A stretch of DNA of 64,000 bases from Tetmemena sp. SeJ-2015 (lineage: Eukaryota; Ciliophora; Spirotrichea; Sporadotrichida; Oxytrichidae). The stretch spans positions 43,876-107,875 of the forward strand of contig JAJKFJ010020858.1 of the NCBI GenBank assembly GCA_027382625.1. Direction: 5' to 3'. The notes beneath the pieces are model-generated. The model was not told the origin of the DNA. It did no database searches and saw only the letters and a list, made by a program, of their open reading frames with translations. Shown here one piece after another: positions 1-64,000 of this stretch (position 1 is its first letter; each line of letters starts with the position of its first letter). The position numbers and the translations under genes are program-made.

Positions 1-1958
1 TCAGTTCACGAGCGTAGGTGACCAAAGCAGTTTGATGATGCAACATTTGGGAAGCGCTGGTGTGAATGGTGGCTTTAACAGTTTCAATGCACCTTCACTA
101 TTTAGTACCCAGGCAAGATAAATAACAGCTTTACCATATATTTGCAATTCTTTCTTAAAAAATAATGGGACCTCCAGTAAACGGCAGATCATTCTCCTAG
201 AATCTCCCTGATAAAAATTTTCTAAGCTCTCTCCCTCTGACTCAGCTAGCAAGTTCTGCTTTTAAGCCGCAGATATCAGGAGCTGTTCCAGCCTAAATGC
301 TTATCTAAAATACTTTTTCTAATTCTTAAATTCCATATTGCTCCAAACTCAAGGGAAGTAGACATACCTCTCAGGGTAGCAGCTTGCGAGCTTGGCTCAA
401 TTTTCTAGTGGCTAGCTGTCTTCTCTAAATTAAGATCACCTTAGTGGAAATAGTAATGGCTAAGGACTCGGGATACAATCTGCAATTTCAGATATAATTA
501 CATCAGCATTAAGCATTCTAAATTTATAATTTGAGATACCTAGATCTAAAGCATAGCTCAACAATTCTAAGATAAGCTGGTTTTCAACGGAGTCAACCCT
601 CAGTAACCTCAGACAGTCCAAGCATTCCAAAACAGAAATCAAATCAACAACGCTAATCTTCATAAATAGATTGAAAGATAATGAATTAAATGCCATTTAT
701 TTAAATGATCTTCTAAATAACTATAACAACATGCAGTTTTCAATGATTCACCATAAAATCAGTGTCTATTTTTTAGATGAGTCACGGGACTTTAAACCCT
801 GCGAAGAATTATTTTAATTGTATGTATATTTAAATATATGCGTCACTGCTAACTCAAAATAATCTTATTAACAAAGCACATTCACCGTAGTAACTTACTA
901 TTTCATCCCTCTATTAAGTATGCTTTAGAATAAAGCAAATTATTTGTTTCTTCTCTAGTCCCCAAACCAAAAGACTGGTTCATTGAATCATATCAGTGTC
1001 AGCAATCTCTCATAGCAGCATGAAGCTTCATCCGTATCAGGGTCTCACTAAAATATCGCTGTCCCAAGTTCGACTTTGAATAGATCCTATAGTTCCTCTG
1101 CTGGCTGCCCTATTCCACAGTTCGTCAGCAGAAATCATTTAGGATAGCTATCTACAATTAAATTCTCATCATTATCTTAAAGTAAATGCATTTTTGCTAC
1201 TATCTATAGATCAATCTCAGTAGCAATAGAATCAGTATTTTATGCCCTAATCACTCCAAGCCTAACTATAATGTCATGATTTTTCACAAATTTTACACTT
1301 TAATTTAACTCTTAGGGCAGCTTCAAAGCTAACAGCAGAGATTAGCAAGTCCAAATCAAATGAATGTAGGATTAACCAACCAAGGTTATAATCAACAGGG
1401 TCTTTTATCAAATGCTGGCAATCTTTCAACCATGCCCGGGCAGATATCTTATTTAGGAATAATATAATGTTTTAATTTTGCAGGCAATGAATCAAGGACT
1501 CTTAAATCCAAATTCCTTATTGTATGGAAACTAATAAGCCCAAGGATTCGTAAGACCAAACTCCTTATCTCCAAGACTTATAATGCAAAATTAATACTCT
1601 CCAAATAATCAGCAAAATATTCATTTCCTCAAATTGAGCATTTATAATTAGCAGTAGTAATGAAGAATAAGAAGATAAGTGTAGTTAAAATGAGATTGTG
1701 AAAGGCAAAGCATTAAGATATAAAAAAATTCTGATAACAGCAAAAATTATTATGAATAACAAAGAGCTTACTTAGTAAAGCAGCTTCCTCAATAGCAAAT
1801 TCTCTGAAACAAAGCATATCACTTTTAAGACCTCCACTTTCATTCAGGTCTTTAATCTATAGTTAATCTCCTCTAGAGGTCTATAAATTTTCAAAAGTAC
1901 TTCTCACTATCTCAATTACTCGACTATGTTTCTCAAAAAGCCTCTCTTTCTAAATTGA
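1..1958 (+). CDS. Q/N/S-rich low-complexity protein, 5' end cut by window
   Basis: Several stretches on the + strand read as one style of protein, rich in Gln, Asn and Ser, when TAA/TAG are glutamine: 2-140, 959-1142 (including PNQKTGSLNHISVSNLSQQ), about 1330-1440, and 1484 onward. A pyrimidine-rich acceptor ending at 958 and another ending TTTTGCAG at 1483 point to introns. The last segment runs through an acidic Ser/Glu patch to a TGA at 1956-1958. Frames change between blocks, so introns, IESs or small indels remain unplaced. No domain was recognised; a disordered RNA-binding or scaffold protein is possible but is a guess. The antisense ORF at 460-696 is judged a shadow. Confidence 0.45.
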
Positions 1959-2468
1959 GTGAAGGATGAACTCATTTTGCACAAAAAACGATAAACTAGA
2001 AGCGTTGATAGGTGTAATCAATGAATTCCAGTTTTTTCTTCACTAGAAAGTTATCCATTCTGTCTCGGTCTTCTGAGTAGAAGTAAGAGATGAAAGGATA
2101 CAAAAATAGAATGAGGGTGCTCAAGAGATTAAGTGATAGTTGAGATTAGGAGAAAGTTAGTGCATGCGAGATTTATAGTCTCAGCGAGTCTTTTATAAAC
2201 CTATTACTACTGACTACCGACTACATTACTGACTAAATTAAACATCTTAATGCTTCACTAATATTCTCAATGATCATCATTGAATTCATTTTAGTTTTTA
2301 AATTATTTTTTTTAATAAGTTAAAGCCGAAAAAGATACAGATTTTATGCTTACTCAACTCCTATTTTCCTATCTATTGATAGATCCAGAAATGATTTCAA
2401 ACCATTGTATAATATCCATAAATCTTAAATTTCTAAGCACTTAACTGAATGATAATTCAAATGAATGG
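1959..2468. other. intergenic, nothing recognised
   Basis: AT-rich stretch with short open frames on both strands and no conserved motif. It separates the end of the Q/N/S-rich gene from the 3' end of the deaminase gene. Confidence 0.4.
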
Positions 2469-4061
2469 TCAGAATTGTATTTGACGCTGCTCGACAGAAA
2501 CCTTTCCCTAAAACTTTTCCCAGAACTATTCTGCGATGGGCTGAATGTAAACTTTGGAAAATAAATTCAAAGAACAATTAATCAATAACTGTTCTTCAAT
2601 TAAAGTTTACTTTCTATTGAATACTATTCTGGTGATACCAGCTTGAATGACACTCTTTGAACAAGTGAGGCAAGGGGAAAGATTCACATAGATAGTAGCC
2701 TTTAATTAAGAATTTCATAGTTAGTTGCAATAAATTTATGATTAGCTCCGACACACTTAGATCTTCCTGCCTCAATAACTGCGTTTTATTCTGCGTGAAT
2801 ACAAAGGCACTCCAAATATACAATAGAACTAAAATTATATAACTCCTCAAGTCCTACACCTGATGGAGTCATAGAGTTGCATCTTTGGCAGCCTCCATCT
2901 TTGCAGTTTTCCATTCCAAAGGGAGTACCGTTGTAACCTGTGGAAACTATTCTCAAGTCATTCAATAAATACATGGCGCTATAAATTTCACAGATAATTA
3001 AGATGTGTATTGACTATGACACAGCCAACACTTCTCTTCATACAATTGGATCTGCTTGCTATGATTTCGCACATCCTTAGGAAATAGGTATCCCACTAGG
3101 GCCTCACCAATTCATTGTCCCTGAAGTTAAATTCTACACTCTAAGTTTAATTACAAGCTATAAACTAGATACTAATTGTGATAAAGTAAAAATAATTCTA
3201 GTCTACTTAATTACTCTATTAAGATTTGCAGAGTGAGTAAATATGTGATAAACAGCCCTTAATCATATTCTTACATTTTAGCTAACTATGGAACCTATCT
3301 ATCCCTTCTCATTAGAATATTTTTTGTTTATAATTATTCTAATAATTCTCCCTGATTGTAGAAAGTTTTGGTAACTTTGAGAGAGTTATCCTTCATGCAG
3401 TGGTATGAGCAGTGATCGTCTAGAGCTAGAAACTCTTGGAGTTCAATTGCAGAATGAAGCTTGGAGAAGCGAGCGTATCTCTCGAGAGTAGGGGCCTGCA
3501 CTGAGAAGATCAAGATATTGTAGCGATCTCTAAATTCATTAAGATTCTCATTCATGATATTTTACACTTGGGGGTAATACGCCTCATCCATTATGAATGG
3601 GTACATCACGTAATTTATAAAAAATAATATTCATATATAGATAGTCATTATTATTCAACAAAATTAAATTAAATTTTGCTTCCAGTCACCATGCATACGT
3701 TCCAAGAACTCTTTGAGCATCGCAATAATCAAGGGCTGGCTATCACCTATAAAATCAAGTTAAGATGGAGGAATGAAGTTGAAGTTAGATGTAATCTGCA
3801 AAGATCCTATTAAGACTTACTGCTGAAAAATCTCTTTATAACAACAAGTGCACTCTCTCCTTAGCAATGGCGTTGTCCTATAAATAAATATATAGCTATA
3901 ATATTTTTTGTGTGTCCAAACTCCTCAATCAATTACTTTATTTTTATATGAAATATTTTTTTAAAAATCAGATTGATAGCGATGAAGTCACATTCTTATT
4001 TCAGAAAATCGGCTACAACTGACTTGCCAGAGCAGAGAGTACCGGTAATCGCAAATATCAT
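2469..4061 (-). CDS. dCMP deaminase with N-terminal P-loop (DCD1-like)
   Basis: Converts dCMP to dUMP for thymidylate synthesis. The start ATG (4059-4061) opens with a nucleotide-kinase-like P-loop, GTLCSGKS. A helical region follows (3334-3555), as in the yeast DCD1 type that fuses a kinase-like domain to the deaminase. The deaminase part shows RPQWDTYF, STGYNGTPFG, a Cys-rich GGCQRCN, the catalytic HAE, and the zinc-ligand PCLTC. TGA is at 2469-2471. At least four interruptions were seen: a GT-AG intron after HLLLQRDFSA, an IES with pointer AAT between VIVN and DLRIVS, one with GGAGT inside GVGLEECLC, and one with GCT after KCVGA. All key catalytic residues are present once these are removed. 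Confidence 0.87.
2809..2841. other. IES in deaminase gene, 33 bp, pointer GGAGT
   Basis: ACTCC on the + strand (GGAGT on the coding strand) repeats at 2809-2813 and 2842-2846. Removing one copy with the insert joins GVGLEE to CLCIHAE, the expected deaminase sequence. The insert is a multiple of three without TGA, so the unexcised form stays open. Confidence 0.75.
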
Positions 4062-4659
4062 TTATTCTAAATAAAATTAAACTAATTAGCATCATTTCAA
4101 ATCATACACTAAGTGTAAATCCTTCAATTATGAGACTATTGACAGACTTAATAAAAACGATTAGCATTTTTAAAAAAAAATAATAAGGGTTAGTTTATTT
4201 AGAATCTTATTTATTTTTCATTTTAAAAATAAAGTTTGCCTATCCTTTCAAAAAAAAAGACGCTTTGTTGCCAATAATTTTAGTAATTTTTAAAGAGAAA
4301 AGAGAGACTCACCTACAAAAAGTTTCAAAGATATAAAATTTCTTATTTTAAATCCTCTTTAGAATGATCTAAAAACAAAAGGACCTCAACTATCTCTAAT
4401 TAACTTAATTTAATTTTTCTATGAATTAAAATGAGAATCCTTTAACTTCTCAACTATACTAAGATATGATGAATCTTTTATGCCTCGTTAATTTCTCTTT
4501 AACGATAATTTTTTTGTATTCTTCTTCCATGATTCAAATCTTTAAGATAGAGTAAAATACATTAGAAATCCTTAGTGAAAATTCGAGCATTTCTTACTGA
4601 AATATCTTTAATAAGTTAATTATATATATCTTTGAAAAGAAAAAATAACCTCAGATAAA
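4062..4659. other. AT-rich divergent intergenic region
   Basis: About 600 bp between the divergent starts of the deaminase (minus) and citrate synthase (plus). It holds A- and T-tracts and no convincing ORF. It should contain both promoters and the two chromosome ends, but no specific signal could be named. Confidence 0.45.
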
Positions 4660-6376
4660 ATGGCTTAGTCCTAGACAAATCAAGATTACAAGAAGCTAGT
4701 CAGCTTCATGAAGAGAGTTCAACTCTCAACTAAAAACTAAAACGAAGAGAACTATATCATTCCTTCAAAAAGTCTTGTCCCTAAGTTGCCTCAAGCGAAG
4801 GAAACTTGCAAACTAGAACTCCCATCAGGAAGGGAATATGAGCTAGATGTTCTTGATGGAACAGTAGGGCCGAAGTCAATTGACGGCAGAGGATTCTATG
4901 AAAAGACTGGAATTTATACTTATGATCCAGGCTTTACCTCAACAGCAAGTTGTGTTTCAGGCATTACCTACATCGATGGTGATCTCGGTTAGCTTTGGTA
5001 TAGAGGATATTCGATAGATTAGCTAGCAGCAAACTGCTCATTTATTGAAACATGCTTCCTGCTCCTATATGGGGATCTGCCTTCAAAAGAGCAACTATAA
5101 GTATTTGAAAATAAGGTGTAAGTAAAGCTCAATTTACTTCTCTAATAGATTAGCATTAAAATGCAATTTGTGATATTGAGTATTTCATTGTAGGAAGGAT
5201 GAAATGCTGGTGCACGAGAAAGTGAAAGATTTTTATAAGGGATTCAGTCCTAACGCTCACCCGATGGCTATCATGTGTGGTGTAGTTGGAGGCTTGAGCT
5301 CTTTCTATAATGATGAAGTTGATATCACAGATCCTAAGCAAAGAAAAGGCCATTGCTATAAAGATCATAGCCAAGATGCCAACTCTTGCAGCTATTTCTT
5401 TCAGAACTAGCAAGGGATTACCTATAGTATATCCCTGACAGAAATAGATCTTATACCGAGAAAATAATTTATTCAATCGTAATAACTTAAAGAATTTCCT
5501 GTATATGATGTTTGCAGATCCTTTAGATCCTGAATTCAAGGTATTCTATTAGCTTTGTTTACATGCTTCAGATTCCAGAAGTGATGGTTGAAGCACTTGA
5601 TAAGATTCTCATCCTACATGCAGACCATGAGTAGAATGCTTCTACCTCAACTGTCAGAATCACAGGTTCATCTTTTGCAAACCCATTCGCTTGCATTTCA
5701 TCAGGTATCGCATCACTCTGGGGTCCTGCTCATGGAGGTGCCAACGAAGCTTGCCTTCAAATGCTAGATGAAATAGGTTTTATTTATTCATCTTTAGTAT
5801 CTATTAAGGTTCAGTTGAGAACATTCCTAGATATGTAGAGATGGCTAAGGACAAGAACAGTACCTTCCGCATCATGGGATTCGGTCATAGAGTCTACAAG
5901 AACTTTGACCCTAGAGCCAAAGAGATGCAAATTATGTGCCATAAAGTTTAAGCACATATATACTACTTGGAATGAGATGAATGTTTATAAAAATTAAGTT
6001 CTGACTGAGTTGAACATTAAGCAGGAAGGACTTTTTGAACTAGCAATGCAATTAGAAAAAGCAGCTCTCTCTGATAATTACTTCATCTCCCGCAAGTTGT
6101 ATCCAAATGTCGATTTCTACTCTGGAATTGTCCTTTAAGCTCTAATATAATTCCTCGTTTATATAGATGGATTGAAAGTATATTTCTCTAAAGATACCTA
6201 GAGATATGTTTACAGTGATCTTCGCTCTAGCAAGGTCAATAGGATGGATTACTCAATGGAACGAAATGATGAGTGAGCCAGTAGTCAAGCTAGGAAGACC
6301 TCGTCAACTTTATGTTGGAGTGCACAAGAGAAAGTATGTCGACCTAAAAAATAGAGTGTCATTCGATTTATTCTGA
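4660..6376 (+). CDS. citrate synthase, peroxisomal/bacterial type
   Basis: Condenses oxaloacetate and acetyl-CoA. The ATG at 4660 is followed by a ~45-residue leader and then the conserved core: [25 protein letters not shown] (first active-site His region), [11 protein letters not shown] (second His), [15 protein letters not shown], and the Asp-containing VDFYSGIV. The end [17 protein letters not shown] resembles plant glyoxysomal enzymes. Two GT-AG introns (5118-5193, 5541-5571) and pointer-flanked inserts at 5944 and 6140 interrupt it. A third 32-nt insert near 5776 fits either intron or IES (AGGTT repeat). Frame breaks at about 5346-5351, 5433-5436 and 5459-5464 lie in or near short homopolymers and are most likely read errors. 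Confidence 0.94.
5118..5193 (+). other. intron in citrate synthase, 76 nt
   Basis: GTAAGT donor and TTGTAG acceptor. Splicing restores [14 protein letters not shown]. No pointer repeat is needed, so this is a conventional spliceosomal intron coexisting with IESs in the same gene. Confidence 0.75.
5541..5571 (+). other. intron in citrate synthase, 31 nt
   Basis: GTATTC donor and TTCAG acceptor. Splicing joins DPEFK to [12 protein letters not shown] in frame. Confidence 0.7.
5944..5995. other. IES in citrate synthase, 52 bp, pointer AAGTT
   Basis: AAGTT repeats at 5944-5948 and 5996-6000. Its removal joins MCHKV to LTELNI. GT-AG splicing at the same place would create a TGA, so an IES is favoured. 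Confidence 0.8.
6140..6185. other. IES in citrate synthase, 46 bp, pointer CTCTAA
   Basis: CTCTAA repeats at 6140-6145 and 6186-6191. Deletion gives [14 protein letters not shown], matching the family. No GT-AG boundaries fit. Confidence 0.8.
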
Positions 6377-6549
6377 TCATTATCTTGCCTAGAAGATTTG
6401 AGATTTTACTTTATCTCAATTAAATTTTATCCTTAGGACTTGTAAATGATTCAATTGAAAATTTACCTTTTAAAATGGTTAAACTTAAATATTAAGTATT
6501 ATTTCATTAGACTTGAATTATGAGAGTAATTAGGTGTAGAGATAATTAG

Positions 6550-6984
6550 ATGATGTAGGCCTTTAACGAGCCAAAAGTCTTAGACTTCAAAATTCATTAG
6601 GGATCGTAACTTGTTTCAACTAACAAAGGAGAAATAGTTTTCATTCTTTTCAATCTATTAGATCTTAATACATAAATTCAGTTTATATTTTAAAATGAGA
6701 TGGAGGTTTCAAATTCTTAATCTCTCATGACTTGAAACTAACTCTCTTGCACCAAGCAGCCATATTGAAGAACAAAGTTTAAGGTATGATTGAAGGATTC
6801 TTTACTTTGGTTCATTTTCAACTAGTCTGCCTCCACTTTTCTTTTTTCTCGGAATCTTTTTTATTTTTTAATCATTCTCCTAATTTTCTCCCTGTCCTTA
6901 GACTTAAGTACATATTTAGTGACTATTTTCAGATTGAACTAGACTCTCTCTGAATTCTTTATCAGAAAACATAGATAATAATGA
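6550..6984 (+). CDS. small protein, unrecognised
   Basis: Two adjacent ATGs open a frame with FNEPKVLDFKIHQGSQL. The protein reads well to about 6695. A one-base shift there then gives DGGFKFLISHDLKLTLLHQ and AAILKNKVQ. A likely intron (donor GTATGATT after 6782, pyrimidine-rich acceptor ending CCTTAG near 6901) leads to a tail DLSTYLVTIFRLNQTLSEFF and TGA at 6982-6984. About 110 residues. The LHQAAILKNKVQ...FFIRK part is probably helical. It is convergent with the kinase gene downstream, 85 bp apart. I do not recognise the family. Confidence 0.5.
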
Positions 6985-7069
6985 ACACTTATTTATTCTG
7001 TGATAGTTTTTCTGCTGAAAATATTTCTCAAACTTCTCTTAGACTTAGTCTTAAATTGATCTTTTTCTA

Positions 7070-8435
7070 TCAGAACTTAAAAGTTATTTCAAAATTTAAA
7101 TAAACTTGAAGAGCAGTTTTCATGAGGTTAAGAGTGTCTGTACTCGAGCAGCACAAGTCATACTTATGAGTGTGAAGGCTATGAGCTACGCTCTTATTTC
7201 CTTTCAATCTTGAGTACTGTTGTTACTTGCTCTTCTTATCTTTTTCACCAATCTGCTTCTTGAAAAACTCAGTAGGAAATTGATGGAATTCATTAGAATC
7301 AAGGCTGAAGAATCTAAGTTCTAAGAGTTGAGAAGCTGTAACTCTGTCCTCTTCTTCAGTTATCAAGCAACTCTAAAGTGCCAATAAGCACTCAAGTGAA
7401 AGCTCACTTGGAGAACTCAATTAAAATGACGAAAGCATTAAAATAGTTTATTTAAAATTGTATGGTCCCTTAGAGATGCAATCGCTAAGTTGCTCGAAAC
7501 TTTGAGCTCTAAATGGTTTTGAACCAGTGAGTAGTTCGAACATTAAAACTCCAAAAGGACCAAATATCGGCTTTCATAGAATACTTCTGCTCTTCCACAA
7601 GTTAAGGAGACATGTAGAGAGGAGTACCACACACCGTATTACTAATGGAGTTATTGCGAACTCTCTTGGAAAAGCCAAAGTCTGCTATTTTAACTTCAAA
7701 TTTTACCTTTGATAGGTCTAAATCACTGAGTAACTATCGCTTTTCAAATTTACCGAGTTCCCAGATATTAGGCGTGTAGCATGACGTAATCTAGCCCTAA
7801 TTATTACTCAAATCAATACTTCTCATTGTTAGAGGAAGTTTTTCCCTTGAATACTCAACTTTTTCAGAGAGTTGAACATTAAGAAGAATGTTTTGGAGCT
7901 TGATGTCCCTATGTAAGATAGCAGATTACTCTAGTTCAGAGAGTCCTTGAGCTACCTGGGTCATAATTAACCTTACCTCATTCTCGCTCAGGCACCCTCC
8001 TTTTGCTTTTCGAAGCTGTTCCAAGTCTCCACAATTGCACGCCTCTGTTATAATGTAAATTCTTTTGTGAGTCCTAAATACCTGCTCTAGCTTAAGAATA
8101 TTTTGAGAGCCTTGAAGAAGCTAGAGATTAGAAATTTCATTCTCAACTAACTTTGCCGCTCTCTCACTTAATTCTACACGCTCAATAACTTTGCAGGCGA
8201 AAGCGCTAGCCGTGTCTATTTTTCCGGGCCATTTTTTAGATAATTTGTAAGTCAAGTAAACTGTTCCGTACTGCCCCGAACCTAGGCATTTAAATAACTC
8301 ATTTGGTATAGCAAATAAAGATATATATTATTTCTCAAGTAAGATGACAAAATTTCCTATCACTTTGAAGCTTCCATATTTTTCCGGACTTTAAATTGCA
8401 GGGCTTATAACTGATTCACTCAAAAGTTACTGCAT
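7070..8435 (-). CDS. ULK/ATG1-like serine/threonine protein kinase
   Basis: Complete kinase domain on the minus strand from ATG 8433-8435: glycine loop CLGSGQYGTVYL, beta-3 lysine in FACKVIERVEL, HRDIKLQNILLN (about 7890-7913), ADFGFSK (about 7670-7686) and GTPLYMSPQLVEE. The FGFSK after the DFG and the extended region between HRD and DFG (about 40 residues) resemble the ULK/ATG1/Fused group. A one-base frame break lies in the A4 run at 7553-7556, between KADIWSF and GVLMFELLTG. The C-terminal part has a basic tail and ends at TGA 7070-7072. The substrate is unknown. A role in autophagy or cilia would be inference from the group only. Confidence 0.82.
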
Positions 8436-8928
8436 ATTGAGTTAAGCTTGGTGATGATATAAATGCCGAGATTTGTTATATAGTGCTAATTATATTATTA
8501 GCAAAATTAATTCGTTCAAATAATTTGAAAAGTATCTATGATTTTACAATATTAAATATTAGACAATGAGATATTTGAGAAGCTTTTATATATAAATTAG
8601 CGATTAAATTCGATTACTAGATCTAACTCACGTATTAGCAAGCCATTATATATACCTATTACTTAATTTACTCAGTTTTCAAACATCTTTTAAATTGGAT
8701 TACGTCACCCAAAGATTCCACATATCTACAATTAGCTGATAATTATTTCACTTTCACACGCTCTCAGTGAGAGAGTATCTGAACTTTGTTTTTTCATATT
8801 AATCCAATCTTAAGCATTTGAGGGATCATTAAGAGACGCAGTCTGGCGCTCAATTTCAAATTAGGACTTCTTGTCAATATATGGAACTTTGGTGTCTTTT
8901 TAGTTCTCAATACTTCTAAAATTTAATT
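8436..8928. other. AT-rich intergenic, nothing recognised
   Basis: Lies between two minus-strand genes. No conserved ORF; only AT-rich runs and short open frames. Confidence 0.4.
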
Positions 8929-11402
8929 CAATCTAGCATTTAATTAATTATAAACTTGGTGTCAAAATAATTTGGAATGATGAGTTTTTGAATGGTCACT
9001 TCGTAGTCGATGCACTTTTCGATTCTACTACTGATTTTTAATTCTCCGCTGTCAAGCAGGATTGGATTTTCTTTGGCCTTAATCTTGTCTACAGTTATTG
9101 CTTTAGCCCCTAGCTTATTCTTTATTGATGAATATTTGCCAATATAAAATAAGCAATTATTTTGAGAGAGATAATAATTCCAATCTGTGTTGATCCAAAG
9201 CTGCCACTAGGTTTTCTCTACTCCACCGCCATATTGAATGTCATATCTGTGCTTTTGAAAAATTAAAATCTAGCAAATTTAAGTTCTATTTGAGACGAGT
9301 GGAAGACTCAGCATTTCTAGTTGACTTTACTCTTTCGTTGGCCATTTATCTTACAGGTCTAGATTTTATGGGCTCTATTGTTAACTTCCTGCTCATTATC
9401 ATTTCCTCATTAAATGCAAAGAGCTTTGACTTTATAATTTCCACTGTGTACTATTTCATCTAACCAATTAAATCATAGAATAGAGATTTTTAGTAATTTC
9501 TTGGAGTTAAGAACGACAGTCTGTCTAATAAGTTTTGAGGTGTCAAACTTTTCTTCTTCCATTTCCTTGGAGGGTTTTTTCTTTCCAAGTTGCAACCTCA
9601 GAGATGTTTCATAGTTAGTTACATTAGTGGAGAGCGAGTGAATCGAATAGGGATCATTAGCTGAAGTAGTCATGTTTTGTCGAGGGGATTAAGCTCTCAG
9701 CTTATTCTAAGAAAGGATGTTTGAGCTTGGAGACATCCTCTTGTCTTGTGAGTTTGATTCTCTCAAGTAATTCAAGTTTTCTAATTCCGTAATTGAAGCT
9801 CTAAAATATTTTTGCTCTTAATTCACAACTAAAAATGTAATCTTGAGTTTAGTAGACTCACTGAATTAAAGGCACCTAGTTATGAAATGAATGCCTTCTG
9901 GAGAAATTTAGCGCGAGCCGGGATCTCATAAGAGCCCTACTTCAATATATTAAGAAGTCTGGCTTTGGTCTCCTCTATAAATGGAGGTCTCCCAACTAGA
10001 AGCTCGTAGTATGTTGCTCCAAGCGACCAAATATCGAACTTTTCGGAGTAATTGGTGTTATGATTACAAATTGATCAGGAGGCATGTAAGCTGGGGTTCC
10101 ATAAATACTTTTTGATCTCTCGATCGGCAGATCATCAAACTCAGTTTAACCTTCTTGCTGAATTTTCTTGAACTGCTTTGCAAATCCAAAATCTGAGATC
10201 TTTATCTCAAACTCCACATCGCAAAAATTGACACCTTTTATAAAAGCTAACCTCTATTCCTTGGATAAACTAAGTAGGTCTAATTTTGGAAAGTGAAGAA
10301 GTACGTTAGCTTATTTCAGATCACGATGCATGACCCCGACTCCCTGCATATCTGATATCCCCTTATATACTTAAGAATAGTGATAAGTATGTATTTATAA
10401 TCCTTGACAAACTACTTTAGAATTTGAATGGCTTAATCTTCTGGAATGCCTCTTTTGTGGAGTTTAATAAGGGTGGAGAGGTCACCTCCGTTGCAAAGTT
10501 CAGTTATTAGATAGTGTCTGGGCCTAGTCTAATAAGCTTTGATAATCTTAATTACATGCTATGAGTTTATCAATTGGAGAGTGTTCACCTCTTAAAGAAA
10601 GAGAATTTTTTTTACCTTAAAAAACAAAGTGATTTACTAAAGAGCTTCTTGAGATTTGAGATCTTCCTTTGAATTTCATTATACAGCTTCATCTAATCAT
10701 GATCAAACTCAAACCTTAAATATTTTTGTTGAATCATTGAATATAGAAAAGTTAAATAGTTAGTCTCAAAAAAATGTGACTACCCCTTGTTTTGCTTAAT
10801 TTCCTCCAACACTTCTAACTTCTTATTTGTTTCTTCATCAAGGACTTCCATTACCTTGCAAGCAAATCGCTTCCCCGTCACGTATTATCTCTATTGAAAG
10901 GCGTTGTAAACATTTCCATATTTTCCACTTCCCAAAAATTTTCCAAAGTCTATCGTGAAATAAAATGGTTCACTTTCTGTATAAAAGTTATGTGAACTTT
11001 CCCACTGTTCTGTAGTTTTTGCTATGAAGCTAAATGCCAGCTGCTGATTGCCTAGTTTTATAATGCAACAGCAGGAATGGGAGAATGATGAGGAGGAGAT
11101 TATTGTCTGGCTTGAAATGCGTTAATAGCAGAAACTAGTGGGCTTGAAGATTTCTTTTCTGGGGATGCCCTGATATGTGCATTGAGTTGGGCCAGAGCAC
11201 TAGCTAATTAATTCATACTCTAAGCATCAGTTATCTTGCTTGGTGACGGCTAACGCCGAGGAGAAGCAGCCCTTGCTCCTTCAATCAATACATTCCTGCC
11301 GAGTTAGAGTGGAGCAGTCTGAGGCTGACCTAGTACAGGTCTAGTGTCGATAGGCTGCTGCTCTGTTTACTGAATTTAATCATCATCCAGAATTAAATGA
11401 AA
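8929..11402 (-). CDS. second ULK-like kinase with long N- and C-terminal extensions
   Basis: The N-terminal part (11040-11390) is Pro/Ser/Gln-rich and disordered. The kinase domain follows: [81 protein letters not shown], and HPFLEQAE after an IES. The kinase frame ends at a TGA at 9654-9656. An overlapping open frame begins at ATG 9671-9673 and runs to TGA 8929-8931, with about 230 residues of unknown type. I treat both as one gene split by one missing base, because the two frames overlap by about 20 bp on the same strand; two adjacent genes are the alternative. The true start is uncertain. Further one-base breaks occur near 10070 and 11000. Confidence 0.7.
9749..9843. other. IES in kinase gene, 95 bp, 7-bp pointer
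   Basis: TGAGTTT on the + strand (AAACTCA on the coding strand) repeats at 9749-9755 and 9844-9850. Its removal joins CLQFSESTKL to [14 protein letters not shown], the expected kinase C-lobe ending. Confidence 0.85.
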
Positions 11403-12158
11403 ATGAAATGAAAAGTGATAAGATATTTATGAATGACATTGTTTTGGCGATGCTTTTTCATTATAATAAGTTGTACCCTTGTTTTGTGATTAAATATTAT
11501 TATAACTCAAAGCTCACAGATATCTCTCTAAATATCTATTGAAGCCAAGCCAATAAGATCCAATACAAAAGCTTACAAATTCAAAATATAATTACCCTCG
11601 CACACTTAACATGATATTGTTTAAAATTTTAATTAAAAATTTTCATTTCACAACATAAATATTTTTTTGCTTTAGAAAAAAGAATTATTCTTTTGGATTA
11701 TAATAATTATATGAAGGTGTTATAGACGCTATCAAGAAAAGGTACTTGAGAGAATAGAGGCCTGTGAAATACTTAAGATATTACAAAAAAACCCATTTAC
11801 TCTCCATTAAAAATATGGGATTTGCTTTAACTACAATTTTAAACACACCCTTCGATCAAATAATCCCACAATCTTAAAACTCTATATTTGCTCAAAATTA
11901 TTAAAAATACTAATCTTGCAGCAGAAGCATATCAAACCTTCCACAAAATAAGTTATTTATCTAGTAGTTTCCAATTCTTAATTAAGATACATCTTATTAA
12001 TATCACAAAAGTAAAAATAAACCCTTTTTTCTCTTTCTTCTGATTGTGATAATTAATGTTGAGGGCTAGTATTAAATAGATCTTAATTTTTTTTAAAGAA
12101 CTAATAAAATAAGTGATAATTTCTAGAAATTTAAAATTAATAGAAGGATAGTTTTGTG
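11403..12158. other. AT-rich divergent intergenic region
   Basis: About 750 bp between a minus-strand kinase and a plus-strand coiled-coil gene. Very AT-rich with no conserved coding. It should hold both promoters. Confidence 0.45.
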
Positions 12159-13403
12159 ATGGAAGCCAACGATAACTTGAATTTAGGTGTGGAGTCTCAA
12201 CTGCCTCACTCACTTCAGTCCCAAATGAATGGGTTAAATAATACAGCCTCTTTAATTGGTTCCCAGCAGAATTAATTCACTCACTATAATAACTCATTTT
12301 AATAATGATTAAGGTAGGTATAGAGTTAAAATATATTTTCAGATTTTAGAAACGAAGGGATGGGAGGAAGTTAACTTTAAAACGACAACGAGCCAGTAGT
12401 TAAGGATATAGATTAGATTCAGTCACTTGACGAAGTTAGAAAGATCAAAGGACAGTAAGTATTGCTGCTTCATATCTAATGTACTTGAATTAATCACTTT
12501 CCCTTTAGAGTTGAGAAGGACGTTCTTTTGCTGAGAAACAGAGTGAGGATGCTGCAGATGGAGCATGAAAAAGCTCAGAAAAAGATAATGGAAACTCAAA
12601 AGAAAGCTAAGCAGTTAGAGCAACTCAAAGCTAAGAATGATGAGCGTTTCTTGCAGGTAGGGATATCATAGTGACTTTATTAATCTTTGTGTAGCAATTG
12701 AAATTACAGCAGGAGGATAACGGAAACTTGAAAGGTGCTCAGAATGGAAACTTTTAGAATCAGTAAGCACAGAGATAACAGATTGAAAAGGCCAAGTTTC
12801 AAATGTACTAACATTCATACATAAATAAAGCATAGAGGAGGTGTTTATGAAATTTAACAGAAACAGAATCAGGTGTCGGGACTAAAGTAAAAACTGAATG
12901 AGGACTTGTAAAGAAAGATTGAGATGTAGGCTCAACAACAAGCAGAAGCTATGGAGAAGAAGGCTATGATCAGAGCTTAAAAGGAGCAAGGAAGGGCAAG
13001 AGTGGAACAGTATAAACAGAAGAAGGCTAAGGAGATACAAAAGGAGTCAAAAGCCAAGACAGAGGGAGAAAAGAAACTAATATACACTCTTGAGTCTGAA
13101 GCTCGTCAACTTGAATTGATGGAGGAACAGCTCTAATATCTTTAAATATTTCTTATATATAATTATTTTGCTCATAAAGAGACTGCAGGGAACTCAATAG
13201 ATGGAAGTGTTTGCATTTTATATAAAATTTAATGCTTATTGATGGAAAGAGATGCATTCAAGGAACTTGAAGAAGCTATGATAAGTGCGAGTATGCCTAA
13301 GAGGGAGAGAGTGAAAGTTTATTAAGAGATGGCTAGCACAAACGGAGGAGCAGGAGTGAGTCAACACAGTGAGGATTTTAAAAATAGAGATTAAGATGAT
13401 TGA
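12159..13403 (+). CDS. coiled-coil protein
   Basis: The ATG at 12159 opens a short Q/N-rich leader. Long charged heptad-like stretches follow: RVRMLQMEHEKAQKKI, KKAKQLEQLKAKNDERFLQ, and a Lys/Glu/Gln-rich block from about 12870 to 13135 (QQQAEAMEKKAMIRAQKEQ). Introns with GT-AG ends were read at about 12313-12340, 12450-12508 (GTAAGTATT...CTTTAG) and 12657-12694. A further AT-rich break lies between about 13135 and 13230. The C-terminus MERDAFKELEEAMISAS ends at TGA 13401-13403. About 330 residues. Probably a structural cytoskeletal or basal-body type protein; the family was not identified. Confidence 0.65.
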
Positions 13404-13475
13404 TTTAAACTTAATATTAGGATCATAAGGAACCATTTATTTCTTAATTTTACAATCGTTCATTTAAGTGTTCTC

Positions 13476-14312
13476 TCAAAAGAAGGGCTTATCTCTTCCA
13501 CCAAAGCGAATCTAACTTCCTTTAACTTTTCCACCGAAGCCTCCACCCAATCTACGAGGGACGAATCCAGGTTGCTTACCTCCACTCCTCACTATATCAA
13601 CATTGATATCTTTACTTCCGTTATCCATTGAGGTTTTATTTGCTTCACAATAAGCTCTAAACGCATCTTCAATTAAACAAACAATTTAAGAATCGAACTT
13701 TTTTCTCTATTATCTTCCACTTCTTAGAATTCTACAAAAGCATAGCCCTTAGAGCAGCCGGTGACTACATCTCTAATTATCTCTACTTTCTCGATTCTGC
13801 CATATTTCCCAAAGTGATGGTATAGGTCTCTGTCTGATGTCCTGGGGATGAAACCACTTACAAATATTTTTCTTTTTGTATATTTTCCCTCAAATTTAGA
13901 TTCAACTATAAGATGTTAGAAAAGCTTGATGAAACTTGTTACATTTAGCTTTAGAGGCTCTTAGAAGTGCTCTATCATGACACATCACTCCCTTCCCATC
14001 TTTGAAACCCACTTTAATTGGATCATAAGGTTCTATAGAGTCTGAGAAAAATATTCTCTCCTGTTCTCTCGGATCTTCTCGCTTTGGACCCCTAATAAAG
14101 GGCTACGATCTCTGAAAAGATTATCCCCTATTACTATTTTCAGAATATCTATTATTTTAGAATGTATCATTGCACGAATTTTGATTCCAAGATTAACTTT
14201 AGTTCTCATTTTAACGAGTTAGGGCCTCTTAATTCTGAGAACTATAAGAGTTTTATTAGTTTTATGAACTGAAGGAAGAACTTAAATGACCAGAATTACT
14301 GTTTCAAAAAAA
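13476..14312 (-). CDS. SNRNP35: U11/U12 snRNP 35 kDa protein
   Basis: A component of the U11/U12 di-snRNP of the minor (U12-type) spliceosome. Read on the minus strand: a Q/N/S-rich lead-in; EPYDPIKVGF then CHDRALLRASKAK, matching the N-terminal YDPLKAG...HDRA pattern of the 35K protein; one RRM with KIFVSGFIP (RNP2) and CSKGYAFVEF (RNP1); and a tail with VPRRLGGGFGGK and QIRFGGRDKPFF, ending at TGA 13476-13478. The RFGGRDKPF tail separates 35K from U1-70K, which shares the RRM and the RRLGGG motif. IESs interrupt it after the pre-RRM block and after YAFVEF. The 5' end is uncertain: a pyrimidine-rich acceptor near 14312 suggests an upstream exon. Confidence 0.82.
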
Positions 14313-14469
14313 AAAGAAACCATATTATAATTAATATATCCCCCTTTGTTATAAATTATTGATGCTCTATTCTGGCATTATTTGATGCGTTGATTTGAAA
14401 TTCCTTGAGCAGATACAAACAAAAAATTGTAAGATATAGATATTTATAAGAGTTTAATACATAGTGGTG

Positions 14470-14961
14470 TCTTTAATGGTTAAACAATTTTTCCCTGCTT
14501 CTGCTTCTTTATTTTGGCTAATAAGTCTCTGATCTATTTTGTAAATGGCCATCTCTTCTTTGCTTGCTCCACTAAAACCCTCTACTTCTGCTGCTTAGAT
14601 CTGACTGTGAAGCCTAACTTTAAGTATCGCAATCATCAAATTTAAGTTATTGACTTTTAAACTGGGTTTTCTCTGTTATTTTAGAGAATTTGATGCACAT
14701 TTTACAGCATAAACTATCCACCAAACCTTTAGCTTGAGGGATTGGGAGTTAGTTACTACTAATTTTATAGGTATTATCTTTGATTATGATCTCTTTAGAA
14801 CTAGTAATCTTTTTTTCTACTTTATGAAATTCTGTCTCTCTACCTATTCGTGATACTCTAATTTTCTCTTCTATTAGTTTGAGTATCGTTAAATTCACCC
14901 TCCCTTCTCTAATTTCTACTTTAATTTGAATTATCTCTGCTCCTATATCTCTAACTTTCAT
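14470..14961 (-). CDS. unrecognised protein with SR-like stretch
   Basis: From ATG 14959-14961 a TGA-free frame runs through a charged N-terminus (MKVRDIGAEIIQIKVEIRE), a short CCKMCIKF patch and an Arg/Ser/Gln-rich stretch (SDLSSRSRGFQWSKQRRDG). Coding character fades near 14470. It lies directly upstream of the SNRNP35 reading frame on the same strand. It could be an extra 5' exon or MDS of that gene, since SR-like sequence suits a spliceosomal protein, or a separate gene. An alternative frame over 14480-14620 also looks protein-like, so confidence is low. Confidence 0.35.
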
Positions 14962-15044
14962 TTCTACTCTCTTAGTTTTGTTATTAACTCATTCTTGTTC
15001 TATCTTCTCTGCTCGCGTTCATTATGGATTTAATTATTAAAATT

Positions 15045-16945
15045 ATGAAATTTAAATACTACAAACATCAAAAGAGGACTTTGAAGTTCAGCATCTCTTC
15101 GATATTCTAACTTTCACTTTATCTTTTAAAAGCTACAAAATGCACTCAATCACTCTGTAATCCTATGCGTTGCTCAGCAGGTTGCTGCGTTGACTATAAA
15201 TGCGCAGAGTCTAAGCATGAGTGCCAGTAGCTCTATGACGCCTATATGCTTTATTACTCCACTGTGGTATTCTCCTTCGTCCTTGCTCTAAATTTAATTT
15301 CATTATATTTTCTCTAACTGGGGTGATCTCCTTCATCTATGGGGTAATTTTAATGCACAGGAGGTTAAGACAGCACAATAAAAATGCAGATGAATAGCTT
15401 CAAGCAATTGTGAAGAAGATAAGTGGCGCAGGGATCAGGAAGAGAGGAAGAGGAGTGAATTCCTCGTAGTGAGAGACTATGTGGAGCTCTAAAACAAGAA
15501 GAGAGCTTATGTGCAGGACAAAGTGGAATTGGTAGAGGCAGCTCAAAGAGGTGGCAGAGAACTGGCTGAGAATTAATCCAAGAGTGTTTAAGATGCCTTG
15601 AAGTATTTAAATTTAAACATGTTAATTGTAGTGTGCAATTTATATTCAGTTATAATTTTTATGAAGAAAACGAGGGAGAAGTAGAAGAAGAGAGAAAAAG
15701 CCAGATTTGAAAAGCTTTAGCTGAGTTGTACGAGCATAAACGAAAGTTGCCTAAGAGTTTGTATCTCCCATAACCTGATTTGCTGTCTCTCGCAGAAAAC
15801 TAAGATGAATAGCAGCTTGAAGCAGAATAATAATCCAATATTTTTTTCTTATGTGAAATAGCTTGATTAGAAAGCGCTTTTGTAAATCATAAACCAAAGG
15901 CGCAGAAAGCAAGGCTTAGAGATTGTTACAAATTTATCAGAAATCAAACATTAGAGATAGGTTATGGATCGGATGGTGGGAATGAGGACATTTAAGAAAT
16001 ATTGGGCAAAGATTACAACTTAAGAGAGGCAAGCAATTATTATATTAAAAATTTGGTATAATTATAAACTTAAATTAAGTGAATGAAAAGCGAAGAGTAA
16101 AGTTGGAAATATAAAAAATGCAAATGAAATAGAGTACTAGACAAGTTTTAAATAGTTTCTCACTTTATTTTTATAAGATGGACCATTCGAGGCAGAATAA
16201 TCTGGTGGGTACTTCATCCTTGGCAAAAGCAATAGACTATATAGAGCTTTTCGCAGAGAATTCATAGATCAACCTATAGATTCCATTTTGTAAAAAGGGT
16301 CTCCCTTACTACTCACAGACAGAAGAGAAGGTCAAATAAAAAAAGCTAGAAACCCTCCAGTAAGGTTTCTCAAAGAGATATAAACGCTCCTTAGTAATTT
16401 CCTACTTAGAAGTTATAAGAGGAAACTAGGATTGATTAGAAACAAGTTGGAGCGAAGAATATAATCTTCATTAATTTTAATGAGCACCTGCAATTAACAA
16501 CTTTATGTCTGAAAACAAGCGCATAGAACTTATTGGGGATAAGTTATAGAAAATTAATAGGGTGTCTAGGAGAGCTAGCATCCTCGTAGGCTTAAGGAGG
16601 AAAAGTCTCTCACCCACTAGAAGTCAAATAGTCACTGACAAGCCAGATATGGAAGATCAAGATTAAAATGACTAGGATAGCAGTCAAGCAAAAAGAGCAA
16701 GTCAAACAAAGGACACTGATGATAAGGCTTACTTCAAAAGAAGAGTTTCTTTTGGCAAAAGGGAAAACCTAATTGCAGAGGAAGATGGAATACTTGATCA
16801 ACTCAGGAAAGACTACTTCTAAAAGCAACAAATAGAACATCAAAGTGTATCAATAAGCTCGAGTGAATCGAATAGCGAAAGCAGCATTCGCACTGAGAGC
16901 AGTAAATCAAATGCAGTAGAAGAAGAAAGGAAGATATAATCATGA
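15045..16945 (+). CDS. membrane protein with Cys-rich ectodomain and long charged tail
   Basis: The ATG at 15045 is followed by a hydrophobic signal-like segment. A compact Cys-rich module comes next (CNPMRCSAGCCVDYKCAES, about 15148-15205), then a strongly hydrophobic segment (YYSTVVFSFVLALNLISLYF) and a second hydrophobic stretch (ISFIYGVILMHRRLR). The rest is long, charged and probably cytosolic, with coiled-coil character (DYVELQNKKRAYVQDKVELV), a Ser-rich region (SISSSESNSESSIR) and TGA at 16943-16945. Several frame changes (about 15350, 15420 and in the AT-rich stretches near 15640, 15860 and 16050-16170) mark IESs, introns or indels not individually resolved. Type I or two-pass topology is inferred. 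No family was recognised. Confidence 0.58.
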
Positions 16946-17058
16946 TTATCGCTTCTGAACATCTTAATAGATTAGATTTCTCTTTTTTAATCCCTTTAGA
17001 AGAATATAGATTTAAATAAATAATGTTAAAAATCATAATATTAATCTTAGGTTGTGTC

Positions 17059-18131
17059 ATGGAATAGTTTACCCTCCAATAAACTTAGGTTTGTGACTGA
17101 GGCTGCTCTTATCATACTGGTTGCTAAGGGATCGAGAATGCTGTAGACCTTGCTATTCTTATATTTGAATCAAATTTATTTAAAAAGTGAGTACTTAATT
17201 TTTATCTGCATAATATTTGTCTAAGAGATAAGTGCAACTGCAATTTCATCTAGGATTTGATTGGTGATCTCTAAATAGAATAAGAGCACGATTTTAAAGA
17301 GAGAATTAACGGCTGTGCCTCCGATCAGATGAACAGATGCAAAACTCTTTAAGCCTCTTTCTAAATGAAGGACTGCATGACTGAGATACTTACTGAATGT
17401 TCTTTACTTCTCAATTCTGATGCTTCAGAAATCAAAAAAAATTGATTAAATTCTAGTCATATTTTTTAACTTAAAGCGAAGAGCAAGCATGTGAAAGGTT
17501 AGGACTGACGTAATCAGAGTGTGAAGACATCTAAAGAGTAGTGTGTAAATATATTTTTATAGTAGTCGATATACTGAACTATGACGAGAAAATAGAATTC
17601 CACAGTTAAAGTATGTCGGATGGCCAGAAGTTAATAGAGAAAAAGAAGTATGAGAGAGCTAAACTAGCAGAGACCAGTGATCAAGAAATTATGAAGAGCT
17701 TCTTCTAATACATGAGAATATTCCAAATCAAAATGCCATAGTTTGACACACTACATGCTCAACATGAGTTCCTCAAATTAATAGATATTAAAAGTAATTT
17801 GCTTTAATATGTTTCCATCAATCAAAAGGAGAAGAAGAGAAATTAAGCTAAGAAGAATAATAAGATATCTCCCATCCTAACCTGTTTCATATATAGTATT
17901 AAAGAATTGGAAAAATTCCTGTTCATTTTAGGTTAGGTAGCTAACTAATTTTAAATCTTCAAAAACTCTGGAGTTTTGTCAGAATTAAGAGCTTAGCAGG
18001 CTAAAATGCCAAACTTTAGAGAATAATTTAAGAAAAATAAACAAGAATAAGATGACTATTACAAGAATGAAGACTATAAATAGAAGCATAAAACTATTGA
18101 AAATGGATATTATGATCATTTAGAATTATGA
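17059..18131 (+). CDS. unrecognised Cys-containing, Lys-rich protein
   Basis: A candidate ATG is at 17059. Its frame shows GCSYHTGCQGIENAVDLA after an in-frame TGA near 17098 that may be an error or lie in an IES. From about 17221 a good coding frame shows CNCNFIQDLIGDLQIEQEHD, then NGCASDQMNRCKTLQASFQ, and from 17470 a long charged helical region ending at TGA 18129-18131. Regularly spaced Cys in the first half suggest a disulfide or zinc-stabilised domain. At least two AT-rich inserts (about 17160-17220 and 17440-17470) interrupt it. It converges with the phosphotransferase gene, 54 bp away. No family assigned. Confidence 0.5.
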
Positions 18132-18185
18132 TTTATTAAAGAACTTAAATAAATCTTAACTATATTAAAATATAAGTCTTAAAGA

Positions 18186-19429
18186 TCAAAAGCCAAATAT
18201 TTCATATCTATTGTCATAGATCTCGCAAGCTTTTCTGATGTGGTTCTGAAACATGTCATAGCGTGACTCGTCCTTTCCTCTCCACATACTTTCTTTTCCA
18301 TACAGCATCCCACACCCACTAAACCCAGCTATCCTCATAAATCCAACATAAAATCCTCGTAGATACATCTTTTGAAGACTCTTATTTATTCCATGCTCAC
18401 CATCTGAAGGGTAATCATAATGACTTAGTCCATATTTAATCAGCATTTATTGAAAGAAGTAAAGTACTCTATCTTCAAAGTGTGCCACATTCTAGAAGAT
18501 CTCGATTGGAAGTGCATAGTATAAGAGGAAGGATAAATCTGCTACACCATTTCCAATAGCCACAGTCTGCCAATCTATCATATAAACCTTTCTGTTTTAA
18601 TCAGTAGACATCATTATATTTCTGTTCGTAAAGTCACTGTGGAAAATAGTCATGGGTCCATCTGTCAAAGAATGAAAGTACTTTTCCATATTTTCCAAAA
18701 GCCAGTTCACAACTTCCAGCAATTTAGTATATTATTCTCCTCTCAAATGATCTCTAAACTCAGGAAGATTTCTTTTGAAAATTTTGATGATTCTTTCATC
18801 ATCGATTTTTAAGAGTTGTTTATTTTAAATGAGTTGAGTTAACTTGCTATTATTCCACCAATGAGCATGAAAAGCAGCCAAATTATCAACTACCTTGAGC
18901 AAGTTATAGAGATCAAAGCACTCTGGAGTGAGATATTTTACGAGCTAAACGTTTCTTGCAAAACTTAAGTCTTCCATAAGCATAAAAATGAGAAATACCT
19001 TATAATGAATGAATACATGACATATCTAACAGGTTATTTCTTTGCAGCTTAATCATCAACCTCCCAATCGCGAATATAACATACGTAGCTCTTTGGTACG
19101 GCAGGCTCTACAAATTCAGTGCCTATGTAACTGAGAACAAAAGATTCATCTTCTAGTCTGAACTGCTCACTTTACATACTGCAGACCTTTAGTACATAGC
19201 TTTTCTTTAATTGCCAAGTATATAAATCCTCTTGTTCTTTACCTTTAATCTCATTTGAAGATTTTTAGTCCTCTTAATCTTGCTTTGGTTTCTTAGATTG
19301 ACACATTATGTAAGTTAGCTTAAAGATAGCCCCAGAGAAGCCTACATCTTGACTAATATTCCTATGATCAAACTTAGTGATGGATACATCCTCCTTAATT
19401 AAACCTGCGTCTCTAAATATTTTAGTCAT
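18186..19429 (-). CDS. ecdysteroid-kinase-like (CHK-like) small-molecule phosphotransferase
   Basis: Minus-strand gene with the aminoglycoside/choline-kinase fold of the EcKinase family (PF02958). The N-terminal region has DVGFSGAIFKLTY. A later segment has ESFVLSYIGTEFVEPAVP. The catalytic block is FHSDFTNRNIMM (Brenner-type HxDxxxxN) followed by VYMIDWQTVAIGNGVADLSF with the metal-binding Asp. The C-terminus carries a Tyr/Gly-rich tail to TGA 18186-18188. The substrate cannot be told from sequence; relatives phosphorylate steroids, choline or sugars. IESs or indels lie near 18720-19050. The start is taken at 19427-19429, but an open frame without ATG continues upstream, so an upstream MDS is possible. 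Confidence 0.8.
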
Positions 19430-20927
19430 ATTTTTCGGTCTTAAAATATCTTGCGTGTATATTTTGCTATTCTTATCTTGAAGCTCTTTTAAGGAGCGTA
19501 CTTTCTGAGGAAAATACTATTCTGAATCTAGATTTCAATAAAACAATAATTAAAATGATTAGGAAGCTGCTTGAATAATCCTCTTTTGCTTATAAATTTA
19601 ACCATCTTCTGGTTTCTGAGGCAGAAATTTAGCTCTTCTAGTTATTGACTGGTATCGTTTAGCTTCATTGCATTTCTTATTCTTGTAGATGATATACCCA
19701 GTTCTTCACATTCATGCCAATTACTACAAAAAATTAATGAAAATTAATTTCAAAGCCAGTGCAAACGAGAATGATATTCTTTCGGGTGTCTTTCTTTTAA
19801 TTCTTCCAAGCCTGTGACTGAGTTTAGCTATCTTATCTCTTATGGCCTGTTATTCATAAATCATAACTTCTTTAAAATTAAAATAAGAGTCTTATTTCTA
19901 ATAAAGAGTTTAAATAGAAGTAAATTGCATGTATATTCTACTTTTCATAATTGATTTAACTTTTTCAATAGATATATAGAGCATGTGAAAACCCTTATTC
20001 GCTAGATCTTAATAAAATATAAACTCGATAATTTTAGGCTAGATTTTTTGGAAGCACTTCAATCCAATCTGTACCCATAATCCAAAATATCTCCACCATA
20101 TCTTTACCAACATCTAGTCGATATTACTCGCCTCTCTCCTTGAATTCTAAGTTAATCTCCTTTACTAGCAATTTAAGAATTTAAACTTGCATAAATAAAT
20201 ACTTACATTCATTCCGCATTTGATATTCAAAATTTAAGAGTGTCATTTAAGCGAGTGCTGAAGTCCTTTAGAACACTCTTGATGCTTTTGTATTTCCCAA
20301 GATTGCTCTGATATTCGTCGAACTCCCACAAATAAAATAAGTATCTTAAATTATTGCTAGGGAAGTCTAGGGCCATTTTTATAGGTGGTCTCTTGTCTTT
20401 ACTGGAAGTGCATCCTCTCCCAATTTCTGATAAAGATGCCGAGCGTGGCAAGCAGATAAATATCCTCCGATCAGATTGTATAAAGGTGCTTTTATTCCTT
20501 GTTCAATATTTTTTAAATATGTTAATGAGTTTATAAATAATTTTAATTCATTAGGAGGTGTTTATTTCGATTGTTGATTTAGCAATTAGATATAAGACTC
20601 AGCCTGTTTCATAACATCGATGTGTCCATAATGAATGGACAGAAAGTGCCTACATAAACCAGCACAGCCATTTTAGAGGGAATACTTTGTGATGCGGATT
20701 CTCTCGCAAATTGAATAAGATTCTGCTTCAGTTTGGATGAAGGCAATTGATATACCTATAAATACAAATATTAATGTAGATTGATTTGTAGCCTTTACTT
20801 GCTCTTCAAGATATTCATCCACAAAATCTCCCTTCTCCTATTCTTTCTTTTCTTTAATTTTCTCACTCTGCTATCTATTTTATAGCTAATCTTCTTTGCT
20901 TTTAGGTTTAGAGTACAAGCTTTCCAT
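19426..20927 (-). CDS. nicotinamide/nicotinate mononucleotide adenylyltransferase
   Basis: Final step of NAD synthesis, NMN or NaMN plus ATP. From ATG 20925-20927 there is a charged ~60-residue leader. A 43-nt GT-AG intron (GTAAAGG...TTTATAG, about 20755-20797) follows. The nucleotidyltransferase motif GTFCPIHYGHI comes next, read across a one-base break near 20630. Later landmarks are LSACHARHLYQKLGEDA with PVKTRDHL, WEFDEYQSNLGKY, IFWIMGTDWIEVLPKN and GISSTRIRNAMK, the C-terminal SSTxxR motif. The match extends over the full family length, with several IESs or frame shifts. The frame ends at TGA 19426-19428, overlapping the ATG of the next gene. Confidence 0.82.
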
Positions 20928-21303
20928 TTCTCAAAATTAAAAACAGTTGATACATGATTTTGTAAAACTTGTTTATATACTAATATTTTCCAATCATCAT
21001 CTATCTTTTTTTGCACAATTTATCATAATAGCAACTATCTGAATAAAAATAGGTATTTAAAATAGGCAAGAAAAGGAGTTGAGATAATATCAATCCATTT
21101 CAATTAGAAATGTAAGTTTTTTAAAGAAGTAAATAAAATTTAAATAAAAATATTTAGTAGTTTGACTGAGGAATATTAATAAATGAAGTTAATGAAATAA
21201 ATAAGATATAGATCTGCATTCTTTGTAATTTATTAATTGGTCATTTATTTATCTTGGTTTTTAATTTCTCAAATATAATCTAATAGAATTTTCTCAATAG
21301 AAT
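20928..21303. other. AT-rich divergent intergenic region
   Basis: Between the start of the adenylyltransferase (minus) and the first reading frame assigned to GFAT (plus). No coding signal seen; A/T tracts only. Confidence 0.4.
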
Positions 21304-24300
21304 ATGAATGTGCCTACGTATTAAGTGAATCATAAGTTGAATAAATTGCTCTCGGTCACTTCATACGATAGTTTTGATTAGATCATGCTCTCATTGATAC
21401 CCGAGATAGTCACAATATTCCACCCTTACAATCAATCTTAAAAATAATTGCTATTTTAATTGACATGAATTTGCCATTATTTTTCTACAATGCTTTGCAA
21501 AAAAGTTTAAAAATCACTAATAAAATTTCAAAAGAAGTAATTAGGAAAATAATCAAATAGAAACTTAAATTACCCTGTAAACAATACCAAAGGATATAAA
21601 AAATTATCCTTTACTTTATAAATTTGATGTGAATATTTATTACTATTTTGATTATTAAATCTTTAACTTAAAACAAACGTGTCTTATAAACTTAAATCAA
21701 ATTACTAAAGCTAACTTACTCAATCACATTACATCCAGTCTAGAACAGAATGGCATCGGCAATCACTATGACAAAATATCTTCTCAGAAGTAAGCCTATC
21801 AACTCTTCATATCAGCAATCTCAAACATCTTATAGATCAAGCAGTAAAGCAAAATACAGCTCAACTTGCAAACTCTTTCGGCCAGAGGAATGCAGCATTA
21901 TCAAAGCTCACTAAATTCGGCCTAGGATCTTAAATAATATTGAAAATTATTAATAGATTTGGGATCTCTAATGATGTATGGTCTCACATCGGACGAGAAT
22001 TCACCATTTAAGCAGCTATTACTTTCTTCATTGATGATGAGCAAGGCAAAGAACGAGTGCTGTGGTATTGTAGGATACATTGGAAATCAGCCCAAAGCTG
22101 GGGAGGTCTGCATTTAGGGCCTACAGATCCTAGAGTCTAGAGGGTATGACTCGTGCGGTATAGTTTCTATCGACTAGCAGGGGAAATTTGTGAGGACCAA
22201 GTTTGCCTCCTCAGACAGATTTGGAGGAGATTGCATCAAGCGCATGGAGATGGAAGGCAGAGGTTAGCATGATCACTGTATTGGTATAGGTCACACCCGC
22301 TGGGCAACTCATGGAGATAAAACAGATGTGAATGCTCATCCTCATTATGATCATAAAGAGAGAGTAGCGTTAATACATAATGGCTTAATCGAAAACTATC
22401 ATCAGCTAAAGGAGGAACTTCGTGATAAGTACCACATAACCCCTGTGTCTCAAACTGACACTGAAATCGTTGCTATCTATATTGGAATCTTCTTGGATTA
22501 AGGCTTTGAGCTTTTCGAATCCATTAAGAAGTGTGTAGAGATACTCGAGGGAGCATATTCGTTCGTACTAATTTCAATTCTGGATCCTGAGAGTATGTAT
22601 ATCGTTAAAAATACAGGCACTATGGTGATTGGAGTTGCAAAACAGCTTCACGCAGTCGATGAAGAGGAAGTTAAAGTTCTTAGAAAGGAAAGTTTAGATA
22701 ACTTGAACACTTAAGCTGCCCCAAGGGATGATCACCTCTTCTAGATTGTCGCTTCAGATACAACTGTGTTCCAAGACTACACAAAGCACTACTATAACAT
22801 AGATGACAAGGAGATCATTAGAATTTCAATAAATGAGAAGGTTGAGCGCCATAAACTTCGTGAAATCAAGGAAGAGGTAGTTAAGGTAAAAAAGCCACCT
22901 GGAATCGATCACTTTTACATTATGGAGATGAATGATCAACCAAATGCTGTGTGTAAAGCGCTTAATTATGGAGCTAGATTCCTGACAGGCTAGCCAATGG
23001 TGAAACTTGGAGGACTTGAGCAGCATGAAGAAAAGCTACAGGAAATTGATAATCTGATTATTGCAGCTTGTGGTACATCCTTCTATGCCGGTCAATACTG
23101 CGAGTATCTAATGAGAGAGCTAAATATCTTCCAATATGTTATTAAACAACATAAATGACAGAGTTTAAATCTAATTTTTATGTAGAAGCTAAAATTGCTA
23201 GTGAGATTACTGATATCGACCTGAATATTAAAAACGGAGGATTCCTATCAGTATCTTAATCAGGAGAGACTATGGATCTTCTTATCCCCTTCAGAAGAGC
23301 GAAGGAGCACGGACTTACTCGCCTAAACGTAGTTAATAAAGTTATGTCAACTCTTGCTCGTGAGGAGAACTGCGGAGTTAATATTTATGAGAGTTATTTA
23401 AATTTAGGAGTTTTCTTGAATTGTGGAAGAGAACTCTCAGTTGCCTCAACTAAGGCTTTCATATCTTAGGCTACAGTTTTGACTTTGGTGGCTCTTTGGT
23501 TTGCTCAGCGCAAGAACTTCAAGGGCTCCAAAAAGACAAGAGCTTCTATAATTTCAGAGCTAAGATTAAAAAGGACTATATTGTTTACTAATACTCTTTA
23601 ATTCTTGTCTTCTAATGTGCAGAAAGTTTTAGACGACTGCCCTTCATTTTCGAAAAAGGTAGCTGCAGATATAAAGTAGTACAAGCATTCAATTAATTTG
23701 ATAGTTTATACTTTATAAGCACTTGTACTTGATGAGCGAGGGAATTGGAGAAATAGTCGGTAAGGAAGGAGCTTTGAAAATAAAGGAGCTAACATACAAC
23801 CACTGCCAGTGTCTTAATATAAATAACGTCAGCAATCACTTCTTCAACTACGCTAGCAAGAATCCTGGTACTCCTGTCATCTTCATTATCAATGAATAAA
23901 CTTTTGCGTATGCATTTATTTTTCTTTTCATTGTACTTGAAGGACCTAATAGAGATATGATGCTCGAGGGCATGAGGCTTATATCCTAAAAAGCAAATCT
24001 AACTCCAGTAGTCATCACATATAAAAGCTAAGCAAATTATCATGCTTTACTAAAGAATAGGGATGAAAGGTTAAATTTTTAAATGCTAGAAATTAATGAA
24101 AATAAAATGTGGACTGCTATTTTTTATAAAAAAAGATTTGAATATAATTTTATGCAACCAATCGTTCTTGAATTTTATTCAAATCTTTATAACATTTTGT
24201 GAACAAGATTTTAACTTAAATTATCAAATGCTAATTTACCTGTTCAATTAATTATTCACTTAATAGAAGTTTCTTATTAAGAAAGATTTATGGAATGTTT

Positions 24301-27300
24301 TTGAACTTATTTAAACAGTATATTGACAAAATATTGTTAAGGAATGTTAGACTAACTTTCTCTTGAAGGCGTGACCATAATCTTAAAAAGTAAGATTTAA
24401 ATATTTTAATCTGATTGTATGCTTGGCATCGAACTTAATTCTTACTCTCATCATAGTAAATCTTTTTAATTTAAAGAGAGTATTGGAAAAATAACTTCTC
24501 ATTCATCCTATTAACGAGAAAAATAATAGATTTAATTTTTTATTTTATTGAATACCATTTCTTCAATAATATTATTAACATCGATAAAATAATATATAGA
24601 CACTTGATGAGCAATTAAAATAGCAACAACACTTAAACATTAAAGCAGAAATCGAAATTGAAGGAACTAACTCATCTCTCAGTGGGGATCCTACTCATGT
24701 ACATGGCCTTCAATTCAGCATCTAATATCCAGCCAGTAGTGCTTGACAATGATGGCTATGGCCAATTGGGCTTCTACACACTAGCAGTTCTCTATTTGTG
24801 TATGGGCATAGGAAGCATAATCTCAACTGCAGTCATCAATAAATTGGGATCAAGATGATTATTAAATTTTAGCTAGATGGTGCCTGATCATTGGAGGACT
24901 TGGAAATGTGTAGTGGATTTTCTGCACAATCCTAGCAGCAAGGACACCAAACAATCCTATTTTATCACGGGACTAAGATTCTGCAACAGACTAAGCCTCA
25001 ACCTTACAAGCTGTAATGATGCTAGATCATATCCCTAAGTTCGAAGTTCTGTCAGGAATCTCTGCAGGCGCGCTGAATCATTTGCATTTGACTCCGAAAA
25101 TAGTAGTCGCTCTCTTCCTGGCTTCTACTGTTTGGAATGGTTTGACAGTTGGAATCCTGTGGGCTTGCGCAAATAACTTCGTGGCAAGATGTGCCACAGA
25201 GGAAAACAAGGGATTTGCTTTCAGCTACTTTTGGAGTTTTTATATGTGCTCTTAGATCTATATATATATATCTAGTAATAAAGTTTAATTGTTTAGAGAT
25301 AGCGGGTAATTTCGTGGCTTCATTCACATTGGGGCGATTCAGCTAAACAGTATTCTTTCTAGTAATGGGATTCATTGCTTTCTTAGGGACATTTACGTTT
25401 TACTTCCTAGAAGAGCCTAAAGAAGAGAAAACTGGCAGCTCAATAGAGAATGGACTGGAAGAATCTATTGGGAGAGTGTCGCAAAGATAGTTATCAAAGT
25501 AATTTAATTGAAACACAAAAGGTAGTCTATATATTATCTGACTAGCAGAATTTGTAATAAAATGGATTCGCAGACGACGTGAAAGCAGTATTAGAACTTC
25601 TGAGAAATAAAAGAATGAGGATGCTGATTCCTTAACTCTGCTGGACGGGAATCTCAATCGCTGTTTACACAGGAGTCTTGGTGCCGACTGTGGTAGCAAC
25701 GCTTCCTGATGCTTCTAAATTAAAATGAATTAATTATTTATTCTGAGCAAGAGCAGTTCAAGCACTCTATGATGACTATGGTGGCTCTTGGCTTTAACGC
25801 CAACTATATATGTCTTTTTAAGTTTCTTTTGCTTTGGTGAAATAATCGGGGCTAATATTCAAGGCAGAATTGTAGATAAATTAGGGACAAAGAAAACATG
25901 TTTGCTAAACGTCGCATTGAATTGAGAAACTATAAATGAGTGTGTTTTTAATTGATCTTGATATCAACACTGTTTGTACTGAACTACTTGCACGCCAACA
26001 AATTCACCTACTTTGCTTTTGTGATGACGTTTATGTGGGGCTACCAAGACAGCAGTGTCTCAATCCATCTCAATTCTATACTTGTATTTATTATAGTTTA
26101 CTATATCTAGATTTATTTGACTTGGTTTTGAGTTTGAGGGGAACTCAGAGCCGTTCAGCATCGATGCGTTGATAGAGGCGATTATGGTGTTCACTTTCCA
26201 AGTTATTCAATCCTTCGTAATGAGTCAGCAAGCTCACTTCTACTATATCAGTGCAGTGGGCATGCTCGGCATACTCATGACTCTCAACACCTGAAACTTT
26301 AAATTTAAAATGGAAATATAATTTGACTTGGAACATAATTTTCTCAATTTATACACCTATTACTTCGATTACAAGGACCAAAGAAAGCAGTCGCTAGTAG
26401 ATTCTCCAACCATCGACACGGAAAATCTTTTGAACCACAAACACAAAACAATATCAGAGTTAAGCAGCAGCAGCCGTTAGCAAACTTCATCTAAAGCCAA
26501 AACAGTTGATGAGGATCTCCAAACTGAGGAAATTATGAATGGCTAACCAGAGATAGAATTAGTTAGTGCTATTAACTCAAAGCCCATAAATCTTTCCTAT
26601 TAATTTGAATGATTATTAAAAGCTAATGAACGAGGCTGCTCGTATACCAAAGATTGATAGCAATGAAGAATTTAGATGACAAGACTAAAATATGAAGGAT
26701 ATCATAATATTTAAGAGTTAATAAAAAGACGCAAGCCCAAAGTCAAGATTAGTAAGAATCTATTCTTAAAATATTCCCTCTGCCGATGAAAAGCGATAAT
26801 GATGATGATATTGATTATTGCTTGAGACAAGAAATTTGAAAAATTTTGTATCTATATTTTTTTAATGATGTGAAATTCAAACTATCCTCATCCTAATCAC
26901 TCTCAAGATGATAAGATATATCTATCACCACAATAAAATTAACAAAAGGAATTCTTCTTTAATTTATCAAATTAAATGCCAAATTCCAATTAATGAATGA
27001 AAGATATATAGTTTTGAGTGCACAGAAAAATAAAGGAAATTTTAGTATCAAAGCTGCAACATTAGTAATTACCAGATCTGAATAGTAAGTTAACCTGAGA
27101 GTTTTATTGTCTAAATAAAACAAGAAATTAAATAATTTAAATTTAAATCTAAGCTTTTATTCGCAAAATAATATTAAAGATATCAAAATTTTAAAATACA
27201 ACGCTAAAAGTTATAGATTCCTTCTCTTTGTTTAATATCATAAACCTATCATATTCCTTAAATTATAGTCATAATAATTAAATTTCTACTCATTATTACA

Positions 27301-30300
27301 ATGGCGAAGTACAATAATTATAAAATATAATATTTAAAAACTGAAAATTTAAATAATTTAGGTCACGTTACATATATATCCCTGGGTATCTTGCTCCTGT
27401 ACATGGCACAGAACAGCTCAGCCAACATTTAGTCAGTCATCATGGAGGAAAATGGTTTTGATTCCCTAGGCTTCTACATCTTGGCTTCTCTTAATTTAAG
27501 TTACAATCATATGTTATATATGGTTGGCTGTTCTGTATCTTTTCATGGGGATTGGAAGTTTGCTGTCAACAGCAATCATAAATAAATTTGGCACAAGATT
27601 TTGTCTTGTCATGGGAGGCATCGGCAATAAATATACTTAATTTATATATTCTTCAATGTGCAGTGGATATTGAGCACTCTCTTAGCAGTATATTAAGAGC
27701 AGATAATGGCTGCAGGAGTACCTTCAGGTGTCATTTACACAGGCCTTATCCTTGCAACCATTATAAACGGATTCACAGTTGGAATTCTGTGGGCAAGTGC
27801 TAATCAATACATAGCTGACTGTTCAACCGATTATATTCCTGAATATAATAACAGAGAACTATTTAAGATCGCATTTTTGTATCTGACTATAATAAAGGGT
27901 TCTTCTTCTCGTATTTCTGGTCCTACTATATGACATCTCAAATATTCGGAAACCTCACAGCGGCATTCGTCTTAGGACACTTAGATCAAGGCAATTACTT
28001 CGAGATTATGGCAGTGGTTGCTTCTATTGCGACCGTGTCATTCCTCTTTATCCGCAAACCAAGAAAATAAAATTAAATACAATTATAGAGCATATCTTAC
28101 AGCATTTATTATTGATTTATGGGAGTAAATAAAGCCTGGGCGGATTCAAATTGAAACTGGTGGAAGAAAGTCTAAACCGTACAGAGTCAATAGACACCGT
28201 TAATGATCTAAGAGAAGAGGAAGCACAGCCAGGCTTCGTAGAGGATATTAAAAATGTCCTAAGATTGCTTGTTTCAAAAAGAATGAGGCCGTTGGTCCCT
28301 CAACTCTGCTGGACAGGTGTGAGTATAGCTGTTTACACAGGTATCTTACTACCTATTATAACCGATACACTTCCTAATAATTTTAAATTAAATCTATTGT
28401 TGTATTAAATCCTTAAGAAGATGGGCATTAAAGTTTTACCTATCGATGCTTGCAATGGTATCTTTAGGAGTTGGTGAGATTTTCGGAGCAATAGGGATGG
28501 GAATAATTGTAGATAAAATTGGGTCAAAGAAATCGTGCGTAATAAACGTTGTTCTAGTACTACTTCAAACTGGCGCAGTTATTTTATACCTCCTTCTAAA
28601 TGAGTACACTTGGGTTGCATTCTTAATGACATTATAAATATATGAATGATGTGTATCTGATTTTTCTAAAACCATTTTTGTGGGGCCTGCAGGACAGCAG
28701 CATAAGTATACACTTAGATGCAATCCTAGGTTTTGAGTTTGATACTAACAAGGAGCCGTTTGCTTGTGACATTCTTATGGAATCTATTTTCGCATTCTCG
28801 TTTGAGATCATCCAATCTTAATATTTATTATTGTGTATGAGTGCATTTATTTGAAGGATTTATCTTTTATCAAAGGCAGATACGAAAGAATAATCTATAT
28901 CAAACATACTATAAAATTATTACATATTTTGTATATCAGTGTTGTTGGAGCAATCGGAGTAGTGTTTTGCTCAAGTTCTTATTTCTTCGAATACAAACCT
29001 GACGCTATTCACACTGAAGACCGCTCCAGAATACATCGTCTTAATAAAAATATTAAAGTTTAGTTTTTTGTATCGTAAGTCGTTTATCCTAAATAAGCCA
29101 GCTGAGGATCTCTCAGACCCTAACATCTCATATTTATAGCATATATAATAAATGATAACAGCTACCTAATAAACGAATGAAAACTATCAAATAACTGAAT
29201 CACGAGGGCTTGAGAGCAGCTAATAGCAAAAGTTACAAATCTTATCAATTAATCAAAAATTAACAATCATTCATTTCCACTTGCTTTTATTGGATAAATT
29301 AATGTGGTTTATAAGTATTAGCCCTATGTGATAATCAGCAAATAATAGTATGAATGTAAAGCTTTAGCAAATTAAACTACATTATTCTCTTCATTAAAAA
29401 TATCATTTCCTCAAATTTAAAATCAAGGTCAGCTAATCTCATCACTATATTCATTTATTAGAAATGAAATGAAGGACAAGTAAGAAAAAAAGATATTAAA
29501 TATTTTTATTCCTGAAGTTATAGAATACATATTTGTAAAATTAAGGATATAAATTAGCAGGGTGTTGCAAACACTTCTAAAAGTTAATAATTAATTCACT
29601 ATAAAAATAATTAACTATTATCACACACAAAATATAAATAACCATGAGGGAAAAGATCAACAATACTAATTCTACCTATCCTTAACCTCACAGCTGGGCA
29701 CAAATTCCTCTGGTTTAGCCAAGTGCAAATCTAAATCATTCCGGATAATTTAGTTGAGCCAGTAACAAGAAAGAAAATAGTGATGTTCTCAAAAGGAATT
29801 TATGGAACTGCTTTTGGTGTGCTTTCGCGACATTTTTGCTTTATACATCCATTTACTGTGCATCACTTATTCAGAATTCACCTGCAAATAAGAACCAGCG
29901 AATACAGAACTACTCTTTAATTTTAATTTGAAAGATTTTTACTCAAGGTATTTCATCTTGCTTGATAACTTTGCATAAGCTGTGGGAAGTTTATTAAGCG
30001 TTTGGCTGATAGTGCGAATTGGTCCCATCTAGACTATGGCGATGGGAACTCTACTTTGCTCCCCATACGTTCTATATCTGATAGCTCCTGACCTTAAATG
30101 CGAATTCGAGTGCCATCATGAAGGAGGTGGTTCTATTGATTTTAGATGCATTTATTTTTAAGAAAGACTATTGATGAATACCTGCTTGACGATTGGTTCA
30201 TCTCATTCTGCTTCATCTACTTTAGTTTTATCAACGGGGTGGGTCAAGGAGTTACAGTAGTTGGAGTGTTGGTTTACACAGGTTAGTGCTGTTCGTAGCT

Positions 30301-33300
30301 CAAAAACTGGCGTGGGATATTTTTTGCGATTAGCTGGGCAGTTTACATGGTTTCTCATGTGATTGGGAATATCACAGCAATCTACCTACTCTATCAGCTG
30401 GATGAAATTAACTACGTATTTCTATTAGCTATAGTCCAGTTGTGCACAAAGTTTATTATTTCATTTATTAGTGCGGATGTTTCGTCTTCTTGACGCTCCG
30501 AAATCCGGAATTACAACAAGAGCAGATATCATTCACCAATTCTCTAAACGATGTTGATTGTTTATAATTGAAATGGAATTTATAGTTGACTACTTGACAG
30601 TAGATTATACCTTCAATTCAAATTGTATTAGATAGTTTAAGAGTTAAAATATTCAGGCCATACTGCTTTTAAACAGTCTATTTAAATAGATGACGAATAA
30701 GAGCATCAGCCCTTTGCCTTAATATACGAAGAAAAAGATAAAGTTTTAAGAGAGGAGAACTCTCTCAAAAGTAAAGTTCCATTAAAAGAAGATGAAATAC
30801 TAGACGATGAGCACATTAACAATATGTCAAATGCAGAAGGCTACTTCACTTCTTTCATGAAAAATAGAGTTGCGCACTGGAAAGGACTAACTGAAAATGC
30901 TAACATCAAATCTATAGATTTGTTGAAGCTTTTGTTAAAGCAACTGGTCGAAAAGCGTACCAGAGCTTTTTTGCCATATGTGGTTTGGTCTGCTATCACT
31001 ATATCATTCAACAAAACAGGCATAGACTAAGCGATAGTACAAAAGACTTCAACTGGAATAACAGCTTCCGATATTTACATATACACTTAAACTATAGTTC
31101 TTCCTTTGAGTCTGGGAGAGATAGTTGGCTCATTTGTGATGGGAATATTAATAGATAAGTGCTCTGAAAGAGTACAATTCATAGCTCATGCTCTGATAGT
31201 GTTTAACAGTATAGCCTTCACTGCTATATTTGTCTACATACATGGGAATTACGAAGTCTTAAGTATAATTATGGCCTTCTGTTGGGGTTTCCTAGACGGA
31301 GCTCTAAATGTTCACGCACAGATAATCTATGCATTTGAGGTTTAAGTTAAATTTATGAACTTATTTTATGAGGCAAAAGAGCAAGTAATAGCTTTTGCAA
31401 TTTTCAATACTCTCTAAACAATAGTTGGAGCAGCTATAGATCCTTTATAGGAGCTGCCCTTTCAAGTTTTACTGGCTACGGCTGCTTTATTGGAACTATG
31501 TGTCTATTTGGACTTCTAAGTTCTTTACTTTGCTATAATTATTTGGCAAAGAAATGATCTGTAAATATAATTCCTTATAAGAGTATTCTCATTATAATCC
31601 AAATTTCTTCTTCAAAATGTTCATTATACAAATTAGGCTTAATCATTTGGTAAACATCAATTCTTAAACTTAACTTTTCCCAGTTGGGCAATAGTAATTC
31701 TAAAAAAAGATATATTATCTCAAAATATAATTAAAGTCTCTAGTATGAAACAAGACTTCATTAATTTCAAGCACGCCTCACTCTGTGCCATCGCATTTTT
31801 AGGCGTGTATGTAGCAGTATACTCAGCGTAAAATGCATAGTCTTAGATCGCTTAATTTTGCAATCATACAATTCCTTTAGTGTGATTTAAGATGTATGAC
31901 TCAGATGGATACAAGAACCTAGGCTACATTTCAAATGCAGTTGCATATGTTGGATAAGGAACGGGCAGTATTTTCTGTGTATATGTGATGCAAAGAGTAG
32001 GAGATGTGCGAGCTATGGCCTATAGTGCCTTGCTGTCGTTACCTTTTATAATCAGTCTGCTTCTTCCAGCGCTGCGCTACAAATTCGAGAAAGATAATTT
32101 CCTTTTCTCCTACATATTTGTGGCGATAGTTACAATCTTCACTTCCTTCCTTAACGGATTCGGAGGAGGGATAAACTAACCAGCTTCGGGCAAGTACATT
32201 TCAGATTGTGCTACTGAAAGGACTAAGGGATTCTTCTTCGCATATTTCTGGGCGTTTTACATGGGAAGTCAAGTCATTGGCAACATGATAGCCTCACTCT
32301 CACTCGGGTACTTGGAGCAATACTACTACGTGCTCATTATGTTAGTCATTTGCTCGCTTGCTATCATTTTACTCTTCTAACTTAAGCACCCTCATCCCCA
32401 TCAACCAGAGAATCCCCATCCAATTCCTTAAAATCATAATCATAGCGAATAAAGGAGCCAACTTCCTATAATAATATTATCTAAATTTAATACAGCAGAT
32501 GTATTAAGATAGAGAAGAATTAAGATACTTTTTTATTAAGACTAGTTTGACTATAATAAAAGGATTCAAGTAAAATAGTGTATAATATTTTTTAATAGAA
32601 TAGCTATAACTTGGCGATTAATGCGGATGATGATGTGAATCAAAGTTTGATATCCTCATCTGAGATTGATCTCATCCCAAGCAGCAATTAAAATGAAGAT
32701 GGCAATGATCACGGTTATCATCCTCCTTAATAAAACAATGAGATGCAAGTGCTCCCCTTTAAAGAAGTAGTTGCTTCACTTTGGCGCTTAGTCACCTAGA
32801 AGCGCTTCCGCCTATTCATTCCTTAACTTGCTTTCACTGGAGTCAGCATTGCCTTCTTCTCAGGAAATCTAGTTGAGCTAATGTCACTTACTATAAAAGG
32901 GGATGAGCAGGAAAAGTTCAAGAATGCTATGGCTGCCATGATCTTATTTGGAGTTGGTGAAATCCTCGGGTGTTTCTTTATTGGACTGGTGGTTGATAAG
33001 TTAGGAAGCAAGATAGCCTCAGGATGCCTGATAGTGATTATGATTACGATGACTCTCGTGACTCTTGTCTACTGTGCAGTTTGGGAATTCGGGTGGCTTG
33101 CATATCTCATGTGCTTCCTGTGGGGATTCCAAGATTCCTCAGTGAATACACATGCTCAAGAGATCTTAGGTTTTGAATTCGATAACAACTTCGAGCCTTT
33201 CTCAGTATTCAACATTTTGCAGTGCTCAGCCTGCGCCATCTTCTAAATTATTGAAATTGGAGTAGTAGACTAGAGAGACTATGTTATCTTCACTATTGCA

Positions 33301-36300
33301 ATGGAGTGATCGGTGTTTTGTGCTGCTCAAGTATGCTATTCTTTGACTTTAGAGAGGCAAAGAGTCACAAGGATTTCAAAAAAGTAGCGCCAGAGCACAA
33401 TTTATCCTTTCATTTAATTCTATCACATTTGACCTATTCCATTTTATAAAATGCTGCTGAAGGAACACATCATGAAAATTTGAATGAACTACTTCAATCT
33501 GATAATTCTAAGCTCGAAGAAAATAACAGACACAGTCACGAGACTCTAGATGATTCAAGCATCATTGAATAATTCATAGATTCATTATTTAAATTGCATA
33601 ATTGAAGAGTGAGACAGATTGAAATGAACATCACTTTTCTTTCAAAGCATCGATAAGGTTATCAGTATTTATCAAGGTATGAATTTAATTCATTTAGAAG
33701 TTTTTAAAGATTTATTAATACTACTTATCAAGATACTACTTCAATTTCGCCCTTCAGATTCATCAATCTTAGAGTGCTTCCAATTTTTAAAGCAATTTGA
33801 TTATAGTAATTTAAATTGAAATGAGCGAAGTAATAACTTAAAATATTTCAACTACTCCACAAGGACAAGTTATGAACTCAAAGGGTAGTGCATAGTCGCC
33901 ATTCAAATCATCGTTGCAACGATCACTGTCACCAAATCATTCAATCCAAATGCAGCATGATACTTAATACTTGAGGAAATCTAATTACAGATAAAACATT
34001 TGGCAAGCTACTCACTGCTCCTTAAATTTCTTGGGACTATTTACTGCTTTCAACGCTGCTTAAAATATTCAATCAGAGGCTCTGGAAGAAGATGGCTTTG
34101 GAAAGCTGGGCTTCTGGGCAATCGGAATTTTGTATCTTTCTATCGCCTTTGGCTCTCTTACTTCGGCCACAGTTGTTAACAAGATTGGAGATATCAAATC
34201 CATGGCATTCATTATATTATAGTTGAATTCTTCATTATAAGTGATAGTAATTGTTATTGGGATCAATGATTAACACTCCCTGGATTTTTGCGTTTGCTCT
34301 CTGCGGCTATGTAAAGGAGCATCCTGAAGACACTGGATTTTATACTAACAAGGAGTTCATTAAAAATATTTTTGATTTGAAAAAGCAAGATAGATATTTT
34401 ATTCATAACATTCTTGATCTTAATTCTGTCAGTGATTAACGGGTTTGGTTAGGCTATTTAATGGGTGGGCAAGGCAAGTATATGTCTGACTGCGCCACAG
34501 AAGAGACTAAAGGCTTTTTCTTCAGCTATTTTTGGGTATTCTATATGTCTATATTTACATCATTATAATTTTACCATTTTTAAATGTCTTCTCAGATAAT
34601 CGGAAATCTGATAGCAGCCTATTGTTTGCGGACACTAACTCAGTCGCAGATGTTCCTGATCCTAGGTCTAATCTCTTTTGTCTCCTCTATAAGTTCGCTT
34701 TTCCTATCCAAGCCTAATATAAACCACCACCAGAATATCTCAATCAACTATCATCTCAACAACCCTCAAAGCCCCACTAGAAACTCAACTGCAAAGTCAT
34801 TACATTATATAGAGATACATATTAAGTTTACAAAGAGAACCAACTCACCAAATATCATGAATGGAAAACCCAATCAGCATCATCCACTTAATGATGAGCC
34901 ATTTAAGCCGAATCTAGCAATCAATGAGGGGAGCGAAAGTCCAGCCATGCTAGACACTCGATCTCAAAGATACGGTTCCTCCTAAATCTTTATTTTATTA
35001 CTAAGTAGTCCAGGGAGGATAAGGATCGCAAATGGATCCTCCTGCTAAGAAAACACTTAAAGATGATATTAGATCTGTTGCTTTTATGATGTTCTCACGA
35101 AGAATGAGACGAATGTTTCCATAGCTTTTCTGGACAGGAATCTCGATTAATTTTAATAGTGAATGATTTCAATAATATTTTACTACGATTGCTTATTACT
35201 CAAGTGCTCTCACATATATTCATTTGTTTAATGATTATAAAAGTTAAAGAATCACTCCTATGATTACCGATACTCTAAAGACAAGTCATAACAGACTCGA
35301 GAAGTCAATAATGGCTATGGTTATTTTTGGAATAGGAGAAGTAGCAGGAGGCATCATCATAGGGCAAGTAATCGACCGACGAGGATCTAAATATGTTTCC
35401 CTTGTTAATTCAGGAATAGTGATTTTGATGACGTTTGTGTCTCTAGCATTTTTGGGGATCAATGAATTCAACCTCTTAGCTTTTCTGATGACCTTCTTGT
35501 GGGGCTTGTAAGATGCAACTGTAAATACTCACTGTTATGAAATGCTGGGCTTTGAATTTGAAAATAACTTTGAGCCCTTCTGCATTTTAATTACTTGAAT
35601 AAGAAGAATGCATAAAATACATTTACAATTACATTTTCAACTTGGCCCAAGCACTTGGAGTTTTCTTTTTCTAGATTATTGAATCAAGTTTGGACAGCAG
35701 AGTTAAGTATCTGGTTTACACTGCTTTTGTGGGGCTGATAGGGCTGTGGGCGTGCAGTCTCACCTACTTTTTCGAATTCAGGGAGATCAATAGTCAGCCA
35801 CCTGAAGTAAGACAGTCAATTATCAATCATTCTTAAATCCATTTATATTATCAAAGAATTATTCTTATATTTTTAAATCATTCTCAAATGATGTGCGAGG
35901 AGAATCATCATAGACAGCAAAGTATTATTCTTGACACTAATAGCAATCAGTATTTAAATAACTAGAGATTAATTAATATTTAAAAGATAATGAATAATCT
36001 AAATAGCAGCAAAATGAAAAGAGAAATCATCCTAGATATTGATATTTGAATGTTTTATTAAATTACTATTCTCAAAGATAATTCTTAAAACAAGATCAGA
36101 CTATAATTTCTTGTATTACTCTCTATGAAATAAATTTGAATTCCATATTAAATATACTGGTGAGTATTTATAAGATTTTATTGAAATAATTTTGTTAATT
36201 AGTCATCACAGATGTTACTGATAAGAACTCTCGTGAATGGTTAGAGGCTTATAGCTGCGGACGCCTGTTCACAGTGCCTCGCTCTGGCTATCTATCTGCT

Positions 36301-36561
36301 CTTCTCTGTGTGCTTCCACTCTAAAGACTCGCCTACGACACCACAGTCGCCCTCGGCTTTGATCCAGACAGACCCAGAAATCTAGCTAATAGATAAAATA
36401 CTTATGTTTTGCATTATAATGAATCCTGCTTATAAAGAATGATTTATCAATAAGTTAAAAATTATAAAGCTTGTTACCATAAATATTACTTAGGTATATC
36501 TTTTAGCAAACCATATCTAGTTTATTATAAATAAATCTATAAGGAGCTAACCACAAAATGA
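21304..36561 (+). CDS. glucosamine-fructose-6-phosphate aminotransferase (GFAT), split germline gene
   Basis: Makes glucosamine-6-phosphate from fructose-6-phosphate and glutamine. The glutaminase domain starts at CCGIVGYIG (Cys codons 22058-22063), with [10 protein letters not shown] and [11 protein letters not shown] domain 1 has [12 protein letters not shown] and SVSQSGETMD, and SIS domain 2 begins with [14 protein letters not shown]. The body stops at PVVIT (24019). The missing end lies 12.2 kb downstream at 36200-36561: [43 protein letters not shown] and TGA 36559-36561, joined through an 11-bp repeat. Upstream, helical sequence from ATG 21304 and from about 21680 reads into the catalytic domain and would form a long N-terminal extension; its linkage is inferred. 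Many IESs are listed separately, and one more insert lies near 23575. Confidence 0.88.
21925..21961. other. IES in GFAT 5' region, 37 bp, pointer GGATCT
   Basis: GGATCT repeats at 21925-21930 and 21962-21967. Deletion joins LTKFGLGS to [10 protein letters not shown] in frame with the glutaminase domain, which supports the N-terminal extension being part of this gene. Confidence 0.75.
23135..23178. other. IES in GFAT, 44 bp, pointer TATGT
   Basis: TATGT repeats at 23135-23139 and 23179-23183. Deletion gives [15 protein letters not shown], as expected between the first SIS motifs. Confidence 0.85.
23374..23406. other. IES in GFAT, 33 bp, pointer GGAGTT
   Basis: GGAGTT repeats at 23374-23379 and 23407-23412. 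Deletion gives [20 protein letters not shown]. The 33-bp insert keeps the frame open if retained. Confidence 0.85.
23683..23716. other. IES in GFAT, 34 bp, pointer AAGCA
   Basis: AAGCA repeats at 23683-23687 and 23717-23721. Deletion gives [19 protein letters not shown], the start of the second SIS domain. Confidence 0.85.
23893..23937. other. IES in GFAT, 45 bp, pointer TGAA
   Basis: TGAA repeats at 23893-23896 and 23938-23941. Deletion joins PVIFIIN to [14 protein letters not shown]. Confidence 0.75.
24020..24606. other. AT-rich spacer inside the GFAT interruption
   Basis: Noncoding-looking DNA between the GFAT pointer and the first transporter start. Only low-complexity open frames seen. 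Confidence 0.5.
24607..26612 (+). CDS. UNC93-like transporter, copy 1
   Basis: Member of the UNC93 branch of the major facilitator superfamily (PF05978), multi-pass membrane proteins. The ATG at 24607 gives a short Gln/Asn leader. Hydrophobic helices begin with [20 protein letters not shown]. The mid-protein signature is [19 protein letters not shown] (about 25190). After a polar loop the second half starts at [19 protein letters not shown] and carries [13 protein letters not shown] and [11 protein letters not shown]. The charged C-terminal tail (Ser/Glu/Lys) ends at TGA 26610-26612. At least six interruptions were read, four with clear pointers listed separately. Closest to copy 2 by eye. 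The transported substrate is unknown. Confidence 0.85.
24853..24874. other. IES in UNC93-like copy 1, 22 bp, pointer AGATG
   Basis: AGATG repeats at 24853-24857 and 24875-24879. The insert contains an in-frame TGA; deletion joins NKLGSR to [10 protein letters not shown]. Confidence 0.85.
25254..25296. other. IES in copy 1, 43 bp, pointer AGAT
   Basis: AGAT repeats at 25254-25257 and 25297-25300, flanking a TA-rich run. Deletion gives [15 protein letters not shown], as in the paralogs. Confidence 0.85.
25791..25830. other. IES in copy 1, 40 bp, pointer GCTTT
   Basis: GCTTT repeats at 25791-25795 and 25831-25835. Deletion gives [14 protein letters not shown]; paralogs read VALGVGEMIGG or [11 protein letters not shown] here. 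Confidence 0.85.
26080..26119. other. IES in copy 1, 40 bp, pointer ACTTG
   Basis: ACTTG repeats at 26080-26084 and 26120-26124. Deletion gives [17 protein letters not shown]. Confidence 0.85.
26613..27300. other. AT-rich spacer between transporter copies 1 and 2
   Basis: About 690 bp with no conserved coding; the longest spacer within the first five copies. Confidence 0.45.
27301..29331 (+). CDS. UNC93-like transporter, copy 2
   Basis: Starts at ATG 27301 with a Tyr/Asn-rich leader. The first helix contains [19 protein letters not shown], very like copy 1. [17 protein letters not shown] follows after two IESs. The signature corresponding to CATEENKGF is split by an insert: CSTD, then [15 protein letters not shown]. 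The second half shows [45 protein letters not shown] and [11 protein letters not shown]. The polar tail, rich in Gln, Asn and Glu, ends at TGA 29329-29331. With copy 1 it forms the most similar pair in the array, consistent with a late duplication, although the IES positions of the two copies differ. Confidence 0.85.
27481..27523. other. IES in copy 2, 43 bp, pointer TTGGCT
   Basis: TTGGCT repeats at 27481-27486 and 27524-27529. Deletion gives [19 protein letters not shown], matching copy 1. Confidence 0.88.
27625..27653. other. IES in copy 2, 29 bp, pointer CAAT
   Basis: CAAT repeats at 27625-27628 and 27654-27657. Deletion gives [15 protein letters not shown]; copy 1 reads [15 protein letters not shown] uninterrupted. 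Confidence 0.85.
28630..28672. other. IES in copy 2, 43 bp, pointer CATT
   Basis: CATT repeats at 28630-28633 and 28673-28676. Deletion gives [16 protein letters not shown]. Confidence 0.85.
29043..29091. other. IES in copy 2 tail, 49 bp, pointer AATAA
   Basis: AATAA repeats at 29043-29047 and 29092-29096. Deletion links SRIHRLNK to PAEDLSDPN and keeps the polar tail open to the TGA. Confidence 0.7.
29644..31557 (+). CDS. UNC93-like transporter, copy 3 (divergent)
   Basis: Same fold and position in the array, but clearly diverged. ATG 29644 opens a polar leader. The first helix is [18 protein letters not shown]. The next block has [16 protein letters not shown]. The usual [13 protein letters not shown] signature is replaced by [15 protein letters not shown]. 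The second half retains [19 protein letters not shown] and a variant [13 protein letters not shown], where other copies have WG.QDS. GFEF becomes YAFE followed by an IES (pointer TGAGG near 31338). TGA is at 31555-31557. The loss of conserved polar signature residues suggests altered substrate or relaxed constraint. One or two frame changes near 30200 and 31440 remain. Confidence 0.75.
31745..33605 (+). CDS. UNC93-like transporter, copy 4
   Basis: ATG 31745 is followed almost at once by the first helix ([20 protein letters not shown]), a shorter leader than in other copies. Landmarks: [18 protein letters not shown], a long loop, [39 protein letters not shown], then a His/Pro/Asn-rich linker and an AT-rich insert near 32480-32600. 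The second half, [53 protein letters not shown] and [15 protein letters not shown], is uninterrupted for over 400 bp. A one-base break near 33303 precedes the last helix. The Glu/His/Asp-rich tail ends at TGA 33603-33605. Confidence 0.86.
31845..31889. other. IES in copy 4, 45 bp, pointer AGAT
   Basis: AGAT repeats at 31845-31848 and 31890-31893. The insert contains an in-frame TGA; deletion gives [18 protein letters not shown]. Confidence 0.85.
33821..36049 (+). CDS. UNC93-like transporter, copy 5
   Basis: Last copy inside the GFAT interruption. ATG 33821 opens an ~65-residue Ser/Gln-rich leader, then [30 protein letters not shown] and [20 protein letters not shown]. The central linker is long and polar (His/Asn/Pro-rich, about 34700-34985). 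The second half has [19 protein letters not shown] assembled over two IESs (pointers CGATT and TCAC), [30 protein letters not shown] and [11 protein letters not shown]. The tail is Gln/Asn-rich and ends at TGA 36047-36049, 150 bp before the GFAT C-terminal segment. Another IES, pointer TTAT, lies near 34218. Confidence 0.85.
34545..34583. other. IES in copy 5, 39 bp, pointer ATGTCT
   Basis: ATGTCT repeats at 34545-34550 and 34584-34589. Deletion gives [17 protein letters not shown]. It falls within about two codons of the AGAT IES of copy 1. Confidence 0.85.
35583..35631. other. IES in copy 5, 49 bp, pointer CATTTT
   Basis: CATTTT repeats at 35583-35588 and 35632-35637. Deletion gives [19 protein letters not shown], matching copies 4 and 6. 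Confidence 0.88.
36387..36539. other. IES in GFAT 3' end, 153 bp, pointer TAA
   Basis: Joining at TAA (36387-36389 and 36540-36542) gives DRPRNLAKELTTK and a TGA. It restores the NLAK motif that carries the C-terminal catalytic lysine of GFAT. Without it the sequence reads NLAN. The pointer is short, so the call rests on the protein end. Confidence 0.72.
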
Positions 36562-37369
36562 AAGTTTAATTTGTGGTCAGTTTCTTTTAACGCTATCAGA
36601 TCTTATAATTTTGAGGAAATACATCTCTTTTAGATAAAGCAATCAATCTAAATCGTATGAATTTATTACAAATATTACACAAACAAGATTCAATTTTCGT
36701 GCATCATCAAAGAAAAGTAAGAGTAAAAATTCTAATTTAGAACTAAATCAAATCATAAATTCTTAATTAACTTAAAATTTATAAAGAGCATAAATTTAAA
36801 AGTACTAACATGGTTCGATTGTAAATTAAACCTCCCAAAAATTAATAATTGATTTTTATTTTATAATATTTCAGATATCTTGCTCTTGAGTTGAGAATAA
36901 TTGGAAATTCTCAAAATTAAAAGTTTTAATTTAATTTTTAATATAAATTAGATATAAAAGTCTCTTCACTTAATGTAATTTATTTTTGACAGAAAAATAA
37001 TTTAAAAGTTAATTACTCTTAAAAATAAATCTAAATATTAAAATACAGTATTGAGAGACTAATTATTTCTTAAATTATTTTATACTCCTTTTATTTATTC
37101 TTCATCATACAAAATATAATAAAAAAAGTATTTTCGAATTAATTTAAACAAGCCTCCAGTAATTCCTATAATAAAATATATGCTGATCATTAGAGTTTTT
37201 ATTATTATTTTTAAATGTTTTTTTTTATTTCAAATAAAGAAGATGAATATTAAATTAAAATATTTGTAAAATCAAAATTCAAATCGTTTAAAGACAATCA
37301 CTAAATATCTGAGAGTCTAATAATTTTGATATCAGCAATTTAAATGGAAAGTCAATTAAATTTTGTATT
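36562..37369. other. AT-rich spacer after GFAT
   Basis: About 800 bp, the most AT-rich long stretch here, between the GFAT stop and copy 6. No coding signal. Confidence 0.5.
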
Positions 37370-39341
37370 ATGCCTAGCAACTCACTCCTAAAGCCTCACT
37401 AAGAGTCTCTTCCAATAAGCTCGAGGCAGAAGATAAATGAATATGCTAACTTCTGGAAGGCAACTCACTGCTCTGTGGGCTTCTTTGTGAGCTTCATCTC
37501 TCTAAACTCCATTCAAAATATTCAGTCTCAGATGCTAGAGGACAACGGCTTTGATAAACTAGGTTTTTATTCGAATGCAATCCTTTATCTGGCGCTTGGA
37601 ATCGGCAGCTTAGTTTCAAGTTGGGTACTAAAGAAAATTGGAGAAGCCAACTCTATGGGGATAGGATGCTTGATGAGTGTATTTTTCATGGCCTCTTTTA
37701 TCTTCCCCTCTCTGAAGCAAGAGTAAGGCTTAGATGGATTTTGGTTTGGCCAGTTTTTCGTCTACTTCATTATCCTAATTTGCTCTTTTACGAATGGAAT
37801 TGGTGAAGCCGTGATGTGGGTGGCTCAAGGGAAGTATATCTCAGAGTGCGCTACTGTGAACAATAAAGGCTTCTTCTTCAGCTACTTCTGGGCCTATTTC
37901 ATGTCCACTCAGATTCTGGGGAACTACCTAGCTGGCCTTATCTTGGGCAAGATATCTTAAACTGCTTACATAGTGATTATGTCAGCACTCACACTCTTCG
38001 CTTCATTCATTTTCTTCTTCCAGAAGCAGCCAATTATCATAGATCTAAATCCACAAAGACCGGAAGATTTGTAACTAAGTTTCATTCAAGAGGAAGACAG
38101 TGAAGAGGAAGAATAATAAAAAGAAGGCTCAAAGATTATGACGGGAGGATTGAACTCCGAAAAGCTTAAGCAATTGAGTTCAATCAATCAATAGATACAA
38201 CACTAAAGTCCCGATTCAAAGACAAACTTAGAATAGAAATATCAATCTCCTTATCAAAATCCCCTTCCTCTAACTTCATAGCCTTCTTATCCTCCAATAG
38301 TTTCAAATCATCCCATAGAAAGTAGCTTAAGCAAAATCAAGTCCTATGATATGCACTTCAAACTTTAGTCTCTAGTCTCAGTTTCTTTCTCAATCAGTAA
38401 TTTGTAGAATCTGAAATCTCATTCCAGATTAATTATTGAATGCATTCAGAGAAAATGAGGCATCGAAGAAAGCAATCTTAAGAAGCTCATTTGGTCAAAG
38501 ATGTTCTCTCAGTTCTAAAATTGACTGTCTCTAAGAGAATGCTTTTGATGCTGCCTCTGTGCTTTTGGACTGGCATCTCTATCGCTTATTACTCAGGGTA
38601 GATAGTGTGCATGCTCACAGATACTATGCCAGATGAATCAATACAATCATTCACCTCATCCATTTATAGTATTTGAATCTCCTAACATTTAATACGAGAA
38701 GTCTATGTATGCAATGGTGATATTTGGAGTAGGTGAGATGATTGGCTGCTTTTTCATAGGGTTTATAGTAGATAAGAAAGGCAGTAGATTTGCATCTCTA
38801 GTTGACGTTGCAATCATTATAGTTCAAACATTTGTCACCTTACTCTTTCTTAAACAGAACTATACTATTCTTAAATGTTTCCTACTTGAGTAAATGGATA
38901 ATTGATTTGCGTATAGTTCAACTACCTAGCCTTAATTATGGCTTTTATGTGGGGATTTCAAGACAGTGCCACTAACACTCATCTCGCAGAGATGCTTGGC
39001 TTTGAGTTTGACAATAACTCCGAACCCTTCTCGGTTTTTAATTTGGTTTAGGCACTTGGTGTTTTCTTCTTTGAGATCATTGAAACCTATGTAGATACAC
39101 ATCAGGCCTATGTCAATTATAAAACCAATACCAACTTTAAAAAAGGTTTTCTTCATAGGAATCTAAGTTTACTTGGTTCACTGGAATAATCGGCTTGATT
39201 TCTTGTGGAGCCACTTACTTCTTTGACTTTAAGTAAAGACACTAGACTGCAAACAGAGGCCGAAATATAGAAAGATAGTAAAGTTAAGAATTAGCAGAAG
39301 CTGAGCAAGAAATTCAACTCATTCAAAAATTTCAGTAATGA
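37370..39341 (+). CDS. UNC93-like transporter, copy 6
   Basis: ATG 37370 starts a ~33-residue leader followed by FWKATHCSVGFFVSFISLNS. The first half is continuous for about 1 kb without an IES, the longest uninterrupted block in the array. It shows [35 protein letters not shown] and STQILGNYLAGLILG. A long acidic/Gln-rich linker (about 38050-38340) follows. The second half has LLMLPLCFWTGISIAYYSGQ, GVGEMIGCFFIGFIVDKKG, FMWGFQDSATNTH and GFEFDNNSEPFSVFNLVQALG. IESs were read near 38400, 38650, 38873 (pointer TTC) and 39100. The acidic/Gln tail ends at TGA 39339-39341. Confidence 0.86.
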
Positions 39342-39504
39342 TTTAACAATATAAGTTTTAGTTTCAAGTTCTCAGTATGTAAAGATCTATTTGTAAATTG
39401 TTGTTTTTCTCTTTTGATAAGTCTTAAAATATTAAGGTAAAGCAAGCATATAAAAAAATCAGGAGGAATATATCTCTATTATAATTTTTATAGAATACTT
39501 AGCA

Positions 39505-41225
39505 ATGACAGAAAAGTATTCCGATGCTGAGAGTTAAGGTTTCTCAGCACGCTTCCCTAACTTTGGCTCGCTAACTCTTCTATCTCTGGGTATTCTGATG
39601 CTTCAGACGGCCTACACTTCCACAGCTAATAAAAAAATGCTCATAGTATTTATATTTACTCTCTAACCTTGTATCCTTGATGCTTGAGAAAAACGGCTAC
39701 GGTCCTTTGGGGTATCTGTCAATAGGATTCATCTATATATCTTGGGGACTCGGCTCTTTTATTTCACCCACCATTTATAGGAGATGGGGCTCCAGATTCT
39801 CCATTTTCATTGGGACTTTCAGCAATTCGACTTGGATATATTCTTCTATCATTACCCTAGTTGAGAGAGATGAGGATGCATCCTTGCGGCCTTGGTATCT
39901 CTCAGACTAGTTTGTGTATTCTCTGGTGCTCACTAACTCCATGTTCAATGGCTTCTGTAATGGGCCGATGTGGGTGGCTCTCTGTAAGTAGATCGCCTCT
40001 TATTCCAGTAAGCAAACCTATGGTATGTACTTCAGCTACTTAAAATAAACAATGTAAGCAATTTTCAATAGATTGTGATGGCTTTGATTACTTCTGGGTG
40101 TATTATATATCTTCACAGATTTTCGGAAACTCGATCGCCGCATATGTACTCCAAAACTTTTCTTAACTAGCTTTCTTCATTATAATGGGGACACTCGCCT
40201 TGTTTGCTTCCTTCTACTTCTACAGTCTAAAGTATGATGACGATGACAAGAGGAGGAATAAAAACCAAAGATCTAGTCAGAAGACTAGTTCTGGAGAGTT
40301 TACAAATCTTGAAATAGAAGAGGAGGAATAGGAGAAAGATCCTGGACTGGTAGAAGGAATCAAAGATTATAAATGGAGGGTAACATTTAATTATGTTTTA
40401 AAGATGTGGTGAAAATGATTGGCCATAGAAAAATGAGATACCTCATTCCTTAGATCTTCTTCACAGGAGTGTCAATTGCCTTCTACACTGGTCTCTTTGT
40501 GAGCTTTATATTCTAAACTCTGCCCTCAACCTTTTCTCAACAAGAGCAGTTTTCCAAGTCGATGAGCGAAAAGTAATAAAAGCAAATTTCTTTATTAGAG
40601 CGTTATGAGTTTGATAGGGCTGGGTGCTTTGTTTGGAACTATTCTAATTGGATTCACCTATGACAAGTTCGGTCATAAGCCTGCCTGCGTTTAGAATATT
40701 TCTATTCTAGCAGTCAATTATATATTACTATTTATATAAGCTTCGGAAAGTTAACTATTGAGTGGTAGCTTTGTTTGTGCTGGCTTTTGGAAACACACGT
40801 GAGTATAACTATCTGGTTTTTATGATGACTCTGACTTGGGGCATGATGGATGCGAGCATGGCTACTCACTGCTACTCCTCACATGAAATTAAATGGACAC
40901 ATTATTTTCTCACTAGGAGTTGAATTCGATGACAACCCAGTGGGGTACGCTCTCTATAACTTATTCTAGTCCTTGGGAGTGCTTATCTTCTAGCTGATCC
41001 ACATAAACATTAAGGGATGGGAAATGTTCCAACCCTACTCTTGCTTCGTTCTGCTCTTTGGCTTGTTTTGCTTCTCGGTCTCTGTCAAATTAAATAAACA
41101 TAATCATTATTGCTAAGATATTAATCTCATTCTTTATGCCTGGCAGCAAGTCTGGAGAGAATAGCCAGTCAACTGTAAGTGCTGTAGAAGAAAGGCTACT
41201 TCAAAAAGATAATCAGTAACCTTGA
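39505..41225 (+). CDS. UNC93-like transporter, copy 7 (divergent)
   Basis: ATG 39505, short leader, first helix LTLLSLGILMLQTAYTSTAN, then GYGPLGYLSIGFIYISWGLG. The signature is degenerate: SSKQTYGMYFSY followed by FWVYYISSQIFGN across an IES. The linker is strongly acidic (DDDDKRR, EIEEEEQEKD). The second half has [51 protein letters not shown] in place of WG.QDS.NTH, and GVEFDDNPVGYALYN. TGA is at 41223-41225. Pointers CTAA (39629) and TACTT (40037) and two more listed below were read. Together with copy 3 it is the most diverged member. Confidence 0.78.
40362..40399. other. IES in copy 7, 38 bp, pointer AAAGAT
   Basis: AAAGAT repeats at 40362-40367 and 40400-40405. Deletion gives VEGIKDVVKMIGHRKMR. 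Confidence 0.85.
40564..40597. other. IES in copy 7, 34 bp, pointer GAGCG
   Basis: GAGCG repeats at 40564-40568 and 40598-40602. Deletion gives EQFSKSMSVMSLIGLGALF. Confidence 0.85.
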
Positions 41226-41477
41226 ACTAGAAGAATAAATATATTAGCATAAATTATTTTATATCTTAGTTACTATTTAAGAATTCTTCATCATTATTAT
41301 ATGTATGATAACAATATACCTTTCATTAGCTAATTTTATAAGGCATTGGAACATTAAAATAAGGAAATCGGAGAAAGAAATGTAGATTATCTTCAATAAA
41401 AAATTAACTTCATAAGTTAAAATATACGAAAATATAATCAAAATAATAATTCTAAATAAAGAATACAGGATTTCTAA

Positions 41478-43076
41478 ATGCACTATAATTTCAATGCAGA
41501 TAAGGATGGGACTCCCAAATAAAGAGTCACTAAATATACCAATTTCTGGAAAGCTTATAACGAATTGATATATGCTTTTATTTTCATAAAATTTATTCAA
41601 ATTACTGTAATAGCAACTTGCTCTAGGTTTTCTAGTGCTCTTCATAGCTCAGGCCTCAGCAATAAATCTCCAAGCCAGAGTTATGAATTCAAATGGATTC
41701 AACTCCTTGGGAAATTATAATCTGGCTGCGCTATCTATCTTCTGTGTTTTCGGAGGATTTCTTTCTACATCTTTCATCAAGAAATTAATCTATCATAGTT
41801 ATTTAAGATTGAAATGTTAGATTTAAGAAATTAGGAATTAACATCAGCTTGGTGATAAGTGTGTTAGGAATATCTCAGTGGATTCTCTGTTCAGTTCTCC
41901 CAGCTTTGAGAACAGCTGCCGATCCCTACGACCAGGAGCATAACATCCTCTACAGTTAGGGTTTCATATACCCAGTGATGATAGTATCCTCTTGCGTCTG
42001 CGGATTCGCAACTGGTATACTCTGGACAGCTCAAGGCGTCTACACTTCTCACTGTGCGACTGAAGAAAGCAAGGGCTTCTATTTCAGTTGCTTTTGGACT
42101 ACCTATACAGGGTCTCAAGTGGTGGGAAATCTAATAGCTGCTTTCATTCTTGGCAACATGGATCAACGCAACTACTTCTATATCATGACTGGAATTGCCC
42201 TCTCGTCTTCCTTTATATTCGTAACTCTAAGGAAGCCACTCAGGCAATAGGATATTGATAGTCAAAATAAGAAGTCAGCAGTCGATAACGCAGCTCTTGA
42301 GAATAAAGAGTCTTCTTCAGACAGTCTGTTGATGCATAGTCCGGGAAGGGTGCAAGCAGTAGCTATCGAACCGCAGGATTAAACTGTATGGGAAAATATT
42401 AAAGGTGTCTGGAACTGCTTCACATTATATAAATAGTATTCACTGATAGAAGAATGGCACTATTCTTGCCCGAGACAGGCTGGACTGGAGTTTCAATTTC
42501 CTATTACAGTAGCATGCTTGTACCATAATGACTGCTTGCTTAATAGCAGATGGAGACTTGGATGATAAATACGAGTTCAAGTGGTCTATGATAGCCATGG
42601 TTGCCCTCGGAGTTGGAGAAATGATAGGAGGTTAGATAATTTGAATGTATTTTATTGAATATACATTTCGATTAATAATTGGACAGGTAGTGGATAAGTT
42701 TGATTCTAAGAAGGCTGTGTTTGTGATCCTTGCAATATTTTTGATAATGATGGGTTTCACATTTGCCTAAATTGGAGTGTTCAGCTACTGCTGGATATCT
42801 TTCGTGATGTGTTTCTTCTGGGGCCTTTAAGACAGCGCTGTGAACACTCACGTATTTGAAATGCTTGGTTTTGAATTCAACCACTCTGATGACGCTTTTG
42901 CGATTTACTCTCTGATTCAGTCGATAATGTCTTTTATCTTCTAGTTCTGCGAAGCATGGGTGCTCACTTAGGAGCAGTTTTGGATTTACACTGCGATAGT
43001 GGGAGTCCTTGGATTTCTGTGCCTTGGGTGCACCTACTTCTTTGACTTCAAGCCATCCCACAAACAAATAAGTTGA
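41478..43076 (+). CDS. UNC93-like transporter, copy 8
   Basis: Final copy. ATG 41478 opens a short leader ending NFWKA. An AT-rich insert near 41545-41610 precedes the first helix LGFLVLFIAQASAINLQ (one-base shift near 41633). Further blocks: IFCVFGGFLSTSFIKKLG, a loop, GVYTSHCATEESKGFYFSCF, GSQVVGNLIAAFILG and a short linker. The second half begins RRMALFLPETGWTGVSISYY (one-base shift near 42526) and carries VALGVGEMIGGQIIGQVVD, FFWGLQDSAVNTH and GFEFNHSDDAFAIY. It ends soon after the last helix at TGA 43074-43076, with the shortest C-terminal tail of the array. Confidence 0.84.
41779..41824. other. IES in copy 8, 46 bp, 9-bp pointer AAGAAATTA
   Basis: AAGAAATTA repeats at 41779-41787 and 41825-41833. 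Deletion gives SFIKKLGINISLVISVLG. The longest pointer of the small IESs. Confidence 0.88.
42419..42438. other. IES in copy 8, only 20 bp, pointer TTCAC
   Basis: TTCAC repeats at 42419-42423 and 42439-42443. Deletion gives GVWNCFTDRRMALFLPE, with the RRM motif that starts the second half in paralogs. Confidence 0.82.
42636..42674. other. IES in copy 8, 39 bp, pointer ATAATT
   Basis: ATAATT repeats at 42636-42641 and 42675-42680. Deletion gives MIGGQIIGQVVDKFDSKK. Confidence 0.88.
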
Positions 43077-43529
43077 GTATATACTTTTACGAATTTATAA
43101 TAAGTAGCAGCTATAAGTCAATCCTCTATCAAATTTATCTATCTTTACTACTTTTAATTTGGATATTTTATTCAATCATAAAACATAATTAAGTGAGGGG
43201 CTCTATAACAATAAATTAAGGAATGTGATTTATATAATACAATTTGAATGAGTTTACCAAAATGTTTTATAGTCAATTCCACTAAATAACACTTTTGTAA
43301 ATAAGCTACTCTAAAATTATAGCATTAAATATTTCAAAATTAAAAGATCGTATTTTAACAACCTGAATGATTAATTTGTTTTTTTGCATTCGTTCATGAG
43401 GTTGTGTAAATGAAAGTAGGAGTAAATTAAAGTAGTTAAATTAAATATTAAATTAAAAAGGGTTGATAACCTACATCAACTATTTCTATATTTCATCATT
43501 AGAAATTATAGAGTGTGAGTTTTTATTTT
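43077..43529. other. AT-rich spacer at the end of the transporter array
   Basis: About 450 bp without coding signal, between copy 8 and the next + strand gene. Confidence 0.45.
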
Positions 43530-44467
43530 TAGAATAAGATCAAAGACTATAAGTGGTGGTAAGGATAGACATCCTCATTATGCTTTTCTTGCTTAACAAC
43601 TGTGTTTAGAATAAACAGCATGATGACGTTAGACTTGAGACAGCAGATTTATAATGGTTTCAGAAATCAGTTGAGCCCTATCAGCAAATGATAGAACAGC
43701 TAAAGGCCAAGCAAAAGGAAAAGGAGGCAGAGATTTTGGTCCTCAAATATGCTTTAGTCAATTTAAACTTCTCATAAAAACTAGAGAAGAAGTGCAAACC
43801 CGCAGGAGCTACTGCAGCTTATGGAAGGTCGGCAGTTGGCACTAGACCAGCTAATCAAGAAATTATAGATGGGGAGAGCAGGTGGAATTTAGAACAAACT
43901 CAATCAAAGCATGCAAGCCAAATCAGGTGGAGGGAAGGAGGATAAACAACAAAAAATGCCACCAACTAATTCCCTTTTCTCTAGTTCTTGGTATTTGCGA
44001 TCGCATTCTACTAAAGAGAAGAAATGAACTCATTATATTTCTGAAACCAGTCCATGATCAATTCCTGCTGTCTCTTATATTATTAGATGTTATCTTTTAA
44101 GAATATAAAAATGATTGAGCACTAGACCAGCATAGAGAGCAACTCTAGGAAGCAGACAGAGTTCGAGAGTGACTACCCCTAGGGGATAAAACTCAAATGG
44201 AGCGAATGCAGCAGTGGTGAATCGATCTTCAACTGGAATTGGTGGAGCCAGAGAGCGCTCTAAAACCCCCACAGCTGGCTCTATGATGGGGAGAATATCA
44301 GTTGCTGTATGTGCTAAATATCTATTCATACTGGAGGGAAGGAAGGGTTGAACTCTACCAACATTAGTTATGTGGGAGGTAATAAAGCTAGCTCCAGAGC
44401 CAATTCAAACAGTAGGAACAACGAATCTTCTCAAAGCAGACTTATGATATAAATTTTATGGGAATGA
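43530..44467 (+). CDS. coiled-coil protein with basic Ser/Gly tail
   Basis: A TGA-free frame from about 43527 contains a charged helical segment, SVEPYQQMIEQLKAKQKEKE and AEILVLKYALVNLNF, then a Gly/Ala-rich linker. A frame shift near 43870 leads to IQNKLNQSMQAKSGGGKED. After an AT-rich insert (about 43975-44110) follow low-complexity Ser/Thr/Arg segments such as STGIGGARERSKTPTAG and a Ser/Asn-rich end, with TGA at 44465-44467. The start codon is not secure. The architecture resembles tails of kinesins or other cytoskeletal proteins, but no motor or other domain is visible, so no function is assigned. It is convergent with the CDK gene. Confidence 0.5.
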
Positions 44468-44538
44468 TAAGGTGAATTCATTTTAATATCGATAAGATAT
44501 ATCAAAGTCAACATTCTAACACACACTTTACACTACTT

Positions 44539-45999
44539 TCATTTCTTACTTTTTGAGGGCAGAGGTAACTCTGAGTTAAGACAAGGTCTTGGCTCCTCCT
44601 AAGTAAAGAAAGGGTGTTGCAGAGCCTCAGCAGCTGTTGGTCTGTTTGCAGGATTGAGTTGAAGCAATTTATCAAGAAGGTCCAAGCAAGCAGGTGTAGC
44701 AAAGGGGAACACCTCAGACATAGGTTTGACATCCTTGATTGTGAACTCCAAATAGTTAGGAAGATCTTCCACTCCTGGCCATGTAGAGTTAAATACTTAA
44801 TGAATCAACATTAAAGGGAGTTGTTTGGGGATCCCCTTAAAGTGAAGATCATGCTGAGCATTTCGATGTCTGTTCTTCCAGGAAACAGAGGGAGTCTAAT
44901 CAGTAACTCACCTAAGATGCAGCCTACTGCCCACATATCAATCAAAGGCCCATAAAACTTGGAAGCGAAGAATACTTCTGGTGCCCTGTACTCTCTCGTT
45001 ACCACTCCGGCAGAGTTATAATATAATCAAAATGATTTTAAGATTATGCATATTTTGAGTGCTATCTCTCTGGCGTTCCAAAGACCTTTGCGAGACCAAA
45101 ATCTGCGAGCTTGAGCGTTCCATCTTCAGATATAAGTAAGTTACCAGGAGTCAAATCCTATTAGCATAAATGAGTACTTAAAACTTTGAGGCTTGTTATG
45201 TACTTACTCTGTGCATGATAAAGTTAGAGTGAAGATAGTCCATGGCACACAGAATCTAAAACATAATGTTCTTGATGTGCTGCTCCTTAAGTTCTATACT
45301 CTTATCTCTGATGAGTGCTGTGAATTCATGAGGACAGAATTCAAGAGAGAGGAAGATAATCTTCTGAATGTAGAATACATCATGAAGAGCTATCACGTTA
45401 GGATGGCAAGTTTCTTGCAGGATCTTGATTTCTCTCAGAGCTGTGAATGGGATTCCATTTCGATCCTATATTGAGAGTCAATGATGATGATTATTATTTT
45501 ATAAACCGTAATCTTGAAAAGCTCCTCTTAATGATTGCTAAATCCAATCTGACTTACATTGAAAGAATTAAGCTTGAACTTCTTGATAGCGACTAGTCTT
45601 TCCTTCTTTTGCTGAGCATCTTGATTTCCCTCTTCTGCTTATGCTTGTCCCTCAAACTGATTATTCTTATCGAATAGCTGCTGCTTATCTTTAAGTTGGA
45701 CTAGTGCTACTTTCTCTTCCTCCTCTTGCATTTTCACATCTTCGTTCTTTTCTGCAGGAGCATCATAATCATCATACTTAAAAGTAGACTACATATTTCA
45801 TTCCATGTTAGTTAATATACTTGGGAGGATCTCTGATTTTATCAAGCAAGTTCAGATATTTGGGATCTATCTTCCTCTGTCCCCCTGCTGGCTTGGTATC
45901 CACTGCAAGGAATACAGTACCGTAAGAGCCCTCTCCCAAGCGTCTGACCTTCCTGTATCTGCCATTAAGCAGTTCCTCTTTTTGTTGTGATGACTCCAT
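44539..45999 (-). CDS. CDK7-like cyclin-dependent kinase
   Basis: Minus-strand kinase from ATG 45997-45999: glycine loop [14 protein letters not shown], beta-3 lysine in [10 protein letters not shown], a PSTAIRE-equivalent helix [72 protein letters not shown] and a C-terminal [14 protein letters not shown], ending at TGA 44539-44541. The LAK.FG.P segment and T-loop order resemble CDK7 (CAK/TFIIH). Oddities: about 85 acidic/Gln-rich residues inserted between beta-2 and beta-3, and Thr in place of the usual Lys in HRDLK. Introns with GTAAGT donors follow FKLNSFN, split MHR from DLTPGN, and probably lie upstream of SAGVVT. One IES is listed below. Confidence 0.88.
45774..45816. other. IES in CDK7-like gene, 43 bp, pointer AAGTAT
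   Basis: ATACTT on the + strand repeats at 45774-45779 and 45817-45822. Deletion joins IRDPPKY to [12 protein letters not shown], so the acidic insert is part of the protein and is not an artefact of this IES. Confidence 0.82.
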
Positions 46000-46339
46000 A
46001 TTATTATTCTCCTTCTTGATTTCTATCCCTCTCTAATTTGTAATTATAAATTTCTCCTCTTTTAAACTTTAAATTTCAAATCATCCATCCTTCACCTCCC
46101 TCTAAATTTTAAAATTGCCAATTACATCATCACCATGTAACTTGCCTATTTTATTATAAGCGTGTGAGTAAGGTAGAAGTTTGAATTTTAATAATTGTTT
46201 AAAATATTATAGAGTCAAAGAAATAAGAATACTCACCCCTCAAAACGAACTAACTACTTTTAAAGTTAACTCACTCATAAATTGTAAATACACCGCCTAC
46301 CTCAAAGAAGGATTATAATTATAATTGGTGTTAGAAATC
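46000..46339. other. divergent intergenic region, CDK7-like / katanin
   Basis: 340 bp between two divergent starts. AT-rich with pyrimidine tracts near the CDK start. Presumed promoters and somatic chromosome ends; no specific element identified. Confidence 0.4.
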
Positions 46340-49137
<2,798 letters not shown>

Positions 49138-49410
49138 AGCAATAAAAGGAAATGAGAAGAGACTTCTTATGAGAATAGATATATCAATGATGACAGTTAA
49201 TTCTTAAAGCAACTTTAATACATAGAAATTTTGTGTGAGCCTTTGTGTTTAATGAAATAAGGTATAGTTTAAGTTAGTGTCTTATAATAATTGATTGACT
49301 GAGTTAATTCGAGAATTATAATTAAATGACAATGAAATAATTACAAAGCACAACAATCAACAAATTATCTTTGTACCTATGATGTTGATTTCTTAATAAT
49401 TCTACATTGA

Positions 49411-50195
49411 ATGAGGCTAACACTTGTCCTGGCTGCGGTGATGAGCAGCAGTCTGATTCTAGCTGAGGAGATGAAGTTCACCTACACTCTTCCCGACAGG
49501 CAGTCAATCTGCTTCTTCCAAAACCTTGCAGAGAATATCCAAGGTAAGATTAATGTCAAGGTATTGCAGACTATTGCCAGATATGCTATAAATGAGGCAA
49601 TATTATAATTTTGAAAGTGATTATCTCGAAAGATAATCAGGTCTTTTACAAGTTAAGTTTCAATATTTGACCTTATTTTAGCTGTGGTGGAGGTAACTTC
49701 CCAAAGTGATCAACTCAGTTTCACTGTAAACGACCCCAAGGGAAAGCAACTTGAGTTCCAGGTACACTCCCCATTCCATCATTGCAAATCTAACTATTTT
49801 GATTGTAGGAGAACACCTCAAAGTTCAGATACCAATTCAGTGCATTCTCAGGAGGCAGCTATCAGATGTGCATCGCAAACAAGGAGACTCGCTCTAACGA
49901 CTTTGAGTTCATGATTCAAACTGGTGTTGAGGCAAAGGACTACAGCAACATCATTACCAAGAAGCACCTGAAACCTATCGAAGTGCAGGCACAGAAGGTG
50001 CAAGACATGGTAAAGCAGCTGCGTTAGGAGCTATCCTACCTCGTCATGAATGAGGAGTAGTTGAAGGAGCAAAACTAAAAGATAAAGTCAAGAGTGCTCA
50101 TATTCGGTGTCATCTCTATCCTTGTGATGGCAGTCTCCACCTACCTGCAGATCTCCTACCTAAAGAACTTCTTCAGGTACAAGAAGATCATTTGA
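49411..50195 (+). CDS. p24/TMED (emp24) family cargo receptor
   Basis: Early secretory pathway membrane protein of COPI/COPII vesicles. ATG 49411 begins a signal peptide (LTLVLAAVMSSSLILA). A GOLD-domain beta-sandwich follows with the two expected cysteines (QSICFFQNL and SYQMCIANKE). A coiled-coil neck contains VQAQKVQDMVKQLRQELSYL. One transmembrane helix, VLIFGVISILVMAVSTYLQ, leads to a short cytosolic tail with FF and a terminal lysine pair (NFFRYKKII), the usual p24 sorting signal. Full family length, about 200 residues. Two GT-AG introns were read (about 49544-49680 and 49762-49808). TGA 50193-50195. Confidence 0.92.
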
Positions 50196-50520
50196 ATGAA
50201 GGATTAAGATGAGGAAAAAGGAGCAATAAAGAAATTGAAGCAGTATAATGTCAATAGAATGCATCTAAATGCTTATTCATCAAATCCCTCTTCTTATGCC
50301 TAACAAAGGTAGATGAGAGAATGAATTACAGAATACTTAAATGCACAAGAAGATATTTAGGAGTTGTTTGGTCTAGTAGGAAGCAGTTTAAGAATTTGCC
50401 AAAGATCAATCTAGCAAACTCTCGTCGTTTTGCAAACCCTTTTTAGCTTCGCTCTGGCCAAGCATTTCGAGTCTTTAGTTCACTGCAATATCGCTACTTA
50501 AAAAATAGAAAAAAAGGATA
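50196..50520 (+). CDS. possible small reading frame after p24 gene
   Basis: ATG at 50196, immediately after the p24 stop, opens MKDQDEEKGAIKKLKQYNVN. A TGA near 50322 interrupts it, but the same frame continues with ITEYLNAQEDIQELFGLVG and a hydrophobic end. It may be a separate short gene with an IES, or 3' flank. The opposite strand is also open here as the tail of the EML-like gene, so only one of the two can be right over much of this stretch. Not recognised. Confidence 0.25.
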
Positions 50521-53500
50521 GGAAAATAACGGCGTGCTATTCTGCTAGAGATAGTGATGCTGCTAGTTAGCTTATGGCATTTGCTAGCGGCTACTTAGCT
50601 AAGGGCGATTAACTTGAGCGTTTCCTCCATTTCCACCACCACCATTTGAGTTCTAGTTGTTACCTATATCCTCAACACTTGAGTTAAGTTGATTTAGAAG
50701 ACCCATCATCATATTCTACTATGGAAGACTGCCCTTTGGAGTGGGTACTTGTATCTACAGGTTCTGAGAAAAATAAAATGAGAAGGATGATAGGGCTGTG
50801 GCTCCTTATTGAGGCCGAATGCTTTATAGGCCCAGAGTAGAATCGTGCTATCATACTCACTAACTGTAATTAGGAACATATCATCTGGTGTGAACTTCAA
50901 ACAGATCACCTGGCTCAAATGACCTGAGTCAAGCTGCTAGAAGCTCTGCCCAGGAAGATGAGCGGGATACATGAAGACTTTTGGAACACCATGGATATCT
51001 CCCACAGCTAAGTATTTTCCATCTCCCGAAACACTGACTGAATTGACATCAGTCTCTATCATAGTCTCGTTATTTATCTTGTATAAATATACGCTTATAT
51101 TCCAGATTCCGATTGTGTCATATGAGTAGATGGTACATTTCCTATCCCAAACCACGTCCTTCAACTTAGCTGAATCTATCTTTACAAATTAGCCTGGTCC
51201 AAGCAGCTCCCAAGATAAGATCTGCCCATCTATTGAGTTAGTCATAGCGTACTATGATTGCTTATCAAACTGAATCTATGTGACTTGCTATATGTTTCCC
51301 ATTATTCATGCAAAAAGATTTATTATATTTAACCCTTGAGTAAACCAATTTAGTTGAACTCCTCTGAGGTCGCATCAAAGACAACGATATCTTTATTGCA
51401 AGTAATAACCAAATATTTGCCATCTGGAGAGAACTTCACGCATTAAACAGGATATCTGCGATTTAGATCAAACAGCTTCAGGCAATCGATCTAGAAGTAC
51501 TCACCCTCGTTATCATAGACTTGGAAAACTTCAAACACTCCACTCTCATACCCCATTGCAAAGTATTTTCCATCAGGTGAGAAATCGCAAGATTTTGCTT
51601 GGTACTGAAGCTCGATGCAGTTAATTAAGGAGTTGCGTCTCTTTTGGAGATGTGCTTCATAGGAGTAGAGTCTTAAATGCTTGTCAAGTCCTACAACAGC
51701 ATATATCTTTCGCTTTGGATGGCAAGTAATAAACTGGGGCTACTAAGAGGGTCCAGCGATGAGCACCTCTCTATGGCTCTTTTAGATGTCGAATTTCATG
51801 ATAATGTTTTCATTGAAACCGATGATGAGTATGTCATTCTTGAAGCTGAATGAGCGAGGTGTTAGTTTTAAGCTTTCTGAACCTAATTTGCAGTTGATCT
51901 CCTCATCATAAACAAATAAAAAAGGTTTCATAATATTAAGGAGTAAACATTTATTTACAAGTCAAACTATTCAGCTTGGCTGAACTGGCCTTCAGTATTC
52001 CACAGAGATACTTTGCCTTAGTCACTAAGAGTCATTAGATAGCTAGAGTCGTTTCTGTTAATGATACCCATGCAGTGGATTCCACTCGGCTCAGCTCTAA
52101 ACTTAGAATGAATGCTTTTATCAGAGCAGCCGAATACTTGCACTAATCCCTCCTCTCCTCCTGCAAACACATCATCTCCATGGAAAGCTATCTGATAAAT
52201 GTTCCCTAAGGAGTCATTTTGATTATCAAACTAAGATGTAGTCTCTTCTAAACCAAATATAGAAAGTTACAGGTAAGATAAATTTAGTGAGTGATGTTTA
52301 TCAGTCTTTCGTTTGTCTTGATCTAGAAGAACCTCACTCCTTTGTGAAGAGCAAGTACGATATTTAAGACATGAGTGTCTGAGTGCCCATGATCAAAGTA
52401 AAGTCCGTGCACCTGCACATCTTTCCCCACTACACATTCACAAACTGGTTGCACTCCTTTAACCAAGCCTTTGTTAGCTTTGCTATTCAAGTTAATTCAA
52501 GTTAAAATATGAATGCCTGCATTTAAGAGATCCTTGACTTTCCAAACTGCAACAGTGATTCTATCTGAAGGCAAACCTCCAACAGTCACTATGAATTCTC
52601 CATTCTCACAAAAACCCACTTAAGTGATGTTGCATGCGTGATAAGCGACACTCACCATGCGATGGCAAGTTTTCAAGTCCCAAATATTGAAGACCCCTAG
52701 CTAGGTTTGATTGGCAGAGTTGCCATTCCTTGCTGAAAGTTGTTAAGTAGAGGCCTTGGGATCTGCTCTTTGAGCCGAGCACATCATGAAGATGGGCTTG
52801 TTGAAAGTGACATGCTGAATTAGTTCAGTGTGACCTTGCAAGATCTGCTACTGGTAAGTGAATATGTTCATGACCACCAATAGAGTAGAAGACTAAAGAA
52901 AAGAATGAGGAAAAAAAGCGAATTCATTTCATTAAGTAAACTTACAAAGAAGAGGACATGCTCAGAATCGATGAAGATTAAATTATTGCGAGAGGAGGAC
53001 TTTCCATTATAAGAAGGCACATAAGAGAGCTTCATATTCAAATTAGGTCTAATTGTTGGGTCGTCTCTTGCAATAGGTACTTCTGGAGAATATACATAGG
53101 TTGAGATGCGTCCGAACGATGCTTGCACTGCATTTTCGAAAAACTAGATAAGAAATCGTTTCTATGTTTATATTGGCTAAAAACTAGTTAACAGGAGCTT
53201 GTAGTCCCAGTTTTGAATTATCCAGGTTGTTGTTTCCAGATTACTTGCGAAGAGAAGTTCCTTTATTTTCCTCTTTAGCATTCCTCAGTCCTTAGTTTAA
53301 AATGAAAATTTACAATTCTTTTTATATTAATTGCTGTTAGGTTTGATATCTGAGGTTCCTCTTCTTTGAGAGCCAGCTCTGGAATCTCTAAGAGCCCCCG
53401 GTGGTCTTGTTACGGATCCATTACGCGATCTGGTATTGCCATCAAAGTTCATTGACGAATTCAGTTAGTTATTTAAATAATTGAGACTAACAATAGACAC

Positions 53501-53607
53501 CAAATTAAGTTATTTTTAGAAGCAGTTTGTGAGACCATTTTATTGGAGCTGGGTTTAATGGCTGATCCAGCTAAGTTTCTGCTTTGAGAGAATAATAAAT
53601 ATTTCAT
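50251..53607 (-). CDS. EML/EMAP-like microtubule-associated WD40 protein
   Basis: The N-terminal part is polar and Arg/Ser-rich (NTRSRNGSVTRPPGALRDS). A HELP-type motif follows, NLNMKLSYVPSYNG...RNNLIFI (about 52970-53080), the hallmark that precedes the tandem propellers of EML proteins. WD-like repeats run through most of the gene: LGVFNIWDLKTCHRMV, SYLMTLSDQGKVSLWN, SCDFSPDGKYFAMG, VKFSPDGKYLVITCNKD, SVSVSGDGKYLAVGD and VICLKFTPDDMFLITVSE. The end is Asn/Gly/Gln-rich. Homology stops near 50600; the TGA used is 50251-50253. A GTAAGT...CTTTAG intron lies near 52894-52947, and several IESs and shifts occur. The start is taken at 53605-53607. Role on microtubules is inferred from the family. 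Confidence 0.83.
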
Positions 53608-53832
53608 TCTTATATAATTGAAACTCCGATTTTAACATTAAAATTAAATACTATTCCTGATTGCTTTTGAGATAAGTAACTAATTTTAATTTATTTGAAA
53701 ATTAATTGATACCTTAGCTTTCGCTATTTATTAGTGTTCTTAATCGAATCAACTTATTCCAGAGACTTAGTCTGACTTAACCAATTAATAAACAAGCTCC
53801 CATTTGTTGTCTTTTTATTTCTCTTGAATTAG

Positions 53833-56562
53833 TCAGTCTTCTTTTAAGAACTTCTTATTTGTCTTACAGAATGATTAAGTGAGGGAGAGCGGCCCTAGCT
53901 GGTCAAAACTCTTAAGCTGACCTAATTACTATTGGGATCCTTGCTCATCCATTCACTTATCACTGCTTTATTTACTCTTTCACTTGAAAGAGCCATTCTT
54001 TGATTCCTCTTTTTAAGAAATTGATTATAGAATATGATAATTGGCTCTTCTTGCTGCTTTCTGAGTCTTTCCTCAAGCTGACGCTGGGATTCCTCTGACT
54101 GTTTATGCCACAGCTCTCTATAGTTATTTTAAATGAAATTTAATGATGATAAGTAGTGACCGCCTTCTTTCTCGATGATAAAAAACTCAATATGCTTCGT
54201 AAAAAATTTATTGATGAGTTCCTCATGGGAACCTTGCTCTGCGATTTCTCCATGCTTAAGAACAATCCAATCAAAGAATTAGCTAATTTCAATGAATAAA
54301 TTCGTTGTTGAATGATGATGTCGCAGTCCTTGACAGTGGAGAGTCTATGAGCTATCATCAGAGTGGTAGACTATCTAGCAACCTCATCGATAGCTTTCTA
54401 GATCTCTCTTTCAGTGTTAGTGTCTAATGCAGAAGTAGCTTCGTCAAACACCATGATTAAGTCATAGTTATAAACTACTAAACTATATGATAGGAGTTCT
54501 CTTGAGAAGGGCTCTTGCAATGGCAACTCTCTGCTTCTCTCCTCCTGAGAGCTTGAGTCCTCTCTCTCCCACGAGTTCCTTGTAGCCCTTGGCCTTCTCC
54601 ATGATGAATGAGTGGATTTGAGCTCTCTAAGAAGATGGCTGAATTCAAGTTTTATTCTTTTATTCACACCAAATTAGGTGTTATAATGAATGAGCTTGAC
54701 GAGTCTGTCTGTGTTCTACTTATCATCAAGCAACTCCTTAATGTTAGGGTCTCTGACTCCACCATAACCGATGTTGTACATGATGGTGTCGTTGAAAAGC
54801 ACGCAATCTTGGGGCACGATTGCTATCATAGATCTCAAGTCATTCACCTTTAGTCTTGTAATGTCAACACCGTCTATAAAGATCTGCCCACCCTAGATAT
54901 CGTAGAATCTGTAAAGCAGTCTCACTATCGTACTCTTGCCACTGCCAGTTGATCCTACTATAGCCACTGACTTACCAGCAGGTACCTTGAAGCTTAAGTT
55001 TTCACAAAATATAGAAGTAGTGTTAATAAATATGCGATAGATAGTTTTTAATGATGAGCCTTTAGTCTTTCTCGAGCTCTTTCTTGTCATAAGTGAAACT
55101 GACATTCCTGAATTCAATCTCTCCACCCTTGATTGCTGAATGAGATATCAGACTTTAATTATAACTATGAATGAACGGGATAAGCAGGATCCTTGATGGT
55201 CTCATCAATCTCTAGTAGCTCGAAGACGAGCTCTACATCGACCATTGATTGACGGATGAAACGCCAGAAAGTTCCCAAGAAGTTGAGTGGCGCATACATC
55301 TATTGAATATAGGTGCTAATCATCACAAAGTCTCCCACATTGAATAAAACTACTATATCATGCATACTTCAAACTCGATGAATGTCTGAGTGGGATCTAT
55401 GATCTTGCTATAAGCAACTACGAGTGACCCAAGAAGTCCACAAGCGATAATTTAAGTAATGAGAAAGAAGTACTTTTGAATGAAAATTAAGAGATGATGA
55501 AGGACTAGCTGATGTTGAGAACGACAAGGCTGTTAGCAACTCTCACGTTTTCTGTCTTGTATTCAACCAGAGCTTTCAAGTATCTCTCTTCCTCGTGGTC
55601 CTCTGCATTGAAGTAATCTTAAATTTCCTGCAACTTATACTCCTAATAGTTAAAATTGTTTACTTAACAGTCTCAAAATTTAGGAGTGAATCAGTGGCTT
55701 TTTGATTATACTCAGTATCCTTGATTGCCATATTCTTGAAGTACTTGGCTCTCCACTCAGTGAGGACGCCTGTGGCTGCTACGTATATAACCACTGAACC
55801 TGCACAGATTGAGAAGATGGAGAAGGAGTAGAAAACATAGATGACTATCAATACAAAGATCAACTCAACAAATATGGGCACCAAATTGAACAGCATGTAT
55901 CTCAAGATCTACCCAAATGCCATTGAACCACGTGATGCAATTCTAATCACCTTGCCAGTCTCTCTTGAGAGGTGGAAAGCAAGTGACTAGCGCTGAATGT
56001 GATTGTAGACCAAGTGAGCGATGTAGGCTTCTGCACTCGCTGCAACATTAGCAAAGGGGATTTCTCTGATGTTGTTCACGAAATCTGCGGAGAATTTCAC
56101 TGAAACGTAGAGGATAACAAGCATGTAAGTGGAGGTATGGTCAGCTTCTGTAGATAAATTGGGATTGCCGTCTTCAACTGTGATCGTGTCAATCAGGTAC
56201 TTGAGGATGATAGGGTGAGTAACGTTCAGAGCTCTTGATAAAAAGAGGAGGAATACTGTGAGTACAGTTTGAACTCGGATCAAGAACCCTCCCCGCCATA
56301 AGTAGGGCACTGTGAACTTGGTATTCATGATATCTTATAATGTACAACTTAATGAGAGATTCTAATTTATTTTGCAATAAAATCCCAAAGGCCATACTTC
56401 TTCTTTTCCGGCTCTGCGGGTTTTGTTTATTCAGTTGGCTTTCCATCGCCTCCTTGTTTGGAGACGGGCTTTTCTTCGCTATTTAACGAGGCTGAGTAGC
56501 CTTGTCTTTTTTCATTAAAATTATAACTTATTTTTTTCTTTTTGTCTACTAGACTAGTTCAT
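53833..56562 (-). CDS. ATM1/ABCB7-like half ABC transporter
   Basis: Half-size exporter of the mitochondrial ATM1/ABCB7 type, which supplies cytosolic iron-sulfur assembly. After a Lys/Pro-rich leader the membrane domain has [20 protein letters not shown], then [18 protein letters not shown] and [18 protein letters not shown], very close to the ABCB7 pattern. The nucleotide-binding domain has Walker [40 protein letters not shown], signature [16 protein letters not shown], Walker [13 protein letters not shown] and H-loop IAHRLSTV. An extra charged tail of about 90 residues follows to TGA 53833-53835. IESs break the NBD and membrane domain at several points. The start at 56560-56562 assumes a one-base correction in an A-run. 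Mitochondrial location is inferred from the family. Confidence 0.9.
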
Positions 56563-56705
56563 TGTAGAATAGTGCGCGCGTTATAGACTTAGTTTGTCTA
56601 ATTATGCTGGATAATAATTATAATTAATAGAATCCTTGCAAGCTTAATGCAAATCATATAGGCTATGGCTCTCTAACACGCCAATATTACAACCTAAATT
56701 CAAAT

Positions 56706-59700
56706 TCAAACACACTCTCCCTTACACTATCTCTTTCTTTATTAAACCCTGCTCAAATTTGAGATTACTTACTTAATCTAATTAGCAATTTACAGATTGA
56801 TTTTTGACCAAATGAAAGATTTCTTATCTATATCATTAAAATTATAAAAAAGATCTATATTCCTATGATGCTTCTCTTTAGGCCATTAGGTTTCGACCTT
56901 GCGGCAGAGATGCATAATATTGAAAAGTTTTTTTCGTTGCTCTTTCTTTCTACCCTCATCCAATAGAACCTTTAGCATCGCACTGTTCAGAGATTTGCCT
57001 TTTGAGTCTTTAAGCTAACTTTAAGCAAGTGGTTGCTGAAAATATCCAGAGCTCTTATCTATTGATTTTGAGACTATACCTCTCTAGCTCTATTTTGTGA
57101 ATTGAACTTCTTATAAGAGAATTCTATTATTGATTGTGTGGCAAATAATAATATGAAGAGTCTTTTCGATGGAGAGTTAGAGTTACTTTTTTTGTTCTCA
57201 TTCAACTCATCTTCTGAATCAGACTCATTCACGACTTAATCTTCTTCCAGGCCAGTGATAGTCACAACAAAATATAATGTAATATTTGATAGGTTGAGAA
57301 AGAATGAGAGTCTGCCTTCGTTTCATTTCGTGAATAGCTTTATTTTTCTTGCTGAAGTCAACTCCCACCATCATAGTAGAAATCTAGCTAGACTATTTCA
57401 AATCCCTATTCAAGCAAAAAATATAATATGAGTCACCAAATAAACTATGATAAATAATTTGAATTGTTCTTGATGTAATCACGCACATTAACATAGTTTG
57501 TAGGATATTAAGAAATTAATCCTTTGATGGTTGGGTCTTAAAGAGTGGGAGTCTTATCCTTAAATGACAGGTTGAATTTTCCCTCCACTCGTTTTGAAGC
57601 AATAGAGAAAAAAAGCTCATAAATAGATTTGAAATTAAAAGGTTTTAATTAAATAGCAGCTGCTGCTTCTTAAGATCTCTTAGTTTCATTAGCTGAATTA
57701 GAGCTAAATCGTTTGTCTCCTGTTGAAGCCAAATCTCTTTTATTGTTTCCCTCTATATTTAGAGTCCCTTCCTTTATCAGGGAACTATGCTTGGCCTACA
57801 TGCTACGCTTTTTGAAAAACTTGTGAGGTACTAAGTTATCTGCCTCAATTTTCAACTATTCTATCCCAATTTTCGTCTATTCTATAATATTTGCTCTCTC
57901 ATTCGGAATTACTCCAGAGACTAAAGAAATTCGATTAAAAGCCGCTTGATCTTCGCGCTTTGAGCTTAACCCAAAGGCATTAGGGTTATTCTGTGTGGAA
58001 TTTAAAGGTAGATCTATAGAATTGCCTCTAGTATGATGAGACGTGAAATTCACGGACTTGCTCAGTAGAGAATTTTTGTGCTTCCTTTGTGCCCCTTGAG
58101 TTTGCAAACCACCCCTTGAGCGTGCTGTGTTTATATCGTTGTTTCTATTAGTTTCAAAAGTTTACTAAGTATCGAGACAGTATTCATAATTTTTTGGAGA
58201 GTCTGGCATTTGAATTGAAGTACCAAAGGTTGAGTTCTATACGTTCACTATGCTATTTTGAGCAAGGTCTAGTCTAAATCTTTGCGATGCCGACCCTCCC
58301 ACACTAAAGCCAATACTTCCTCCTCCATGTGTCCGAGCTCTCGCATGAGAAGTCGTAGGCACTGAGCCATTGCCAGTGAAGGAGCTAAACTAAGTGCTAT
58401 CAATCTAAAATTTCTAAGGTTTTTAATTTCCAAACCTCATTTTTGAAATGAAAGTCTTTTCCTCTTAGGTTGCTTATATGGCTGACTGATCTTGCCGTTG
58501 AATTTATGAGTTGAGATCAAAAGAAACGCTTGGCTAATGTCTAGAATTTATTCCTGATCTTAAAATAATCGCATAATTTAATCAATCTTTGAGTTTAAGG
58601 GATAGAAGTCAAGGGCTTTCCGTTTTGAACTTACTTTATCACTTGGCTCATTCTATCCTTACTGACATATCTATTTATATATTTAATTAAACTTATTATA
58701 TATTAATATACTTCGTTCTGCTTGCTTTTCAAATTCTGATTATTAACTGTACTAGGTCTTCCTCCATCAAAAGTATTATACTGCTACTATTAAAGCTCAG
58801 CCATGGACTTCTTAATCACGAATTCTTAAGAGGCCTTTTGATTATCCATTTTCAAATTTCCAAGTAAGATATTGTTGAGGCCACCTGCAACTATCTTTCC
58901 TTAAGCTCTACTTGGAGAAAGAGAATTTCCCTGTGAATTGCTGGCCTCAATACCTTATCTCTTGAGTATTGACTTTCGCATATTCATCTTCTCCTTCTAT
59001 TTCTTATGTTTCTTTACCCACTATTGCAATCTCTACTCTTTCGTCATTTCCTCTTCAGCTATTTTATTCTACTCAGGCTCATCATCTAGTAAAAAATATT
59101 ATAAACAGAGAAGTATAGAAATATCTGTACTCTCATACATTTCCGCAGCCTCTAAGTTGCCTTTAGCAATCGCCTTGAGTCTTAGTGTTTTTCGCTTCTC
59201 CTTCCTTTACTTCTCCTCTTCTTCTTGTTGAATTTCTTTGTAACTTTTTAAGATCCTCTTAGGAAGTGTATCCTCATAGAGCAGCTGAAGCCTATTTTTC
59301 TTATAGTCAAAGAAATACCCTTTAGCCACACAGTCTCTTTATATTTGATCCTTGTAAGGCATCTTCGCATCCTAGCTCACTACTATGTTATACTCCTCCT
59401 GTATTTGCTTTAGCTTTTTCAAATCCTCTCCCTGCTTCTGAATTATTTTCACTTGCTGCTTCATAACATTGGATAGTTTTTTCTCCTCAGTGGTTTTCAG
59501 CTCTTCTACAAAGGAGTTTAAGTTTCGTTTGACCATCAGTTCGTATTTCTCAGGCTCTTGATAGAGCTAGTCTTGCATCAACTGTAAATGAAAGTTCATC
59601 TTTGATCTCTCTAAGGAGAATATTGTGTCGATAGGCACAAAGAAGGCAGTCTAGTGGCTTCGGTCTATTTTCGCATTAAACATCTCAAATACAGCAGTCC

Positions 59701-60601
59701 CATCGTTATCACTCAGTTGAGTTGTTAAAATCAAGTTGGACTTCTCTTCTGCATCCATTTAATCATATGTTTAATAAGATACAACGAGAAGAAAATTTTA
59801 AAATTATCAACCCTTTATGACATTCTGAGTGAGGTCTTTTGATTATTGAGCCCAGGGCTTGCTACTTATTGCTTATTTGAAACAGTTTTGCTATGAGAGA
59901 TTTTAAATTTAGAATCTCCTACTCCACTTTGCCTGAGGGAGTTCATTTTAATAGGCATTTATAATGTGTCAGGAGCATTCAAGTTTTAGGCTAAATTTTT
60001 GGGAGAAGTTTGAAAGGACTATGAAAAATTTCCACCATTATTTTTAGTGCCCTGTTTTACCAATAAAGATGACCTCTCATCAGCAAAAGTTTACATTTAA
60101 TTAAATAAGAAAGATTCGTTTACTTCTATAGTTACTAATTATCACTAGTGTTTCCTCTTTTTCGATAGTATAATAATTATACAAAATTTCAAACTATCTC
60201 ATCAATTTTTAAATGAGAAAAGCTTCAGAATAAATGTTAAACTATAGTTCTGGGAGGTATGACCTCTTTTGATGCTTTTGATTGGATTAACCGAAAGTGC
60301 GAAACTGTTTTGATGTTTAAGTTCATCATCTTTTTAATCTTAAATTGGCTTTAGGTTTTTACAGTTGTTAATTTTAGGTGTCAGAAAGTTGTAGACCTGC
60401 TCTGTCCGTGTCCTCTATGCTTATCACCATCAATTTATTCTTTAGCTGATTTCTTCCTACTTCCTCTTTCTAATCTTACTTTACGAGCTAGTCCATATCC
60501 AGAGGTGATATTTGTAATTACTAGTTCTCTTTTTCCTCTCTTTTTTAATTATGCCTCTTTATTTATTGGTTTTGTGGTGGTAATAGTGAATTCCCTTTCA
60601 T
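56706..60601 (-). CDS. large disordered/coiled-coil protein
   Basis: Long minus-strand gene. ATG 60599-60601 opens a Lys/Gln-rich region (LLPPQNQQIKRHNQKR). A Ser/Asn-rich part follows, then from about 59758 an ordered segment (MDAEEKSNLILTTQLSDNDG; DGTAVFEMFNAKIDRSHQTA) leading into coiled coil (VKIIQKQGEDLKKLKQIQEE, LKSYKEIQQEEEKQRKEKRK). The middle is disordered (HHTRGNSIDLPLNS, VGGSASQRFRLD). The C-terminal region is charged and helical, with SLNSAMLKVLLDEGRKKEQR, and ends at TGA 56706-56708. IESs and one-base shifts are frequent. No catalytic domain seen. It could be a cytoskeletal or cilium-associated scaffold, but no family was recognised. The + strand ORF at 58938 is antisense. Confidence 0.6.
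57009..57019. other. candidate 11-bp mini-IES with 8-bp repeat
   Basis: CTTTAAGC repeats at 57009-57016 and 57020-57027 with only three bases between. Removing 11 bp corrects a frame shift and joins SNHLLKDSKGKSLNSAMLK on the minus strand. It could instead be a recent tandem duplication. Confidence 0.55.
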
Positions 60602-60639
60602 ATTTGCTAACACTTATATTTTTTAATCATTTGGAGAAA

Positions 60640-61013
60640 AAACCAAATTTTTAGTATACTTTCACCAAAATCAACTTTAAAATTTATTAAAGAGAAGCAT
60701 GAGCAAGAGTATAAGTTGCTGGTGGAGCAAATTAGGAGGCAAGAATTCGACACTGTGCTTTCATAGGTGAAAGAAATAGACTTCGCTGATCCTTCGATCA
60801 TTCCAGTACTCTATCATTATAAAGCTAGTGATTTCAATCGCATCTTATAATCTTGTTAAAGATGAAAGTAGATTAATTAAATTGAATGACAACGTGCGAC
60901 TGGCAAGAGAGGTAGCAGACGAATTTAAGTCAGGAAAATTAGATCCTAAGATGGTATTGTAAAAAGAAAAAACTACCAAGCAAATGCTCAAGAGAGGCAT
61001 GCTCTTACATTGA
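60640..61013 (+). CDS. short charged helical protein
   Basis: On the + strand, next to the divergent start of the large coiled-coil gene. The open frame shows KFIKEKHEQEYKLLVEQIRR, then FADPSIIPVLYHYKASDFNR. After a one-base shift near 60850 it continues LVKDESRLIKLNDNV and AREVADEFKSGKLDPKM, with TGA at 61011-61013. About 115 residues, probably alpha-helical. No in-frame ATG is clear, so the first MDS or exon may lie in the AT-rich stretch at 60602-60660. Not recognised. Confidence 0.45.
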
Positions 61014-61108
61014 AAACGTCCTATCAAAACATCGTTTTAAATTAGAAAGTCATAACTCATTTGTCAATATTTCGTTAATATTTAGCAGGGAATGCATTAA
61101 TCTTTAAA

Positions 61109-61495
61109 TCATTTTGAACTTTACAGATAGAAATCTTTTTTTTAATATGACTCCTAAGCATGGTTTTCATACTGATAGGCTTCGATTAGCTCGCACAAAT
61201 ATCGGAAATATAAATAGAGCTATTTATTTTAAGCTTTATTAAATAGGAATTGTGAAGCATGGGATTGTAGTAGAGAACCCAATCTTTGCCCTCCCCGTAG
61301 ACCCATATCTGATCTACTTCGACTGGCAGAGCCTGCAATAATTATTTCAAGAGAGCTAGGCCTAACAAGCCTAACTCCTCCTCGGCCTCTTCTGCCTCTT
61401 GTTCTCACTAACTTATTGAACTGGTTCAAAGGGGCTGACTTATCTGGCATTCCTGTGAGTCCTGCTGTGGGTATTATGCCGGCAATAGGTAACAT
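61109..61495 (-). CDS. small unknown protein, pair member A1
   Basis: ATG 61493-61495 starts a short protein: NKLVRTRGRRGRGGVRLV is basic and Gly/Arg-rich. After an AT-rich insert (about 61335-61352) and a frame change comes IWVYGEGKDWVLYYNP, then, after another insert, ELIEAYQYENHA. The TGA used is 61109-61111. The order (basic Arg/Gly block, WVYG.G.D, EAYQYE.HA) is repeated in the gene at 62554-62923, so both are real paralogs even though neither is recognised. It is transcribed divergently from the small Cys-rich gene at 61844. Both copies require the same one-base adjustment at the first junction, so that boundary is misread rather than mutated. Confidence 0.5.
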
Positions 61496-61843
61496 GTTTA
61501 AACTAATTTATTAATTTTAATTAAAATTAAAATTATGTTAAGGTTGACTTGACTCAAATAAGGGCAATTAAAATTATTAAACTGGCTTAGTAGATCCCAA
61601 TTTATACTAAGGATGATTTCAGTTACTCAGTTATAAATAGATAAAAGAACTTAGCTCAATACGTTCAATTAAAAAAAATATTAAGAGAGATATAGAGTCA
61701 GCCAATCTATATAGCTTTAAATTTTATTTAGTCTCCTTTTCTTTTTACGCATAAAAAATAGACTAAAAGTAAATTAAGGGCTGTAAAGATTATATAGAAA
61801 ATGTAAAATGACTTTTTAAAACTCTCTCAACTTAGTCTTAAAC

Positions 61844-62304
61844 ATGCAGGCTTTGAATTTGCTATTGACTGGTATTCACAATGACATCAGTATGGAGCTA
61901 GTGTGCCAGCTAATCAGAATATTTTTAGTAAATGACAGAATGCTTAGGACTACAGCAATTCCCCTTGCACTTGCAGATCTGACTACCATTTCAAAGTTCA
62001 TACCATAGTGGGAGCAAACCAACCATATTATAGAGAAAGCATCGCTTTAAAATTTAACTATCTATTGATTATAAATAATGCTTCAGTGAAGATTGGAGAA
62101 GTTATTATTCCCAATCAGACAGTCGGAGTAGGATTCACTTTTTACTTTTAAAATAATTGGATAATATTTTGATTCCACTTGTACACCTTCTATAACATGT
62201 TCTGTTGGTGTGCCGACAGTGGTTGTTCAATCTAATAAGTTTATTCATTTAAATCCACATTTGCTTTTATTTAATCTTCTGATGAAGATATTCAATTACA
62301 CTGA
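61844..62304 (+). CDS. small Cys-rich unknown protein, pair member A2
   Basis: After three IESs are removed the protein reads QNAQDYSNSPCTCRSDYHFK, VHTIVGANQPYYRESIA, SVKIGEVIIPNQTVGVGF and NMFCWCADSGCSI, and the frame stops at TGA 62302-62304. The last pattern of clustered cysteines, and the DYHFKVHTI and IGEV.(V/I)PN blocks, recur in the gene at 63270. No signal peptide is obvious, and the start codon is uncertain: the ATG at 61844 needs a one-base correction. A small disulfide- or metal-stabilised beta domain is a guess. The family is unknown to me. Confidence 0.5.
61915..61935. other. IES in A2, 21 bp, pointer CAGAAT
   Basis: CAGAAT repeats at 61915-61920 and 61936-61941. Deletion gives VPANQNAQDYSNSPCTC. 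Confidence 0.72.
62132..62170. other. IES in A2, 39 bp, pointer GATTC
   Basis: GATTC repeats at 62132-62136 and 62171-62175. Deletion gives VGVGFHLYTFYNMFCWC, aligned with VQVGFHMHYNQNVFCCC of the paralog, which is uninterrupted here. Another IES, pointer GCTT near 62045, is inferred in the same way. Confidence 0.82.
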
Positions 62305-62553
62305 TTCTCAAATGAGATACCTTTCCTTATTTCGAAGTAGGGTGCCCTTGTAAATATATTTTGAGGCAGCCACATTTTATTATATTGACCTCTCTACCTG
62401 GCTAGCATATTCTCTCATAAATAATTAATCCTTATTTTAAATGGCTAGTCTGTAATAATTTAATCGCGTTACGGACTAAATCTAGAGAGTTAAAATATTT
62501 CAAAGTCACAAATCCTTTTAATTTAATAATTCTGTAACGTACAATATGTGCTT
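62305..62553. other. AT-rich spacer
   Basis: Separates the two copies of the small gene pair. No coding seen. Confidence 0.4.
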
Positions 62554-62923
62554 TCATTAAAAGAAGACAGAATTGCAGATGCTTTATTTATTGTTGGCGT
62601 GATGCTCATACTGATAGGCCTCAATCATTTAGCAAACAAGCTCCATGCTATTTAAACAAGTGAATTTGAGGGTTGTAGTAGAGTACCCATCATGTCCTTG
62701 ACCATACACCCACATTTTATCCAAGGTGATTGGCTGAGCAAGCTACATAAATTCTTTATGTATTGATAGCACTTCTTTATACAAAGCATTCTTGACTAAT
62801 CATATTCAAGTTTCCAGGTCTGTATCTGCGTCCGTGCTTTCCAGTTCCCCAGAATTGGTGAAGGGGAGCACTCCAACCAGGCATGGGCTCGTTTGGATCG
62901 AAATTCATATTGACGGCCATCAT
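62554..62923 (-). CDS. small unknown protein, pair member B1
   Basis: Paralog of the gene at 61109-61495. ATG 62921-62923 opens NMNFDPNEPMPGWSAPLHQF, then a basic block (GKHGRRYRPGNL). After an AT-rich insert (about 62745-62810) come KMWVYGQGHDGYSTTT, MELVCQMIEAYQYEHHA and TGA 62554-62556. The shared order SAPL.QF, RRxR, WVYGxGxD and EAYQYExHA across the two genes shows common origin. No known domain was recognised. Confidence 0.52.
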
Positions 62924-63269
62924 TTTCGGAAACTGTTTATTATCCTTAAAGAGTCAAAGTGAAATAAGTTATTATTATTAATAATCATCTTTTAAAGCCT
63001 TTTGAATTATATAACCTTATTTTACATCGAATTAACTTTATACCTTGTACCTGATTCCAAAATATGAATTAAATGATCTAAATAGAAATATATGAAAGCA
63101 ACATCTTGAATAGATTTGTGCCTCTACTTGCTCAGCCAAAATAAATACACCTACCTTATTTAGAATTATTATTCACAGTCATTTAAGCATGGAGATTTTA
63201 AAATAAGAAGAATAAGTCATATTTTAGAAAAGATATGAAAGAATTCATCACGCCAAGGAATATGAAATC

Positions 63270-63728
63270 ATGGCTGGTTGTTGCAGAGTTGACTATCACT
63301 TCAAAGTGCACACTATTGACAATAACGGCAACAAGATATACAGAGAGAACATGAATTAGCCTACAATTGGTGAAGTCATGGTCCCCAATCAAAGAGTCTA
63401 AGTAGGATTCCACATGCACTATAATTAGAATGTCTTCTGCTGCTGCAAGGAAAATGGCTGCGCTATTTTATCCTATTTATTTATCTGTTTATGTAGGCTA
63501 TTTTCTGAACAAATAAATATAAACAAAGGATCTCTCTCTTAAATGATAACAATTTTAACTAACTATAACTTGTCTTATCTTCATCCATGTTAAGCAAGAA
63601 TAAGTTAATTCGTTTAAAAGTTATTTTCTTCTTCATTCTCTCTTTGGTAGCACTATCTTTTATTCTTTCTGTAACTGAAAGAAATAGTTTCAATTTTGAG
63701 TATTTGCTTCTTGCAATTTTATGAATGA
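63270..63728 (+). CDS. small Cys-rich unknown protein, pair member B2
   Basis: Paralog of the gene at 61844-62304. ATG 63270 gives an uninterrupted frame: MAGCCRVDYHFKVHTIDNNG, YRENMNQPTIGEVMVPNQRV and VGFHMHYNQNVFCCCKENGC. The frame stays open to TGA 63726-63728. Beyond about 63470 it loses protein-like composition, so the true end may lie earlier, behind an IES or in 3' flank. Being intronless and IES-free over its conserved part, it gives the reference for placing the IESs of its partner copy. Confidence 0.55.
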
Positions 63729-64000
63729 AATTTATGTCAAAATTATTCAAAGGAAAGCTCTTATTTAATATAGAATAAACCAAGTTGCTAAGGTATTGAG
63801 GCAAGTAACAAAAAAGGAAGTATTAAGAAGATATAATTATCTCATCATCACCTAGAGAGAGAGAGTAAATAGAAATAGGATTTGATGAGGCAAGTCAAAC
63901 AGCTGAAAGCTATTAAAAAATACTTTGAATTAAACTTATTCTTTTAAAGCAGCAAATATAATTTTTTCAAGGATTGTCATGAATGAGAAAAAAAAAAAAT
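63729..64000. other. AT-rich end of window
   Basis: No supported feature; short frames on both strands and an A-run at the very end. Confidence 0.35.

What the first reader, a model, noticed from the sequence alone, without database searches (positions are those of the whole stretch)
24009..36561. GFAT gene split by 12.2 kb that houses five complete UNC93-like genes
The GFAT body ends at PVVIT with TAGTCATCACA (24009-24019). The same 11 bases occur at 36200-36210 and lead directly into the missing GFAT C-terminus ([31 protein letters not shown], stop). Joining at the repeat gives an unbroken enzyme. All the intervening DNA, including five transporter loci on the same strand, must be bypassed. 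The repeat is longer than the 3-9 bp pointers of ordinary IESs here. Nested germline loci are known in Oxytricha; one enclosing five tandem paralogs would be an extreme case. It raises the question of how excision is ordered so that both GFAT and the inner genes survive.
Basis: partly seen in the sequence, partly recalled or inferred. Interest (0 to 1): 0.92.

Follow-up and report, generated by a model that had tools for sequence, protein, structure and literature searches.

The report
Enzyme gene straddling five transporter genes
In the germline genome of a ciliate, one enzyme gene is cut in two by 12.2 kb of DNA that holds five transporter-like genes, and its halves must be rejoined at a matching 11-letter tag during development: a broad but recognisable case of the nested genes already known in this group.

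Summary
A GFAT-like gene breaks at TAGTCATCACA (24009-24019); the only other copy in the window (36200-36210) leads into the missing C-terminus. Joined there, the product aligns without a gap to a Stylonychia lemnae GFAT through the join to the last residue (345 of 430 identical). Chance of such a run at a fixed offset: 2 of 198,748. The 11-bp pointer exceeds 36 ordinary IES pointers from stricter models (2-7 bp; looser models reach 9).

A second, 95% identical contig carries the same left junction and 6 kb of the insert. Between the contigs the GFAT body shows 30 synonymous and 0 nonsynonymous differences; its five small IESs carry indels, its coding segments none. So GFAT is under strong selection. 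The right junction rests on one contig.

Corrections: the array has eight copies, not five, and GFAT's tail sits between copies 5 and 6. The copies are old paralogs and the inner ones are not a clade, so the array did not grow inside GFAT. Copy 3 is very divergent.

Nested loci, and long pointers bridging several loci, are published for Oxytricha and Tetmemena; this one is one layer deep but five genes broad. No somatic sequence of this species was available; the join and excision order are inferred.

The parts
22010..24019 (+). GFAT body: six coding segments (22010-23138, 23183-23377, 23411-23566, 23603-23686, 23721-23885, 23931-24019) separated by five small IESs of 44, 33, 36, 34 and 45 bp with pointers TATGT, GGAGTT, ATT, AAGCA, TTCATT; start codon not fixed (candidate ATG at 22034)
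   Evidence: spliced alignment to S. lemnae P0001; C295 has indels in all five small IESs and none in the coding segments
24009..24019 (+). left copy of the 11-bp pointer TAGTCATCACA
   Evidence: also present once in C295
24020..36199 (+). long IES of GFAT (12,191 bp from pointer to pointer) holding UNC93-like copies 1-5
   Evidence: left 6 kb also in C295
24607..26612 (+). UNC93-like copy 1 (u1), ATG to TGA, several small IESs; closest P0126 (68% identical; Oxytricha by accession style)
   Evidence: dN/dS 0.12 between contigs on the looser model
27301..29136 (+). UNC93-like copy 2 (u2); closest S. lemnae P0125 (72% identical, its contig 1,717 bp)
   Evidence: dN/dS 0.14 on the looser model
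29970..31540 (+). UNC93/MFS-like copy 3 (u3), very divergent; 5' end not defined
   Evidence: model score 430 against nulls 111-176; long branch
31721..33368 (+). UNC93-like copy 4 (u4)
   Evidence: a piece is over the PF05978 cut-off
33974..35784 (+). UNC93-like copy 5 (u5)
36200..36210 (+). right copy of the 11-bp pointer TAGTCATCACA
36211..36561 (+). GFAT C-terminus: 36211-36388 and 36542-36561 (TGA at 36559-36561), separated by a 153-bp IES with pointer TAA
37403..39239 (+). UNC93-like copy 6 (u6), outside the GFAT IES; closest P0121 (Oxytricha by accession style)
39598..41174 (+). UNC93-like copy 7 (u7); closest P0128 (75% identical; Oxytricha by accession style)
41613..43138 (+). UNC93-like copy 8 (u8)

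Best explanation
This is a nested germline locus of a hypotrich-like ciliate. The GFAT-like gene's somatic chromosome is made by joining its body to its C-terminal segments across a 12.2-kb non-scrambled IES at the 11-bp pointer TAGTCATCACA, one copy of which is kept. The IES holds five UNC93-like genes, most likely each processed into its own small somatic chromosome as their relatives seem to be in Stylonychia. Most likely course (inferred): small IESs go first; then a template copied from the old macronucleus guides the long-range join. The enclosed genes survive either because the removed piece is itself processed and capped, or because different copies of the polytene DNA take different fates. 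In evolution the transporter array is old and GFAT's tail lies inside it. Shown here: the split, the repeat, the in-frame and homologous product, purifying selection on GFAT, u1 and u2, and the age of the array. Inferred: the join itself in this species, retention of all five inner genes, and the order of events.
For: The repeat is unique in the window and lies at the homology break. Joined product gap-free against the S. lemnae protein in MAFFT, 345 of 430 identical, tail 46 of 65; that protein comes from a 2,554-bp contig with no room for the transporters. C295 (about 95% identical, colinear with window 9231-29977) carries the same left junction. GFAT body 30 synonymous / 0 nonsynonymous differences over 606 codons; u1 28/12, u2 26/13; no indels in GFAT coding segments, indels in 5 of 5 small IESs. 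Pointer 11 bp against 2-7 bp in 36 ordinary IESs. No intron reading: 0 of the 7 removed GFAT segments can be cut GT-AG to the same product or, within 9 bp, in frame. Two other GFAT paralogs of the genome (C4714, C3059) are not split at this place. S. lemnae relatives P0125, P0127 and P0129 lie on contigs of 1.6-1.7 kb. Inner copies are not a clade.
Against: No somatic or RNA sequence of this species was seen; the GFAT body was found only in C1937 and C295, both with IESs, and the tail only in C1937, so the second contig's own tail is missing from the assembly. The right junction is covered by one contig. Identity to the relative is low just before the join (16 of 40), and the spliced model itself put a one-residue insertion at AYsC just after it. 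The body model was fitted to the same relative it is compared with. An 11-bp match somewhere between two random 121-bp stretches of this region is not very rare (14 of 986). Looser models show pointers of up to 9 bp. Selection on copies 3-5 could not be tested; one poorly defined 3' segment of u2 has a 1-base indel between contigs. Nothing here shows the order of excision.
Confidence: 0.88

Rival explanations
1. The contig is chimeric at its right side, and the GFAT tail does not lie 12 kb from its body in the real germline.
For: Only one contig covers 30-46 kb; no second copy was found for 36150-36600 or 36600-46000, nor for the part of 24000-36250 beyond 29978. No read data were available.
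Against: The tail is flanked on both sides by copies of the same same-strand array, so two chimeric joins in the same family would be needed. Both halves of one gene, with an exact pointer pair in the right frame, share one contig of a 146-Mb assembly. The window has no N. The left junction is independently present in C295.
Confidence: 0.05
2. The body at 24 kb ends there in the soma (telomere added near 24.2 kb), and the tail at 36.2 kb is a duplicated leftover or belongs to another GFAT copy.
For: The frame reads on past 24019 for about 60 codons to a TGA.
Against: That extension does not resemble the end of the relative's protein, while the far tail does, without a gap. By DNA search the body occurs only in C1937 and C295 and the tail only in C1937. 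Body codons show no nonsynonymous change between the two contigs, so a truncated enzyme is unlikely.
Confidence: 0.04
3. The five enclosed copies are mostly germline-limited or decaying and are discarded with the IES, so nothing has to be rescued.
For: Copy 3 is very divergent (branch 3-4 changes per column). Retention was not seen directly.
Against: u1 and u2 evolve under purifying selection (dN/dS 0.12 and 0.14) and have close relatives in other ciliates. All eight copies score far above null models.
Confidence: 0.12
4. The 12.2 kb is an ordinary RNA intron with nested genes, not DNA removed in development.
For: Whole genes within introns exist in animals (PMC5940158, introduction).
Against: No GT-AG cut gives the same product, and none within 9 bp of the ends keeps the frame, for the long segment or for any of the six small ones (0 of 7). 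All seven have direct repeats at their ends.
Confidence: 0.02

Closest known systems
Nested and 'Russian doll' loci of Oxytricha trifallax (Braun et al. 2018, PMC5940158; parts 1-3 of 4 of the text read)
   Same: Coding segments of other somatic chromosomes lie inside an IES of an outer gene. There, 1,301 of 15,811 somatic contigs enclose segments of others and 1,847 are embedded only.
   Different: Here depth is one layer but five paralogous genes stand side by side in one IES, and the outer gene is not scrambled. The paper counts depth (up to IDI 4, five nested genes); the parts I read give no figure for genes per IES.
Long pointers bridging other loci in Oxytricha and Tetmemena (Feng et al. 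2022, PMC9797194; passages read)
   Same: An 18-bp pointer joins across two other loci, and a long conserved pointer bridges three other loci.
   Different: Eleven bp over five genes and 12.2 kb in one non-scrambled step; conservation of this pointer in a second species could not be tested.
B-type alternative processing in spirotrichs (PMC10901763; passages read)
   Same: A segment of one chromosome lies within an IES of another: 236 genes in O. trifallax, 54 in Strombidium, 16 in Euplotes vannus, 15 in Halteria.
   Different: Those are counts; a tandem array of paralogs interrupted by an unrelated gene's tail is not described in the passages I read.

Membership tests
Nested (embedded) germline locus | coding segments of other genes lie between two segments of one gene on one germline contig | tested here: met
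Nested (embedded) germline locus | outer segments end in a shared pointer repeat that keeps the frame when one copy is retained | tested here: met
Nested (embedded) germline locus | outer and inner genes are each present as somatic chromosomes of the same species | not testable with these tools
   no somatic data; the own-genome search finds the GFAT body only in two IES-bearing contigs; short-contig relatives exist in S. lemnae
Russian doll locus (several layers of nesting) | two or more layers of enclosure | tested here: inconclusive
   one layer seen in 22-43 kb; enclosure of this whole locus by another gene was not examined
GFAT (glutamine--fructose-6-phosphate transaminase) | matches curated family models | tested here: inconclusive
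   joined product: NF001484 405 bits (cut-off 381, met) but TIGR01135 382 bits (cut-off 418, not met); the S. lemnae protein behaves the same, 412 and 390
UNC93 family (PF05978) | score over the Pfam cut-off | tested here: inconclusive
   pieces of copies 4, 6 and 8 over the cut-off (22.9); pieces of 2 (18.6) and 5 (22.2) under; the piece of 1 no match; the piece of 3 only MFS_1 under its cut-off (fragments, not whole models; no piece of 7 was given). The 12 database relatives listed bear PF05978

The most novel reading that the evidence does not exclude
A strongly conserved enzyme gene's 3' end became lodged inside an ancient transporter array, so making one GFAT chromosome and making five transporter chromosomes draw on the same stretch of DNA. 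Their somatic copy numbers would then be coupled, either by ordered processing of the removed 12-kb piece or by competition between polytene copies.
Probability: 0.2. Interest if true: 0.7.

Novelty: new member of a known kind. Interest (0 to 1): 0.45.

Why it matters
It is a clean, non-scrambled test case for how ciliates keep both an outer gene and the genes lying in the DNA it must lose. One pointer pair, one direction and five distinguishable inner genes make outcomes easy to tell apart. It also suggests that broad nesting can arise by a gene end and an old array becoming interleaved, rather than by genes multiplying inside an IES.

Tried and rejected
Array grown inside GFAT: rejected. Inner copies 1, 2, 4 and 5 are not a clade among seven of the window's eight copies (AU p = 0.002; copy 3 left out for its long branch), nor with their relatives against the outer copies and theirs (p = 0.005). 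Earlier, stricter tests (with copy 3, p 6e-5; without, p 1e-5 and 6e-7) rejected it too, but almost by construction, because relatives from other species stand between the copies.

Recent tandem duplication: the DNA self-comparison of the window (E up to 1e-8) found one 93-column match at 77% and no other.

Somatic GFAT contig in the same assembly: none found. Second contig for the right side: none. Genome-wide count of UNC93-like genes (PF05978): not obtained, the machine was busy at every try. Papers on UNC93 in Oxytricha: of 17 papers with two of three terms, the eight listed hold no 'Oxytricha'.

Model limits: the spliced alignments overfit in poorly conserved tails and linkers, and the looser set gives apparent pointers of up to 9 bp; the dN/dS values of u1 and u2 were counted on that looser set. 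A 15-bp 'IES' in GFAT vanished with a stricter penalty, and several 2-bp pointers in linkers are doubtful. First runs of paralog loci L016, L017 and L020 were on the wrong strand and were redone. A frame check started in the wrong frame and was redone.

Species: not identified. Codon use (TAA/TAG = Q) and relatives say hypotrich-like. The size (146 Mb) does not match the three germline assemblies tabulated in PMC9797194 (496, 237, 172 Mb).

Full report
What is there. The window lies at bases 43876-107875 of contig C1937 in a 146-Mb, 5,213-contig assembly whose genes here read TAA and TAG as glutamine (and the alignments). The 11-mer TAGTCATCACA is present at 24009-24019 and 36200-36210 and nowhere else in the window. 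Upstream lies the body of a GFAT-like gene in six coding segments cut by five small IESs; downstream lies its C-terminus in two segments cut by one 153-bp IES, ending in TGA at 36559-36561.

Is the join real? The closest named database protein is a GFAT of Stylonychia lemnae (P0001, 673 aa, from a 2,554-bp contig). I take it as somatic from the contig's size and from recall that the S. lemnae genome in the databases is macronuclear. In the MAFFT alignment the joined product matches it without a gap over its last 430 residues: 345 identical, 46 of 65 in the tail beyond the join, but only 16 of 40 just before it. I placed the join at the repeat myself; the other cuts were fitted to P0001, and the fitting program put one inserted residue in the tail (AYsC). 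Reading on past 24019 instead gives about 60 residues without visible likeness and a stop. A matching run of 11 or more bases at a fixed offset occurred in 2 of 198,748 random pairs of places in the window; somewhere within two random 121-bp stretches of the region it occurred in 14 of 986, so position and frame carry the argument. None of the seven removed GFAT segments can be cut GT-AG to the same product or, within 9 bp, in frame, which speaks against introns. Of the curated models, NF001484 is over its cut-off and TIGR01135 under it, as for the Stylonychia protein.

Second contig. C295 (21,252 bp) is colinear with window 9231-29977 at about 95% identity and ends inside or just before copy 3. 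It is either the other haplotype or a large duplication. It carries the GFAT body, the left pointer copy (once) and the first 6 kb of the insert. Between the two contigs the GFAT body differs at 30 synonymous and no nonsynonymous sites in 606 codons; each of its five small IESs has an indel and its coding segments have none. u1 and u2 show 28/12 and 26/13 synonymous/nonsynonymous differences on the looser models (dN/dS 0.12 and 0.14), with one 1-base indel in a poorly defined 3' segment of u2. So GFAT and at least two enclosed genes are under selection for protein function, which fits somatic use of all three. The right junction has no such check: no second contig was found for 30-46 kb.

The enclosed genes. 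A spliced alignment to four relatives gave scores of 791, 816, 430, 805, 903, 1205, 589 and 668 for eight successive regions from 24.6 to 43.5 kb. Controls gave 111-176: 24 reversed, complemented or shuffled versions of the same regions and 8 other parts of the window. So the array has eight copies on one strand, five before and three after the GFAT tail. Copy 3 is clearly related but very divergent. Relatives named Stylonychia lie on contigs of 1,717, 1,727, 1,644 and 5,369 bp (P0125, P0127, P0129, P0123), so separate small chromosomes are the expected somatic form of most.

Age of the array. u1 pairs with P0126, u2 with S. lemnae P0125, u6 with P0121 and u7 with P0128. That P0121, P0124, P0126, P0128 and P0130 are from Oxytricha rests on the style of their accession numbers (403...) and recall; no call names the organism. 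On that reading the copies split before these genera did. Among the window's own copies (without copy 3) the enclosed ones are not a clade (AU p = 0.002; with relatives p = 0.005); u4 and u5 group with u6, which lies outside. The simplest history is that GFAT's 3' end came to lie inside an existing array, or a block of the array entered GFAT; multiplication of these copies inside the IES is not supported.

The pointer. In 36 ordinary IESs modelled against single relatives in the GFAT body, u1, u2, u6 and u7, pointers are 2-7 bp (mean 4.5) and IESs 22-197 bp; the looser models of all eight copies give pointers of up to 9 bp. The GFAT long-range pair is 11 bp over 12,191 bp. Feng et al. [quoted passage not shown] Braun et al. 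(PMC5940158) suggest that longer pointers might help rearrangement over greater distances. This locus fits both.

How it most likely works. In S. lemnae and O. trifallax conventional IESs are usually removed before larger rearrangements, with template RNAs from the old macronucleus proposed to guide and repair (PMC2394655, abstract and passages). In Oxytricha 86 excised circles may carry coding segments and six of these bear segments lying within an IES of another gene (PMC6765146, passages), so a removed piece can hold coding segments. I therefore think small IESs go first, then the template-guided long join, with the inner genes made from the removed piece or from other polytene copies. I cannot choose between these two with sequence alone.

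Comparison. By the Oxytricha definitions this is an embedded locus, depth one, breadth five. Depth of five nested genes is published. The texts I read (parts 1-3 of 4 of PMC5940158; passages of PMC9797194, PMC10901763 and PMC6765146) give no record for the number of whole genes in one IES, so I claim no record. I therefore call it a new member of a known kind: unusual in breadth and in cutting through a tandem array, not in principle.

Noticed in passing
window 23780-23885: The GFAT product lacks the usual GELKHGP stretch of the isomerase domain (here [18 protein letters not shown]). S. lemnae P0001 shares this, and the stretch shows only synonymous differences between the two contigs, so it looks like a conserved feature of this GFAT clade. 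Another GFAT-like gene of the genome (C2940) keeps a GEFRHGP form. That GELKHGP is the usual form is recalled; the bacterial chain aligned agrees.
   Followed up: partly
G000 contigs C4714 and C3059 (loci L016, L020): Two nearly identical further GFAT paralogs or alleles, each with a contiguous C-terminal segment.
   Followed up: partly
G000 contigs C3096, C948, C1762: GlmS-family matches with no reassigned stop codons inside, which may mean bacterial contigs in the assembly.
   Followed up: no
G000 contig starts, e.g. C298, C586, C672, C739: Eleven of 67 matches to the telomere-like repeat CCCCAAAACCCCAAAACCCC begin within 9 bases of the start of a contig, and C2828 has a long run near 3.8-4.2 kb: perhaps somatic ends or telomere-bearing elements.
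   Followed up: no
window 7407-8627 (-), 10588-11226 (-): Two protein-kinase-like reading frames on the minus strand (names by eye, no family search).
   Followed up: no
window 47488-48426 (+), 53607-56430 (-): Katanin-like AAA ATPase and ABC transporter-like reading frames, the latter spread over several frames (names by eye, no family search).
   Followed up: no
window 24020-24200: The GFAT frame stays open for about 60 codons into the long IES before a TGA; a somatic chromosome capped there would encode a truncated enzyme.
   Followed up: partly
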